Below the pieces are notes generated by a model that had not been told where the DNA came from, searched no databases, and was given only the letters and a program-made list of their open reading frames with translations. From the NCBI GenBank assembly GCA_013416795.1, contig RQSC01000028.1, positions 460,342 through 524,341 on the forward strand: a stretch of 64,000 nucleotides of DNA. The letters are read 5' to 3'. Below are positions 1 through 64,000 of this stretch, piece by piece; positions within the stretch are counted from its first letter, which is position 1, and every line of letters starts with the position of its first letter. The DNA is from Prasinococcaceae sp. CCMP 1430. Lineage: Eukaryota; Prasinodermophyta; Palmophyllophyceae; Prasinococcales; Prasinococcaceae. The position numbers and the translations under genes were made by a program.

Positions 1-184
1 TTTTTAAAAAATTTGCCGCCAAAAACCGGCGTCGCCCGGCCGGCGGCCGGGGCCGGCGGCCCTGCGGCGGGGGGCGCGGGGCAGCGCGCGTGCGGTTTGA
101 CGTACGAGCACGGCGCTGATAAGCTCGCCCGTGGGTATATTTAACATCACTTTCAGAGTATTTGTGGTTGTTGGATGTATTTTG
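1..184. other. Left-edge flank, no gene resolved
   Basis: An AT-rich start (T and A runs) is followed by GC-rich DNA, then by a short AT-richer stretch just before the first candidate ATG at 185. No conserved coding segment is seen on either strand. It is probably the 5' flank of the first gene. Confidence 0.4.
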
Positions 185-1849
185 ATGGTGCGTACCCAAT
201 CCGCGCGGCGATTGCACCGCGCGCGCCGGCGCGCGGGCCCGACTCCGGCCGCACGCATGACGCAGCGCACGGACGTGGCGCTGGCGTCGCTGGCGGAGGC
301 GTCTCGCGAGGCGTTGCTGGACCTACTGGCCGAGAACGCCGACTCGGTTGCCGTCGAGGAGCTTGCGGACGGAGATGCAGCCACGAAAGTTCCCACGGAG
401 GCCACCGACGGCGCGCCGGCGCCGCGCGGCGAGGACGTCGACGCTGACGAGGAGTACTCCGACGCGAGCGGGTACATCCTCGAGGAGAGCGACGAAGAAA
501 GCGTCGTGGATATGGCGCAGCCGCAGGAGGATGCGGGCGCGGGCGTGCAGCAGCAGGAGAGGAATGGCCCAGACGAGGGCACAGAGGCGCCCGCAGCTGC
601 GGTAGATGGCGCGGAGCGCTCCCTGGCGGCCGTGTGCGGCTACAAGGGCGTGGTGCCAGTGCCGGGCGTGAGGCCGGTGCCCACTCCCGCCGCTGTCGGA
701 CGCGGCAAAGGAAGCAAGCCGCGCCAGCTCGAGTCGGACTCGCGGCTTCTCGCTCCCACCCTGAGCGCGAAGATTAGGGCGCAAGAAAACACGAGGGGCG
801 GCGCACGTGGCGACGGCACGGACGCCGCAGCAGCCACGCTGGTCGCGCTCACGCTCGAGGGCGCCAGCGAGGCTTCGGAGGGTAGCATCAAGCTGCCAGC
901 GCTCGCACAACGCGTGCTCGACCGCCACCCCACCCTTGTGGCTCGACTGAGCGCGTCCGCCGCTGCTACCGCGCGCAAGCGTCCCTCTGCATGGGCAATT
1001 CGCGCGGCCGAGGACTTGTACGACGACCGCTACGCCGCGGAGGTTGCCGACCTCGAGGGTGCGGGTGCGGCAGCAGCGCGCTCGGCGTCCGAGGCCGGGG
1101 CAGTCAGCTCCGCGCCCATGGTTGCGTTCGTGAGGCGGCGCGCCAAGAAGGCCTTCGGCGTCCGCGCGCTGTGGGAGCGCCACGTGTGGGAGCTCGCGCT
1201 CAGCATGGAAACCCTCGCGAATGGTCCGCCGGGTGCCGAGGCAGACGCAGCCTCGCTGTTCTTTCAACTGTGGCACCCCGACACGCCGCGCGAGGCAATC
1301 ACGTTCTTCCTGTTCGCCAGGCAGCACCTGCTGCGCACGCTGAGCCGCGCGGTGTCGCCCGTGCGCACTCGTCCTGCCAGCGGAGGCGCACGCACGGGGG
1401 CATCGGGTGTTCCGGTGGCGCAGGGCGGGGGTGCGGCGCTGCTGCTCGCGCGGCCATCGTTGCGCTCCGAGGTTGCGGAGGGCGTCGTGGCTGCTTCGAT
1501 GGGCTCCGCTCCCAGGCTCATGCGGGTGGTCATGCGATTGGTCAAGGGCAGCAGCGACCAGCCACGCGGCTACGCCGGTGGCAACCGTGGCGGGTACATG
1601 GGTAGCCACACGTTGCTGCGTCTGATGGTGTCAGCCTTTTTGGGCGTCGAGCCAGTGCACGGCCCCAGTGACGAGGCTAAAGCGGAGGAGGCATCGCCCA
1701 GCGCGTCCTCGCAGGGGCGTCATGAGACTGACGCGGCCGCGCACGCCGAGGGTGGGAACATTTCGCAGCACGAGACGGTGATGGGCGCAGTCTCGACTCA
1801 GGCCGGTGCCGTGCTCAAGGCGCTCGGCAATTGGGCGGTTGAAGCCTAG
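185..1849 (+). CDS. Uncharacterised protein, possibly flagellar-lineage helical module
   Basis: A single open frame of 554 codons from ATG 185; a second in-frame ATG is at 257. I do not recognise a named family. The first 24 residues are rich in Arg and Ala (MVRTQSARRLHRARRR), like a mitochondrial presequence. If the gene starts at 257 that leader is lost. Residues ~30-150 are acidic and low in complexity. A helical stretch follows: a WAIRAAEDLYDDRY segment (~260), FVRRRAKKAFGVRALWERHV (~314-333) and AITFFLFARQHLL (~375). These resemble a helical repeat recalled from uncharacterised proteins of flagellate eukaryotes, but this is weak. No catalytic motif is seen. The gene is tail-to-tail with a kinase 96 bp away, so the transcripts may overlap. 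It is real by length, composition and continuity; the function is unknown. Confidence 0.6.
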   Translation: MVRTQSARRLHRARRRAGPTPAARMTQRTDVALASLAEASREALLDLLAENADSVAVEELADGDAATKVPTEATDGAPAPRGEDVDADEEYSDASGYILEESDEESVVDMAQPQEDAGAGVQQQERNGPDEGTEAPAAAVDGAERSLAAVCGYKGVVPVPGVRPVPTPAAVGRGKGSKPRQLESDSRLLAPTLSAKIRAQENTRGGARGDGTDAAAATLVALTLEGASEASEGSIKLPALAQRVLDRHPTLVARLSASAAATARKRPSAWAIRAAEDLYDDRYAAEVADLEGAGAAAARSASEAGAVSSAPMVAFVRRRAKKAFGVRALWERHVWELALSMETLANGPPGAEADAASLFFQLWHPDTPREAITFFLFARQHLLRTLSRAVSPVRTRPASGGARTGASGVPVAQGGGAALLLARPSLRSEVAEGVVAASMGSAPRLMRVVMRLVKGSSDQPRGYAGGNRGGYMGSHTLLRLMVSAFLGVEPVHGPSDEAKAEEASPSASSQGRHETDAAAHAEGGNISQHETVMGAVSTQAGAVLKALGNWAVEA

Positions 1850-1945
1850 GAGCAAACCAGCGAGCGCGCCACGTCGCGTATAAATCGTCGTGCAATTAGT
1901 CCGATAGAGCGCCCCGGGCGGGACACAGGCATTGCGCACGCGCGG

Positions 1946-3028
1946 TCACATGTTCGGCACGTTCCGAAGTGCCGCGAGCACCTCGAGCGCGGTGGGCCTC
2001 TCGCCTGGTGTATGCGCGGCGCAAGTCTCGATGATGTCACGCAGCTCGCGCGGACAGCTCAGCGGCTGGGGCGGGCGCTCACCGGCGCACACGCGTGTCT
2101 TTATGTCGGCAGGCTCGACTCCGTCCCACGGGCACTGTCGCGCCACGAGTTCCCACAGCACCATGCCCAACGCGTACACGTCGCTCGCGGGAGAGGCCGC
2201 CACGCCCTGACTGAACATTTCGGGCTGCGCAAGTGCCCGCGTGCGTACGCGAGGTGTCAGCGCCCGCTTCCCGCACTCCTGGCAGCTCGCCGCCTCGAAT
2301 CGGGGCCCATCGCGCTCGCGCGCCCACGCGCGCGAGCGAGGCGCGCGCGCCCGCACCGCCATGTACGCTGGTGTGCCCGCACCACGCTTCTTGCCAGACG
2401 CGAGGCCGAAATCGGCCAGTTTGCAGCGCCACGCGCGGTCGACGAGCACGTTTGCGGGTTTCAGGTCTTGATGCACCACAGCGGGTTGCCTGTTGTGCAG
2501 GTACGCCAGCGCGCGGCAGATGTCCGAGCCGACTTCCTGCGCGGCAGCGCGGCGCCGCGGCAGCAGCACGCCGTGGGAGCGTCGTGTGTGTGTCGTGGTA
2601 AGTGCTCTTGGTATTGCACGGGGCACGACCCCACGCGCACGCTCAGTCACAGATGGGAGGCATGCGTGCGAGCTCACGCTCACCTTGATGCGCTTACGAT
2701 CAACGTCGATCTGCGACGCGTGCAAGACCTCGTGCAGCGACTTGGGCAAGTACTCGAAGACGAGGCGCAGCTCTGACGGCGGCTCGGTGACAGCGCCGAG
2801 CAGCTGCACCACGTGCGGGTGGCGTAGGTCGCGCAGAGCGAGTAACTCATCGTCGAACTCCGCGCGCGCGGCCGCGGCGTCGTCGGCACCCGCGCCGAAG
2901 AATCGCTTCACCGCCACGGGTGTCGACAGCCACATGGCCCGGTGCACCGTGGAGTAAGCGCCACCGCCGACGCGCTCGCGCTCATCGAGCTCGGTCGCGT
3001 CGATCGCGAGGCGCGCGAGGGACGACAT
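1946..3028 (-). CDS. Small TKL-like Ser/Thr protein kinase
   Basis: Exons on the minus strand: 3028..2684, 2536..2357 and 2224..1946, giving about 267 residues. The two introns (147 and 132 bp) have GT-AG ends and are phase 0. Splicing rebuilds the kinase APE motif across the second intron (GTPAYMA|PEMF), which strongly supports the model. Kinase motifs in order: a Gly-rich loop VGGGAYSTVHRA, VAVKRFF with the ATP-binding Lys, HQDLKPANVL (HRD with Arg changed to Gln, catalytic Asp kept), LADFGLA, APE, and SDVYALGMVLWELV. The protein is almost nothing but a catalytic domain and should be active. The DLKPANV loop and YALGMVLWEL fit the tyrosine-kinase-like group. The substrate is unknown. It is head-to-head with CEP120 across a 640-bp GC-rich spacer. 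Confidence 0.85.
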   Translation of the reverse strand: MSSLARLAIDATELDERERVGGGAYSTVHRAMWLSTPVAVKRFFGAGADDAAAARAEFDDELLALRDLRHPHVVQLLGAVTEPPSELRLVFEYLPKSLHEVLHASQIDVDRKRIKVSVSSHACLPSVTERARGVVPRAIPRALTTTHTRRSHGVLLPRRRAAAQEVGSDICRALAYLHNRQPAVVHQDLKPANVLVDRAWRCKLADFGLASGKKRGAGTPAYMAVRARAPRSRAWARERDGPRFEAASCQECGKRALTPRVRTRALAQPEMFSQGVAASPASDVYALGMVLWELVARQCPWDGVEPADIKTRVCAGERPPQPLSCPRELRDIIETCAAHTPGERPTALEVLAALRNVPNM

Positions 3029-3668
3029 GCCCGCGCGCCCGCCCGCCCCGGATCTGCGGGCCGGCAGCCGGCCACGCACATGCGCCGCAGCGCGCACGCG
3101 CTGTGGCCCACCGCATCCCGCCTGCGCCCCCCCCTCCCGCCCCCTTCCAATCCCCGCGCCCCGCCCCTGCCGCACCGCCGCCCCTCCCTCCGCCCGCGGG
3201 GAGGCCGCCGTGCTTGCTGCGTGCGCCCCACATCGGGATCGAGGCGCGCCACCGCATTCATGGTTTTTCGAATTCGCGTGGTATCGTCGCCGGCGGCGCC
3301 AGCCTCGCTCGCGCGCGCGCGCGGCGCGCGCGCGCGCGCGCGGGGGAACCAGAACCGGAACCATTTCTTCTCCGCGCTTCTGTCTCGGCGATGCGGGTGC
3401 GGATTGAAAGACGCGGAAGCCGGGCATTTCGACGCGCGGGTGCGTGTCGCCCTTCGAGTTTTCGCGCGCGCGCGCGCGCGCGCGCCACACCGCGCGCGTG
3501 GTCGGGCGCGCGCGCGGAGACAGGGGGCAGCAGAGGCTCGCCTGGCCGGGGTCCCCGCGGCTTCGCCCGAGCGAGCAGAGGCAGGAAGAGGGGGCGCGGG
3601 CGAGCTCCGCCCCGCCTCCCCGAGCTCGCGCGACCGATGCCCGCGCGCGCGCGCGTGCCTGGGCCGGC
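3029..3668. promoter_or_regulatory. Divergent spacer between kinase and CEP120
   Basis: A 640-bp head-to-head intergenic region. It contains two alternating GC dinucleotide tracts (about 3305-3342 and 3463-3484), which could form Z-DNA, and an AT-richer stretch around 3255-3285. No gene is seen. It should carry the promoters of both flanking genes, but no TATA-like element is obvious. Confidence 0.4.
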
Positions 3669-6600
3669 ATGGCGCGCGGGGCGGGCGACGTGCCGCTCGT
3701 GCTGCGCGTGCGCGTGCGCGAGGGGCGCGGCTTCCCGGAGGCTCCGGGCGCACAGCTGATCGACCTCGCCTCCGGCTCGCCCGAGGGCGCGCTCGACGGC
3801 GCCGAGGCGTACTACGTCAGCTGCGAATTCAACGGCGAGCTCTGCGAGACGGCGGCGGTCGCGCGGCCACGGTGGGGCGGCGAGCGCGGCGAACTTGAGT
3901 GGCGGCTCAGCAAGGGCGAGCTCCGCCGCTGCCTGGCAGGGGGCGGGCAGGCCAAGCTCGTGTGCTGGCTCAGGCGCGGGCCGGCTTCCTGGGAACAGCT
4001 GGGATGGCTTGTGCTCGACATGAAGAGCGCACGCGCCAACGCCGACCGGATGGCAACCGGCGAGGACGGTGCTGACTTCGGGCGGTGGTACCCGCTCACG
4101 GGCAGCGGCCGCCAGGGCGCCGCCCTCGCGCAGCTGCGTGTGTTTCACTCGCTCGAGGAGGACTCCCTCGCCATGTGTGAGCAGGAGGACACCCAGCCGC
4201 TCGGCGGGAAGGAGGACGCCCCCGAAGCCGCACGAGGTGGCGCTTCCGACGGCTTCGAGATCGAGGAGGTGGCCGCGACCGAAGTTGACAACCTGGCAGA
4301 CGCGTGGTGCAACGCCTCGGTGGAGGAGTACGGCGACGAACCCGCCATGGCCGGAGATGACGCGGCCGCCGCTGCCGACGTCGTTACCGAACGCGCGCAC
4401 GAGGCTGCGCGTAGCAGCGACAGCGCGGCCGCGCACGCGCCCGAGAGGGTGGCCGAGGCCGAGGCAAGGGCTGAGATGACGGACGAAGCCGGTACGGGCG
4501 CTGAGGACGACGCAGACGCCGAAGCGGCGATCGTCGAGGCTGCCGAGACAGGCGCCATAATGGCCGCTGCAGCGACTGGGCCGCGCCTAGAGCCCGGCCC
4601 CGCCGCTTCGCCGCCGCCGCGCGCCAGCAGGCTGCCCGCACCCGGATTTCTCGCGGCGTCGGTAGACGTCGCAATCGCCGAGGTGTCCTCGACCGTCGCT
4701 GAATTAGCATCCGAGGTCGCCGACGACGGCGTCGCTGAGGGGGCAGATGACAGCTTCCACGTTGAGTCCACGCCAAGGCTGAACATGCCACCCGAAGCGT
4801 TCCTCTCGATTCTCGACTCGGTGATGGGCGCGCCGTCGCCGGCGCTCGTTGCATCGCCCGCCGCCTCGCCGCCGGTAAGCGCCGAGGCCGCGGGCGACGA
4901 GGTCAAGGCCGATCCCGCCGAGGTTGAGGCGCAACCTCCGGCGCCGCCGCCCGCGGCTGTGGCTCTCGAGGTGGACGGCAGCGCCGACAGCGCCGTGCTG
5001 ACAGGAGCGCTTCGCGAATCAGCAGCGGCCGCACTGAGCGCCCACGCAACTGTGACGTTGGGTGTGGTCGACAGCGCAGGCGAAGGTGGCGAGGGCCTCG
5101 CCGAGAGCGAAGGTCTCGTTGCGCCCGTCGTGGATGCTCCCGAGCCCGCGGCCGAGGCTGTTCCCGAGGTTGAGGCCGCGCCGGTGGCGGGCACGAGCCT
5201 ACCGCCCGCGCCTGGTCCGCCGATCTCGCTGCTGCCGCCCGCGAGCGAGATGGCGTCGGCGGCGCTGGTGCCGGAGGCACCCGACGCTATCGGCCAAGGC
5301 ACCGCCGCGAAGACCGCCACGCCCGGGGACGACTCCGAGCTGGCCTTCACTTTTTCGGTGGCAGTGCCAACATTCCGCGCGTCCAAGAAGCTGCCAATGG
5401 CTTCCGCCAAGGTGTACACTCGCATCATTTTGCCGGCCGGCGTCGTGGGCAAGGGCAGGGCGCCCGTGCGCAGCGCGCCGCCGGCGGACTGCTCGCGCGG
5501 CGCACAGGTAGCGCTCCCAAACTCGGCCGCCTCGGTGGTCTTCGATTCGTCGGTGGTGCACGTGGCTCGCTCGATCGTGCGCGAGCAGTCGATGAAGGTC
5601 GAGGTGTGGCACAGGGACTCGCTACGCGCGGATTCAATGCTCGGCGTTGCGTCGGTGAATTTACAGCCGCTGCTCACAGCAGCGAGCGCCGAGGGCTCGG
5701 CGGCGGTGCTCGCCAAGGACAAAGGGAGGGCTGTCGAGGTGGGCAAGCTGCACGTTGTGCTCGCCCTAGACGCTGCGCCCAAGGCGAGCCCCAGCACAGC
5801 CGCGACCAAGAGGACCAAGACGTCCAAGGCCGCAAGCGTCGCAGTGACGCCCGGCGCTGCGGCGAATCCCGCACTGTCAACGGCGGCACCCGCGCAGGCG
5901 GTCGCAGCCGCGCTGCCGACCGCCGCCGCGATGGCCGCCGCCGACGCAGTGGCTGCGTCGGCGCACACGTTCGGCGTTGCACCTGGTGCGGCTGCGCCTC
6001 CGCCGCCTGCACCACCCGCAGGCATCGCCTCGGCGGATTTCGGCGCGGCATGGGAGCTGGAGATGTGGAAGGACGCGGAAAAGGCGCGCTTCACCGCAGC
6101 CATGCGCGAGCGCGAGCTTGCGCGCATGGACGCGCTGGAGAAGGCCTGGCGTGAAGGAGCTGAGGCGGGCGAGGTCGACATCGCGGAGCGGCGGGCGGCA
6201 GCGGCTGAAGTCGAGCGGCAGGCGCGCAAGACGCTCGAGCGGGCGCGGGCGCACGAGCGCGAGGCGGCCGCCCTCGCAGAGACCGCGCAGCTACGCCACG
6301 ATGCAGCCGAGCGCGAGATGCACGCACGCATCGCCGAAACCACGGCGGCCGCAAAGCGCGCCAAGGCCGAGGCCGCGAGCGCCGTGGACATCGAGCGGAG
6401 CCGTGCAAAAGAGGCCGTGCGCCTGCGCACAGCCGCGGAGGCGCAGCTCGAGGCGGAGCGCAAGCGCCTGGTTGCGCTCGAGAGCGAGTTCGACGAATAC
6501 CGTGCCAAGCAGCGCGCGACGCCCGAGGTGGCACTTCGCGCGGAGGTGGCCAGCCTCAAGGAGCGCCTGGCTGAGACTGAACGACGGCTCGATACCACCG

Positions 6601-7631
6601 TCAAGGCGAAACGCAGGTACAAGGCGCACCTACGCACGGTGGTGCTCGAGCTAGGTCGCACGCAGCAGAAGGTGGTGGCCCAGGAGAAGGTCAAGTTGCG
6701 TGACCTTTCCGCGCGCGCGGACGTCGAACGCATCGCAGGCTACGCGGGCCGCCACGCAGATGGCCTCGAGGCCGAGCGCGTGGAGCTCTCTGACATGCGC
6801 GAGCGCTTGCAGTCGCTGCGCAACGCCATCGAGGGCACGCTCGCCGACGATTCGGACAGCCGCGCTGCGGCGGCAGCCGCGATGGTGGCGGCCAAGCGCG
6901 GTGACACGCAGATGCCCACGGCTGCGGACGCGATCGAGGCCATGTTCATGCCGGAGCCCTCGCCCACGCCGGCTACCGCCTCTCCGCCGCCGTCTGCGCC
7001 GCCATCGGCCGTACCTCCGCCGTCTGCGCCACCGTGCGCCTCGGCTGGGGCAGATGAAGAATGTGCGGATGCGCAGCTGCGCGAGTCAGCAACGGACGCC
7101 GAAGGCGTCGCAGGAGCGCTCGACGGTAGGTTTGAACAGGCCGAAGTCGAGGCGACCTCGGTGGATATCGAGGCCGCGTCCCATGACGAGGCCGAAATGG
7201 CAGAGAGCGCTGGCGGCGGGCAACCCGCGCCAGCGTCACCCAGGAGCCCTGTTCAAGCGGCGGCCGCCGGGTCGCCCTCGTCGTCGGTGCCGCCTACGCC
7301 ACCGCGCAGCGCTCGCAGCAGCGTGGACGCCGGCGCGAGCGCAACCACCTCGAGCGCCGCCGGCGCTGCCGCACCAGCGCTGGCTCCGCTCCGGGGGAAG
7401 GCCGCCGCGCGCGAGGCCATTCGGCTCATGCGCGAGCGCTCCGCCTTGCTGGCAACCGGCGCGTACGCCGCCGATGACCCGCTCATCGTGGAGCTCGAGG
7501 GCAAAATTGCCGATCTGTCGGGCAGCGCCGAGGCGGCGTCACCGCCTGAGGGCAAAAGGCAGGGCGCCGCCAGAGGAAGGTCGGCTGCGCAGAGAAAGGA
7601 GCGCGGGCCGCAGCTGGTAGCAGGGGCATAA
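3669..7631 (+). CDS. CEP120: CEP120-like centriole assembly protein
   Basis: A single open frame of 1320 residues from ATG 3669 (human CEP120 is about 990). The N-terminal C2 domain (~8-165) has the family pattern: LVLRVRVREGRGFPEAPGA, GWLVLDMKSARA, and RWYPL, matching CEP120 GYIVLDL and KWYQL. A second C2-like region (~555-705) contains MKVEVWHRDSLRADSMLGVA, as in the DUF3668 part of CEP120. After a Pro/Ala linker a long coiled coil (~794-1060) starts with WELEMWKDAEKARF and RELARMDALEKAWREG, again close to CEP120 order and spacing. The ~390-residue linker between the C2 domains is acidic, Ala-rich and unconserved. CEP120 acts in centriole elongation, so this implies an organism that builds basal bodies at some stage. 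No introns are seen. Confidence 0.88.
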   Translation: MARGAGDVPLVLRVRVREGRGFPEAPGAQLIDLASGSPEGALDGAEAYYVSCEFNGELCETAAVARPRWGGERGELEWRLSKGELRRCLAGGGQAKLVCWLRRGPASWEQLGWLVLDMKSARANADRMATGEDGADFGRWYPLTGSGRQGAALAQLRVFHSLEEDSLAMCEQEDTQPLGGKEDAPEAARGGASDGFEIEEVAATEVDNLADAWCNASVEEYGDEPAMAGDDAAAAADVVTERAHEAARSSDSAAAHAPERVAEAEARAEMTDEAGTGAEDDADAEAAIVEAAETGAIMAAAATGPRLEPGPAASPPPRASRLPAPGFLAASVDVAIAEVSSTVAELASEVADDGVAEGADDSFHVESTPRLNMPPEAFLSILDSVMGAPSPALVASPAASPPVSAEAAGDEVKADPAEVEAQPPAPPPAAVALEVDGSADSAVLTGALRESAAAALSAHATVTLGVVDSAGEGGEGLAESEGLVAPVVDAPEPAAEAVPEVEAAPVAGTSLPPAPGPPISLLPPASEMASAALVPEAPDAIGQGTAAKTATPGDDSELAFTFSVAVPTFRASKKLPMASAKVYTRIILPAGVVGKGRAPVRSAPPADCSRGAQVALPNSAASVVFDSSVVHVARSIVREQSMKVEVWHRDSLRADSMLGVASVNLQPLLTAASAEGSAAVLAKDKGRAVEVGKLHVVLALDAAPKASPSTAATKRTKTSKAASVAVTPGAAANPALSTAAPAQAVAAALPTAAAMAAADAVAASAHTFGVAPGAAAPPPPAPPAGIASADFGAAWELEMWKDAEKARFTAAMRERELARMDALEKAWREGAEAGEVDIAERRAAAAEVERQARKTLERARAHEREAAALAETAQLRHDAAEREMHARIAETTAAAKRAKAEAASAVDIERSRAKEAVRLRTAAEAQLEAERKRLVALESEFDEYRAKQRATPEVALRAEVASLKERLAETERRLDTTVKAKRRYKAHLRTVVLELGRTQQKVVAQEKVKLRDLSARADVERIAGYAGRHADGLEAERVELSDMRERLQSLRNAIEGTLADDSDSRAAAAAAMVAAKRGDTQMPTAADAIEAMFMPEPSPTPATASPPPSAPPSAVPPPSAPPCASAGADEECADAQLRESATDAEGVAGALDGRFEQAEVEATSVDIEAASHDEAEMAESAGGGQPAPASPRSPVQAAAAGSPSSSVPPTPPRSARSSVDAGASATTSSAAGAAAPALAPLRGKAAAREAIRLMRERSALLATGAYAADDPLIVELEGKIADLSGSAEAASPPEGKRQGAARGRSAAQRKERGPQLVAGA

Positions 7632-7957
7632 TGCACGCGCTCTATCATTGACTACTCATACCCCAACAGGCCACACGGCACGCGCGCTTCTCCCTGTGGC
7701 GGATCGTACAGAACACGATCGTGTTACGCGCTCACGCGACGCGACGCGGCGACGCGTCGCGAGAGGCATGGATCCCACCCAGATCCCACCCAGCCGTGCG
7801 CGGCCGCGCGCGGGTGCGGCAGTGCTCGTGAAATGCCGCCGCGCGCGGCAGATACAGCTGTAGCTGCTAGCTGCGTGGTCCCCCCCCCCCGCCCCCCCCC
7901 GCCCAGTGGCAGACAATCGCACGAAACAGGAGGGCTGCCCAGTGCCGCGTCCCCACC
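7632..7957. other. Convergent 3' spacer with poly-C tract
   Basis: 326 bp between the stop codons of CEP120 (+) and the light-harvesting gene (-). It contains a run of Cs broken by single Gs at about 7879-7904. No gene is visible. Confidence 0.4.
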
Positions 7958-8963
7958 TTAGTAGAGGCTGCCGATGCTGGTGAAGATGTTGTTGTGCGTG
8001 GGGTCGGCAAGGTGCTTGGTAACGTTGGCGTACGCACCCTCGCCAGTCACGGTAGCCTGGAAGACGCAGCCCAGCCACGCCACCATCGCGAGGCGCGCGT
8101 GCTTGATCTCCTTGAGCTTCAGGTCGGCCTCGTCGTACCTTCACGGGCGGTGCGCGCGCGCGCGGCGCGTGTCAGCGGGCGGCGGCGCAGCATCGATTCC
8201 GCGGCATGGCAGCACGACAGGCCAACCAGGCCTGCGCAGGACTAAGACGCACGCGCACGCACTTGTCGACCATGCCGAAGGGGTCGAAGCGGCCGCCCGG
8301 GTAGAGCTTGGGCGCGCCCTCGAGCTCCGGGAAGGGGTTGGGGATCTTCTCGGCCTCGCCGAAAGGCTGCAGCCCCGTGCGGAAGATCTCGGCGAAGCCC
8401 ATCAGCAGGATCTCGTGGAAGAGGAGGTAGCCGAAGTAGTAGTACGAGCCGGTCTCCTCGGGCGCGTTCTGGCCGGCGATCGCGAGCGGGAACGCATCGA
8501 TGAGCGCCGAGCAGTCATCGGGCGTGCACAGGGAGCCCGCCTCGTACCTACAGGCCGCGGCCAAGCGCGCGCGCGGGCGCGCGCAAACACCGGCGCGGGA
8601 GGGAGCACGCACGCGTGAGCCTCTGGAGCCAGCGCGAACGGTCCGGATGCGCGCATGGCGAGCGCGCGCGGCGACGCTGCGCGGGGGCAGCGCTCGGGCG
8701 CCAACGCATCCGCGCCGCTCGGCACTCACCAGGGAATGCCGGTGAACTGCTCCTGCGTGAACACGCCGGCGACAGCGAGCATGGCGAAGCGGCCGTGGAT
8801 GAGCTCGCGCTCGGCGTTCTTGCCGGTGGTGTCGTAGTCAGGCACGATGGGCGACTTGCCCGGACCGCCCGGGTACGTGCCGAACTCGGGGTACTCGCTC
8901 TTGAACACCCCGTACGCGGCGCACGTGCGCGCGCGGCGCGCGGCCGGCGCGGCAGCGCGCGCG
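7958..8963 (-). CDS. Light-harvesting chlorophyll-binding protein (5' exon missing)
   Basis: Three exons are clear on the minus strand: ~8963..8730, 8547..8263 and 8138..7958. The introns (182 and 124 bp) are GT-AG, and both splices restore codons (GIPW|YEAG and MVDK|YDEA). LHC features: helix 1 ELIHGRFAMLAVAGVF with the chlorophyll-ligand Glu and Arg, a middle helix YYYFGYLLFHEILLMGFAE, YPGGRFDPFGM, and helix 3 LKEIKHARLAMVAWLGCVFQ. It ends HLADPTHNNIFTSIGSLY. The ending and YPGGRFDPFG resemble photosystem I antenna proteins (LHCA/Lhcr) more than fucoxanthin types. The mature N-terminus runs upstream to a stop at 8975-8977, with an Ala/Arg-rich stretch and a possible acceptor at 8964. The exon carrying the Met and transit peptide was not found. 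It acts in the thylakoid membrane. Confidence 0.85.
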
Positions 8964-8977
8964 CTGAGCGAGGACTA

Positions 8978-10111
8978 CGGCGCGGCCGAGCAGGCGCACA
9001 CGGGCGCGGGCGAGGCGAGGCGCGGCAGCGCGCGCCGCGGGGCCGCGGCGATCGCCCGGTGAGGACGCCAGGCGCAGTCGTGTCAGCGCGCAGTCTCGAA
9101 GCGCCTCGAGTGCCTCCCGATGCACTCCCTCACCCTCCAGCCCTCCTATCTGCCAGCGTGCCCGGCTGGCGAGCGGCGCCCCCACCCCATCCCCCGAGCG
9201 CCGGGCGTGGGGCGCCCGCGCGGCGCACGCATCGTACGCGCAGGCGTCGCCGCGGCCTGGCGCGCCGGCGCCGCGCAGGCGCGCGCTTTCGGCCGCGCGA
9301 TCCGGGTGCGTTTCGATGGCGCGCCGTTCCCCGGACACGGCGCGTCGCTTTCGACACCGCATGCTCCGCCGACGTCGAGCTCAGGCGGAGGGTGCTCGCG
9401 TGCCTCTCGTGCGACATTTGATCACCGTCGTTTGCGGCCTCCGCTCCATCGATCGCACAGGCGCGCGACGCGTAGGCAGGCGGGCTGCCTGCGCCGCCCT
9501 CCTGCTGCAGGGCGACCGACACCCCCGCCTGCGACTCCGGCCGGGACGCCGGCCGCGGGGGCTCTGCTGCCGGCGGCGGTGCGGCGAGCACCGCCCGCGA
9601 TCCCGGCGGCCGGGCCGGCGGCGCTGCTCCGGACTCGCCTCTGCGCGCGTGTGAAAATCCCGCAAGAATCCCGGGGCGCGGGCTGCGCATATCTGTGGCT
9701 GGCCGCGCAGCAGCAAGCGCGCCTCGGTTGGAGCAGGCTGCGCGCGTGCATCTTTTCCCGCCCTCGCGCAGCAGCGGCGGCGGCCGCAGCGCAGGGGCCC
9801 GGCCGGCCTGGCTGGCCGGGGCAAGGGCCCCAGCCAGCCCGCCAGCCGGAGCGGCGCGCCCCGCTACGCGCAGCTCGATCGAGCTCCCAAACTCCCCTGC
9901 TGCAGCAGAGAGACGGCGGGGAGGAGGCGCAGGCAGCTCGTCGTTTGTTGTGGGGAGGGCGCTCCGTCTGTTGCGCTGTGAGTTTTGGACGCCGCCGCAC
10001 CGCGTGTCCGTTGATGAACGCAGGCTGTGAGGACCGGCGGATGGCCCCTGCTGTGCTGCGCTGCCGTTACGCAGCGCCGCCGCTGCGCTGCGCCCGCTCA
10101 CCGCCGCTGCG
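8978..10111. other. Divergent region, unresolved
   Basis: Over 1 kb between the visible part of the light-harvesting gene (-) and the hydroxylase (+). The missing transit-peptide exon of the former should lie here, but I could not choose one. An Arg-rich reading frame starts at ATG 9316 within a TTTCGATGGCG context and runs 112 codons without family resemblance. Nothing else is supported. Confidence 0.35.
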
Positions 10112-11254
10112 ATGGCCGCTGCTCGCATGGCGCTCCAGCGCCCGCGCGTGGCGAACGCCGCGCGCATGGCTGGCGCGGCCCCGCGATCCTGTGTGCGCGC
10201 GGCGCCGCGCGCATCGGCGCTCGTCGACACCGCAGGTGAGGGTGCGCGAAGGCGTGTGAGAGCCCGCAGCACGCGCGCTCATGGTGCGCGGGTGCGCCTC
10301 CGCCTGCCAGATGGGCGCGTGCGCTGACGCGTTCTCTCTCTCGCACGCGCTCAGTGCGCTGGGCGGCCGCGGCGCCGACGATGTACGCGCTCGTGTCGGT
10401 CAACGAGTACGTGACGCACCGCTACTATCAACACGGCGAGTTCAACAGCAGCGCCACCCTGAAAACCCTTTACTGCAAGCTCACCGGCGCGGAGGAGGCG
10501 CCGACGGTCAGGGTGCGTGTCCGCGGGGTGCGCGCGTGCGAGGATGCGCGCAGAGCGCGAAAACCACCCCACGAGCACTGCGTGCGGCGCGGCATCATGA
10601 CCTGCACTCGCGCGGGCACGTCGTTCGCTAACTCAGCGCTTGCGCGCGCGCGCGTAGGGCGGCGGGCACATCGAGCACCATGCCGAGACGCTCGACGACA
10701 TGTCGCTGCGCGCGTCGCCGAAGTGGCGTCAGACCCCCACGGCCGTTGCGCTGGACGAGGACCCCTACCGCGGCACGGCCTTCAACTGGGAAACCACGCG
10801 CCTCATGCTCGGGCAGCAGGCCATCACCAGCTATCCCGTGCTGCTCGCGATGGGCTTCAGCCTGGCCTCCTCGACCACGCTGGTGGTGGGGGCGGTGCTC
10901 GCGCACGCGCTCGTGTGGAACTGTCTGCACCCGCCCATGCACGGCCTTGCGGACGTGCCTATCACTGACGGCGTGCCGGGCGACGTACTCAAGGACCTGC
11001 GCAGCAGCGCCTACTTCAAGTGGATCTACGCCAACCACGAGGGCCACCACATTGCGGGTCGCTGCAACTACAACGTGTGCTGCCCTGGCATGGACCACGT
11101 GATGGGCACCTACGTGCCGCCTGAGGTTTGGCGCCCGATGGCGCGCATGCCCGAGCGCGAGACGCCGCGCCCGCAGTACGTCGCCAACGAGTACGCGGAG
11201 CTGTGCGCGGCGGAGGACGCCGCCGCCGCGGAGCTTGCCAGCGTGACCGCCTAA
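10112..11254 (+). CDS. Fatty acid hydroxylase-superfamily membrane protein
   Basis: Exons 10112..10235, 10355..10512 and 10658..11254 encode 292 residues. The introns (119 and 145 bp) are GT-AG; the first has a pyrimidine-rich acceptor. Splicing gives a continuous protein: an Arg/Ala-rich leader (MAAARMALQRPRVANAARM), then EYVTHRYYQH, GGHIEHHAETLDD, HPPMHG and NHEGHHIAGRCNYN. These His clusters have the spacing of the diiron sterol-desaturase/fatty-acid-hydroxylase family. Hydrophobic helices lie between them (ITSYPVLLAMGFSLASSTTL). The leader suggests plastid or mitochondrial targeting. The substrate (lipid or carotenoid) cannot be told. The downstream gene converges 65 bp away, and TGTAA follows 28 bp after the stop. 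Confidence 0.75.
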
Positions 11255-11281
11255 AGCAGCAACGACGCGCAGCAGAACGAG

Positions 11282-11286
11282 TGTAA
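11282..11286 (+). terminator. Candidate TGTAA poly(A) signal
   Basis: TGTAA, 28 bp past the hydroxylase stop codon. It is the usual green-algal signal, and AT-rich words are scarce here. Chance occurrence is possible. Confidence 0.35.
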
Positions 11287-11319
11287 TATTCCCGGAGTCA
11301 TGTTTCCAGCCAGCGCGTA

Positions 11320-13412
11320 TTACTTGGCCGAAGCCCGCAGGCTGCGCAGTCTGTTGACGGCGGCGGCGAGCTCAACCCTGCGCGGACGCACGTAGTTGCC
11401 CATGAAGGATCCCGGCGCGAGGGAGTCCAGTCCCGCCGGCGTCCCGAGCGCCTCCTCAATGTGATCGAGCAGCTGCGGCAGCGTGGTCGTTCCCGCGCGC
11501 GAGAGCACCGAGCGCTGCAGCAGACACACCGCGTCGATGACCGCGCGCGTCTGACTCTTGTCGACGAGCTGCTCCACGCCGCCCAGGTCGACCTCGAGCT
11601 CGCCGATCTGCGCGCGATCGACCGCGCGCACCGCGCACTTGGCGCTGGCGTCCGCCACCAGCGCGTCCACCCTGCGTGGCGCTCGCGGCGGGAGCGGCTG
11701 CGCGTCGAGCGCGAGCGCACCCACGCCTGTTGCGGCCGCGAAGCGCTCGACCACGTCGCGCGCCTCCGCTGTGGCGTCGTAGCACCTGAATGAGTCCATG
11801 CGCAGCGTGCAATCGGCCACCGAGAAGTACTCGCCGCAGCCACCGATGACCATCACACACGACACGCCCGCCGCCGCGAGCGCGCGCACGCGCGCGATGA
11901 AAGGCGTGATGGGTTCACGGTCAGCGGCCACCAGCGCGGCCATGCGCTCGTCGCGCACCATGAAGTTGGTGGCGCACGTGTCCTCATCCAGCAGCAGCAG
12001 CCGCGAGCCTGCCTCGAGCGCCTCGACGATGTTGGTGGCCTGCGAGGTCGAGCCGGAGGCGTCGCCGGTCGAAAAGTCGGCGGTGTCCTTGCCGTAGGGC
12101 AAGTTGGCGATAAAGGGCGAAATGTCTACGCCGCTGACACTGCGGCCGTCCTCTGCGCGTATCTTGGCAGCGCTGTCGGCCGTCACGACCAGCTCGCGGC
12201 CATCGCCGGGCACGTGGTCGTAGACGCCGCGCTCGATGGCCTTGAGAAGCGTGGACTTGCCGTGAAAGCCGCCGCCAACGATGAGCGACACGCCAGTCCG
12301 CACGCCCATCCCCGACACGGTGCCCGCATTGGGCAAGCTCGCTTCCACGCGCAACGCGCCGGGGCTCTCAAAGGGCACCGCCCCGCGCATGGGCTCGTCG
12401 TTGGCACCGCTCGCGCGGGGCAGCACGGCGCCGTCGGCGACAAACGCGACCAGGCCCTGCGTGGGCAACCATTCGCGCAGCGCGCGCTGATCCTCGACAG
12501 CCGCACAGTGCGCCTCGAGGGCGTCCGCGTCCAGAGAGCCGAAGCACAACGACGTGCGGGCGATCTCTGGGAGCCACACGCAAAGCGCCTGGTGCGCTGC
12601 GCGGCCCATCACGGTGCGGCCGCGCGCGGGAAGCGCGACCGTGAAGCGGCACTCGACGCAGCCGTCCGGCAGGAGCAGAACGCTGGAGCGGTCGAGGACC
12701 TCCTGGCCGGGAGCTGCACGCGAGAGCGCGCGCGCGCGCGTGTCAGCGGGGCGCGTCTGCGCGCGCGCGCGTGCCCGCAAGCGCGCCAGCACCCAGAGCG
12801 CGCGCACGCACTGTCGATGGTCATCGCACCGCCCTTGGGTCCGCCCCACCCCCCGCCGCCACCGCTTCCGCCACCGACGTTGGCGTCCGCCCCGCAGCGA
12901 GACGCGGCATCGGCGAAGCGCCGCGTGAGGAAGTCACGCGTGGCGACGCGCCGCGCCGGTGAGCGCACCGCCCACGCGGGCAGCGCAGCGCTCTCCGGCT
13001 GCAGCAGCACGCGCGCGCGACTTGGCGGCGCGAACGCGTCGCTCTGCACGCGGTCGACGAGCAGCGAGTAGCCGCCGCACTCCCAGCGCCCGCGCAGGTC
13101 CTTGTACGCGGGATACTGGTTCCCATCGATGCGCTGCAGCGTGTGCTCGAGCGCGGCGAAGTCGCCACGGTGCTGCAGCGGCCCGTCGGGCTCGCGGCCG
13201 CCGCCGCCGCCGCCGCCGCCGCCGCGGCCTGTGCTTGTGCTCAGTGGCCTTTCCAGGTATACAGAATATTTCGTATGGCGCGCGCGGCGGCGCGAGCGAG
13301 CCCACCAAGGCGCTCTCGCACGAGCTCGCGCTGCCGAGCGCCGCCGCGGGTCCGTCCGCGGGGATGATTGGGGGGGTAGGGTACAATTTGAGGTGCGATC
13401 AATAGGGTCCAT
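11320..13412 (-). CDS. Predicted ATPase of the ABC class
   Basis: Exons 13412..12812 and 12713..11320 (98-bp GT-AG intron, phase 1) encode about 664 residues. The N-terminal part carries the family pattern IDGNQYPAYKDLRG, LLVDRVQSDAFAPPSRARV and RDFLTRRF. Then come Walker A GGGFHGKSTLL (~345), SGVDISPFIANLPYGKDT, SGSTSQATNIVEAL as signature region, and Walker B LLLLDED (~440). This is the soluble 'predicted ATPase of the ABC class' family (Pfam PF09818), found in bacteria, algae and plants, with no established role. A GGC-repeat Gly stretch (DNA 13195-13228) lies before the domain. The start at 13412 is the nearest in-frame ATG and precedes an unconserved Arg-rich stretch, so it is uncertain; another 5' exon is possible. 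Confidence 0.8.
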
Positions 13413-14172
13413 TTTATTCGAAGTTAAGTCGACTTGTCCCAACGCCCCCAAACGCGAATCCGAATCCGGGCGGGTGGGTTGGCCGGCGAATGGGCATTGA
13501 ACTGGGAACTGCGGTGCGAGCTGCGGTGCGTGCCCCTCGGTTTTTTTCGTGTCCGTTTTTGGTATTGTATTGTGTACCAAACGTCGGTGGTGCCACAGGG
13601 TGCGCCTGGCGCGTTGGGCGCCAGGCAGGTGGGAGGGGTCCGTAATTCGCGTGTCGTTGACCGCCGGAATCTCGCGGCCGGAGCGCGCTTTCGAGGCGGG
13701 CGGGCGCCGCGCCACCCTGCGCGCGCGCGGCGTCGCGCCCCATCATCAAGAGCAAATGACGCCCGTCCCTCGCGAAACGCGCCCGCGCATTTCGTCCGGC
13801 GTCGCGCAGATCGCCGCCTCGAGTTTCGCGCGGTCATGCCGGCCGATTCATTCGTGGGGCCGACAGACGCCCGCGCGCCAACCGATCGACCGACCGACCG
13901 AGCAACTCACAAGAGCGCACGGACGGCGGTCGTCGAGCGATCGATTTATCCATCGGTCGATCGGTCGGTCCTCGCGTGCGACGGCGGCACCCGCTTCGTC
14001 CGGCCATCGATGGATCGATCCGACCGGTCCGTCAGAATTTCGGCGGCGGCCGCCCGGCCGGCCGATGAGCGCGCGCGCAAGCCGTGATGACCGACCAGAC
14101 CAGCCGCCGCTGCGTGGTGCAGGCGGCAACGAATTTGGTTGAGGGGCGGCGGCGGGAGGCGCCCCCGCGGCG
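13413..14172. other. Divergent spacer with CGAT/CGAC-rich repeats
   Basis: 760 bp between the ABC-class ATPase (-) and F2KP (+). From about 13870 to 14030 it is made of degenerate GATC, CGAC and CGAT tetranucleotides. The first exon(s) of F2KP should lie here or farther left but were not identified. No other gene is seen. Confidence 0.4.
13868..14032. repeat. Degenerate CGAT/CGAC tetranucleotide repeat
   Basis: Repeated short words such as GATCGACCGACCGACC, ATCGGTCGATCGGTCGG and ATCGATGGATCGATCC. The repeat is imperfect and partly self-complementary. Confidence 0.6.
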
Positions 14173-16542
14173 GTGGGGGCCTTCCTGGAGTGCAGCGTGG
14201 CGCTGCCGGCGGCGCTTGCCGCGCCGATCGGGTTTCGTATGGTGCTCGTGCGCGCGGAGAGCGGCGAGGCCTATGGCGAGGATGGCGTCGAGCGCACCAT
14301 CGACACGGCCGCGCGCCTCGCCGCGGGAGACCCCATGGCGCGCTTCGGGCTCCCGCACGGCGGCGAGGTCACGTACATGGTGGGATGCACGGTCGCTGCC
14401 GCGGACAATGCGTCGCTCGGCGACGCATTCACGAGTGCTGGCCCGGCGGGTGCTGGCGCGGCGGCAGGGGCTTACTGGAGCGCTGGCGTGACGCGCCAGC
14501 CCGCCGCACGGTCAGGCAGGCCGCCCACGCACGATGGACCCGCGCCGCCGCAGGCGCACAGGCTCGCCAACGAGGGCGGCATGGCGGATGGCTGGCATTC
14601 GAGGTGGCAAGCCGCCCCGGGCGGTGTCAGGCGAATCAGTAGCCTGGACGACTTGATGGCCGCAGGCTTTAGCAGCGACGACCTGCAGGCCGAGGGGGCG
14701 GACGCGGCCTACCCGCACTCCCCTGTGCACGGCAGGCGCGGTTTGCACGGCCACGCGCCGTCGACGCCGCCTGGGCCAGCCGTACGGTATGACTGCGGCA
14801 TCGCCCTCGCGCCGCGCATCGCACACCAGCGCACGCCCTCGGGCGGCCGCCTGGAGCTGCCCTTGCACCACCACGCTCCCGTCGCAGGTGCGGCCGTCGC
14901 CGAGGCGGCCAGCGAGCACCATGCTGAGAACCAGTTTCGCGGCAAGCTCGCCATCGTCCTCGTCGGGCTTCCTGGCCGCGGCAAGACCTTCACGGCGCTC
15001 AAGCTGCAGCGCTACCTGCGCTGGCTGGGTCACAGCACGAAACACTTCAACGTCGGCCAGTACCGGAGAAACATCATGGGCTCGCACCACCCCGCGGAGT
15101 TTTTCTCGCCCTTGAATCGGCTGGCAGCGGAGGCGCGAGCGGCGTGCGCTCAGGCGGCGATAGACGACATGATCAAATTTCTCGACGAGGGGGGGGATGT
15201 TGCGATCTTCGACGCGACCAACAGCACCATCGCGCGTCGCGACATCATGATGAAGGCGACCAGGGGCAAATGCCGCTGCATTTTCCTCGAAAGCATCTGC
15301 ACCGACGCCGAAATCGTGCTGAAGAACGTGCGCGAGAAGGTCGAGCTGAGTCCGGACTACAAAGACGAGCACGGCGGCACCTCCGACCAGATGGAGGCCG
15401 CCGTTTCTGATTTCCTGGAGCGCATGAGCCACTACGAGGCAGCGTACCAGACAATCGGATCGGTGGACGCCAGCGGTGTGAAGGAGGCGCCGCGCTCGTA
15501 CATCAAGATGATCGATGCTGGCACCAACAGGCAGCGGATGGAGGTCTCGCGGATCTCGGGGTACCTACCGGGTCGCATCGTCACGTTTCTGGTGAACGCG
15601 CACATGCAGCCCCGGCACGTCTTCTTGTCACGGCATGGCCAGTCGATGGCCAACGTCAGCGCGCGCATCGGCGGCGACTCGCGCCTCAGCCCGCTCGGCC
15701 GGGCGTATGCGCGCAGGCTGGCGCGCTGGATGAAGAAACGCTTTGGCGGCGAAGCAGAGGGAGCGGAGGGCGTCGCAAGCGGCGACGGCGCCGCGGACTC
15801 CCCCTCGACGGCCAGCGGCAGGCCCCCGTCGGCGGCCCCGTCGCTCTCGCTCGACATGCGGCAAATGTCCATGGAGCGGGAACAGGTCGACGCGAGAAAG
15901 CTGTCTGCGCTGCAGGACCAGGACCACGCGGCGACGAGCGACGGGTGCCTCAGCCCGGCCACGGATGGCACGCCGCAGCCGACCCCGACAGGCGGCCTGA
16001 AGCCGCGCGAGGCGTTGGGCGACAGCTCGGTGCCCGTGATGGCGCACGATGAGTTCACGCACGGCCCGTACGAGGGCATGTCCGTCTGGACGTCGACGCT
16101 CGTGCGGACCATCTCCACGGCAAAGTACGTGGATCGCCGCGTGCCGCAAGTCCGCTGGCGAGCTTTGGACGAGATCGACGCGGGCGTGTGCGATGGGCTC
16201 ACGTACGATGAGATCAAGGAGCAGATGCCGGAGGAGTACCACGCGCGAAAGCAGGACAAGATGTGCTACCGCTACCCTCGCGGAGAGTCCTACTTGGACG
16301 TCGTTCAGCGCCTCGAGCCGGTCATCATCGAGCTTGAGCGGCAGCGCACTCCGATACTCATCGTCGCCCACCAGGCTGTCCTGCGATGCCTGTACGCGTA
16401 CTTCTCGGACACGCCGCTGGAGGACATGGTGTCCGACCCGATGCCGCTGAATGTCCTCATTGAGCTGTCGCCCAGCCAGTACGGCCTGGCAGAGAAACGC
16501 CACGTGCTCATCGACGAGAGCGAGATGCAAGGAAAGGAGTGA
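14173..16542 (+). CDS. F2KP: 6-phosphofructo-2-kinase/fructose-2,6-bisphosphatase, plant-like (5' incomplete)
   Basis: Open for about 789 codons; the frame runs upstream of the first in-frame ATG (14239), so a 5' exon is missing. Residues ~1-60 (numbered from 14173) align in order with the second half of the N-terminal CBM20-like domain of plant F2KP. The kinase half has Walker A GLPGRGKTFTALKLQRYLRW (~263-282), FNVGQYRR, and IFDATNSTIARRD. The bisphosphatase half has FLSRHGQSMANVSARIGG (~484), the catalytic-Glu region RALDEIDAGVCDG, and VAHQAVLRCLYAYF. RHGE is RHGQ here. About 115 residues of Ser/Pro-rich sequence interrupt the phosphatase fold after WMKKRFGG. The enzyme sets the level of fructose-2,6-bisphosphate, which controls cytosolic sugar flux. 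TGTAA lies at 16627. Confidence 0.88.
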   Translation: MGAFLECSVALPAALAAPIGFRMVLVRAESGEAYGEDGVERTIDTAARLAAGDPMARFGLPHGGEVTYMVGCTVAAADNASLGDAFTSAGPAGAGAAAGAYWSAGVTRQPAARSGRPPTHDGPAPPQAHRLANEGGMADGWHSRWQAAPGGVRRISSLDDLMAAGFSSDDLQAEGADAAYPHSPVHGRRGLHGHAPSTPPGPAVRYDCGIALAPRIAHQRTPSGGRLELPLHHHAPVAGAAVAEAASEHHAENQFRGKLAIVLVGLPGRGKTFTALKLQRYLRWLGHSTKHFNVGQYRRNIMGSHHPAEFFSPLNRLAAEARAACAQAAIDDMIKFLDEGGDVAIFDATNSTIARRDIMMKATRGKCRCIFLESICTDAEIVLKNVREKVELSPDYKDEHGGTSDQMEAAVSDFLERMSHYEAAYQTIGSVDASGVKEAPRSYIKMIDAGTNRQRMEVSRISGYLPGRIVTFLVNAHMQPRHVFLSRHGQSMANVSARIGGDSRLSPLGRAYARRLARWMKKRFGGEAEGAEGVASGDGAADSPSTASGRPPSAAPSLSLDMRQMSMEREQVDARKLSALQDQDHAATSDGCLSPATDGTPQPTPTGGLKPREALGDSSVPVMAHDEFTHGPYEGMSVWTSTLVRTISTAKYVDRRVPQVRWRALDEIDAGVCDGLTYDEIKEQMPEEYHARKQDKMCYRYPRGESYLDVVQRLEPVIIELERQRTPILIVAHQAVLRCLYAYFSDTPLEDMVSDPMPLNVLIELSPSQYGLAEKRHVLIDESEMQGKE

Positions 16543-16736
16543 TGCGCCCTCCGCGCGCTCGGGGCGGCGAAGGCGCTCGCGTGCGCGCCCGCGCGTGCGC
16601 GCCCGCGCGCGCGCGTGCACTCGCGATGTAATGTCTGTTCGATGGCCGAGTTGCACTTACTTCGGCGCGAGCGCGGGCTGTACAGGAGGGGGCGCGGCAC
16701 CGGAGCCGGGTGATACTGGCGCGGTCGCGTGACAAA
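16543..16736. other. Convergent 3' spacer
   Basis: 194 bp with a GC-alternating tract (about 16590-16620) and TGTAA at 16627-16631 for the plus-strand gene. No gene seen. Confidence 0.4.
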
Positions 16737-16976
16737 TTACTTCTTCTTCGCGCTCATGGAGTCCACCTGGTTGAGCGCCGGGCCAAGAATGTTGTACAGC
16801 ACCCAGCCGACCGCCGGGCCGAGGATCAGCAGCAGGATGCCGAAACGGCCGTCCACAGCCACGTCCATCACCTCCTGCGCAGCGTCAGCGTTGCCAGCCG
16901 CGAGCAGCGCCGACAGGCCCACCGCGCCGGCGATGCCGCGCTTGCCCTTCTTCGCCTGCATGGCGTCCACCTGGTT
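16737..16976 (-). CDS. PSBY: Photosystem II protein PsbY, last exon
   Basis: The last exon of a spliced gene, 79 codons plus stop. It starts after an acceptor (CTAACAG preceded by a pyrimidine tract at 16978-17010). It reads a lumen-targeting hydrophobic stretch (GIAGAVGLSALLAAGNADA), then the PsbY unit: AAQEVMDVAVDGRFGILLL, LGPAVGWVLYNILGPALNQV, ending DSMSAKKK. The exon opens with NQVDAMQAKKGKRG, which closely resembles the end of the unit (NQVDSMSAKKK). An upstream exon probably therefore encodes another PsbY unit, as in the nuclear two-unit PsbY precursors of green plants. That exon should lie toward the 695-bp gap. PsbY is a one-helix thylakoid protein of photosystem II. Confidence 0.85.
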   Translation of the reverse strand, partial: NQVDAMQAKKGKRGIAGAVGLSALLAAGNADAAQEVMDVAVDGRFGILLLILGPAVGWVLYNILGPALNQVDSMSAKKK

Positions 16977-17356
16977 CTGTTAGGACGCGAGAAGAGAGCA
17001 AAAGGGGGGGGGGGGCGGCGTCAGCACACGACCCGAAGAAGCGCAGCAGAGAAATGGCAGCAGCGCGCAGGGTGGTACGGGTCCAGGCAGTACCGCCATC
17101 CGCACAAGCGCCTGAAGGCAGAGCAGCAGCTCAGCCAGCCAGCGGCAAGCGCCCGCAGTGCAAGCAGCCCACTGCGGCATAGCTAGCTGCGCAGCGCAAC
17201 ACAGCCGCGCGGCGCGGCGTCGCGCTCCGCGCAGTCCCATGCCGCGTCGCGCAACGCAGCGCCGCCTTGCGCGGCGCCGCGCCGTGCTCCGCACGCTGGC
17301 ATCGCGCGCGCGGCGCTGCCGCGCCGCATCACAGCTCGCCGCACTGCGTGGCGCGA

Positions 17357-18051
17357 NNNNNNNNNNNNNNNNNNNNNNNNNNNNNNNNNNNNNNNNNNNN
17401 NNNNNNNNNNNNNNNNNNNNNNNNNNNNNNNNNNNNNNNNNNNNNNNNNNNNNNNNNNNNNNNNNNNNNNNNNNNNNNNNNNNNNNNNNNNNNNNNNNNN
17501 NNNNNNNNNNNNNNNNNNNNNNNNNNNNNNNNNNNNNNNNNNNNNNNNNNNNNNNNNNNNNNNNNNNNNNNNNNNNNNNNNNNNNNNNNNNNNNNNNNNN
17601 NNNNNNNNNNNNNNNNNNNNNNNNNNNNNNNNNNNNNNNNNNNNNNNNNNNNNNNNNNNNNNNNNNNNNNNNNNNNNNNNNNNNNNNNNNNNNNNNNNNN
17701 NNNNNNNNNNNNNNNNNNNNNNNNNNNNNNNNNNNNNNNNNNNNNNNNNNNNNNNNNNNNNNNNNNNNNNNNNNNNNNNNNNNNNNNNNNNNNNNNNNNN
17801 NNNNNNNNNNNNNNNNNNNNNNNNNNNNNNNNNNNNNNNNNNNNNNNNNNNNNNNNNNNNNNNNNNNNNNNNNNNNNNNNNNNNNNNNNNNNNNNNNNNN
17901 NNNNNNNNNNNNNNNNNNNNNNNNNNNNNNNNNNNNNNNNNNNNNNNNNNNNNNNNNNNNNNNNNNNNNNNNNNNNNNNNNNNNNNNNNNNNNNNNNNNN
18001 NNNNNNNNNNNNNNNNNNNNNNNNNNNNNNNNNNNNNNNNNNNNNNNNNNN
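17357..18051. other. Assembly gap (695 N)
   Basis: A continuous run of N. It is flanked on the left by GC-rich low-complexity sequence and closely followed on the right by a CCCCAA-type repeat. The upstream part of psbY may be lost in it. Confidence 0.98.
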
Positions 18052-18127
18052 GGCTGTGCGCGCGCCCGAGCGCCGCCGGCCCCACGGCCGCAATCGCGCC
18101 CGGGCGCCGCGCCATTAGGGTTTAGCG

Positions 18128-18152
18128 CCCAACCCCAACCCCAACCCCAACC
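18128..18152. repeat. CCCCAA hexamer repeat
   Basis: Four tandem CCCCAA-like units just right of the gap. The minus strand is G-rich (GGTTGGGGTTGGGG) and could form a G-quadruplex. It resembles a telomere-type repeat but is too short to be one. Confidence 0.6.
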
Positions 18153-18462
18153 GCGAGCGCGCGCTTTGCCAGGCGCCAAGCCAAGCCGGTCGCGGACCGA
18201 GGGGGAGGAGACTCTCAATGTTTTTCAGGGGAGCCTGCGGCGGGAGGCGCGGGAGGCTCGGGGGCGCCGCGCGGGGGCGCCGCGGCCGATCTTTGGGGTT
18301 CGCAGACTCTGCGTTTGTTTGTCGCAGCACAGCTGGAATTTGTCATCGCGCGCCAACCGACGCGCAGGTGTACTGGAGTGCGCGCGATCGCGCGGCGCAG
18401 CGCACGTTTCCCGCCATTTGCGCGCGAAAGCGCGCGCCGCGCGAGCGCCGCGTGGGCTCTCG

Positions 18463-18507
18463 CATGGTACCACGGTGATGGTACAGTACCAATTGGTACG
18501 TACCATG
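18463..18507. repeat. GGTACC-rich inverted repeat, copy A
   Basis: A 45-bp element beginning CATGGTAC and ending GTACCATG (perfect 8-bp inverted ends). It contains further GGTAC/GTACC words inside. It is followed by a run of 17 T at 18524-18540. A related element occurs at 28236-28284. Confidence 0.6.
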
Positions 18508-18808
18508 CGCGCGCGCGCCCCCCTTTTTTTTTTTTTTTTTGCTCTCGGGCGGGGGGAATTCGGAGTGCGCGCGCGCGGCGGGGGGCGCGGCGCAGACGAC
18601 CCGCCGCGGCGACGGCGCGCGACGGCCGCCGCCGCGGGGGAAACGCCGGCAGGCGCCTGCCTCTCTAGTTGACAACAAACGTTACAGCAAAGAGTCCATG
18701 GGAAGCGCTCACTCACAACATACATCGGCGCAGCGCACGGGCGCGCGGGGGCGACCAGAGGCTGGTCCCGCGCGGCAACGAGCCAGCCCCCTAGGCGCGG
18801 TTGCGTGT

Positions 18809-19648
18809 TCACTCGAGCGTGCGGTCGAAGGCCCACGTCCCGTGGCCCTTGCCGACGCGGTCGAGCTGCGTGACCATGCGCGCCGCCTCGTCGATCGACT
18901 CGGCCTGTGGCTTGAGCAGCTCGCCCTCCAGGAAGTCGACGAGCTGACAGTCGTCGGCCTTGTCCGCGACGGCGTGCAGCTCGAGGAGCTTGTCCATGTT
19001 GAGCTTCTCGAGCGACAGGGCGAGCGACGCGGCGTGCAGCGCGTCGCCCTTCTCGGCGTTGTCGAACTCGGACGGCGGAGCTCCGAGCGGTCCGAGGATG
19101 ACGCGCCCGCCGCGCATCACCTGGTACTCCATCAGCATCTCGGCGTGCTCGCGCTCCTCCGTGCTCTCCTTCTTGAAGTGCGCAGCAAGGCCGGGCAGTG
19201 CCACGTTGTCGCGCGCGAAGTACTGCGACATGGCCAGGTACATCACTGGCGGGCGAGGTCCGGTCGGCAAATACGCACCGCAGAAGGGACAACAGCGCAG
19301 GGGCGTCAGTCGCATGGATGAGGAACGTCAAGGGAACCGCGTGCCTGCCCGCTACATTTGCTTTCCCGCGCTATCCTAGCAGCACCCCCTCACCACCATC
19401 ACACACACACGCCGCTTGCCTGCAGCGCTGCGCGCGCCGCGCTGCGTACTCGAGGCAGACATCTCGACGTTGATCTGGATGTTCAGCGCCGCCTCGCACT
19501 TGTCGTCAAACGCCTTGCGGCTGAGCGACGCCCCGCCGAGCTCGGCGGGCGGCATCGCCTTCTGGATGGCCGCCTCCGAGAACGGCGCTGCGAATTCGAT
19601 GCCGCCGGCGACGAGCGAGCCCGTTGCGTCGCCCGCGGCGTCGCCCGC
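18809..19648 (-). CDS. FER: Ferritin, plant type (5' exon missing)
   Basis: Exons 19648..19450 and 19245..18809 (204-bp GT-AG intron, phase 1). Spliced sequence: [20 protein letters not shown] (plastid-type extension peptide), [31 protein letters not shown], and [20 protein letters not shown] with the ExxH diiron ligands. Later parts include [37 protein letters not shown] and a final Gly-Thr-Trp-Ala tail. It stores iron as a 24-mer and gives ferroxidase activity, most likely in the plastid. The exon begins at a probable acceptor (CGCGCAG at 19649-19655), so the transit-peptide exon lies further upstream and was not identified. It is head-to-head with the mTERF gene. Confidence 0.88.
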
Positions 19649-20127
19649 CTGCGCGCGCGTGCGGCGGCCGCGCAACCGCCGCCCGCCGCCGCCGCCGCGG
19701 AACCCCGCGCGCTCTCACCCGACTACCGAAGGATTCCATTTTGTTGAGGATTCCTCTAATTTTCCTGGACGGATTCCAACTCCCGGCGCCAACCCCAAGT
19801 CCAGCCCCCGCGACCTCGGAGTCCACGTGACGTCAGGCGCAGAAAAAAGCCTCGCGTCGCGTGTGACGTGGCACCGCCGGGCGGGGGAAAAATCCTTCCC
19901 GACTGGCAACGCCGTGGCAAAACCGCCGTCAAAAAGCACGCGGAGCGAGCGCCCTTCGATCGACGCCGTCGCATGACGCTTCTTCGGCGCCCCCGCCCCC
20001 CCCCCGGCCCCTGCAGGGTCGGGTCGTCGGATTGGGGTATGTTGGTTTGAACGAGGTTCAGTTTGGTTTCTTTTGACGCATGTGCGTCTTGTCTTGGAGA
20101 CCCTCTGCGCATCGCGGGTGCGTTTTG

Positions 20128-20199
20128 ATGGCGCGCTCGCGCGCGGCCGCGCCGCGAGCCGCCGAAAGGGAAAAAGCGCGCCGGCCGCGGGGCGGCGCG
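20128..20199 (+). other. Probable displaced 5' coding end of the mTERF gene
   Basis: ATG at 20128 opens 24 codons of Arg/Ala-rich targeting-type peptide (MARSRAAAPRAAEREKARR) up to an isolated N at 20200. It is in the same frame as the mTERF reading frame, which is open from 20338. The material in between is a copy of GGT coding sequence. I infer that this is the true start of the mTERF protein, separated by an assembly fault or a recent insertion. Confidence 0.5.
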
Positions 20200-20338
20200 N
20201 TGCATGCACGGCGTCGTACGCGCTGTCTCCCAGCAGAAGCAAGCGAACGAGCGCCTGCATGGTCGCGGATATGATGCGCGGACCGCCGGACGCTCCAACC
20301 ACGACTTTCTTGCCGTCGGCGCGCGTGAAGACCGTGGG
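20200..20338. repeat. 138-bp exact copy of GGT coding sequence behind a single N
   Basis: Bases 20201-20338 are identical to 22264-22401, inside the gamma-glutamyl transpeptidase gene about 2.06 kb away. The copy begins directly after the only N in the neighbourhood (20200) and ends where the two sequences diverge. It brings a stop codon into the mTERF frame. It is either a misassembly or a genuine recent partial duplication. Confidence 0.9.
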
Positions 20339-20463
20339 GCCGGCTCCTGGCCGAAGACGCGCCCGAGACCGAGGCCGAGACCGCGCTCGCTCCCCGTCGC
20401 GCGCGCGGGGCGCGGCGGCGCGGCGCCGCTGGGGGGGCGTCGCGCGACGAGTGGCGCGAGCGC

Positions 20464-21975
20464 ATGGCGGCCATCTGGCGGTCGCAGGGACTGTCGGCGG
20501 AGGCCACGGAGCGGCTGGTGTACTGGGGTGAGCAGCGCGCGTCGTACCCGAACGCGCGCGTGGTCGAGCGACGCGTGACCGCGCTGCGGCGGCTGCTGCC
20601 CGGCGCGGACGTGAGCGCGATGCTCGGGCGAGCGCCCATGCTGGTCACGCTGGACGTCGAGGTGGAGGCTCCGCTGCGAGTGGAGGTCGTGCGCATCCTG
20701 CTCGGGCCGGCGGCGGCGAGCGCCGGCGGCGCCGAGGCGGTGCTCGAGCGCTATCCGCGCCTGCTCATGCTCTCGCCGTGGCGGCTCGTCGGGAAGATCG
20801 AGGCGCTGGCGGCGGCCGTGCCGGGCGTGCGCGTGGACCGTGCAATCGTGCGGCAGCCAGCGCTGCTGTACCGCAGGCCGCGCACAGTTGCCGCCACCTT
20901 CGAGCGACTCACGATGCTGCTGCGCGGCGCGGGCGCGGACGAAGTCGCTGCGCTCGCGGAGAGCTCGCCGGGGCTGCTCATGGTGCGCCCGCAGCGCCTC
21001 AGCGCGGCCATGGGCGTGCTCATGGAGACCCTCGGCGCCGACGGCAGCGAGGCGGACGCCGCCGCGCTCGCGCGGCGCGTGGCCATGCGCAACCCCCGCG
21101 CGCTCACGCTCGCCCCGGCGACGCTGCGCTCCGCGCTGGGCGCGCTGGCAGCGGCGACGGCGCCGAAGGGAGAGCTGCGCGCCGGTCCCGGCGCGCCAGC
21201 GGAGGAGCACCAGGAGATCGTCTCGCGCGTGCTGCGGCGCGCGCCGAACCTCCTCACGCGCTCCCCGAGCGCGCTGGGCGACAACGCGCACGCGCTCGCG
21301 GCGCTCCTCCCGTCGCCTGAGACGGACCTCCCCGACGCAGCCGCCGTCTCCACGATGGTGGTGCGCCAGCCCAGCCTGCTCGGGTACAAGTCCGCGACGC
21401 TCGCGACCAAGCTCAACGCGCTGAAGGTGCTGCTGCCGTCGGCGGACGTGGGGCGCATGGTGCGCGGCGCGCCGGGCCTCATGGCGTCCAATGTGGAGCA
21501 CACCCTCCCGCGCAAGATCGAGAGCCTGCACCGCGCCTTCACACCACCACTGGAGAGCCGAGAGGAGCTCGAGGAGCTGCTCGAGTCTACGCCGAGCCTG
21601 CTCACCATGCAGCCGGAGCTGCTCGCGAGCAAGATGCAGCGGTTGCTCGAGCTTTGCCCGGACTTGGACGGATACAAGCCCACCACCATGGGCCGTTTCG
21701 TGCTCAACAGCAAGGAGCGAATCGAGCGCCTTGCCTTCGTGCAGGAGATGGTGGTTGGCGACACGAGCGATGCGGACAATGGCGGCCAGGTCGACGGTGC
21801 CGCTTCGCCGGCGAAGATACCCAAGGCCTCCACCGTGCTCAACATGCCGCAGGCACTGTTCATGAGGCGCTACCCGGGCTACGCCGACTGGGCGCGCCAG
21901 CGGCGCGACAAGGGCATCGCCGCGAGCGGGCGGGCCCTGCGGCACAAGGGGGACGGCTCGACGCCTTCGCGCTAG
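20464..21975 (+). CDS. mTERF-family organelle nucleic-acid-binding protein
   Basis: 503 codons from ATG 20464. The frame is open back to 20338 and probably belongs with the targeting peptide at 20128. The body is a run of about 30-residue helical repeats with the mTERF signature of Pro/Leu at repeat starts: LLPGADVSAMLGRAPML, AVLERYPRLLMLSPWRLVGK, RAIVRQPALLYRRP, LAESSPGLLMVRPQRL, VLRRAPNLLTRSPSALG, VVRQPSLLGYKSATLATKL, and LLESTPSLLTMQPELLASKM. At least nine repeats are visible. mTERF proteins bind organellar DNA or RNA and affect transcription termination, splicing or ribosome assembly. The C-terminal tail (PQALFMRRYPGYADWARQRR) is basic. It is tail-to-tail with GGT 51 bp away; TGTAA is 12 bp after the stop. 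Confidence 0.85.
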   Translation: MAAIWRSQGLSAEATERLVYWGEQRASYPNARVVERRVTALRRLLPGADVSAMLGRAPMLVTLDVEVEAPLRVEVVRILLGPAAASAGGAEAVLERYPRLLMLSPWRLVGKIEALAAAVPGVRVDRAIVRQPALLYRRPRTVAATFERLTMLLRGAGADEVAALAESSPGLLMVRPQRLSAAMGVLMETLGADGSEADAAALARRVAMRNPRALTLAPATLRSALGALAAATAPKGELRAGPGAPAEEHQEIVSRVLRRAPNLLTRSPSALGDNAHALAALLPSPETDLPDAAAVSTMVVRQPSLLGYKSATLATKLNALKVLLPSADVGRMVRGAPGLMASNVEHTLPRKIESLHRAFTPPLESREELEELLESTPSLLTMQPELLASKMQRLLELCPDLDGYKPTTMGRFVLNSKERIERLAFVQEMVVGDTSDADNGGQVDGAASPAKIPKASTVLNMPQALFMRRYPGYADWARQRRDKGIAASGRALRHKGDGSTPSR

Positions 21976-21986
21976 CGCAGGCCTGT

Positions 21987-21991
21987 TGTAA
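21987..21991 (+). terminator. Candidate TGTAA poly(A) signal
   Basis: TGTAA, 12 bp after the mTERF stop codon and within the 51-bp convergent gap to GGT. Confidence 0.35.
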
Positions 21992-22026
21992 CATACGACA
22001 CAACAATCTCTGTTTCAATGACGGCA

Positions 22027-23964
22027 TCAAAATGCGGCTGGCCGCCCGCCCTTCCGCCGATCGGAGACAGCGTGCAACCTGCCACTGCTGCCCTCGACGG
22101 CGATGAGCTGGCAAACGCCCACGGACTCTGTGGGCACGACCTCGTGTCCCCTTTGCTCCAGGCCTTGGCGCACCTTCTGCGCCACAGATATCACGGTCCC
22201 GTCGGCCAGCGTGCGGTCCTCCACCATGCACTCGTTCGGGATGAGTTGGTCGTGAATGCGCGGTGCATGCACGGCGTCGTACGCGCTGTCTCCCAGCAGA
22301 AGCAAGCGAACGAGCGCCTGCATGGTCGCGGATATGATGCGCGGACCGCCGGACGCTCCAACCACGACTTTCTTGCCGTCGGCGCGCGTGAAGACCGTGG
22401 GTGACATGCTCGAGAGCGGCCGCTTGCCAGGCGCCACGAAGTTGGCCTCGCTTGGTGCGAGCCCGTAAGCGTTCACCTGGCCGGGCGTGGAGAAGTCGTC
22501 CATTTCGTTGTTGAGCACGATTCCGGTCGACTCGCTGATCACTTTGCTCCCGAAGTGTGTGTTTATTGTCGTGGTCATCGCTGCTGCGTTCCCCTGCGCG
22601 TCCACGATGCTCAGGTGAGATGTTCCGTGGTCCTCAGGGAGCTGGTTCCACTCGCCCCCGTACTGCGTGAGGTTGAGGACGGCGGCGTCCGAGGTTTGCG
22701 CTCGCAGGGCGGCGTTGAAGTCGGCGTCGGACATGTCGGCGAGTACCGCCGTCACGTTGGGCGCGTACGCCGGGTCTCCCAGCGCCATCCTCGATGCGAA
22801 GGCGTGTTTGAGGGCCTCGGCCAGCCGATGGGCGCGCAGGCTGGCGTCAACGCCGACGAGCGGCGACTCGTAACCCCCGATAATTGAGAGCGCTTGGATG
22901 ATGGTGGCCCCGCCACTCGATGGCGGTGGGACACCGTAGAGCGTGCCACCGAGCACACTGGCGCTCAGAGGCGCGCGGATCGTCGGCTCGTACTGCGTGA
23001 GGTCAGCTTCAGTCATGATCCCGCCCGCCGCACGAATCTCGGCGGTGAGCGTACGCGCAACGTCGTCAGAGTACAGGGCGGCACGCGGGCCGAGCGCGCC
23101 CACGCGCCTCAGCGTGGCGGCAAGCTCGGGGCGCCGCAGAACGTCGCCCTCGCCAAGCGGCTGCCCGCTGCCAGCGTCGTGGAAGAATGGCCGCGATGCA
23201 ACCGGCGAGGTCTGGCGCAGGCTCTCGCCGCTCCCCGCGAGGGCCGCGGCGAGCGAGGGCCCGACGGTCATCTCCTCGGCGAGCGCCGCCGCGGGCTCGC
23301 ACAGCTCTGCCCACTCCTTGTTTCCGTGGCGCGACCAGAGCGTGTGTAGCCCGAGCAGCTCGCCTGGGACGGCCACGGCAGCACCGCCAACGAGCGAGCG
23401 GTCGGATGCGTTCACGTACATATCTCTGTGAGCAGCCGCCGGCGCTTTTTCGCGCGAGTCGATCACCTCGACGCCCACCCCCGCATCGCCGCCCGCCTCG
23501 ATGCTCGCCGCGGGCGCATACAGCGCAAACGCGCCACCGCCGATGCCAGATGAGTGCGGGTGCACCACTCCGAGGCAAAGCGCAGCGGCGACAGCAGCAT
23601 CGGCTGCGCCACCGCCGTCGCGCAGCACTTTGAGCCCCACATCGCTGCAGCGGTGATCGTCGGTTGCGACCGCAGCGACGTCTCCGAGCGCCTCCTCGGG
23701 CTGCAGCCCGGGCACCGCCGTAGCTGCGCCACCGTCGCCACCGCCCCCGGCGGTGGCCGCCCAGCCCACCAGCGCGCCCGCGCCGAACGCCGCTACTGCG
23801 GCGGCCGCCACAGCGACCACCCCGACCCTTCCCCCTCGCCTGCCTGACGTCTCCCAGGCGGCTACGCCGGTGAAGCTGCTCTCGCCGCCGGCGAGCGCCA
23901 CGCGCTCTTCCTCGGCGGCGGCGGCGGCGGCAGACGCGGCGCTCAGCTCCACCACCTGCGCCAT
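22027..23964 (-). CDS. GGT: Gamma-glutamyl transpeptidase, type II membrane protein
   Basis: 645 residues from ATG 23964, no introns. A short cytosolic N-terminus is followed by one hydrophobic helix (~47-70, VGVVAVAAAAVAAFGAGALV). Then comes the GGT fold: DVGLKVLRDGGGAADAAVAA, HPHSSGIGGGAFALY, DSREKAPAAAHRDMY, and AVAVPGELLGLHTLWSRHG. The autocleavage site is EDHGTSHLSIVDAQGN with nucleophile Thr at ~448. After it come TTINTHFGSKVIS, IVLNNEMDDFSTPGQ, and SSMSPTVFTRADGKKVVVGA. All substrate-binding features of the family are present, so it should cleave glutathione outside the cell or in a vesicle or vacuole lumen. Bases 22264-22401 of this gene recur exactly at 20201-20338. It is head-to-head with an ER-type secretory protein gene. 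Confidence 0.92.
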   Translation of the reverse strand: MAQVVELSAASAAAAAAEEERVALAGGESSFTGVAAWETSGRRGGRVGVVAVAAAAVAAFGAGALVGWAATAGGGGDGGAATAVPGLQPEEALGDVAAVATDDHRCSDVGLKVLRDGGGAADAAVAAALCLGVVHPHSSGIGGGAFALYAPAASIEAGGDAGVGVEVIDSREKAPAAAHRDMYVNASDRSLVGGAAVAVPGELLGLHTLWSRHGNKEWAELCEPAAALAEEMTVGPSLAAALAGSGESLRQTSPVASRPFFHDAGSGQPLGEGDVLRRPELAATLRRVGALGPRAALYSDDVARTLTAEIRAAGGIMTEADLTQYEPTIRAPLSASVLGGTLYGVPPPSSGGATIIQALSIIGGYESPLVGVDASLRAHRLAEALKHAFASRMALGDPAYAPNVTAVLADMSDADFNAALRAQTSDAAVLNLTQYGGEWNQLPEDHGTSHLSIVDAQGNAAAMTTTINTHFGSKVISESTGIVLNNEMDDFSTPGQVNAYGLAPSEANFVAPGKRPLSSMSPTVFTRADGKKVVVGASGGPRIISATMQALVRLLLLGDSAYDAVHAPRIHDQLIPNECMVEDRTLADGTVISVAQKVRQGLEQRGHEVVPTESVGVCQLIAVEGSSGRLHAVSDRRKGGRPAAF

Positions 23965-24319
23965 CGCGGCGGAGCAAGCCGTCGGCCGCCCGCCCGCAGG
24001 CCGGCGACCTGATGTGGCACCGGCGCGTGCCCCCGCCGGCCCCCCGGCCGTGCTCGCGGGCGCATCACCGGCGCGGCATCCCCCTGCGCATGGCTCCAGC
24101 TGCAGGCGCAGGAAATTTCGAACCCTATTCAAACGACTCAATAACCGTAACCACCGTTCCCCCAGCGCGCGCGTTCGCTCGCCGTTGCCCCAAGCCGTAG
24201 GGGACGGCTGCGGCGGGCTCCTGAGGCGCGGGGGGATGCAGACAGAGCGTGTGGCGGGCGCGGCGCGCCACAGAACGCGAGCCAAACGATGCGAGCACTG
24301 GCGAAGGACGCGGGGCGAA
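23965..24319. promoter_or_regulatory. Divergent spacer between GGT and ER-type protein
   Basis: 355 bp, the shortest head-to-head spacer in the window. It includes an AT-richer core around 24113-24160 (AATTTCGAACCCTATTC). It should serve as a bidirectional promoter for two secretory-pathway genes. Confidence 0.4.
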
Positions 24320-25451
24320 ATGGTGCTCCGCGCGGTGGGCGCGGCAGCGGCCACGCGCGGCCGAGTGCGGTGGGCTGCCGCCGCGCTGGTGCTGCTCGTC
24401 GCTTGCGCCGTGGGCTGCGCATCAGAGCGAGCAGAGGCGGGGGGGCACACCATCGAGCTCAGACCGGATGGCCAGGGAAACATGCAGGTGAGTGCGCGCG
24501 CTTCTTTCCTTCCGCGTCGCAGCACGGCACGGGACGGGTGCATGGGGCGGCCCGACGCTCCGCGGCTCGTGCGGCGCCACTTGAGCTTGCGAGTGGGACC
24601 GAGTGCTACAGGCTGAGCGCGAGTGCGTTGTCTAGCAAGAGCGCACGCCGGCCTCGCGTGCTGATGCACGGCGCCACATGGTGGCGACCCGATTGCCACT
24701 GGATGCGCGGTGCGCACCGTAGGGAAGGCTCGGGAGCATCGACCCCGGGGAAATTTACGGCCTCGTGGTCATCTCCGCCGAGAGGGAAGGCAAAGACATC
24801 GACGAGCAGCTTGAGAAGATACGCGGGGGGGTGCCTTTCCTAGACAAGTGGCTCAAGTGCGTTCAGGCGCGATAGATGCCAAGTCCGTAGGCAAGAGAAG
24901 CGCGTCTGGCGCCGTCACTGTAGGGCGCGACGCTCCAGGCCACAAATTCGGGTCCAGTGCCTCGAGCCCCTGCGTGCGACGCGCGCTGACTTTGCGCGCG
25001 CTTGCTCATGCTTGATCACCTGGCTCACAGGACCGCCACAGAGGCGGAGAAGGCTCAGGCGGTTTTCAAGGCGCGCGACAATATCTATGAGAACCCTGAC
25101 AAAGACGACCCCAACAAAATGGATCTCAACGACATCGTTGAGAAGCGCGCTGAGAACGTGAGTGAGCACTCGAGCCACCGCGATGAATGCACGCGCTCAT
25201 ACGATCGTGGCACGCGCGCGCGCTTGTGGCGTGCACGCTTGCGCGTATGCGTGCTGCTGCCGATTGGTGCACTGACGCCAGAGCGCACACCTCGCCTGCT
25301 CCGAATTCTGGGAAACACTCAGGCGGCGCCCAAGCCAGTGAAGGCAAAAACGAGAAGGAAATTCCGCAAGGGGCGTGGTGACAAGGCCAAGGCTACAGGC
25401 CCGGCAGATGAAGAGAGGACTGACGACAGAGCGCGCGACGACGAGCTCTGA
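24320..25451 (+). CDS. Probable ER-lumen protein with signal peptide and DDEL tail, unknown family
   Basis: Four exons, 24320..24487, 24723..24856, 25031..25157 and 25323..25451 (introns of 235, 174 and 165 bp, all GT-AG, phases consistent), give about 185 residues. The N-terminus is a clear signal peptide (RWAAAALVLLVACAVGCASE). The mature part reads HTIELRPDGQGNMQ, GSIDPGEIYGLVVISAE, KDIDEQLEKIRGGVPFLDKW, ARDNIYENPDKDDPNKMDLN, then a strongly basic stretch (KAKTRRKFRKGRGDKAK). It ends in Arg-Asp-Asp-Glu-Leu. DDEL is a recognised variant of the KDEL retrieval signal, so an ER-resident soluble protein is likely. I do not recognise the family, and no catalytic motif is evident. Confidence 0.72.
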
Positions 25452-25619
25452 GAGCGGCCCGGGCGGCGCGCGTTGAGACAGTGCAGAGTGAGAAGTGCGC
25501 ACGGCGCAGACTACGAGCGCGCCGGGCGTGTGTGTGGCCGTTGTTCTGAAGGTCTGCCGTTCAATGCGACTTTGCGCGGTGTCGCAAGACTCTCTTTCTA
25601 GCTAGTGACTGTGACGCCA
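25452..25619. other. Convergent 3' spacer
   Basis: 168 bp between two stop codons. Nothing recognisable. Confidence 0.4.
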
Positions 25620-27938
25620 CTAGTCCGGGCCCATCTGCTCCAGGCGTTTGACGATCTCATTTGCACTTGGGCGTTCGTGATGGTCTCTCCTGAGGCAATC
25701 AGCGCAGAGCTGTTGCAGCTTCTCGTCGACCGGTGCCATGCCCTCCTCTTGCGTCACGGGAAGGTGCTCACCACGGAACGCGACGGCGGCGATCACCTGT
25801 GCCGGTAGCCTGCCCGCCCAAGGCTTCTGCAGGGTGAGCATTTCCCAGCACACCACGCCAAACGAATACACGTCTGCCGCCGTAGTGTGCGCGAGCTCGC
25901 GCCCCAACATGACCTCCGGCGCCTGATACTGCGGTGTTCCTCCGACGGTTGACGACGCGACGCCCCCGGCGGTCGCCATTGTTGCACAGACAGTGTAGGC
26001 GAGGTTGAAATCCGTCAGCTTTGGTCGCTTCGACTGGTCCAAAAGGATGTTGCTTGACTTGATGTCCATGTGCAAAACGACGGGCCTCCGGCTGTGAAGG
26101 TAGGCCAGACCCCGCGCCACTCCAAGCGCCACCGCCCGTCGCCAGACCTTTGAGGGTTGCTCGTGACGCTCTGCGAGCCTTCTGAGCTCTCCGTACAGCG
26201 AGCCCCGCGGGCAAAACTCCATAACTATTAGCAGGTCGGGAGGTATCGCGCAGTAGCCCATGAACAGGCTGTTCCCGGCAGTGCGTGTCAAATGTGTGTT
26301 TGTCTTCGTGTAAGCACTGGCACTGCATGGTGCATGCAACATTTGCATCACCGCCCTTCAGCGCGCGCGCCCGCGCGACGCGCGCCCTTTCATCACGCAC
26401 CACAGGTTTGGGTGCCGCAGTCGCTTCAGCGTTCTGACCTCTGAACGGAAGGTCTCCACCAGACTTTCATTTTGTAGGTCATCTGCATCGAGGTTGTGCG
26501 TGAAGATGCGTTTCACGGCCACTGGAACACCCTGGTACCTCGCCTTGAAGACTTCGCTGAAGCCGCCGACGGCCACGCGGTCCAGAAGGTCGAGCTCGTG
26601 CGGGCTTATCTCGAGGTTTGGGTCCACGCTCATCACACGCCGCAGAGGTACCGAATCATCGATGGTCGGCTGCGTTGGCATCGACGACTGCCTGGTGTGC
26701 GATGGACCGGCCTCGTCGCTTCCTGGCGTGAGCGCGGACGACGGGACCTCTGCGATCTCGACGCCGACACTGCTGCTGCGATGCACGACCTCGCGCACGT
26801 CAGGAGACGTGACTCCCCCTTCTTCAGCAGCGCCTACGTTCTTGAAATTCCTGGCGGCTTCCCTTCGGGCGGCGACGCGACTTTTCAGCTTGCCGAAAAA
26901 GACGAGCGCTGGCACGTGTGTTCGCCACCGCGAGAGGCGCTGTTGAGCCCTGCGCGAAACACAGTCACCCCCGGCGCTCCCCGTCTCCAGTATCGCGCGC
27001 GCGAGGGATCGCCTTCCCCGTGGCGGAGAGGCGATCCCTCTTCGTTCTTCAAGTTCCGCCGCCGCCGCCGCCGCTCTCGAGAAATTGCCCGCAGTCCTGG
27101 TCAGCGCTCCTCCATGCTGGGGTGGATCAATCGCCGATCTCCTCGCGCCGAGGGGCGCGTTCACCTCGTCAGGCACCGCTGGCGCTGAGTCGTGATCCGA
27201 CGATGATCCAGCAATAGCAGAGCCCGCGGGGGCGGCGCTCAGGCGAGGCGACGTGCATATTCCCTCCGTGTCGAGCATATCCCCGGCGAGCAGCGCCCTC
27301 GTTCTTTCGCTGGTGGTCCTGCGCAACATCGGTCGCACAGGTCGTCGGCTCTCGTTCTCTGCGTCGGGCGCGTCCGGGGCCTCGGGTGCCTTGGCAGCCA
27401 GCACCTCGGTCGGCGCCGACGCGCTTGACAGCTCATCACACAACTGGGCGCACTCCTCATGCGACCTAAAATGCGCCCGGAAAGTGCGTGTGACGGTGAC
27501 GTCGAGCGTATTGGGCTGGCCATCGACCCCACATGCGCGGACTGCGGGTGCGCCCAGGTTGGTCACCCGCAGCGGACGCGGCAGGTGCTCTGGCAGCAAC
27601 GCGACGCCGTCGGTGAGAGCGCTGTTGCCCGCATCAACATCGTCGTCATCACCACAGACGCGATCGGGCTGCGCGCGTCCCTCGCCCGCGCCGTCGCTGC
27701 TGCTGTTGGACGGGGTTGAGCCTGCCACGGCGAACGCTCTTGCGCCACCCGCCGGCGTCGGCGGACTGTGGGGAGACGCGACGCCGGGCGAGGCCACCAC
27801 GGTGCCTCGCGCGGCGCGGCCGCATCCATCAGTCGTCAGGTGGTCATACGCATTCTCCTGTGGCGCGCCGCCCGCGCCTGGCTGGGGGCATGCCCGCTTT
27901 TTCTCGGCAAGCACCGCTGGCTCTTGCTGCGGATCCAT
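25620..27938 (-). CDS. TKL (Raf/EDR1-like) protein kinase with DFN motif
   Basis: Exons 27938..26401 and 26268..25620 (132-bp GT-AG intron, phase 2) encode 728 residues. Splicing restores the conserved strand HPNLC|LFMGYC. Residues 1-450 are long, Ser/Pro-rich and largely disordered, apart from a short ordered-looking part around 140-170 (LDVTVTRTFRAHFRSHEECA). The kinase domain: VAVGGFSEVFKARYQGVPVA, VKRIF with the ATP Lys, VMEFCPRGSLYGEL, HMDIKSSNILLD (catalytic Asp kept), LTDFNLAYTV, QYQAPEVM, and DVYSFGVVCWEMLTLQKPW. DFG is DFN; Asp is kept, but the change may alter regulation. The arrangement matches plant and algal Raf-like TKL kinases. It is head-to-head with the CDPK gene. Confidence 0.88.
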
Positions 27939-28235
27939 CTGTCGGGCACACGGCGGTGCCCCCCTTCACAGCGCGCGGCGCGCGGCCACCCCACCCACCC
28001 CTCGCGCCGCGCCTTCGTGCGTGGCCGCCCTCCCGCGCGCCACCGGGCAGCGCCTCCCCCTCCCCCCCCTCCCCCCCCTTCCCTCCTTCCCCCGTCCGCC
28101 GCGGCCCGCCCGCGCGCCACGCAGCGCCCCCCGCGCGCGCTGTGGCCCCAACAATGTCAGAAACGAGAACACCTCCCCGCACCGGCAAGAAGCTTCCTCT
28201 CTGTTGAAGAAGGAAAGCACGCTCCAGATCGAGGG

Positions 28236-28284
28236 GTACCATCGATGGTACTGTACCATCTGATGGTACAGCACCATCATGGCA
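28236..28284. repeat. GGTACC-rich tandem hairpins, copy B
   Basis: A perfect 16-bp palindrome GTACCATCGATGGTAC (28236-28251) is followed at once by TGTACCAT-CTG-ATGGTACA (28252-28270) and an imperfect third arm. A T-rich tract follows. It is related in words and arrangement to 18463-18507. Confidence 0.7.
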
Positions 28285-28615
28285 CAGCAGGGTTTTGTTT
28301 TTTGCTTTTCTTTCCCTTTTTGGGTGAGGGTTTCGAATCCAACAATGTCAATGTCTCGTCCGGGGCGCGAGCAACACACGATCTCGCCTGGGCGCGCCCG
28401 ACCGAGAGTGGGGAGTCCCGAAGTCTGGCCGCCGATCGCGGCGCGATCCGAATCCAGACGGGCCTGAAACCACAACTCCAATGTGTATCAAAGAGCGAGC
28501 GAAAACGCACCTCACACATTTTTCGCGCGCACGCGCACAAGGCGGCGCGGCGTCCGGCGGTCACCGCCTGGCCGCTCATCCTCATCGGCTGTGCCAGCTG
28601 CCGATCCGGAGGTGT

Positions 28616-28676
28616 GGTTCTGGTTCTGGTTCTGGTTCTGGGGCTGGGGCTGGGGCAGGGGCTGGGGCTGGGGCTG
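28616..28676 (+). repeat. GGTTCT / GGGGCT hexamer repeat
   Basis: Four GGTTCT-like units pass into about six GGGGCT units, so the plus strand has at least six runs of four G. It lies ~285 bp before the CDPK start. It may form a G-quadruplex. Confidence 0.75.
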
Positions 28677-28958
28677 CCTTCCGAAGGGTCGATTGCACTC
28701 CGCGGTGTTCCACCCCGCACGCATTCGGAGGTCAAAAAAGACTGCAAGGCCGGCGGAGCGCCATGCGAATCCGGGGCGCGAAAAAGCGCGCGGCGAAAAG
28801 CGCGTGGAGGGGAGGGGAAGCGCGCGGGGCCGGGCGCGGCGGGTCCCACAGCGCGCCCGCCCGGCCGAGGGGGGGACCCGGCGGCCGCGAGGCGTCGCCC
28901 GGTGGCCTCCTGCGGCAGATCGCCGCTGCTGGCTGGTGGTGGCGTGGGGGTGAGAGGC

Positions 28959-31014
28959 ATGGGGGGTGCCGGCTCGCGGCTCGCGGACTGCGGGCGGACG
29001 CCGGAGACAGCGAGCGACCGCGGTGGGCGCAATGGAGAGAAGACCGGCGGGAGGAGCGGCAAGGCCTCGTCGGCGGCCTCGTCGGAGCGGCGCGCGGTGC
29101 GCAAGGGGTCGAGCTCGAGCGGGACGCGCGCCGACTTTCACAGGAAGTACACCACGGGCGAGGTGCTGGGGAAGGGAGCGTTCGGCAGCGCGGTCATCGC
29201 GACGCGGAAGAATAGCGGCAAGCGGTACGCTGCGAAGACCATCCTCAAGTCCAAGCTGCGCACGAAGGAGGACATGGAAGGCGTCAGAGCAGAGATCGCG
29301 ATTCAGCGCCACCTGACGGGCGCGAAGAATGTCGTGGGAATGCGCGAGTTCTTTGAGGACCGCCACGCGTTCGTGCTCGTGATGGACCTGTGCACCGGCG
29401 GGGAGTTGTTCGATCACATTGTTAAGCAGCACCACTATTCGGAGCGCGACGGCGCGCGCATCGTCCGCATGATGCTCAAGGCGGTGGCGCACTGCCACGA
29501 GCTCTTCGTGGCTCATCGCGACATCAAGCCCGAAAACTTCCTTTTTGAGAGCGACAGGCCTGACGCCGAGCTCAAGTGCGTCCCTCGAGGCCTAAGCACG
29601 CCGAGAGCACCCGCGCCCCATCGCCCCGCAGCTTCTGTGAGGCGATTTTGTGCTGACCGGTGCGCGCCCGCACGTGCACACATTCGCCTCGGCTTAGGCT
29701 GATAGACTTTGGGTTGTCATCTTTCTTCAAGCGAGACGGTTCTCCCTTCAGGGACACCGTGGGCACGGCATACTACATCGCACCGGTACGCCTGCGCCCG
29801 CGAGCGCTGCGAGCCCCCGCCGCCACGAGCGGCCTGAGGTGTGCTGACAACCCGACGGCGTCCGGCCGATGGCGCGTTCAACATGCTCCGACGTCTCGAC
29901 GCGCTGCGCGTCAACTATGGCGGACTCGCGGCGGTTGCTACGCGTATCAATAGGAGGTGATCCGCGGCGCCTCAGGCCCCGCGTCAGACGTCTGGTCGCT
30001 GGGCGTCCTCACGTACGTCATCTTGTGTGGACGCCCCCCCTTCAACGGCCCAAATGACGCTGCCATCTACAGTGCCATCGAGAAGTTCGACCCAGAGGTC
30101 TTCAAGAAGTACAAGTTCAGCAAGCACCCGTGGCCTGAAATTTCCGACTCTGGCAAACGCCTGGTGATGCGCATGCTGCAGAAGGACCCCAGGAAGCGAC
30201 CGATGGCGCTCGAGCTCCTCAACGACCCCTGGGTGCTCGGCGACGAGGCTCCAGCGAAGCCTCTCGGCACGGAGCTTCAGACGCGCCTCCAGGGGTTTGC
30301 TAAGTCGACTCGATTTCGCAAGATGGCGCTGCTCGACGTTGCAGAGCAGCTCCACCCCGAGGAAATAGAGGGCCTCCGCGCCGTGTTCGAGCGATTCGAC
30401 GAAGACGGCGATGGCGTCATCACCGTGGAGGAGCTGCAGCAAGGCCTCGTGGAAGCAGCGCACGGCGCCGCGGGGATCGGGCTCAGCACCGCGGAGATCG
30501 CGAAGGTAGACTTGGATGGCAGCGGCGTAATCACCTATGAAGAGTTCATCGCGAGCACCATCAAGCTCAACCGCGCCACGCAGGAGGATGCGTTGTTGCG
30601 CGCATTCGACAGCATCGACCTGGACGGCGACGGCGAAATCTCGCGCGAAGAACTGCGTTCGCACATACGCTCGCCGAGGGTCTTCGGCGCCGTGCGCTCG
30701 TTCGCGGACAGCGAGGAAGCTGTCGACGAGCTCCTAGGCAGCGCCGACAGTGATGGCGACGGGCGCATCTCGTACGAGGTACGTGGGAAGTTGATCATTT
30801 CCTACCAGGAAAGCGATGCACTGCGTCCCGCTGAGATGGCGCTGACAGCCGGGGGGCGCGCGCCCCCACCGCCCGCGACGGCGACGACCGCCACGTTTTG
30901 CAGGAGTTCGTCGCGGTCGTGCGTGGCGCCGAGAGCCTGCCCACGACCCCTCGCACGCCGCGCGCGCCTAAGGTCGACTGGGAGGCCCCCACCAGGCGCG
31001 CCTTGCGTCCTTAG
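28959..31014 (+). CDS. CDPK: Calcium-dependent protein kinase (CDPK)
   Basis: Exons 28959..29575, 29698..29785, 29954..30778 and 30904..31014 encode 546 residues. The introns (122, 168 and 125 bp) are GT-AG. Each splice repairs a known motif: LK|LIDFGLS, YYIAP|EVIRG, and ISYE|EF. The N-terminus MGGAGS with Cys 11 suggests myristoylation at Gly 2 and possible palmitoylation. Kinase ~63-328: LGKGAFGSAV, AAKTI, HRDIKPENF, DFG, APE. An autoinhibitory junction follows, then four EF hands at ~384-395 (DEDGDGVITVEE), 421-432, 457-468 and 500-511, all with Asp at position 1 and Glu at position 12. All catalytic and Ca-binding residues seen are intact. It is a plant/alveolate-type Ca sensor kinase, probably membrane-anchored. 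Confidence 0.93.
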
Positions 31015-31198
31015 AGAATACTAGAGATCAAGGGGCAATGGCGTGGCGCCTCCGGCTGCCGCATCCAGCTGCCGCGTGCATGAGCGAAAGTGTGAGCCCG
31101 CCCCGGGCGTGTCCACCTTCTGGCACGTGCATGCTATTTACAAGTGGCGATCGAGAGGGACACACGTCTCCCGTAAGAAAAAGGAGGCGAGTCCTCGC
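31015..31198. other. Convergent 3' spacer
   Basis: 184 bp. TTACA at 31138-31142 is a TGTAA on the minus strand, 57 bp past the glycosyltransferase stop. No gene seen. Confidence 0.4.
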
Positions 31199-32956
31199 TC
31201 AGACCGCACCCATGAGCCATGTCTTGTTCGCGTTGAAGCCCGCCGGGCAGTGAACCTTTTTGTACGCTACCATTGCCGCGTTGAACATGAGCATGGTCTG
31301 GCACATTTCGAACACATTCCTGCCCTCCACCAGCATTGTCTTGAGTCCTTGCGCCTTCTCTCTGTAAATGTTCTTGTCGGCCTCCATGACGTCTATGCCC
31401 TGGTTGGGAGCCCACGGCTCCATCAGAAGCGGGTGTGAGCATTGCATGACCGTGTTGTCGTCGTTCCTGTACTTGGACCACCCAAAATTGCGATGCGAGG
31501 GGTGCGCGAGCCCTTCCAGCGCGGGCGGTTGGTCCGGGTGGATCTTGCGCGGCACGCGCAGCGACTGGCAGTAGTGCAGCAGCACAGGCAGCGTTGCGTT
31601 GGGGTCTTTGGAGCGGATGGGCCGATGCTCTGGATTGCGGCACGGATGGGCATCGTAAAGATCGTCGCCGGGCTCGGCGGTCAGGTAGGTGTTGTCGAAC
31701 ATTTCCCAGCCCTCTGGGAAATAGTGCCAGTTCCCCGCCGGGTTGTCGCGCTTTATGGGGCCGACTACGGGATCGGATATCATGAACGACTCGAGTCTCG
31801 TGAACCTGAGGCCGAGATGGGCTGCGGCCATGCTATATGCGAACATGTCGCTGAGCAGGCCGCCGTGGCCGTGTGCCTTGGCGGTTCTCCAAGTAGGTGG
31901 GGTGAGCTCGGACCACAGCGGCGCGAGCTTCCTCAGGTCACCCGCACTCGTCAGATAAGGAGCCCCTATAGAGTAGTAGCGCCACCCGTGCGGTCTGCCC
32001 ATGGCCGCCTCGCGTTGGCACCCCTCGGTCTCCTCGTCGCCTCCAAACATCTCCTTGCAGATCTCGACGTACTCGTCGTAGGGTCCGATGGCATAGCCCT
32101 GGGCGACGGGGTGCCCAGGACCCGCCACGAGCGACTCGCCCTCATCGTGCGCGATGCGCCAGCGCTTCGCCCACTCGAGGTTCTCGGGCCTGTTCGAGAG
32201 CGGCTTCATGAAGGCCATGTCAGGGTCAAGCACGACGACGAGGTCGTCATTTGCGGGCGGGTCAATGCTATTCTCCAGCCAGTCCACCAGGCCGTCGGGG
32301 CGATTTTGCTGTGGGTAGCTATCGTTCCGAGCGGGCGGCGCGAAATGAGTCTCGAAGGCCCTCAAGCCGAACGACGGCACCAGGAGCGCCTCCTCGCGCT
32401 GCGCGTCGCTCTGGCACCCGCTCACGATGCGCACGAACTTTCCGCGCTGTTTGACTTCCGACGCCGAGTGCAGCAGCACGACGGACTGCCAGTTCTGGTA
32501 GGGCCTGCAGTCCGTGCTGAATACCAGGCGCATTCGATCGTCGGGATCATAGTACTGCCCGTTGATATCCATGCGGCGTTTCCACCCGGGCCGCTTGCGC
32601 TCGTCGTCGCCGCCGATACCAAGGCTGATGTCTCTCTCGATGCCCAGCACCTCGGCAACGGATTTGCCCACGTCCGTACGCGCACCGTCTTCACCAACAG
32701 CCCCTCCTGATGCAGTGACCTCTTCGGCGCTAGCGCGCCCGTTGAGGAGGCCGAGCCCACCCGCACGCGTCTCGGCCTTTCCGTCCAAATAGCCGCGGTA
32801 GTATGATATGTCGGCGAGGCGCGCACTCTGCAAGGTGTGGTGCCTGTAGAGCCCGGCGAGCGCGCACGCCAGCACGACCGCCGCCCCGCATCCCGTCCGC
32901 AGGGTGGACGCCGCCCCATGCCGCCGGCGCTCGCGGCGCGGCGCCACCGGCGCCAT
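31199..32956 (-). CDS. Golgi peptidyl serine/hydroxyproline glycosyltransferase-like protein
   Basis: 585 residues from ATG 32956, no introns. It has type II topology: a short basic N-terminus then one helix (~24-38, GCGAAVVLACALAG). The catalytic part matches the SERGT1/HPAT family of plants and algae: LVFSTDCRPYQNWQSVVLLH, GKFVRIVSGC, DDLVVVLDPDMAFMKPL (a DxD-type motif), GPGHPVAQGYAIG, YYSIGAPYLTSAGDLRKLAP, WRTAKAHGHGGLLSDMFAYS, and LLHYCQSLRV. These enzymes add galactose or arabinose to Ser/Hyp-rich wall glycoproteins in the secretory pathway. The exact sugar and acceptor cannot be told from sequence alone. It is followed on the same strand, 518 bp upstream of its start, by NECAP. Confidence 0.82.
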   Translation of the reverse strand: MAPVAPRRERRRHGAASTLRTGCGAAVVLACALAGLYRHHTLQSARLADISYYRGYLDGKAETRAGGLGLLNGRASAEEVTASGGAVGEDGARTDVGKSVAEVLGIERDISLGIGGDDERKRPGWKRRMDINGQYYDPDDRMRLVFSTDCRPYQNWQSVVLLHSASEVKQRGKFVRIVSGCQSDAQREEALLVPSFGLRAFETHFAPPARNDSYPQQNRPDGLVDWLENSIDPPANDDLVVVLDPDMAFMKPLSNRPENLEWAKRWRIAHDEGESLVAGPGHPVAQGYAIGPYDEYVEICKEMFGGDEETEGCQREAAMGRPHGWRYYSIGAPYLTSAGDLRKLAPLWSELTPPTWRTAKAHGHGGLLSDMFAYSMAAAHLGLRFTRLESFMISDPVVGPIKRDNPAGNWHYFPEGWEMFDNTYLTAEPGDDLYDAHPCRNPEHRPIRSKDPNATLPVLLHYCQSLRVPRKIHPDQPPALEGLAHPSHRNFGWSKYRNDDNTVMQCSHPLLMEPWAPNQGIDVMEADKNIYREKAQGLKTMLVEGRNVFEMCQTMLMFNAAMVAYKKVHCPAGFNANKTWLMGAV

Positions 32957-33474
32957 CGCGCCTGCTGCCGCCGAGATCGAGCGCCGCGCTCGCACGCCCC
33001 AGCGCGCTCGCGCTGTGGCTGCGCCGCGGCGCCGCAGCCAACACCTTTTTCGATGGCCGGCGCGCGCGCGCGCGAATGGCTGCCTGCTCGCTGGCGCGCG
33101 CTCCGGGCGCATGCGAAATGACCTAAAAAAAGGCCTGTGAAAAATCGCCAAGGAAAGCTTCGAAAGGCGTGAGATGTAAACCCTATTGACATTCTAACCC
33201 TGACAATTCGCGCCGCGGGCCCAAACGGAGACGGCGCGACACTGACGACTTACACTGCGCTGCAGCTGCTGCTGGCGGCCGGGGCGCGCCGCAGCTGCGC
33301 CCGGGGCGCCACGGGGCGCGGCCGGCCACCTGATGCACTGCGCGGCTGTGCCTGCGCGCGGCCGCGGAGCCCCCGTCGCCGCGCATCGGCGCGAGCTCGC
33401 CAGCCCGCCCCCTCTGGCGCGCTCCTCGCTCCGCGCTACGTGTCCGCGCCCAATCCGCCGACACACGCGCCCCG
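32957..33474. other. Same-strand spacer between NECAP and glycosyltransferase
   Basis: 518 bp. It holds the promoter of the glycosyltransferase (minus) and the 3' flank of NECAP. An AT-richer part is at 33115-33200. No gene seen. Confidence 0.4.
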
Positions 33475-34754
33475 TCAGAACTGCGCCCACGAGCTGGGCG
33501 GGGGTGCGGACTTGGGCGGTGCGGTGTTGGGCAGCGCGCCGCCAACAGACTGCGACAGGTCGGAGAAGGGATCCCCGCCAATCGCGGCGAAGGGATCCGC
33601 AGCTGCGGCGGGCGGCGGTGCGGAGAGTGCAGCGAACGGGTCGTTCGCCGCAGCGGCGGGGGCTGGGGCAGCTGCTGACAGGTCTGTGAGCGCCGCGAAA
33701 GGGTCGATGGCTGCGCTGCTGCTGCCCGTCGCGCGTGTGGGGGCGGAAGCGGCAGGCGATGATGTGGGGGCGGGAGAGGCGGGCGCCGGTGCGGGCGCGG
33801 GAGCGGAGGGCGTGGGCTTGCGGATCGCGCCCGGAGCGCCAGGTGGCGCGAGCTTGAACCCCCCGAGCCCACCACTGGCCTTGGCGTTGGACATCCAGCT
33901 AGGCTTGGCCTTGCTACCATCGGCGGCAGCGCCTGGCTTCTTCAGCGCGATTGTGATGGTCTCGCCCTGCTTGAGCGATCGGTCAACCTTCGGCGCGGCC
34001 GCGTACGACGCCTCTGCCCTGGCAGCCTCCTCCTTTTCGCGCTCCGCAAGCCGCGCGTGCTTCTCGTGCTCGCCGAGCGCGACGTTGAAGTCGAAGGAGT
34101 GGTTGCGCTCAGAGAAGCCCAGGCCCACAAAGGCATGGCGCCCGCCCTCACCCTGGATGCGCAGCACAAAGTACCGCGAGCTGTCCTGCGCGTCGAAAAT
34201 GGTCTGCGTGCGCTTGCCGGCGACGTACTGCGCAGCAGAAGCGGGGCATCACACCACGCCGCCGGGCACGCGCGCCCCACCAAGCCGAAGCGCGAACGCG
34301 CACGCGAGCGCATGCCATGCAACGGCGAGCGCGTGTGCGCGTTAGCATGCGCGCTCGGGGCCGCGGCGCTCGCGCCTCGACAGCTTGCGCTTGCGCACGC
34401 GCGCTCGGGACGCGCGCCCTGACAGCGTCCGCGTCCACGCCCGTGTGCGCTTACTGCGCCTGCCACGCGGAGCGCGCGCGCGCGCGCGCTCTCGCAACCA
34501 GGGCATCTCAATAGGCTGCGCCAACTCACCGGGCACTCGGCGAAGAGTTCCCCTGACTCGGTGTCCTCCAGCAGCACGCGGCACGTGTGCGACCCCTTCT
34601 CGACGACGCGCAGCCGGCCCGTCCAGATCTGGTCGCCGTTGGTCCACTCCCCCGAGTTGAACCCCTTCTGCGTGGTCATCGGCGGCACCTTGAAGCATCG
34701 CACCGACGGGCACGCGTACAGCGTGTGCTCGAAGTCGTCCTCCTCCCCCTCCAT
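33475..34754 (-). CDS. NECAP: NECAP, adaptin ear-binding endocytic protein
   Basis: Exons 34754..34530 and 34227..33475 (302-bp GT-AG intron, phase 0) encode 325 residues. The PH-like NECAP domain: FEHTLYACPSVRCFKVPP, GDQIWTGRLRVVEKG, LEDTESGELFAECP|YVAGKR, DSSRYFVLRIQGEGGRHAFV, and GFSERNHSFDFNVAL. IALKKPG follows. The C-terminal half is Pro/Ala-rich with DPF motifs (DPFAAL twice, DPFAAI, DPFSDL). It ends in SSWAQF, a WxxF motif used to bind the adaptor ear. Length and layout match animal and plant NECAPs. It works with AP complexes in clathrin-coated vesicle formation. Confidence 0.92.
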
Positions 34755-35372
34755 CGCCGCGCCGGCGCCACGCCGCGCGCGCGCGTCCGCGCCTGCCCCG
34801 CGCGGTGTGGCGTGCCGACAGCCTACGCGACGCAAGCCGTTCCCCGACCGAACCGACCGCTGCAGGTGCGGGGGTGTGCGCGCGGCGGCGGCACACGCCC
34901 TACCTTTTTTTTTTTTTTTGCCGCGCGCCACCCCCATGCAGCCGCAGAAACAAAAAAGTCTAAAAAAGAGAAAGCGAGCCCGAAATAGAATCCAACCAAG
35001 CGTGTGGATCGAACGCGCTCTGACTGAGCGACGCCTCCGACCCCGACCCATTCATCGACGGAAGCGCCCCGGCGCTTCGTCCGCCACGTCGGCACGTGCC
35101 CGCGTCTATCGATCGAAGGTTTGATCGACGGCTGTCTCACACTGGCTGGCTGACACACAGCTCCCACCCATGTGTGCTCCCACCCGCGGTTGGGACCCGA
35201 CGCGGGCTGCGCTCGCTCCCAGCCCCCTTCGCCCGGAAAAGCATCCGAAACGCATCGGCAGGGCATCGGAAACGCATCGGACTTTGCACGTGTGCGATCC
35301 GGGAGCCCGTCTTCTGGTGTTCGACTGGGTGGCCATTTCTTTCAATTGGGTCGCGTTGCCGCATTGCGTTTG
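34755..35372. promoter_or_regulatory. Divergent spacer between NECAP and GDH with T15 tract
   Basis: 618 bp. It contains a run of 15 T at 34905-34919, an A-rich stretch at 34945-34990, and short near-repeats (CCGAAACGCATCGG and GGAAACGCATCGG) near 35245-35285. No coding segment recognised. Confidence 0.45.
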
Positions 35373-35607
35373 ATGGCGGCGCCGTTCGCGTTCGTTCGAG
35401 CGGCGGCGCAGCGCGGCGGCGCGCTGCCGCGCCTTCGACGCCGCGNTCGATGCTGCACCGCCCCAAACTCCGTTCGCTTATCCGAACCTCCTGCGGCGGG
35501 GGCCGCTGCGCGCGCGCGAGCGAAAGCTGGCGCACCCGCGCGGCAACGCTGCGCGCGCGCAGCCCGCCCTCGATGAAGGCCGCCAGTCCAAGCTCGAGGG
35601 TGCCGCC
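35373..35607 (+). other. Probable mitochondrial presequence of GDH, frame broken by a single N
   Basis: ATG 35373 opens a targeting-type peptide (MAAPFAFVRAAAQRGGALPR). An isolated N at 35446 stands in this stretch. Downstream of the N the GDH frame is open without stops from 35449 to the first in-frame ATG at 35608. The two pieces are out of frame by exactly the one N. I infer that the N is a placeholder with no real base, and that GDH begins at 35373. Confidence 0.6.
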
Positions 35608-36872
35608 ATGCTCGCCGGCCTGCAGATGGAGCAGCAGGCCGCCGCCGCGGCGACGGTGCGCTGGTTCGTCAACAACATGCCCGACAACTACTTCGAAGAC
35701 CTGTCTGAGGCCACTGTGCGTCGCCACATGAGCGCCGTATCGAGCTTGTTCCCCAACGCCGTCACCCAGGGCAAGCCCGCGTTCCAGCGGTCGTTGAGCG
35801 GCCGCGTAGCGGCCCCTGGCGAGCAGGCCGCAGTCGCGCCCAGCCAGCTCGAGCGCGTGTCGCTCATCGAGGACGAGAGCGCCACCTTCATCACGCCGCA
35901 CGACGCGCCGGGGCTGCTGTCGGTGCTGCTCGACCAGCTTTCGGCCACCACCACTCTCGGCTCGCACAATCTGCGGAGCGCGGGCTGCTACAACTCCCAC
36001 GACGGCTCGATCGCCATCACCACCTTCCAATTCGACGACGAGGTCGCCCCTCAGAAGCTCCCGCCGGCGCCGGCCGAGGTTGAGACGCGCCTCGCAGCGC
36101 TCGGGCTGGAGGGCGACGATGGCGTGGGCGTCACCGTGGAGCACCATCCGGATGACCCCAACAGGCACACGCTGCACGTGGCGGTCCTCAACGTTGTTTC
36201 GCGCCTCGGGCTCAAGCGAGTGGCCTCGTACCTGGCTCAGCGTGGCCTCAACATCGAGCAAATCTCTATGGAGCAGTACTGTCGCGCAGGCAAGGGAGAG
36301 GTGCTGCTTCTCCACATCTCGCTTGAGCAGCGCCGCGCGCGCCAGCGCGGCTGGGACGTGCTGTGCGAGGAGGCCAAGCGTGCGGTCAAGTGGGTTGACG
36401 ACCGCACGCTTGAGCTCTGCGATTCGAACAACTTGACACTCATCGAGGGGGAGATGGTGCACGCACTCACCGCCATGCAGCACGGGCGGCTGGCGAAGAA
36501 GGACCCGTTTGCCTACGCGCTCTCGCGCCTGTACCGCATGGTGGCGTCCCCAAACGCGCTGCCGGTGGCGCACTCAATCGCGCGCCTGGTGCTTGACCGC
36601 TTCGACCCTGCGGCCCCTCTCTCTGAGAGCACATACCAGCGGCGCCATGCCGAGGTGGCTGCCGAGGTGGAGGCCGTCTCGCCTGAAGACCACCGCGAGG
36701 TGCTCGCGGGCATGCTGGGCGCCGCGGACGCCGTATTGCGCACCAATGCTTACGCGCGCAATCGCTTTGCGCTCGGCCTGCGCCTCAAGCCCGAGTACAT
36801 GGGCCACGGCACTGTGGGTGAGTCGACGCCCTACGGCACCTTCTTCGTCTCGGGGCGGCGCTTCCGTGGCTA

Positions 36873-36905
<33 letters not shown>

Positions 36906-38544
36906 GCTGCGCGTGGTGACGCCGGTGAGCGAAGAACGCCACGCCATCGAGAGTGGCCGCCAGTACGACGAGGTTTACAACCTTGCATTCGCGCAGCAGC
37001 TGAAGAATAAGGACATCCCTGAGGGTGGCGCCAAGGCCGTGGTGCTGCTCGAGCCCGACAAGTCGGACGAGCTCATCCCGGATAAGTACGGCCACTCATT
37101 CATGGCGCGCAAGAGCGTCCGCGCTTTCACCGACGCACTGCTCGACCTGCTGCTGCCCAGCGAGGATAGCGTGGACCTGCTGGGCAAGGACGAGCTGGTG
37201 TACCTCGGCCCCGACGAGCAAATTGTCCCGGAGGACATCGAGTGGATCACAGCGCGCGCGGCGCTCCGCGGCTACCCCACCCCCAACGCCTTCATGTCGT
37301 CCAAGCCCGCCGCTGGCATCAACCACAAGGACTACGGCGTGACCTCGGAGGGGGTGGCAGTCTTTCTGGGCAAAGCACTGGAGGCGATTCGCGAGGAGAA
37401 GGCGGAGCGTGGCGAGGAAACCACCGATCACTTTACCATTAAGCTCACCGGCGGCACGGACGGTGACGTGGCGGGAAATATGCTCAAGATTCTGGATCGC
37501 GAGTACGGCGCGCGCGCGCGCGTGGTGGGCATCTGCGATGCCACCGCGTCTGCCGAGGACGCCGACGGCTTGCCCATGGACGAGCTGCTGCGCTTGGTGC
37601 ACTCAGGGCTGCCGCTCAAAGAATTTAATGCGGAGCGGCTGGGGCCGAACGGCGAGCTGCACTTTGCGTCGACGCCCGAGGGTGCGCGTATGCGCGACAC
37701 CATGCACGAGCGAATCGAGGCGGACGCGTTCGTGCCGGCCGGCGGACGGCCGAATACCATCAACGCCGGAAACGTGGACAACTTCCTCCGGGTCGACGGC
37801 GCGCCCTCGAGCCCACTCATTTGCGAGGCAGCCAACCTCTTCATCACGCCCGAGGCCCGGCAGAAGCTTTTCGAGGCTGGCGCATTTGTCATCAAGGACT
37901 CGTCCGCCAACAAGTGCGGGGTCATCTGCTCATCGTATGAAATCATTGCCTCGATGATGCTGTCGGAAGAGGAGTTTCTGCAGAAGAAGGAACAGCTTGT
38001 GCAGGACGTACTCGTGCGCCTTCGCGACGCAGCGGCCAAGGAGGCGACATTGCTCCTGCGGGAGCGCGCGCGCGATCCCTCGGTGGCGCCACCGATGATC
38101 TCGCAGCGCATAAGTGGCGCCATTACCGCTGCGCACGATGCCACCCTCGCGGCTCTCGAAGGCGAGATGGGCTCGCTAGACTCGGCAACCGAAGAGAGGA
38201 TGATCAGACTCGCCGCGCAGAAGCACCTGCCGGAAGTGCTTGCCACGCCGGAGATGCTCGACAGGCTCATGGAGCGCGTGCCGCAGACGTACAAGCGCAA
38301 CATCCTCGCGGCCACCGCTGCGGCCACGCTCGTGTACGAGCAGGGCCTTGTGTTCGCCGAGGGGCTCGGTGGGGAGGCGACGCTCTACAAGGCGGCCACT
38401 CGCCACCTGACCGCGCTTAAACAGGTGGCGGACCTCGCCGACTCCGTGGCGGCCGGCAAGAAGCTTTCCGAGGAGGACGCGGAGACTGTGGCCCGGCTGC
38501 TGCGGACGGGCGGCGCGCGTTCTGCAATTTTCATGGGCGCGTGA
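35608..38544 (+). CDS. GDH2: Large NAD-specific glutamate dehydrogenase
   Basis: 978 codons from ATG 35608, no introns; the true start is probably 35373. It belongs to the large (~115 kDa) NAD-GDH class rather than the 45-50 kDa class. Landmarks: a regulatory N-terminal third (VRWFVNNMPDNYFEDLSE), the catalytic region FRDIARGGLRVVTPVSEERH, NKDIPEGGAKAVVLLEPDKS, and TSEGVAVFLGKAL. The NAD-binding part has KLTGGTDGDVAGNMLKIL. Then come CEAANLFITPEARQKLFEAG and KDSSANKCGVICSSYEI. It interconverts glutamate and 2-oxoglutarate plus ammonium, normally in mitochondria in the catabolic direction. The family is known from fungi, oomycetes and algae. It is tail-to-tail with a methyltransferase 146 bp away. 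Confidence 0.92.
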
Positions 38545-38690
38545 TGGATCGTTCGCCGAACCCGAGCAAGCTGCTCCTCGCTGCTGCTAGGCACCATGCA
38601 TAGCTAGATTATTTATCACTGCGACCGAGTCGTGCACGAGCGGCGCTCCAGGAGACATTTTTTCGTTCGCACCATTGTGCCACACAGACA

Positions 38691-40883
38691 TCACCGCATG
38701 CGCCTGTCGCCGCGCGTGGTGCTATTGTCAAGTATCGACAAGTCCACACGCCCGTGCCGTTCGAGGTCATCCGCTGAAGTGAGCAGGCGCTCGCCTTTGG
38801 CATCGGTGACACGCGCCCAAATGGTGAGGTCGTCCGCGTGCGTTGGCCACGTGGGAATTTCCACCGAGCGCACAATCCTGAACTCCTCTATCAGCCTACG
38901 CCTGAACTCGGGCGTGGCGGTCTCAGCTGGACCAGCGTGGTATTGGTGCGTTTTGTACACTTTGCTCCCGATCTGGGTGCCGTCGTCCCACTCGCCGACG
39001 TACACGACCGTGTCGCCCTTGTACGCGTCGAGGCACTCCTCGGCCATGCTATCGCCACCCGGCGGCCAGCACAGCAGCAGCGTGCGGTCCTCTACGTGCG
39101 CGAGGTCCTGCGGGGTGCCGCGCACCACGCGGCTGTGAGTTACCTGGTGCAGCTTTGTGCCTTTCCCAGTGACCGACATGGGCGAGCCATCGTCTACGTC
39201 CTGATCGTACGCGAGCACATCGAGTCCCTCGCGCCGCAGCAGGCCCGCCCAGTATCCTGTTCCGGCGCCCATCTCCACCAGCTTACCGTTCGGACATGCT
39301 GCTCGCACCGCCTCGATCGCGGCCGCACAGGGCACGCCGAAGGCATAGTGCGAGCACAGTGGCAATCGCACGCGGTCGTGGAAAGCGCGGGAGTCGGCGC
39401 TCACGCACACGTGCGCCTCGTCCTCCAACGAGCCGATCAAGCACAACGCCAGCCGCCCTCCTGCGCCGGGCACGTCGCGAGCGGTGCGATAGCGCACGCT
39501 CTCGCCGCCGCCGTCCCGGCCGGCGCTCTCGCCCGTGTGGTATGCGCGGCCCGTTTCACTGCACGCCGCCGGGCTGTCTGCCCAGCGCTCACGCTCAACC
39601 CGCTCCACCGCATGCTCTGTGCCTACTGCACCAACCCTGTCAACGTACGGCACAGTGAAGCCAACAGGGCACTCAGCGGTGATAGATCGCACTAACCATT
39701 CATAGTCGCCCATTGAGGCTCTATCGAGCCCCTTGGTGCTCACCACGCCCGAGGGGCGCATCGTGTCTTCCTCCAGGAAGCTCGCAAGTCCCATGAACGC
39801 GCGCAGCGCGTGCAGCTGCGGCTCGAGGTCCTTTTCATAGCGAATGGTGGTGCCAACCCGCGCGCCCACGCGCCCGCTGCGCCGCCCGCCGCCCGCAGAG
39901 GGTGTGGCGCTGTCGCTCGCGAGCTGCTGTTGCTCTCGCAGCACTGCGGTATAGCGTGCCTCCGCGCGATCGATGCGAGCCCTTGTCGCCCCCCACAGCC
40001 TCCTGCTCGCGGCCTCGTCACGCGCGCTGAGGGCTCTGGGCACAAACGCCGCCTGTGTCTCGTTTCCACCGGCGAGATTGAGCTCGGAGAGCTCTGTCGC
40101 CGCTGCTCGCGCGTCCAAAGCGGTGCGCTGCACGGCGCGCAGCTCGCCGAGATCCTCTTCGAATGCAGCCTTGCGCGCGCGCCACTTCCCGACGGAGGCG
40201 TCCCATTTGATAGCATTGGTGACGTCAGCGCGCGCGTCCACGAGCTGATGTAGCCGTCCGCGTGCCGCGCTGCGGTTGGCAGCGCTTGCACCGACGCCAG
40301 AGAACAGCGCGCAGCGGCGGCGCTCGTCAAAGCGACGCGCGTGCTCGGCCAACAGCCGCAGCTTCGCAGCCGCCACCACCGGGTTGTTGTCGATGGGTCG
40401 CGTGAGTTCCATCACCTCCCGCGGCATGAGTTTGCCCTTCGCTGCTAGCTTTGCGCGAGCCGCCTCATATCCCGCTTCGTACGCCTTCTCTTGTTCCTCG
40501 AGCTGCTCGAGCTGCTTCGAGTGCGACGCTGTCGCCTTCGCCGCCGCTCGCTCAGCCTTCAGCTTCTGCATCTTCTGAACCTCATCCTTGAGCTCGTAAA
40601 CGACCTTGGCGATGCGCCGAATGGCCGGTGCGTCGCCCGCTGCGCCCTTAATCCACTCAGCACGCGCACGGTTGGAGGCATCCAGCGCAGCCGAGTAGAG
40701 CGATTTGGCTCGCATGTCGTCCCCGACCTGGTAGGCAGCATTGCCGGCGGCACGCAGCGCATGGGGGTCACTCACTGACGCGAGCAGCGCGCTGTGGTCG
40801 AGCGTCGATTCACCCATGCGTGATGCCTTCCGCCGCGGGCGCACGAGAGAGCGCACGGGCTGTGTGTCGCTGGCAAGGCCCAT
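38691..40883 (-). CDS. Uncharacterised SAM-type methyltransferase with N-terminal helical region
   Basis: 730 codons from ATG 40883; a second ATG at 40817 is as likely. N-terminal residues ~38-80 look like one TPR unit (LRAAGNAAYQVGDDMRAKSL). About 300 residues of charged helix, partly coiled coil, follow. The C-terminal domain has PLCSHYAFGVPCAAAIEAV, then the SAM-binding GKLVEMGAGTGYWAGLLRRE (~540), DVLAYDQDVDDG, LLLCWPPGGDSMAEECL, and TVVYVGEWDDGT. This arrangement is known from uncharacterised methyltransferase-like proteins of protists. The substrate is unknown. No targeting sequence is obvious. It is head-to-head with the PRMT gene across 677 bp. Confidence 0.72.
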   Translation of the reverse strand: MGLASDTQPVRSLVRPRRKASRMGESTLDHSALLASVSDPHALRAAGNAAYQVGDDMRAKSLYSAALDASNRARAEWIKGAAGDAPAIRRIAKVVYELKDEVQKMQKLKAERAAAKATASHSKQLEQLEEQEKAYEAGYEAARAKLAAKGKLMPREVMELTRPIDNNPVVAAAKLRLLAEHARRFDERRRCALFSGVGASAANRSAARGRLHQLVDARADVTNAIKWDASVGKWRARKAAFEEDLGELRAVQRTALDARAAATELSELNLAGGNETQAAFVPRALSARDEAASRRLWGATRARIDRAEARYTAVLREQQQLASDSATPSAGGGRRSGRVGARVGTTIRYEKDLEPQLHALRAFMGLASFLEEDTMRPSGVVSTKGLDRASMGDYEWLVRSITAECPVGFTVPYVDRVGAVGTEHAVERVERERWADSPAACSETGRAYHTGESAGRDGGGESVRYRTARDVPGAGGRLALCLIGSLEDEAHVCVSADSRAFHDRVRLPLCSHYAFGVPCAAAIEAVRAACPNGKLVEMGAGTGYWAGLLRREGLDVLAYDQDVDDGSPMSVTGKGTKLHQVTHSRVVRGTPQDLAHVEDRTLLLCWPPGGDSMAEECLDAYKGDTVVYVGEWDDGTQIGSKVYKTHQYHAGPAETATPEFRRRLIEEFRIVRSVEIPTWPTHADDLTIWARVTDAKGERLLTSADDLERHGRVDLSILDNSTTRGDRRMR

Positions 40884-41560
40884 TGGGCGCGGCCACAGCG
40901 CCGGCCCGACCCCGGGCCGAAGGCGGCCACTCCAGAGTCAGCCGGGCCCGCCGCGAAAGGCGCTCTCTCTACCTGTTCCCCACCCCCACAACCCTTCACT
41001 CCCACCCTCCCACCCACAACCACACACACCACCACCTCCCACAGCGCTGCCTCGGCGCGCGGGCGCTTCGCAGCTCGGGCGGGCAGAGCGGCGGCTGTGT
41101 GTGTGGGGGGGAGTGGCGGCCCGCTCGAGAAACGGCCGCCCGGCGCGGGTGCGGGGGAACGGCCGGCCGCCACCGGAGCGCACCACTCGAAAAACGCCAT
41201 CAAAACAGGAGTCAAACCCTTCTCCGCGCCAACTAAAACCCTTAATACGCCAGGCGGCCGAAAGAAGATCATTCTGGAAGCGCTCGGACGCTGGCAACCT
41301 CAACTCGAGGATTTCGCGGCGCTGGGCACGCGCATGCCGTTTGATGGTGCCGCGTTCCCCCGTGCGGGTGGCGCGCGAAGTGGCACCGCGCCGAGGCGTA
41401 CGCAAGGGGGCGCGCGCGCGCCTCGCGGGCGGGGGCGCCGACTGACGGTGCGCGGACGGGGTGAGCGAGGAGCATGGGGGTGCGCGCGGGCACGGAGGGG
41501 CGGGGTCGGGGAGAGGGGTGCCAGAGGGCTGATTTCAGGCGTGCGCGGCGGCTTGGCGCC
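40884..41560. promoter_or_regulatory. Divergent spacer between two methyltransferase genes
   Basis: 677 bp with a C/A-rich pyrimidine stretch (40976-41040) and an AT-richer core (41200-41280). Two copies of the TTTGATGG word are oriented outward, one at 41193-41208 (minus) and one at 41337-41350 (plus). No conserved gene. Confidence 0.45.
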
Positions 41561-44500
41561 ATGTCCAAGAAGGCCAAGCGTGGGGTGAAGGGCGCCAAGA
41601 AGAGGCGCAAAGCGCAGCATGAGGAGGCCGCACCCGCGCCGATTGACGAAGGGACGGGGCTCGATGCGGACATCGGGCCCGACCAGTGGGCGGCCATGGG
41701 GACAGCGCCAGCCGACATCGCCGAGGACGTGAGCGCAGCGGGCAACTGGATTGGAGGCGCCGGCGAGAGCGCCTCAGCCGAGGCCGCCGAAACAGCTGAG
41801 GCCACCGCCGGCCGTGCAAGCGGTGGCCTTCAGTGCGGCACTGCGACCGACACCTGCACAGAGGCTTTTCACGACGCACATACCGATGCCAGTGTCGATG
41901 CCGGCGCGGACGCAGACGAATACCGATCCAGCCCATACGCCGAAGGCACCCAGCGGTACGACGACGGCGCGTATGGTGTAGACGGAGACGACGAGTACGA
42001 GGCGATGCTGAAGGACGAGATTGCCACGCGCAACGACGTGCGTCAGCGCCTTCTCGAGGCGCGACAGCGAGCATTCGATGACGACCCCGACTACCGCAAG
42101 CGCCCCCTCACGGTCCTGAACGCGGAGGCGGTTGCACTTCAGCGCGCCGGCGACAACCTCGGCGCGGTAGCCGCGTACGCCAAGGTCTTCAGGAAGATAC
42201 AGGAGGGCAACCTCACGCACCCGGAGCTCTTCGTGACGCACGGCAACCGCTCGAGCGCCTATCTGAAATTGAGGCTGTACGAGGAGGCGCTATGGGACGC
42301 CAACAAGTGTCAGGAGCTCGCAGAGAAAGCCTTCAACAAGGACAAGCGCACCAACACACTGGGGTGCTACGCTCGCGCGTTCGCGCGCAAGGGCTACGCG
42401 CTGATGGGCCTGCGCCGCTATCGCGCTGCGGCGGCCATCTTTGCGGACGGCCTCGCGCGCGATCCGGATAGCACGGAAATGAAGGAGGGGCTCGACCAGG
42501 CACAGCAGGGAGTGCTCAGCGACCTGCTGGAGGGCCGCGGGCTGGAGACGCTCGCTCTCCCTGCACCCGATCCCAAGAAGAAAATCACGTGGCTGCCGCG
42601 CTCCACCGCAATCCACAAGATCGAGGAGGGCCTCCCCACGTCACTGCTGACACCTTTCCAGGCGGACAACGACTACCACGTCAAAGACACCTACAACTAC
42701 GTCACAGTCCAATCGGATGTGCGCATGCCCAAACTCCACATGGAGTACCTGCGCGACGACGTGCGCGTGAGCGCGTTCGCTGATGCGATACAGCGCGCGG
42801 TGGAGGCATGTGCGGAAGAGGACATGGACGCGCGCGTACTGCTACTGCAGGGCGGGGCGGGCCTGCTCGCGATGGAGGCTCTGCGCGCCGGTGCGTACCA
42901 CGTGACGGTTTCCGAGCGCTGGCTGTACTTGGCGAGCGTATGCAAGGAGAATCTGCTCGCGAACGGCTACTCCGACGACTCGGTGCGCGTGGTGTACAAA
43001 CGCCCCACCGACCTGACTCTCCGCAAGGACCTTCCCGTCTTCGCCAACATCCTGGTGGCGGACGCGCTGGACGACGCGCTGCTCACGAGCGGCATCATTC
43101 CGGGTATGCGCCATGCGCTGCACAATCTGGTCACACCCGACTGCTACGTCATCCCGGCCAGCGCGACGGTTTTCGTGCAGGCGATCGAGATACAGACGCT
43201 CGAGGTGTGCGGCCTTGACGTGAGCGCTGTGAACAGGCACCGCTGGGCGCCCGCGTTCCGGTGCGGCACGCCGATCAAGGAGGGCGCGTACACACCGCTC
43301 TCGCAGCCCGCGCAGGCGTTTCACTTCGACTTCAAGATGCCCCCAGAGGAAGCAGAGCGTGTGACGCTCGACCTGCACTTTGAGACTCCGGGCATCTTCA
43401 ATGCGGTGCTCGTTTGGTACGAGCTGCGCTTGGACCAGAACACCACGCTGTGCACGGGTCCGCGCGCGCACGGCGGCTCGGGCCTGCACACGCTCCGCCC
43501 TGCTCTGCAGTACTTGGCGGGTGAAATCGTGGTGGATGACGGTATGGTGCTTCCGCTCATGTGCGAGCATAACACTGTGCGCCTGCGTTTCGACGTTGAG
43601 GCCGCCGAGTACATCAACTTGGCCATATCCAATGCCAACTTCCCGCCCGTTCAGTTCACCATGCTCACGGATACCCTCAAACACGAGGCGTACTACCGCG
43701 CAATCGGGCGTGCGGTTCAGCGCACCAAGGCAAAGAACCCCTTCGGCGAGTGCCACGTGGCCGACCTCGGCACTGGCGTGGGCGTGCATGCAATGATGGC
43801 CGCCAAGAGCGGCGCGACGTCAGTGACGGGTATCGAGTACCACGATGCTGTGGCCGACGTCGCCCGGCGCAACGTGGCTGCCAACGGACTCGGAGCGAAC
43901 GTGTCGATCGTGCAGCGCGACGTGGGGCTCGTGGAGCGCGGCAAGGGCGCGCGCCGCCAGGGTTGCAACATGGCCATCTTGGACATCTTCGATGCTGGCC
44001 TGATTGGCCACAAGGCGCTGTACATGATTGAGGTGGCCAAGCGCAACTTTTTGCAACCAGACACCACCGTGGTGCCACAGGCGGCGACTCTCTACTGCAT
44101 GGGCGTCGAGGTGATCACCTCCAAGGTGCGCGGCTTCGATATGAGCGCAATTAATAAGTACCGCTGGGATGACACCTACGAGACGCTCTTCATCGACGAC
44201 GTGCCGCATCGCCGCCTGACCAAACCCAAGAAAGTCTTCGAGTACTTCTTCGACGGGAAAAGGAAAGGGCGCTCGCGTGAGAACGTGCTCAAGCTGGAGG
44301 TCACGCAGAGTGGTATACTCAATGGCATAGTGATGTGGTATGACCTGCACCTTGACGACGAGGACTCGCTCACGACGGCGCCCGCGGGCATCGGCATGGG
44401 CGGGTACGTGATCAGCGCGGCGCCCAGAGTCGAGGGCGGCGAGGACGGGGAGCAAAACGCGGAGGCGAGTGAGGGGATGCGCGAGAGCGTGCCAGTGCGT

Positions 44501-45198
44501 GACATCACCACGGTACATGCGGCGGCCGACGGGGGAGATCCGGACGAGGAGGAGCCCCATCGCCACTACCACGGCCAGGCGCTGCAGTATCTTGAGCGCG
44601 CGGTCGGCGTATCCAAGGGCAAAAAGGTTACCGTGCTCGCCAAGCGCGTGGAAGACAAGGTGGCCTTTGCCTTGCGTGAAGGCGTGGGTGTGATGGTGTC
44701 CAAGTCGCCTTGGAAGATTGTGCTGGGGGGCGGCGCGTCTACCGAGAGCCCGCACTATCAGCGCGTGCACTATTGCGAACTGCTGGTGCGCGACTTCCTC
44801 ATGCGTCTGAAGGGCAAGCGCTTCCCGCCCATCGAGAAGGACATGAAAATGATCCTCGCCCACTGCGGGAACCTGTTTTTGGTAAGGGCGCGAGCACGCG
44901 TGCGCGTGCGCGAGCGGGTTCGCGAATAATAGTCTCTGACCTGCGCGCCCCGGACTGCACGTCGCAGGACCCCCGCTGTCTGCAAGATACATACCACGAC
45001 TTCTGCGTGATGTACGTCGGCGTTGACACCAGCGGTCAGGGAACGCTGAGAGCGCGCTTGCTCGATCCAGCACGACATTTTGCACGCACGGCCTCTCGGC
45101 GCGTGTGCCCTGACTTGGTCGCTAGCAATCTTAGCACATTCAAATGCATGCGCTGTGCTGACGCGACTGGCCGCACCGCCTCGCTCGGCGCGCTCTGA
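41561..45198 (+). CDS. PRMT9-like protein with TPRs and two arginine-methyltransferase modules
   Basis: Exons 41561..44881 and 44968..45198 (86-bp GT-AG intron, phase 0) encode about 1183 residues. An in-frame ATG at 41474 is also possible. Layout: basic start MSKKAKRGVKGAKKRRK, an acidic linker, TPR-like helices (~160-330, ALQRAGDNLGAVAAYAKVF), a first methyltransferase (~370-690, LLLQGGAGLLAMEALRAGA) and a second (~700-1080, CHVADLGTGVGVHAMMAAKS). Each is followed by a PRMT-type beta barrel. TPR plus tandem modules is the layout of PRMT9. The 'double-E' loop is altered in both: VADALDDALLTSGI in the first and ILDIFDAGLIGHKA in the second, so activity is uncertain. The second exon is supported by frame and splice sites only. 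Confidence 0.78.
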
Positions 45199-45490
45199 AA
45201 CAGGGAACACGTCTTTGCACAACACTGGCAAGAGTTCTCCCCGGGTGCAACCTACGATGCAGTCTCTAGCCGCCCGCTCTTTCTAGCGTAAACGCACACG
45301 CGCGAGTGCATTCATCCCCTCTACCTAATACTGACATCCGTTCAACAAATCTACACTGCGCGCGGCCGCTGGCTCGCTTGTCCCCCCGCCCCTTGTCGCG
45401 CGCTCGCCGCGTGCGCTCGGGGGCCGTGGTCAATCAGAGCACCTTTCATGGCTCCTAGTCCTAGCCTACCACATATGCTTGTCACTCTCC
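45199..45490. other. Convergent 3' spacer
   Basis: 292 bp between two stop codons. Nothing recognisable beyond AT-richer sequence at 45300-45350. Confidence 0.4.
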
Positions 45491-47326
45491 TCACACATCG
45501 GCCTTCTTGTCTTCTACGAGCTTCTTCATTGAGCTGCTCGACGAGACACCTCGTGTCGATTGGATGTAGCTGTTGTAGCTGTAGTGCATGCCTCCCAACA
45601 GGCCGATGCACACGCCAAGTACGTTAGGCGCGTAGATTGGCGCATCGGCTGGGAACATAACGAAACCGAGCGTGGTTGTCAGGACGTCCTTGATCTGGCC
45701 AGTGACTGAGGTGACCAGCGGGCTGTTAATGTTCGTGCACCTACAACATCGCCGGAGCGAGAGTGCATGCGAGGCACGCACGCACGCGTTGGCAGTTGTC
45801 AGCATTGGGTTCGCAGCCAATACGAATGCGCGCGCGCACGTGCACGCGACGCACCGGAAAATACACAGGTTCAGCAGGAAGGCCTGGCTGGCCGATAGAA
45901 TCAGAAAGGCGATGAACGACCCGTCGAACAGCCTCGGAAAGCTCTGCACGCGCTGCAGCTCGTCCGTAGCAACTGCCGTGTAAGCGAGCATGAGTGGCAT
46001 TGCCAACACGTTGTTGCACCACAGCAAGCCGGCGTCGGAGAGTCCCGTGGACGAACGCAACAGCTTGATGAGCAACAAATAGCACGCCGTGCTAACCACG
46101 AGGACGGACACCATCACGTAGCCTGGAAAGGTGTACATCAAGTCCGTCACGCCCGCGACGAGGCCGCCGAGCATCATGAGTGCGACGGAGACGACATTGG
46201 ACAGGCTGGGCGTCTTGTCCAACACGACGAACTCGCCCACCATCACCTGCGACCACGCCAGCGCGAGAGCGCGTGCAATGCACACGCGCGCGCGTTGGTG
46301 GTGGTCAGCATTGAGTGCGCAGTCAGTGCTGCAAGCGCGCACGCATACGTGTGGGTGACTTACCAGCATCGTGGTAGCTCGTCTGAACACGCTGAACATT
46401 GGCACGGACAGGTATCGGAGCGCAATCAAGCCGGACACGACATACACCCACCAGCAGATGGTGAGCGGCAGTACGCGCACGAGGGTTGACGCCGGTGGCA
46501 GCGGGTTGAAGTCCAGGAGGCGGTCGCCCGTGAGCACGCGCAGCAGCAGCATCAACACCAGCGTGAGCGAGAGCTGCAGCAGTGTGAGGACGCACGGGAA
46601 GGAGAACCCGTACCACGAGAACACCATCTTGTTGAAAATGGTGATACACATAGAGATGCTGCCATACGATAACGCGGCCAACAGCTTGGTGAGAGGGCTG
46701 TAGTGCACCAAGCGGGCGCTGGATATCGGGGTCTTCTTGGCGGGATCTGATGAGGAGGCCGAGAAGGCTGCGGCAAGAGCGGCAGCCTTTTCGGCTGCAG
46801 CGGCTGCCGCCTCCGCGAACGCCGCACCAGCCGGGGACTGATCAGGCTGATGCTCGCCCCTCTGCCGCTTGTGGTCGGGCAGAGGTTGCTCGGGCGGCGC
46901 GTGAGTCAAGTGGCCGCGCTCAGCATCAACGCGGCTGGTATCACCCGGCGTTGGCACAACGGAGCCGTTGACTCCACCACCTCGAGCGTCGCCTGTTGGC
47001 GGGCCTAGACGCGATGCCTCGGCCATGTCAGGAGCATCGGCTTCTTCTTGGCGATGACGGGAACCCCCTCCTCTGCGCTTCCTGCTGCTGCCGCCGCCGC
47101 CGCCACCCCTGCCAATACCGAAGAGGCCGCCCCGCGCACCACGAAAGAACGTGCCGGGGCCGTCCACGAGAGCTGCGTCAACTCCGGGGGGCTCCTGCCG
47201 CTCGTCCTTGACTCGAAGTGCCTCCTCATCGTCGTAAAGAGGGTTCACCGGCGAGCTGTCCCACTCGGGGGGCTCTCCGTCGGTTCCCGGCGTATAGTAC
47301 GGCGTGCCGTCGTGTCGCGCGCTCAT
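45491..47326 (-). CDS. Nucleotide-sugar transporter of the NST/TPT superfamily
   Basis: Exons 47326..46364, 46246..45855 and 45740..45491 (introns of 117 and 114 bp, GT-AG, both multiples of three) encode 534 residues. The N-terminal ~205 residues are hydrophilic and Gly/Pro-rich. Then about ten membrane helices: LLAALSYGSISMCITIFNKM, FSFPCVLTLLQLSLTLVLM, VLPLTICWWVYVVSGLIALR, MFSVFRRATTMLV|VMVGEF, ALMMLGGLVAGVTDL, and VMVSVLVVSTACYLLLIKLL. It closes with NINSPLVTSVTGQIKDVLTT. FRRATTM and the NSPL...GQIKD stretch fit the SLC35D/GDP-mannose transporter group. It is likely a Golgi antiporter of a nucleotide sugar; the sugar is not determinable. It may supply the Golgi glycosyltransferase encoded at 31.2-33 kb. 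Confidence 0.87.
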   Translation of the reverse strand: MSARHDGTPYYTPGTDGEPPEWDSSPVNPLYDDEEALRVKDERQEPPGVDAALVDGPGTFFRGARGGLFGIGRGGGGGGSSRKRRGGGSRHRQEEADAPDMAEASRLGPPTGDARGGGVNGSVVPTPGDTSRVDAERGHLTHAPPEQPLPDHKRQRGEHQPDQSPAGAAFAEAAAAAAEKAAALAAAFSASSSDPAKKTPISSARLVHYSPLTKLLAALSYGSISMCITIFNKMVFSWYGFSFPCVLTLLQLSLTLVLMLLLRVLTGDRLLDFNPLPPASTLVRVLPLTICWWVYVVSGLIALRYLSVPMFSVFRRATTMLVSHPHVCVRACSTDCALNADHHQRARVCIARALALAWSQVMVGEFVVLDKTPSLSNVVSVALMMLGGLVAGVTDLMYTFPGYVMVSVLVVSTACYLLLIKLLRSSTGLSDAGLLWCNNVLAMPLMLAYTAVATDELQRVQSFPRLFDGSFIAFLILSASQAFLLNLCIFRCVACTCARAFVLAANPMLTTANACVRASHALSLRRCCRCTNINSPLVTSVTGQIKDVLTTTLGFVMFPADAPIYAPNVLGVCIGLLGGMHYSYNSYIQSTRGVSSSSSMKKLVEDKKADV

Positions 47327-47823
47327 CCTCCCTTTGAGTCGCTACCACTCAGACGGGAGAGCGGGGTCCGCGAAGCGACCGTGCGCGCGCGCGCGCCCGC
47401 GCGCGGCCGGCGAAGCGCCGCTGTAGCGCAGGTGCGCAGCACGCGCGTGAGGCGCCGCTCTTTGGACGATCTCGAACGCGCGCCCGCCGCGCAGGCGGTC
47501 CAGCCCCGCGCGAGTACACACCGCCGGTGTGCCGCGCATGCGCTGTGGCGCGGGACGCAGGCGTCAACAGCCCCACGCGCGCGCGCACCGCCGCCGCCGA
47601 GGATCTGCTGAATGCGTTTTGAGCTGGCCCGGCTCCGACCGCCCAACGTTTCGTTTGTTTTCCACATGCGTTTTTTTGGGCCGATCAATTCGCACGCCCG
47701 AAAAATGGACTCGCAAACGCGGCATGACATTGAGGGCGTTGGGCGGAGGGTGGGACAAGAGCCACTTTACGGCCGCGCGCGCGCAAGGCTCGCACTGCAT
47801 CGGTCTCATGCGGGTGGCGGGGC
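47327..47823. other. Same-strand spacer between UTP4 and the transporter
   Basis: 497 bp. It holds the 5' flank of the transporter and the 3' flank of UTP4. It includes a GC-alternating tract near 47383-47402. No gene recognised. Confidence 0.4.
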
Positions 47824-50487
47824 TCATCGCCCGTACCTCTGCCTGTGCACGGGCGCGTCAATCTCCGCCGCGTCGAGCGCCTCGGCCCACGGGCACTCCA
47901 CGCAGAGCAGGTCCCCGGCGCCCATCCAATGCGCGCTGATCGCCGCGCCCGCAGCCGGCACCAGGCGCCAGCCTGGCCCGCTCTCGCAGCGCGCCGCGTG
48001 CGCCGAGGGGGCTTCGCTCCCGTGGGCGCCTGCCGGCGTCAGCGGCGCGGGCGCGTAGTTTGCGCGCCGCTGGCGCTTGCTGGGATGTTGCTGTTGCTGC
48101 TGACGATGCGAGCCCACGCCGACGCCATCTGTGCCATTGGGCGCGCCGTTGCCTCCGCCCTCTCGGCCCTCCCCATCGCTGCCGCTCTCATCGCCATCGT
48201 CGTCGTCCTCGTCTTCCTCGTCGTCTGCGGCCTTCATGTCGTCCTCGTGCCTGTCGAGATTTGCATGCACTAGTGCGTCGCCAGACTGCACGAGCAGCTC
48301 ACCCGCCTCCCCCAGCGCACCTGGGCGAAAGGACAGGCCACACACGCCGCCACCACCACGCAGCACAGCGGCCAGGCTGCCACAACCGCGTGCGCCACCG
48401 CGCGCGCGCGACCACGGCGACAGCCGCAGCCTCTCAGCATCGTACAGCACGACCTCCCCAGCGGCTGTGCCAACCGCCAGCGGCACTTTGGGCAGGGCCT
48501 GGACAGCGGCGGCGGCGGCGGCATTGATCCCGCCCTTGTCCTTCTTGCGCGCCTGTGCGCGAACGCGCGCGCGCTGAGCCGCCGCATCAGCCACCCTTAC
48601 GACGTCGACCGCCGGTCGGAACGCCACGGCGGTGGGCGCCGCACCAGACCTCGGCAGCGTACCCCTGTGCACGAGTTCAGCACCCTCCGTCTCGCTCTCT
48701 GCAGAGAGCTTGAGCACGTGCACGCGTGTCGCGTCCGCCACGGCGATCCACAGTCCACCATCCGCTGCCGCAGAAGCGGTGAGCGCGGCCAGAGCGGGCG
48801 CGCACTTGAAGCTGCACATGACGAGCGTCATTCCCGCCGATTTCGTGCTCGAGCTCACGCTGAGAGCAGACACTGTACACTCGAATGCGCCACTGCCGAC
48901 GTCGCGCGCCCCGGCGGCCACGAGCGTGGGAGTGCCGGCGCTGGCCGACACGGCCACTAACTGTGCGGCGGGGACACGCGTGAGCGCGGAAGCGGCGACG
49001 CGCCGCGCGCTCGCACCCCCCGCAGCGTCCCTGGCGATCGGCGCAAGGGCGTATGCGCGTACTGCACCGCGCGCATCCACCGAAGCCGCGAGCGTGCCAT
49101 CAGCGCTCACCGCCGCGTGGACCAGCGGTGGCGCGCTCTTGCCGCCGTGTTTCGCCTCGAGGCAGATGCGCAGCACATGGTCGGGCGGCGCGCCCGCACC
49201 CACCACGCCCTTGGCGACGGCTGCGCGCAGGCGCCACACGTCGAGCGCAGCGCCATTGGCCGCCAGCAGCAGAGGCGCGCCGTAGCCACCGCCGCCGCCG
49301 CTACCAGCCCCGGCGACGCCCGCGTTGTGAGCGAGCGCGCACGGCGTGCGCTGCGGTGCGGCCGTTGGGTGCCACGGGTGTTGCTCGAAGAAGTGTGGCA
49401 CCGAGTGGGCGACGACGCGCGCATCGTTGCCCGCCGACAGCAGGAGGGGCTCGGAGTCATCCGCGAGCGCCAGCGCCAGCGCACGAACGTCATGCGTGTG
49501 CGGACGCTTGAAGCCTTTCAGCACCCAACTCACCGCCTCGGGAGACGCCCGCCCGCCGCGTCGCACTTCCTCGTACACGCACACCTTGGTGTCGATGCCC
49601 GTCGAGTACAGCGAGCGTCCCGAAGGTGACACCTCGAGGGCGAGGACGTCGGCGTCGTGTGCGTCGAAGCCCGCAATGCGCGCGCCCGTCGCGGCGTCCC
49701 AAAGCTGCACGGCGCCCGATGCGTCGCCAGACGCGACCGCGCCTCCCGCGACGAACGCGACGCTCCACACGCATGCGTCTTCGCTCACCTCAGCGATGCC
49801 CTTGCCGCCGAGCGCAGCGGGCGCACGCGCCGAGGCGGTGATGCGCATGTCCTCGCGGCCCGTCGCGGCATCAAAGACACGCACGCATCCGTCCGCGCCT
49901 CCAGCCGCCAGTACGCTGCCATCGGCGCGCCAAGCGACGGAGAGCAGGCGGTGCGCCGACGCGCGTTGGAATGAGCGCATAAAGCCCACCCCTGCCTGAT
50001 CAGCGCTGAAAAGTCGCACGCAGCCGTCCTCGCACGCGAGTGCCAGGACATCGTCGCCGCTATCGCCACCATCGCCACTGCCGGCGCGCGGCCGCAGCGC
50101 CATCCCCCACACCGAGCCGCCCGCAGAGTCGGCGCGCGCTACACGGCGCAGCGCCACCGGGCAGAGCTGAGACACGAGGCCGTCCAGGCCCGCAACGACA
50201 ACGCGCGGCGGAGCGCCAGCGACGAGCGGCGGCAAAATCTCGAGAGAAGTGACGCCCGACATCTCCTCTCGCCCCGGAATCACCGCCACGCGCTCCCAGG
50301 CCGGCGACCGCAGCGCCAGGCTGCCCCCGCTGCCATTGGCGCCGCCGCTGACTGCCCACAGCTCGACGGTGCCGTCCTCACGCGCGACGCCGCACAGCGC
50401 GCCCTTGCCCGCCGCGCCCCGCGCGGCAGCGAGCGCCGACACCGGCGATGGGCGGTAGTCAGCCACGCGGCAGCGATGTAGGCGCAC
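47824..50487 (-). CDS. UTP4: UTP4/Cirhin-like WD40 protein of the small-subunit processome
   Basis: About 887 codons. The frame begins without an ATG (GTG at 50487), so a short Met-bearing exon lies upstream. The opening LHRCRVADYRPSPVSALA matches the UTP4 start (HRVRFF...YVPS). WD40 repeats follow: VAREDGTVELWAVSG, LACEDGCVRLFSADQ, FQRASAHRLLSVAWRADGSV, AAGGADGCVRVFDAATG, VAFVAGGAVASGDASGAVQL, and GFKRPHTHDVRALALALADD. Two beta-propellers are expected; the second is less regular. A low-complexity acidic tract (Asp/Glu, DNA ~48190-48240) lies near the C-terminus. UTP4 is part of the t-UTP complex, which acts in 18S rRNA production in the nucleolus. Confidence 0.82.
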   Translation of the reverse strand: MRLHRCRVADYRPSPVSALAAARGAAGKGALCGVAREDGTVELWAVSGGANGSGGSLALRSPAWERVAVIPGREEMSGVTSLEILPPLVAGAPPRVVVAGLDGLVSQLCPVALRRVARADSAGGSVWGMALRPRAGSGDGGDSGDDVLALACEDGCVRLFSADQAGVGFMRSFQRASAHRLLSVAWRADGSVLAAGGADGCVRVFDAATGREDMRITASARAPAALGGKGIAEVSEDACVWSVAFVAGGAVASGDASGAVQLWDAATGARIAGFDAHDADVLALEVSPSGRSLYSTGIDTKVCVYEEVRRGGRASPEAVSWVLKGFKRPHTHDVRALALALADDSEPLLLSAGNDARVVAHSVPHFFEQHPWHPTAAPQRTPCALAHNAGVAGAGSGGGGGYGAPLLLAANGAALDVWRLRAAVAKGVVGAGAPPDHVLRICLEAKHGGKSAPPLVHAAVSADGTLAASVDARGAVRAYALAPIARDAAGGASARRVAASALTRVPAAQLVAVSASAGTPTLVAAGARDVGSGAFECTVSALSVSSSTKSAGMTLVMCSFKCAPALAALTASAAADGGLWIAVADATRVHVLKLSAESETEGAELVHRGTLPRSGAAPTAVAFRPAVDVVRVADAAAQRARVRAQARKKDKGGINAAAAAAVQALPKVPLAVGTAAGEVVLYDAERLRLSPWSRARGGARGCGSLAAVLRGGGGVCGLSFRPGALGEAGELLVQSGDALVHANLDRHEDDMKAADDEEDEDDDDGDESGSDGEGREGGGNGAPNGTDGVGVGSHRQQQQQHPSKRQRRANYAPAPLTPAGAHGSEAPSAHAARCESGPGWRLVPAAGAAISAHWMGAGDLLCVECPWAEALDAAEIDAPVHRQRYGR

Positions 50488-51282
50488 ACCGCCGCCGCCC
50501 TCCCTTCCCCCCTCTGCGCGTTTTCGAGCGGCCCTCCGCCGTTTCGCGCGCGCGCCAAAACCTGAACCTCAACGCCCCAATTGAGGTCCACACCGCCGTG
50601 CAAGCACAGTAGGGTTCACAAATCTCCGCTCGAGCTCGATCGAGGCGCGTGGATGGATGCAGCCACTTTCCCTTGCTTGTTGGGGATGGACATGCGAAAA
50701 ATACTTCAGTGGTTGCTGGGTCGGTGGCCCCGCGCCCGGCTTTGCGGGCGCGGGCGAGGGCCAATTCGGTTCCGGATTCGCGCGATCGCGCGCGGGCGCG
50801 CGGCGCGGCGTGGGCCGCTCGTTCGGATCGGGCGTGCCGCCGGAGCGGCCCGCGCGGTCCGCGCCCAGCCGCCGGCCGGGCCGCCGCTCCCGAAACCGCG
50901 GCGGGACGCACGCTTAAAAATACGGAATGACGCACCATTGCATAGCTGCAGTCTTTTTGAAACACAAATGGGTGACATATTTTACGGGTGACAAAGATAA
51001 AATAAACGACGGATATGTTGTGATCGAAATGGCATTCCAGAGAGCTGCCCTTCCCCCTCTCGTCACTTTTTCTTTTTTCTTTTTTTTCTTTTTTGGCGTG
51101 GAACGCGAGAGCCCGGGCCGAGGCGGGCCCGGCGCTCTGGGGTGGCCAAGGGGCGCCCCGGGCAGGCAGGTGCGCGCCACATCAGCGCGGTGCGCCGCGC
51201 CGAGGGCGGACGCCGCCTCCTCGCCGCCCCTTCTCCCTCCCCTCCCCTCCCCTCCCGTGCCCTCGATTCGCGTCCTGGCGCG
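50488..51282. promoter_or_regulatory. Divergent spacer between UTP4 and TFIIA
   Basis: 795 bp. It has an AT-richer block at 50920-51040 and a T/C tract at 51067-51094. The first exon of UTP4 probably lies within 50490-50620. No other gene. Confidence 0.45.
51067..51094 (+). repeat. T-rich polypyrimidine tract
   Basis: 28 bases of T broken by single C, 190 bp before the TFIIA start. Similar tracts are at 18524, 28293 and 34905. Confidence 0.7.
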
Positions 51283-52305
51283 ATGCCTCCGGCCCGGCGC
51301 GCCGAGCCGCGCGCGCCCGTCGACGAGACGGTCGCGATCTACCGCGCCGTCGTCGACGGCGTGGTCAAAGGCGTGCGCGCCGACTTTGAGCAGGAGGGCA
51401 CGCACGCGTCCACGCTCGATCTCTTGCAGAAGCGCTGGGAGGCCAAGCTGGTGGAGAGCGGCGCGTTCGGGCCCGTCGTCAAGCATGAGGACGCGGAGGC
51501 CGCCAAGCTTGCCGAAGCGGCCGCGGCTGCAGCAGAGAAGGCAGAAGAGATATCGACCGCAGGTAAGGGCAAGACCAACCAGGAGTACGCTAGGGCTTTC
51601 GCGGAGGCGGCGGAGAAGGGCCTCGAGGAGACGGACGCAGAGAACACGGGACGAACGGAGGTCGAGGAGAAGGAGCGATGTGAGCAGCAGGCGCAAGAGC
51701 AGCGGGGCAACGAGGGGGGGAGCGACGCACCCGCCGCTGGCGAGAAGCGCACGCGAGATGGCGACGACGGGGGTGCGGCGAAGGGCGGAGGCAAGAGGGC
51801 ACGCGCGGAGGGCGATGGCGGCGGGGGCGATGGCGGTGACGATGGCAGCGGCAGCGACGACGACTTGCTCGCGGCCGAATTCGAGGCAGAGCTCGAGGCA
51901 GAGCTTGACGCTGGCGGCGAGGACGACGACGGCGCACACGCGGAGGTCGGCGCGGCTGCGGGCAGGGAGGGTGCGGCCCCCGCAGCGGGGGTGGAGGCTG
52001 CTCCGGCTGGTGGCGCGGACAAGGATGCGCCCGCTGGCAAGGGCGATACTGCCAAGGAGGCAGCTGTGGACAGCGACGAGGACGGCCTCGCGGGCCTGTC
52101 CGACGACGACGACTTCCTGAATCGCCCGCCGTCGAGCGACGAGGACGAGAAGGACCCCGAGACCCCCAACATGTGCCTCGCGACGTATGAGCGCGTGCAA
52201 CGCTCGCGAGGCACGTGGAAGGTGACGCTGCACAACGGCATGATGACCGTCAATGGCAGGGATTGGATCTTCTCCGACGCGAAGGGCACCTTCGAATGGA
52301 GTTAG
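51283..52305 (+). CDS. GTF2A1: TFIIA large (alpha/beta) subunit
   Basis: 340 residues from ATG 51283, no introns (human is 376). Both conserved ends are present. The N-terminal helical part is VAIYRAVVDGVVKGVRADFE, then LQKRWEAKLVESGAF. The C-terminal beta part is CLATYERVQRSRGTWKVTLH, followed by NGMMTVNGRDWIFSDAKGTF and ending EWS. The middle ~200 residues are acidic and Gly/Ala-rich without conserved features, as usual in this family. TFIIA stabilises TBP on promoters in the nucleus. The protein may be cleaved into alpha and beta chains in other organisms; no such site can be judged here. Confidence 0.95.
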   Translation: MPPARRAEPRAPVDETVAIYRAVVDGVVKGVRADFEQEGTHASTLDLLQKRWEAKLVESGAFGPVVKHEDAEAAKLAEAAAAAAEKAEEISTAGKGKTNQEYARAFAEAAEKGLEETDAENTGRTEVEEKERCEQQAQEQRGNEGGSDAPAAGEKRTRDGDDGGAAKGGGKRARAEGDGGGGDGGDDGSGSDDDLLAAEFEAELEAELDAGGEDDDGAHAEVGAAAGREGAAPAAGVEAAPAGGADKDAPAGKGDTAKEAAVDSDEDGLAGLSDDDDFLNRPPSSDEDEKDPETPNMCLATYERVQRSRGTWKVTLHNGMMTVNGRDWIFSDAKGTFEWS

Positions 52306-52519
52306 GTCCCTCGAGCAGCCATGGCGCCGGCGACGCGCGCGTGCGCGGCCGCGCTCCGCGGCGACAGTGGCGGCGTGCAGGCTTGACAGTAAGATGAGCC
52401 GAGCATGGTGGGCAGCCTGGCGCCCATGGCCGGGCCGTGGCGGCGCCACTTTGACTTCCTAGAGCTCCCTTCTCACGACGCGTCAGCGCCCTGCGCGCGA
52501 GCCTTGCACCGAGACGTGG
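52306..52519. other. Same-strand spacer
   Basis: 214 bp between TFIIA and the RING-PHD gene, both on the plus strand. No feature recognised. Confidence 0.35.
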
Positions 52520-54343
52520 ATGCCCGACTCTGTGTTCGCCGACGCGGTGAGCACGCAGATGGCATGCGGCCCGCAACCCGCCACACCGCGCGCCGCCTGT
52601 CACGCCGCGACCGCGGTGGGGCGGCCGTGGCCCTGCTGGGCCGCGGTGATGGGTAGTGGTAGCGGTGAGGGCGACGAGGCTTGCGGGGGCGGCGCGCTCG
52701 GCGACCCCGCGGGTGCTGCCGGCGCTGACGCGGCCGCTGCCTGGGATGGCCCGCCAGCGGCGGACGGGGGTATAGCAAGTACCGCCGCCGATGCGGACGC
52801 GGGCAGCGAGGAGGCGTTCTGCTGCATCTGCCTTTCGGGCATCTCGCCCGAGCCGTGCGCGACCTTCGACTGCTGCGAGCACACCTTCCATTCGGAGTGC
52901 CTCTCGCGGTGGGTGCAGGTGGAGGCTCTCTGCCCCTTGTGCAGACGCGAGGCGAGTTCGTGGAGCGTGCCGGCTGCCGCCGTGCACGCTGGCGGGTCCC
53001 CAGCCCCCGCTGTCACGCACGCCATCGACCGCTCGCGCCGCCAGAGCGCCGAGGACGAGTTTGATGCAGCGGACTGGATCGACGGCGAGAGCGACGACGA
53101 CGGCGACAGCGGAGGCGATGAGCTCGCGGACGTCGTGTGCTATGCGTGCGGGGGTGGCGGTGATGAGGCGCGCTTGCTTATGTGCGATGGCTGCCCACGC
53201 GCAGCGCATACGTATTGCCACGGGCTTTCAGCAGTACCCAGTGGGGAGTGGTTCTGCGGCCAGTGCCCGCCGGCGCCGGCGCAACGACAGCGGCCGCCGC
53301 TGCGCGCGCGCCAGTCACATCGCGCCAGCAGGAACTCCGACGCGCACCTGGCCAACCTGCGTGATGCATTTGTTCCTACACTCGCCGACACGTCGCCTCC
53401 GCCCAGCACACGGCGAGGCGCGAGGCGTCGCGCGCAGGAAGCGCACGCGCGAACACTTGCAGGAGCTCTAGTGCTCCGCAGCACGCGGCGCGGGCGTGTG
53501 GGGCGCCTTTCCATCGGCGCTGGGGCGGCGTACCGCATGCACGTCGAGGACATGCGAGCCGGTGCGACCGCCGGCGACGGTGGCTCAGACACGCGCTCCG
53601 AGGCCGCTCGAGCGCTGCTGGCGGCGCGTGGGCGCCGCCAAAGGATACTCTCGCCAAATACAACGAGAATCCCGACCGCCATGCGGAACGCCACCGCCCT
53701 CGGTGGCCCCGGCGGTGCCGGCGGCGGGGGTGGTCGCGAAGGCGCCGGTGGTGCCTCGGGCTCCACGGATGTGCTCCTGCAGACTCTCTTCGAGCAGGCC
53801 GACGTTGCCGAGAGGCTCGCGCGCGCGCCGCCACGCGGCCGCGTGCCGTCAGGCGATCGAGCGCAGCCGAGGCGGCCCTCACAGCGCCCTACACTTCGAG
53901 TGGGTGCGGGGCGCGTCGTGCCGCGCGCCGCGGGCGCGCCGCGGTCGTCGGCGCTGTTGCACATGGTGTGCACGAGCGAGGCGAGGGAGGGCGAAGGGTC
54001 GTCGCCGACAAGGGCGTGTGCAGCTGCTGTAGGTGGCACAGGCGCAATCGCAGGCGACGCCTGGGATGTTGAGAGCGGAGGCAGTGGCGCCGGTGGCGGC
54101 GGCAGCAACGACGCCGACGCTCCGACCCGTCGCGCTGATAGTCAAGGCGTGCCCGCGCTGGACAAGGTGAACGTCGTTCGCGCTGTGAAAGCAGCCCTAC
54201 GGGAGTCGCCGACCGGGCGCGCGCTTGAGCGCGAGCACTTCAAAGTAGTGGCAAAAGAGGCCACAGTGGCGGTATTGGGCGGCCACGCGTCCAGCGCGGC
54301 ATGCGCCGTGCGCGATGCCATGCGGAGGCGGCGGCTTCTTTGA
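52520..54343 (+). CDS. RING-H2 plus PHD finger protein (PHRF1-like)
   Basis: 607 residues from ATG 52520 (another in-frame ATG at 52648). The RING-H2 finger is at ~101-142: CCICLSGISP, DCCEHTFHSECLSRW, CPLC. The PHD finger is at ~205-249: VVCYACGGGGDEARLLMCDG, CPRAAHTYCHGL, GEWFCGQC. All zinc ligands of both are present. This order of RING then PHD close together is that of PHRF1 and related plant proteins, which are nuclear E3 ligases linked to chromatin or RNA polymerase II. The rest is low-complexity, Arg- and Gly-rich, with a conserved-looking helical end (NVVRAVKAALRES, HFKVVAKEATVAVLG). No SRI domain was confirmed. It converges on the PP2C fusion gene 67 bp away. Confidence 0.83.
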   Translation: MPDSVFADAVSTQMACGPQPATPRAACHAATAVGRPWPCWAAVMGSGSGEGDEACGGGALGDPAGAAGADAAAAWDGPPAADGGIASTAADADAGSEEAFCCICLSGISPEPCATFDCCEHTFHSECLSRWVQVEALCPLCRREASSWSVPAAAVHAGGSPAPAVTHAIDRSRRQSAEDEFDAADWIDGESDDDGDSGGDELADVVCYACGGGGDEARLLMCDGCPRAAHTYCHGLSAVPSGEWFCGQCPPAPAQRQRPPLRARQSHRASRNSDAHLANLRDAFVPTLADTSPPPSTRRGARRRAQEAHARTLAGALVLRSTRRGRVGRLSIGAGAAYRMHVEDMRAGATAGDGGSDTRSEAARALLAARGRRQRILSPNTTRIPTAMRNATALGGPGGAGGGGGREGAGGASGSTDVLLQTLFEQADVAERLARAPPRGRVPSGDRAQPRRPSQRPTLRVGAGRVVPRAAGAPRSSALLHMVCTSEAREGEGSSPTRACAAAVGGTGAIAGDAWDVESGGSGAGGGGSNDADAPTRRADSQGVPALDKVNVVRAVKAALRESPTGRALEREHFKVVAKEATVAVLGGHASSAACAVRDAMRRRRLL

Positions 54344-54379
54344 TATGAGCCGAAATCCTTTCATGTACTGTACACAATG

Positions 54380-54384
54380 TTACA
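54380..54384 (-). terminator. Candidate TGTAA poly(A) signal
   Basis: TTACA on the plus strand (TGTAA on the minus), 27 bp past the stop of the PP2C fusion gene and inside the 67-bp convergent gap. Confidence 0.35.
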
Positions 54385-54410
54385 TTTCTGTCCGCCACGA
54401 CGATGAGCGA

Positions 54411-57400
54411 TCACTGAATGGCGCACGATGACTTGCTCTTGCTGCCTCCAGGCGCGGGCCGTTCTGGCGACGGCCTCCCGACATCTGCGGCTCGCATCTT
54501 GACGCCATTCTCGGACGCGTACAGCGAAGCGTGCAGCGCGATGCGCGCCTTGTGCGAGTGGACGAGGTGCGAGAGCGCCGCGAAACGTACGACGCCTGGA
54601 AAGTCTGCTCCGCCGGAGTCGAAGTTGCCATCTGACCTGGGCGTACTCGGGGTCGAGGCTGAGCTGGCGCCCGACTCTTTGTGTCTGTGTGAGCGTGCGG
54701 TGAGACGCATTCGTCGAAGCACGCACCGCGCGTGCATCTCGTGCAGGTTAAGCGTCATGAGCGCGGTCTCGAGCGTAGCTGCCGGCACTGAGTGCATAGT
54801 GCCGCCACGAAGCGAGTCATCTCTGTGCCCCCTCCCCTCCTCCTCAAGCAGGCGAATGAGCCTGCGTTTCTCGTGCTGCGTGAGGTGGCGGCGCATATCC
54901 TCGAGCACTGCCTTGCTCCACGCGTGCGCAGCCGAACTGTCGCGAATTCTGCGCACGGTGTGGTTGAGAGACGCCCCGACACTGGGGACCATCGTGATTC
55001 CTACCTTCGGGGAGGCTTGCTGTCCGTCGCCATTGCCATCTTCGCCGCGCACCGGGGTGAGCTTGACGCCGTTCACTCTGAACCAAGGGTGCTCTAGCGC
55101 CTGGCGCGCTGTCGGCCGTTTCGCCTCGTTGCGGCACAGCAGGCGCGAGAGCAGAGCCCTCAACTCGGCGCTGCATGCCGGCGTTGAGGCGGGCAGATTG
55201 CCGCTCTGCAGCTCCCGCCACACCATCCCCTTTTCGCTCTCGGGCGGGATGCCTGCCAGCATCACCCAGAGCATGACTCCGCACGACCACACGTCTGCCT
55301 TGGTGCCGTAGCCCGTGTCGCCTATGTTCACAACCTCCGGTGCCGCATAGAAGCGATTACCCTCGCAGTCCCGCAGTCGCTCCCGTCGCGGCAGGAAAGT
55401 CGCGCATCCGAAGTCGACCAACACTATGGAGTCGTCACCGCCGCTGCTCGAAACGTTGCCGGCGCCGTCGCTCGCATGGTCGCCTGACGATTGCCTGGAA
55501 CGCATCAGCACGTTCTGCGGATGTATGGCGCGATGCACGATTGGCGTCGCACCCATCTCGTCGTGCAGGTGCCGCACGGCATCGAGGAGCTGCGCGAAGA
55601 GGTGCGCAAGCCGTGCCTCGTTGTGGGACGTTCCACTGCTTCTCTGGGAGTCCCCGCCTGTGAGGCTGTGGGAGCCTCGCTCGACTGAAAAGCTGCTGGA
55701 GCGGGAGCTCTCAAAGCTGCCTCCAGGGCCCACGCGGCGCGACGTGTGCTCGGTTTCGTTTCCGCCGATGTGCGATAGCAGCGTCCCACCGTCGCACAGC
55801 TCCGTGACGATGTGCAATGCGCCGCCGTCCTCGTACGTGGCGAGTACCCTCGGCAAGTTGCGGTGCCTTCCGTGGGAGCTGACTCCTACCAGCGTATCCA
55901 ACTCGTCGCGATGCTGCTTGGCGCGATCATTGGTGACAATGACGCTCTTCACGGCCACCCGCTCTCCGCTCTCTCGGTGTGTGGCATGTCTCACCACGCC
56001 ATACATCGCGGACGAGATCTCCTCGCCGAGCTCGTACGTGTCAGCGAGCGCACCTGGCGGCCCAAGCTTGCGCGAGGGCTCTTCCTCAAACAGGTGTGTA
56101 CCGCTTTCGAAGAGCCCTCTCAACTCGGCGGCTTCGAGGTCTTCCTCCAAATCTGACATCGCGAGGCCCATGCGGTGCATGCCGTCATGGACGGTGTCGT
56201 CTGAGACGATACTGTGAGTGCTGGGGTTGTCGCCATCGTAGGAGGCGCCCGCGAGCTCGGTCGCTTCATGCGCCCCGATTTCGGCGGCCTGCGTTTCTGT
56301 GTGGGTTTCATTCGCGCGATCGTGTTTGCTGCCGCGCCACGTGGCATCCAAGGGTGCGCTCTGGACGATCGCGACCCTCGTGTTTTCCGGGCGCTTTGCA
56401 GAGTATTTGAACTTGGTCAAAGCATTGCGCACATGGCGCACGGGGGGTCTCGCCGCGGTGCCATCGTAGCCTGGGGCCATCAGGTCCACCACGAGCACCG
56501 TAATGTCGTCGTGTACGCCGCGGCGCGCGATGGATGCGTCGAGCACACGCTGCGCGGCGTCTTCCACGTTGCCGTAGTGCGCAATGGCGTCGAAGGCGTG
56601 CATATCAACGGCGTTCCATACGCCGTCCGACGCGACCACCAGCCGCTGGCGCTGCGTGAGGGGCTCGCTGCCGTCGCCGGCTTCGTCGGCCGCAGTCCGC
56701 CGCTCGCCCGTACCAAGCGGAAGCGGCACTCGCATGATCTCGGGCTCGTTGAGCACCGTACCTGTGGTGACGATGTTGCCCAGCGCGCGCGTGACTGCCA
56801 AGCCGCCGGGGTACACGCGGATCGGGCCAACAGGCCCATGGTCGGTCATAATGCGCCCTATCTGGCCGCCAGCTGCGGTGACCCGCTCCGTCTCGGCCGC
56901 GTTAATGCCCGGCGAGTGGTCGACGGTCAGAATGGTGCTCGACTGCTGCCCCATGGTATCGGTGGAGAAGGCCGTGTCGGCGGTGCCGTCGAGTCCGGAC
57001 CGATCAGACGCGTCCTTCGAGCTGCGTCGAGAGTCTGCACCCGTGCCGACCGCCTTTCTCCCCCCCCCGGACCAGGCGCCGCCCCCGTCGACGCTCAAAT
57101 CGTCGCTCTCCAGTGGCGACAGCAGGACCGCCCGCGAGTCGCCGACCCATGCAACCACGAGTTCGAGGCGGGTGCCGCCGTCGCTCTCGGACGCTTCGAC
57201 GCGCTGCACGAAGACAGCTGTCGCGGTGGAGCCCGCGTGTGGCGGCGGCCGCATCCCGCAGCACCCAGTGGGCTCGGAGACGCGCTCCTGCACCTTGGCG
57301 AAGCCGATCTTGACGGCGTCCTCGAGCGAGGCGGTGCTGGAGCGCGCGGCGAGCGTGTCCGCGAGCAGGTGCACGCGGGCGCACTCGGAGACATCGGGGC

Positions 57401-57638
57401 ACCTGCCATGGCCGTCAAAGATTCCCGCAAAGGCCACGACGTCGCCCCAGTCGGCGCTCGACGTGCGCGGCCCGGGCCCCGTGTGCCCAAACGCGGGCTC
57501 CAGCGGCTCCGCGCCCGCGCTGGGCACCGCGAAGTCGTAGCGGTCCTGGCCTGACTTGTGTGCGACGGCGGCCGCGGCAGCGAGGGCGGGCCCCTGCGCG
57601 TCGCCGTCGCGCGGGGCGCCCGCCAGCGGCACGCGCAC
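54411..57638 (-). CDS. PP2C phosphatase-CDPK-like pseudokinase fusion with CaaX end
   Basis: 1075 codons in one uninterrupted frame. It has no ATG at its 5' end (GTG 57638), so a short first exon is missing. Residues 31-390 are a PP2C domain: QDRYDF, FDGHGR (75-78 metal Asp), GSTATAVF, VGDSRAVL, GGLAVTRALGN, VASDGVWNAV, and HDDITVLVV. The metal Asp residues are kept. Residues ~534-853 are a kinase fold: degenerate Gly loop (EEISSAMYGVV), VAVKS (Lys 564), HRAIHPQNVLM (702-712), VDFG, and APEVV. In HRD the catalytic Asp is Ala (A704) and the Lys is His, so catalysis is unlikely. A helical tail (~915-980) looks like a worn EF-hand region. The last four residues Cys-Ala-Ile-Gln form a CaaX prenylation motif after a Lys/Ser-rich end. 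Confidence 0.9.
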   Translation of the reverse strand: MRVPLAGAPRDGDAQGPALAAAAAVAHKSGQDRYDFAVPSAGAEPLEPAFGHTGPGPRTSSADWGDVVAFAGIFDGHGRCPDVSECARVHLLADTLAARSSTASLEDAVKIGFAKVQERVSEPTGCCGMRPPPHAGSTATAVFVQRVEASESDGGTRLELVVAWVGDSRAVLLSPLESDDLSVDGGGAWSGGGRKAVGTGADSRRSSKDASDRSGLDGTADTAFSTDTMGQQSSTILTVDHSPGINAAETERVTAAGGQIGRIMTDHGPVGPIRVYPGGLAVTRALGNIVTTGTVLNEPEIMRVPLPLGTGERRTAADEAGDGSEPLTQRQRLVVASDGVWNAVDMHAFDAIAHYGNVEDAAQRVLDASIARRGVHDDITVLVVDLMAPGYDGTAARPPVRHVRNALTKFKYSAKRPENTRVAIVQSAPLDATWRGSKHDRANETHTETQAAEIGAHEATELAGASYDGDNPSTHSIVSDDTVHDGMHRMGLAMSDLEEDLEAAELRGLFESGTHLFEEEPSRKLGPPGALADTYELGEEISSAMYGVVRHATHRESGERVAVKSVIVTNDRAKQHRDELDTLVGVSSHGRHRNLPRVLATYEDGGALHIVTELCDGGTLLSHIGGNETEHTSRRVGPGGSFESSRSSSFSVERGSHSLTGGDSQRSSGTSHNEARLAHLFAQLLDAVRHLHDEMGATPIVHRAIHPQNVLMRSRQSSGDHASDGAGNVSSSGGDDSIVLVDFGCATFLPRRERLRDCEGNRFYAAPEVVNIGDTGYGTKADVWSCGVMLWVMLAGIPPESEKGMVWRELQSGNLPASTPACSAELRALLSRLLCRNEAKRPTARQALEHPWFRVNGVKLTPVRGEDGNGDGQQASPKVGITMVPSVGASLNHTVRRIRDSSAAHAWSKAVLEDMRRHLTQHEKRRLIRLLEEEGRGHRDDSLRGGTMHSVPAATLETALMTLNLHEMHARCVLRRMRLTARSHRHKESGASSASTPSTPRSDGNFDSGGADFPGVVRFAALSHLVHSHKARIALHASLYASENGVKMRAADVGRPSPERPAPGGSKSKSSCAIQ

Positions 57639-58731
57639 GCCGCCTCCCCCGCCCCTCGCGCCTCGCCTGGAGCGTCGCCTCGCCTCGTGCGTCGCGCGCG
57701 CGCGCGCGCGCGTGGGTTGTGCGCTCGGGGAACGGCACGCGGACCCTGCGAGGATTTGCGGAAAGATTTACCAGAAAGTGGCAAACGAACAACCGGGCGC
57801 CGTCAGAATGAACCGCGATGCCCCTTCGACTGGCCGCGAGGGCGCTGAAGTCAATGACAGTAACGTACGCCGCCGCTCCGCCACGCTGGAGACTGATGGT
57901 GTATATGTGGGTCACATGGATTCGAGATCTCGACGCGGATTCGCGATCTCGCAACAACTCCTGGTGGTTGGCGGTGCCGAATCTACGGGTGCTGAATCGA
58001 TGGAATGATGGGAGGATTCGCCCCCGTCGCGCGCGCGCGCGCGCGGCGCGCCGCGCGGGAGGCCTGGATCGGACCCAACCAAGCGCTCGCTCCGCGGTCG
58101 CTCTGATGTTGTTGTTGTGGCCATAGAAGACAGCGGCAACTTTCGCCGCGGTTGTTGACGCTTTTGCAACTGCAACAACAACAGCAACAAACAATCGCGG
58201 CGTGGTAGAATGGACACTGTCCCAACAATTTTCGAACAATTTGGAGGGTGAAGAGCGGGCGACATTTCGGGGGTCCGCGCAGCGCGTTCGCGTCCCGTCC
58301 ATCCGTTCCCAGGCTCCCTCGTCGCGCCGCGCGCCCCGCCGACCGACCGAGCGCGCGCGCGCGCGCGCGAGCGCGGCGGGAAACTTGCAAGCAAACTTCG
58401 AATCGATCTGCGGTCGACCTCCGCGGGCTGTATGCGCGCGGCGAGGTCGAAGTAGGGCATCGCCTCCGCCGGGGGCTGCCACCGCGCGCGCGCGCCAAGG
58501 GCGGCAGAGGCGCGCAGGGCGCGCGCGGGGGAGGGGAGAAGGAGGGAGGGAGGGGGGAGGGGCGTGCCGCAGCTCCCGCTGTGTGCGCTCGTTCCCGCCG
58601 TGCGTGCCGGGCACGCGCGCCGCGCGCCGTCACATCGATCGCATCGCGAATCGAGCGAATCGGCGCGCCCGCGCCTCGGCGCACGAGTGGACAAGGCTGG
58701 CCGCGCGCCGACGGCGGGCGCACCGGCGGCG
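57639..58731. promoter_or_regulatory. 1.1-kb divergent region between PP2C fusion and DNA methyltransferase
   Basis: It probably contains the first exon of the PP2C fusion gene (near 57640-57790). It also has GC-alternating tracts (57692-57712, 58029-58044, 58356-58372) and an 11-bp inverted repeat (TGTTGTTGTTG at 58107-58117, CAACAACAACA at 58173-58183). No separate gene is supported. Confidence 0.45.
58107..58183. repeat. GTT/CAA inverted repeat
   Basis: Perfect 11-bp arms, TGTTGTTGTTG and CAACAACAACA, are separated by 55 bp, so a stem-loop is possible in DNA or RNA. It lies 550 bp before the methyltransferase start. Confidence 0.6.
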
Positions 58732-61700
58732 ATGGCGAGCAGCAGCGACGAGAGTGATATGATCGACATCATGTCCTCCGACTCTGACGCGTCCGATTCA
58801 GACAAGGACGACTCCGACTTCGTGGTCACCGAGGCGATCGAGGCGACAGCGGCAGCCCCCGAGAGCGAGGAGGCCGCCGCGCCCCAGGCTCCCGTCGCGG
58901 AGCACGTCGCTGGCGGCACGGGCGCCTCCGCCGCGGAGCTAGTGGGCTCGGACGGGGGCGGCTCGGACGGCAGCTCCCACAGCGATGAAGCAGAGTACGA
59001 GGTCGAGGCGATCCTCGCGGTGCGCAAGCGCGGGCGCACGTCCCAGTACTTGGTGAAGTGGCAAGGCTACGGCGATGAGGACAATACCTGGGAGCCCGAA
59101 CAGCACCTCGCCGGCTCCCAGGACTTGCTCGATGCGTTCCTCGCCGAAAGGGAGGCCAAAGAAGCCGAGGCGCTCGCCCGCCGGCAAGCTGCTAACGCGC
59201 AGCTGCGCGGCGCGGGCGCCGACGGCGGTGGCATCTACACGTCCCCCGACGGCAAGCGGTACAGCGCGCGAGAGCGCAGGAGCGTCATCCGTCTGAGCTA
59301 CGACACAGACGAGGAGGGGGCGGAGCGCAGGAAGCGCCGCAAGAAAACGTCGAAGAAGAAGGCCAAAAAGGCAGGGCCCACCAAGAGGAAGGCTGGCGGC
59401 GGCAACGGAGTCGCCGGGCCCTCCAGGCCGGTGCGCGTGGTCGACGCCGCGGCCGAGAAGGAGTCCAATTTCAACAACGCTGACATCGAGCTCTGGAGCG
59501 AGTGTTTCGATGCGCCGCAGTGGGACGTCGCCAAGGTGACCAAGCTGGGCGTGCTCGAGCTCTTCGCGGGGTGCGGTGGCCTGAGCATGGGCGGTTCCAT
59601 CAAGTTCGCGGTGAATGGCACACGAACCGTCGATCTTAGCATCGACACCGTGGGCGCCGTCGAGATCGAGCCGGTGCCCGCACGAACGTTCAAGCTCAAC
59701 TACCCGCACGCCAACGTCATCGTGATGGGCGTCGGGCGCTTCGTGGCCACTACGCGGCGCTTCGTGCACCTGCTGAAGGACTGTCGCGCCGTTGTCGACG
59801 CCAGCGATGAGGGCGAGGGCGCTGGTGCCGCCAGCGGGCGCACCGTGGTGGGCATGCGGATCAATCAGGCGATCGCGTCGGAGAAGGTGATCGTGACCAA
59901 CGCCAAGGGCTGGCGCAACACTTCGGGCACGGGCTCACAGTCCAGGCAGCTCATGGACTACGTGACCGTCGAGGAGGCTGGAGGCACGGTTGCCCTGGGG
60001 TGGGTGGAGTGGTGCGTGCAGGCCGAGGGTTCCCAGTCGGAGGGTCAGTGGATGAGCGACAGATCTATGTGCGAGCAGAACCTGCAGCGGCAGGCGGGCG
60101 CCTACGTGGCGCGCGACGACTTCAGCCCAGGCGTTTGGCCCATGCCTGGCGACGTGCACATCATTGCGGGCGGCCCGCCGTGCCAGGGTTTCTCGGGCTA
60201 CAACTCGCAGCGCACTCTGTCGCAGGCGGTATCGGAGGTCCTCTCCGATCCCGAGAACCGCTTGCTGGCGCGATTCATGGAGGCAGTGTGGCTGTACCGC
60301 CCGCTGTACCTCATCATGGAGGAAGTGCCGAACGTGGCAGACAAGAGGGACGTGATGGACTTCCTTTGCAAGTCGCTAGCGGTCCATGGATACAACTACG
60401 ATTGGAGGAAACAGACCAAGACTGGCCTCTACGGCGTGCCGCAGTCCCGCAACCGCCTCATCCTGCTTGGCGCGCTCAAGCAGCTCGACATGCCCGAGCC
60501 CCCGAAGCCCGTCGTGAGCTCCTTAAAGTGGGACCAAGACGCCATCACCGACGCCATGCGCGCGAGCCAGCGGGCGCACTTCCTGGACAACATCATCCGC
60601 GAGGAGGAGCCGCCTGAGGGGGGAGCGGCTGCCTGCGACGGCGAACACTACACCCAGGAGAGGGCCGACGAGGAGCGCGAGGCCCTGAGGGAGCGCAGGG
60701 AGGAGATGCTGGAGGTGCTCGGGCCGGAGCCCACCAAGGATGCCAGCGACAATGAGGAGAACGAGGACACGAACCCCAGGATGGAGGTCGACGCCCCCGC
60801 GCCACCCACGGATGCTGCCGCCCGCACGCTACGCAGACGCGACGCGGGGCCATCGCTGGCGAAACGCACGCTCGAGTGGAAGAGGGCCAAGGAGGCCATC
60901 GAGAGGGAGTACCTGGCGGGCGAGGCCGCGGTGAGGCGCAAGCTCAGAGCGAAGGGCAAGGCGCAGTCGGCGAGCGCGCGCAGCGAGGCGCAGCTAGACA
61001 AGGTGCGGCGGGCGCAGCTGCACCCCAAGCTGCGCGCGCGCGCGCTCGTGATCGGCGACGCCTTCACGCCGGACCTGCCGCGCCTCGCCACCGAGGTGAA
61101 GGACACTCAGGAGCAGGCCGTTTTGGAGGCCCCCTCCGATGCGGGCGTGAGCTACGAGTGCAAGTCGCCGACGCCGTACGTGGCGTACCTGCGCCAGACC
61201 ATGGAGGCGGGGCAGAAGGTCACCAACCACGTGGTGTACGACCTCGGAATCTCCGACCGACTGCGCGTGCAGGCGGTGCCGCTCTGGGGAGGCGCGTGCT
61301 GGCGCGACATGCTGGGCCACGACGGCACGATGAATTATCCCAAGATGATGGTGCTTAACGACGACCAATGGGCGCGGCTGGGCTCGCGGTGGATCAACAT
61401 GATCCCCGATCACATGTGGGCCGAGAGGCCCAAGAGGTTCGACGAGCTCGACGGCCGCATGCCCAGGCTCAAGCACGGCTGGAAGCTCGAGTCGAACCGC
61501 TTCCCGATGGTCCCCTACTGGTGCGTGACAATGAAACACGGCAAGGACACGGAATGCTACGGCCGCTACGACCTCGACATGGAACACGGCACCGTGCACT
61601 CTTACCACAAGCCGCACTGGCACGTCAGCCTGGTGCCCTGGGACCACCGCGTGGCGAGTGTGCGGGAGAAGGCGCGCATCCAGGGCTTTCCCGACAGCTT

Positions 61701-62643
61701 CGTGTTCACAGGCACCGTGGCGCAGCAGTACAAGCAGCTGGGGAACGCGGTGTCGCCGCAGCTCGCCAAGGCCATCGCGCGCACTATCATGACGGCCCAC
61801 GCGGGCTCGGTGGCCACCTACGCGGACGCGGGCGCCGCCGCCGCGGCGGGCGCAGACTTCGCCGAACGCGCCAGGGTCGCGGCCGAGGAGGCTGGCTGGG
61901 AACAGGGCGCTGCCGGGGATGTGCGCCCCAGCGTCAGCCTCGTGAGCACCTCCCAGGAGCTGCGGAACTTCGCCGAGTTCTGCGACACGTTCAACCCTGC
62001 CGAGGAGCTCGAGCAGGACGTGCTGCGCCACGACCCGGCGGACGCCAAGGACCTCGCGGAGCGCCCGCAGCTCGAGAACATGACCTACGAAGAGTTCCTC
62101 GTGGCGTACAACACGCAACATCGCGACGATCACTCCGTGCGCAACAACAAGAGGAATCCCTTCGAGACCTGCCGCGAGGCGGAGGGGTACCACCCCTACC
62201 GCATCGAGCGCTTCAAGGCGCTGCGCTGGAGGAGGGACGAGTCGGGGACGCTGTCCATGGAGTGCTGCATCGAGTACAAGGACTGGCCCAACCACGAGTG
62301 GGACTGGCTGGTGAAACCGTACTTCGGGTTGAGCGCGTGGCGCGAGTTCATGCGGGACGTTGGCGAAGAGGCTTTCCTCACCTTCGAGAGGCGACAGGTC
62401 GAACACGTCGTGGCGCCGGGCCTCGACGTAGACGTCACCGAGGAGAAGCGGGTGTCGACCGTGCTCTCGGGGGCGGAAGAGAAATCGTTCGAGATGGAGG
62501 AGCGCTACAACGAGGAGATGGACAAGGGCTGGATCCCCGACCCTGCGCGGGCCAAGAGGGGGCGTGCTAAGAAGAGGCCCGCGCCGATGGACGACGGCGA
62601 CGACGGCGACGCGGAGGGTATCGCTATCGACCTCTGCGCGTGA
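58732..62643 (+). CDS. Chromodomain DNA (cytosine-5) methyltransferase
   Basis: 1303 residues from ATG 58732, no introns. Chromodomain ~88-141 (AEYEVEAILAVRKRG, YLVKWQGYGDEDNTWEPEQH), then a Lys-rich nuclear-type stretch (200-222). The C5-methyltransferase motifs follow in order: I LGVLELFAGCGGLSMGG (~272), IV GGPPCQGFSGYN (~479, catalytic Cys), VI MEEVPNVAD, VIII TGLYGVPQSRNRLILLGA, IX REKARIQGFPDSFVF, and X QLGNAVSP. A ~300-residue charged insert separates VIII and IX. The C-terminus (~1140-1220) has IEYKDWPNHEWDWL and WREFMRDV and looks like a second, worn chromodomain. It is close to chromomethylases and algal chromodomain DNMTs, but the chromodomain precedes the catalytic part and no BAH domain is seen. 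Likely role: maintenance methylation guided by histone marks. Confidence 0.93.
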   Translation: MASSSDESDMIDIMSSDSDASDSDKDDSDFVVTEAIEATAAAPESEEAAAPQAPVAEHVAGGTGASAAELVGSDGGGSDGSSHSDEAEYEVEAILAVRKRGRTSQYLVKWQGYGDEDNTWEPEQHLAGSQDLLDAFLAEREAKEAEALARRQAANAQLRGAGADGGGIYTSPDGKRYSARERRSVIRLSYDTDEEGAERRKRRKKTSKKKAKKAGPTKRKAGGGNGVAGPSRPVRVVDAAAEKESNFNNADIELWSECFDAPQWDVAKVTKLGVLELFAGCGGLSMGGSIKFAVNGTRTVDLSIDTVGAVEIEPVPARTFKLNYPHANVIVMGVGRFVATTRRFVHLLKDCRAVVDASDEGEGAGAASGRTVVGMRINQAIASEKVIVTNAKGWRNTSGTGSQSRQLMDYVTVEEAGGTVALGWVEWCVQAEGSQSEGQWMSDRSMCEQNLQRQAGAYVARDDFSPGVWPMPGDVHIIAGGPPCQGFSGYNSQRTLSQAVSEVLSDPENRLLARFMEAVWLYRPLYLIMEEVPNVADKRDVMDFLCKSLAVHGYNYDWRKQTKTGLYGVPQSRNRLILLGALKQLDMPEPPKPVVSSLKWDQDAITDAMRASQRAHFLDNIIREEEPPEGGAAACDGEHYTQERADEEREALRERREEMLEVLGPEPTKDASDNEENEDTNPRMEVDAPAPPTDAAARTLRRRDAGPSLAKRTLEWKRAKEAIEREYLAGEAAVRRKLRAKGKAQSASARSEAQLDKVRRAQLHPKLRARALVIGDAFTPDLPRLATEVKDTQEQAVLEAPSDAGVSYECKSPTPYVAYLRQTMEAGQKVTNHVVYDLGISDRLRVQAVPLWGGACWRDMLGHDGTMNYPKMMVLNDDQWARLGSRWINMIPDHMWAERPKRFDELDGRMPRLKHGWKLESNRFPMVPYWCVTMKHGKDTECYGRYDLDMEHGTVHSYHKPHWHVSLVPWDHRVASVREKARIQGFPDSFVFTGTVAQQYKQLGNAVSPQLAKAIARTIMTAHAGSVATYADAGAAAAAGADFAERARVAAEEAGWEQGAAGDVRPSVSLVSTSQELRNFAEFCDTFNPAEELEQDVLRHDPADAKDLAERPQLENMTYEEFLVAYNTQHRDDHSVRNNKRNPFETCREAEGYHPYRIERFKALRWRRDESGTLSMECCIEYKDWPNHEWDWLVKPYFGLSAWREFMRDVGEEAFLTFERRQVEHVVAPGLDVDVTEEKRVSTVLSGAEEKSFEMEERYNEEMDKGWIPDPARAKRGRAKKRPAPMDDGDDGDAEGIAIDLCA

Positions 62644-62795
62644 TGCGTCGGTGCGCCGCCCACGGCACACGTACATACACAGCAGTGATTATACTACACA
62701 CACGCACTACGACGCCGCGCGCGCTTCGCGGCCGCTCGGTTGTACGCGAAACAAAATCTGTGTTTATGACATCTCCCAGCTGCACACTAAACGCC
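62644..62795. other. Convergent 3' spacer
   Basis: 152 bp. No feature recognised. Confidence 0.4.
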
Positions 62796-63854
62796 TTACG
62801 CGGACAGCGCCTTGGCCTGCGCGCGAAGAGCCGACGAGCGCACGATCGCGCCTATGGTGTTGAAGGCGAGCTTGGCGTCCTCGAGGGGGTTGCCCGGCAC
62901 GACCGTCTTGTAGAGGTACGAGTCGAAGGTCATCTTCTGGACGTAGTAGTCGTCGCAGAGCTCGACGAACGCCTCGCGCGCGGGGTTGTTGCGGTAGAAC
63001 AGCTTCTGCAGGATGTCCAGCACCTTGTAGGTGAGCATGTACTTCTTGTCCCACCTGTCGAGGTACACCCTGAGGTCCGACTCGTCCACCAGGTACTGGC
63101 CGTTCTGCGAGCGCTCCACGATGGCCTCCGCACACATGCGCCCCGACTTGGCGGCGAAGTAGATGCCCTCACCCGAGCACTTGGTGACGTAGCCCGCAGC
63201 GTCGCCCACCAGCACCGCGCGGCCGTTGACGCGGCGCGGGCGCGGGTGCTCCGGAATGGGGTGCGCCTCGGACTTGAGCAGCGTGCCGCCCTCGATCTTG
63301 GGCTGGCAGCGCACGCGCGTGGCGTCCTGGTACTGCTTGATGCCGCTCTTGTTGACCACAGTGCCGGTGCCCACCGCCACGTGGCCGTACTTGGGGAACA
63401 CCCAGCCGTAGAAGTCGGGCGACACGTCGTCGCCCACGTACATCTCCGCGAGGTCCTCGTACATCTTCATCTTGTCCTCGTCGATCTGGATGCGCTCCTG
63501 GAAGGCGATGGCGTAGTCGTACTCGCCCGCGTCGATCTCCTTGGCCACGCGCGAGTTGGCGCCGTCGGCGCCAATCACGATGTCCACCTCCACGGAGTCG
63601 GGCTTGCCCACGCGGCCGTCCTCCGACTCGTCGTAGTTGGAGAAGTGCACCGTGTAGGTGCCGTCGGCGGTGGTGGGCTTGTCCATGCGCAGCATCAGGC
63701 CGTTCACCAGCCTGGTGCCGTTGGCCTCGGCGCGCTTGCGGAGGTAGTCGTCGAAGACCTCGCGGCGGCACATGCCGATGTACTCCTTGTCGTTGAGGGT
63801 CTTGCCGACGTCGATGGAGACGTTCGAGGGCGAAATCATCTTCATCTTGGTCAC
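62796..63854 (-). CDS. CHLP: Geranylgeranyl reductase (CHLP), 3' exon, gene runs off the window
   Basis: The last large exon, 352 codons plus stop, begins at an acceptor (CCGCAG ending at 63855). Sequence: MISPSNVSIDVGKTLNDKEY, REVFDDYLRKRAEANGTRLV, VDIVIGADGANSRVAKEIDA, DYAIAFQERIQI, FYGWVFPKYGHVAVGTGTVV, GRAVLVGDAAGYVTKCSGEG, IYFAAKSGRMCAEAIVE, and the C-terminal KLFYRNNPAREAFVELC. This is the CHLP family, which reduces geranylgeranyl groups to phytyl for chlorophyll, tocopherol and phylloquinone in the plastid. The N-terminal FAD-binding GxGxxG and transit peptide are missing because the upstream exon(s) lie beyond 64000. The phylogenetically useful part is intact. Confidence 0.93.
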   Translation of the reverse strand: MTKMKMISPSNVSIDVGKTLNDKEYIGMCRREVFDDYLRKRAEANGTRLVNGLMLRMDKPTTADGTYTVHFSNYDESEDGRVGKPDSVEVDIVIGADGANSRVAKEIDAGEYDYAIAFQERIQIDEDKMKMYEDLAEMYVGDDVSPDFYGWVFPKYGHVAVGTGTVVNKSGIKQYQDATRVRCQPKIEGGTLLKSEAHPIPEHPRPRRVNGRAVLVGDAAGYVTKCSGEGIYFAAKSGRMCAEAIVERSQNGQYLVDESDLRVYLDRWDKKYMLTYKVLDILQKLFYRNNPAREAFVELCDDYYVQKMTFDSYLYKTVVPGNPLEDAKLAFNTIGAIVRSSALRAQAKALSA

Positions 63855-64000
63855 CTGCGGCGCGGATTGCGGCGGGCGCGGGAGCGCGGAGGAGGGCGCG
63901 AATGACGAGGGTCAGGGGCCGGGTCGGCGGCCGGAGGGCCAGAGAGCGCGGCCGGCGCGGGCCTCGCGCTCGGCCGGCTCAGCGGCTGGCGCCCGGGGCG
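63855..64000 (-). other. CHLP: Partial intron of CHLP
   Basis: GC-rich sequence upstream of the acceptor. It contains no coding match and runs to the window edge. Confidence 0.6.

Follow-up and report, generated by a model that had tools for sequence, protein, structure and literature searches.

A PP2C phosphatase fused to a predicted CAMK-group pseudokinase in a prasinococcalean alga, and a paralogue with the opposite apparent losses

The fusion gene and its surroundings

The minus strand of the window, by which we mean the whole stretch of 64,000 nucleotides from Prasinococcaceae sp. CCMP 1430 that was analysed, carries a single reading frame of 1075 codons (54411-57638) in which a PP2C phosphatase domain is followed by a linker, a kinase fold and a C-terminal segment (Table 1). 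When codon-position GC is taken in blocks of 60 codons, low GC2 and high GC3 are seen in nearly all blocks between about residue 7 and the C-terminal end. The linker contains no stop codon and has the same GC2/GC3 bias as the domains on either side of it, and this unbroken bias marks the frame as one coding region, in agreement with the earlier note on this DNA, which had described one unbroken reading frame.

The 5′ end of the gene is incomplete. The frame opens at GTG, and there is no ATG between the upstream in-frame stop and the DGHG motif of the phosphatase; the first in-frame ATG lies near residue 129, and initiation from it would delete DGHG. Translation must thus begin at a codon other than ATG or in a 5′ exon still to be seen. 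The second is the probable case, with a short exon lacking from the frame, and a search for it by eye settled on none.

Two frames on the plus strand adjoin the fusion gene. The head-to-head neighbour (58564-62643) is a long frame that by eye resembles a chromodomain-containing cytosine-5 DNA methyltransferase (chromomethylase-like), and the frame that converges on the 3′ end (52520-54343) contains, also by eye, RING-finger-like and PHD-like Cys/His motifs. Elsewhere in the window, GC content falls to 46% at 16001-18000, the remainder being 60-74%.

Table 1. Positions in the window of the fusion frame and of its domains and motifs
Feature	Position	Strand	Basis or remark
PP2C-pseudokinase fusion ORF	54411..57638	(-)	1075 codons without an ATG, thus incomplete at the 5′ end; continuous codon-position GC signature
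PP2C phosphatase domain, residues 29-388	56475..57554	(-)	Pfam PF00481; PDB matches PPM1K/PP2C kappa
D32 of KSGQDR, PP2C motif-1 Asp	57543..57545	(-)	alignment
DGHG metal-binding motif, residues 75-78 (D75)	57405..57416	(-)	motif position, alignment
GSTA, residues 136-139; intact here, lost in paralogue	57222..57233	(-)	alignment
SDG metal-binding motif (D338), intact; SNG in paralogue	56622..56630	(-)	alignment
DDITV, residues 377-381, C-terminal metal-binding Asp motif (D377/D378)	56496..56510	(-)	alignment
Linker, residues 389-531; PSRKxGPPG just before kinase, common to paralogue	56046..56474	(-)	alignment
CAMK-group kinase fold, predicted pseudokinase, residues 532-854	55077..56045	(-)	Pfam PF00069; PDB CDPK3, CASK, CaMKII
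Glycine loop EISSAMYGVV, degenerate, with Gly lost at the first two positions	55992..56021	(-)	alignment with paralogue LGHGKYGHVY
VAVK with K564, kept	55947..55958	(-)	alignment
Ser-rich insert in kinase fold, residues 630-672, absent from paralogue	55623..55751	(-)	alignment
HRAIHPQN, residues 702-709: A704 for the catalytic Asp and H706 for Lys; N709 kept	55512..55535	(-)	alignment
DFG (D742), kept	55407..55415	(-)	alignment
C-terminal segment, residues 890-985, conserved in paralogue; not EF-hand by any test	54684..54971	(-)	alignment, Pfam, shuffles
CAIQ following SKSKSS, a possible CaaX box for farnesylation	54414..54425	(-)	sequence; FTase/GGT-I alpha gene elsewhere in genome

The phosphatase, the kinase and the tail

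The N-terminal domain is recognized as PP2C by Pfam (1.6e-16; PF00481 at 61-67 bits against a cut-off of 20.3). Its set of metal-binding aspartates is complete (D32, D75, D338, and D377/378), with the KSGQDR segment around D32 lining up with KGED-R in three further PP2Cs that this genome encodes, VGDSR occupying residues 165-169 (D167) and SDGVW spanning residues 337-341. Outside the metal site, one conserved PP2C residue is altered, RALGD being RALGN. The DGHG, SDGVW and DDITV motifs, to which the earlier note had assigned the metal aspartates, are all in place, and the domain is likely to be an active phosphatase.

The kinase fold is matched by Pfam Pkinase (3.7e-41, above cut-off), and its closest structures in the PDB are CDPK3 (the best), CASK and CaMKII. 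In an alignment of this domain with nine other kinases of the same genome, Ala704 stands at the position of the HRD catalytic aspartate of the paralogue described below and of seven other kinases, and His706 occupies the lysine position of HRD-x-K. The loop is HRA-x-H, as had been claimed from the letters alone, and the alignment puts Ala704 at the true HRD position. The GxGxxG pattern is also absent, the corresponding residues being ISSAMYG, so that two of the three loop glycines are lost. Lys564 of VAVK, Glu579 of the C-helix, Asn709 and Asp742 of DFG are kept, and with them the predicted pseudokinase may still bind Mg-ATP. A single-sequence structure prediction of residues 515-1045 reached a pLDDT of 34 and was set aside.

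In the kinase tree, the domain is sister to the kinase of the paralogue (support 98/96) and is not joined to the CDPKs of the genome. The earlier description as CDPK-like is better replaced by CAMK-group, the level to which the PDB matches point. A Pfam scan of the protein contains no cNMP module, and none had been claimed.

The tail is homologous to that of the paralogue (none of 500 shuffles reaches the alignment score). By eye the post-kinase segment looks like a CDPK junction, and an EF-hand tail was considered and rejected: Pfam reports no EF-hand in the protein even at an E-value of 10, the tail matches nothing relevant in the PDB, and when it is aligned with the tails of two CDPKs from this genome that do have EF-hands, the scores are at shuffle level, with 27-29% of shuffles doing as well. 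The worn EF-hand-like tail of the earlier note is thereby withdrawn, and the Ca-sensing part of the scaffold that it proposed is left without an EF-hand signal.

The protein terminates in SKSKSSCAIQ, the Cys-Ala-Ile-Gln end having been read correctly before, and CAIQ conforms to Cys-aliphatic-aliphatic-X. A gene for the alpha subunit of FTase/GGT-I is present in the genome, and no uninterrupted beta subunit of either enzyme was found there; the one uninterrupted beta subunit is that of RabGGTase, so either introns interrupt the gene for the CaaX beta subunit or the search overlooked it. Judged from its C-terminus, the window protein is possibly farnesylated at CAIQ and targeted to membranes; the paralogue has no CaaX box. 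Other CaaX-like ends occur among the signalling proteins of this genome, namely CSVM in a PP2C (L015:1947-4565, minus strand) and CALM in a CAMK-like kinase (L007:901-2442, plus strand).

A paralogue of the same architecture on contig C18

Relatives were sought in the genome to which the window belongs (24.5 Mb, 145 contigs), where PP2C and kinase domains are joined in one frame at five places: the window and contigs C18, C43, C79 and C136. The C18 gene (G000:C18) is a paralogue whose single frame of 833 codons runs in the same order, from PP2C through linker and kinase to tail, and a PSRK(L/V)GPPG motif precedes the kinase in both proteins. The C18 kinase is intact, with LGHGKYG (fitting GxGxxG), VAVK, HRDIKPTN and DFG. 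In the C18 PP2C domain, SNG takes the place of SDG, a position aligned independently to the SDG of the PP2C 37/56 plant structures; GAAC replaces GSTA, and a lysine replaces the conserved aspartate of the DH motif. The profile match covers profile positions 54-247, and hence begins after the position of DGHG. By these motifs, the phosphatase half of the C18 protein looks broken and the kinase half looks intact. From PP2C motif naming we take motif 8 to be the SDG aspartate, in which case the D344N substitution (Asp to Asn, motif 8) of Arabidopsis PP2C19 would be the change that the C18 paralogue carries. That substitution abolishes rescue in vivo (PMC11775391).

The incomplete 5′ end of the C18 gene is the main weakness of an account by reciprocal loss. 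No DGHG exon was found in the 3 kb of contiguous sequence upstream on the plus strand, at the end of which lies a gap of a single N (C18:47523), and a run of N occupies 44000-45717; because of the single-N gap, the assembly could lack such an exon. These gaps, in the one assembly that there is, would allow the opposite losses to be an artefact: in the organism the C18 phosphatase would be whole, its first exon having fallen into a gap, and SNG would be a base-call error or a tolerated change. We consider this unlikely, because GSTA and the DH aspartate have been lost independently, in addition to SNG, and because the contiguous 3 kb upstream contains no DGHG exon.

The two proteins are 45% identical in the PP2C domain and 47% in the kinase domain, whereas synonymous divergence is saturated (NG86 dS of 1.2-1.3, with dN about half of dS). 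The pair is therefore old, and the identity that persists despite saturation indicates that the “dead” domains are kept by selection; as far as sequence comparison reaches, both domains are constrained in both genes, the presumed dead ones included. The numbers of consensus residues kept (kinase, 10 in the window protein vs 15 in the C18 protein; PP2C, 19 vs 10) differ in the direction predicted by reciprocal decay, without being significant across whole domains (Fisher p = 0.10). In the tree, the branch of the window pseudokinase is 0.6 and that of the C18 kinase 1.08, the root between them not being fixed.

These figures bear on the idea that the window kinase is a quirk of a single copy, decayed after fusion and without function, so that only the PP2C domain would matter. 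Arabidopsis PP2C19 offers a parallel, in that its kinase domain is dispensable and its PP2C domain is necessary and sufficient for the role in phototropism (PMC11775391), and the lost glycine loop and the Ser-rich insert of the window kinase would suit such decay. We nevertheless give it little weight, since the pseudokinase is still 47% identical to its sister at saturated dS, keeps VAVK, Glu579, Asn709 and DFG, and does not exceed the intact sister in branch length, with the caveat on the root given above. Still less probable, in our view, is a kinase active by an unusual mechanism, which would make the protein a switch built of two enzymes in a single chain, as in the rice PKG/PP2C19 type. 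Activity in spite of changed catalytic residues is known for some kinases, ILK1 being an example (PMC9403797), PMC11775391 cites a report that the rice PP2C19 orthologue has dual activity, and Lys564, Glu579, Asn709 and Asp742 are all in place; yet both the aspartate and the lysine of HRD-x-K are replaced here, and two loop glycines are gone. That two adjacent genes, or an unspliced intron, have been misread as one protein would fit the missing ATG but is very improbable indeed, given a frame with no stop, a codon signature continuous through the linker, and a paralogue in which fusion and linker motif recur within a single frame, a recurrence that argues against adjacent genes and frame artefacts alike.

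Of the remaining fusions, the one on C43 (L017:513-3932, plus strand) has the order PP2C-cNMP-cNMP-kinase of the PP2C19 type, and its kinase is dead, with FRG for HRD and DFR for DFG. A PP2C joined to a dead kinase thus occurs twice in the genome, with different kinase types, and this recurrence suggests that tethering phosphatase to pseudokinase is no accident but a solution that can be reached repeatedly. The proteins on C79 (PP2C-kinase) and C136 (kinase-PP2C) combine the same two domain families in one frame, but their kinases are long, distant branches with HRD and DFG intact, whereas the window kinase lacks HRD. Searches of phage, viral and prokaryote collections returned no useful relatives, the kinase part having two weak matches in bacterial bins.

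PP2C is fused to a transporter as well. An ammonium-transporter domain and PP2C share one frame on C59 (L013:2302-5358, minus strand; Pfam), and a minus-strand frame on C101 (L014) looks by eye like the same fusion, its PP2C being sister to that of C59 (100/99). Such a joining of transporter and phosphatase may be of interest for nitrogen sensing.

Proposed reciprocal loss and comparison with known systems

The motifs support the earlier claim that an apparently competent phosphatase shares its chain with a catalytically dead kinase fold, and the C18 paralogue strengthens it; the window protein is likely a phosphatase with a pseudokinase as its partner domain. Reciprocal loss from a bifunctional ancestor is the best account of the pair. 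On this account, to which we give somewhat better than an even chance, an ancestral PP2C-CAMK fusion with both activities on one chain would have been duplicated, and the copies would have lost opposite activities. The window copy, with a complete PP2C metal site, would have lost the catalytic base and the glycine loop of its kinase; in the C18 copy the phosphatase site would have gone and the kinase stayed. The window pseudokinase would then most likely be a docking or allosteric module, through which the phosphatase would reach substrates or partners of the kinase type, perhaps at a membrane should CAIQ be farnesylated. With opposite activities lost, the two proteins may share some of their targets, the window protein as eraser and the C18 protein as writer. 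More tentatively, and less likely than not in our view, the duplicates may have become a dedicated eraser and a dedicated writer, each dead domain being retained as a matched docking or regulatory surface and the eraser being anchored at the membrane by farnesyl. What the sequence itself shows is the order of the domains, the state of the motifs, the paralogy and the constraint on each domain; from these we infer the enzyme activities, the docking role, the shared targets and the prenylation of the window protein.

An opposing kinase and phosphatase on one chain raise the question of how a futile cycle is avoided. Paralogues that each lack a different half would, if real, be a natural answer to it, and such a pair would be a clean system in which to test why dead catalytic domains persist. 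The reciprocal paralogue is, for us, a more interesting result than the fusion that was noted first, and a limited literature search found no report of such a pair.

The fusion itself has precedents. A Pfam survey has entries with PP2C and Pkinase in both orders, the species being Arabidopsis, rice, grapevine, two Micromonas and Ostreococcus tauri (PMC2939887, Table 2), and it refutes any novelty of the domain order. These architectures contain the same two Pfam domains as the window protein and are likened to it by domain content only, the survey being silent on kinase group and catalytic state, and likewise on any C-terminal box or pair of paralogues (PMC2939887). In the Phytophthora kinome report, PP2C is joined to AGC, CAMK and OTHER kinases, and Table 2 lists PP2C-CAMK kinases of P. 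infestans, the combination seen here, again a likeness of domain content only, the text stating neither how their domains are ordered nor whether the kinases are intact (PMC3019232). The same report describes PITG_08304 and PITG_09375 as PP2C-cNMP-inactive-kinase proteins, a kind known from plants too, whose kinase is inactive as is predicted for the window protein, and suggests that the kinase-like part binds substrates of the phosphatase (PMC3019232); the docking or scaffold role put forward above for the window pseudokinase would match that proposal. With fusions and docking idea both published, the architecture and the idea of the earlier note were anticipated.

The PP2C19/plant PKG proteins (PP2C-cNMP-cNMP-kinase) resemble the window protein, as do those of Phytophthora, in having PP2C and a kinase fold on one chain (PMC3019232, PMC11775391). 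However, the PP2C19/PKG type has an AGC kinase and cNMP domains, whereas the window protein has a CAMK-group kinase and no cNMP domain; together with the separate PP2C19-type protein on C43, this sets the window protein apart from that type. CASK, also of the CAMK-group fold and among the nearest PDB matches, is a resemblance only, and unlike the window protein it keeps HRD and has no phosphatase. The domain order itself is known, and what is new here is the C18 paralogue, which matches the window protein in architecture and carries its damage in the other half.
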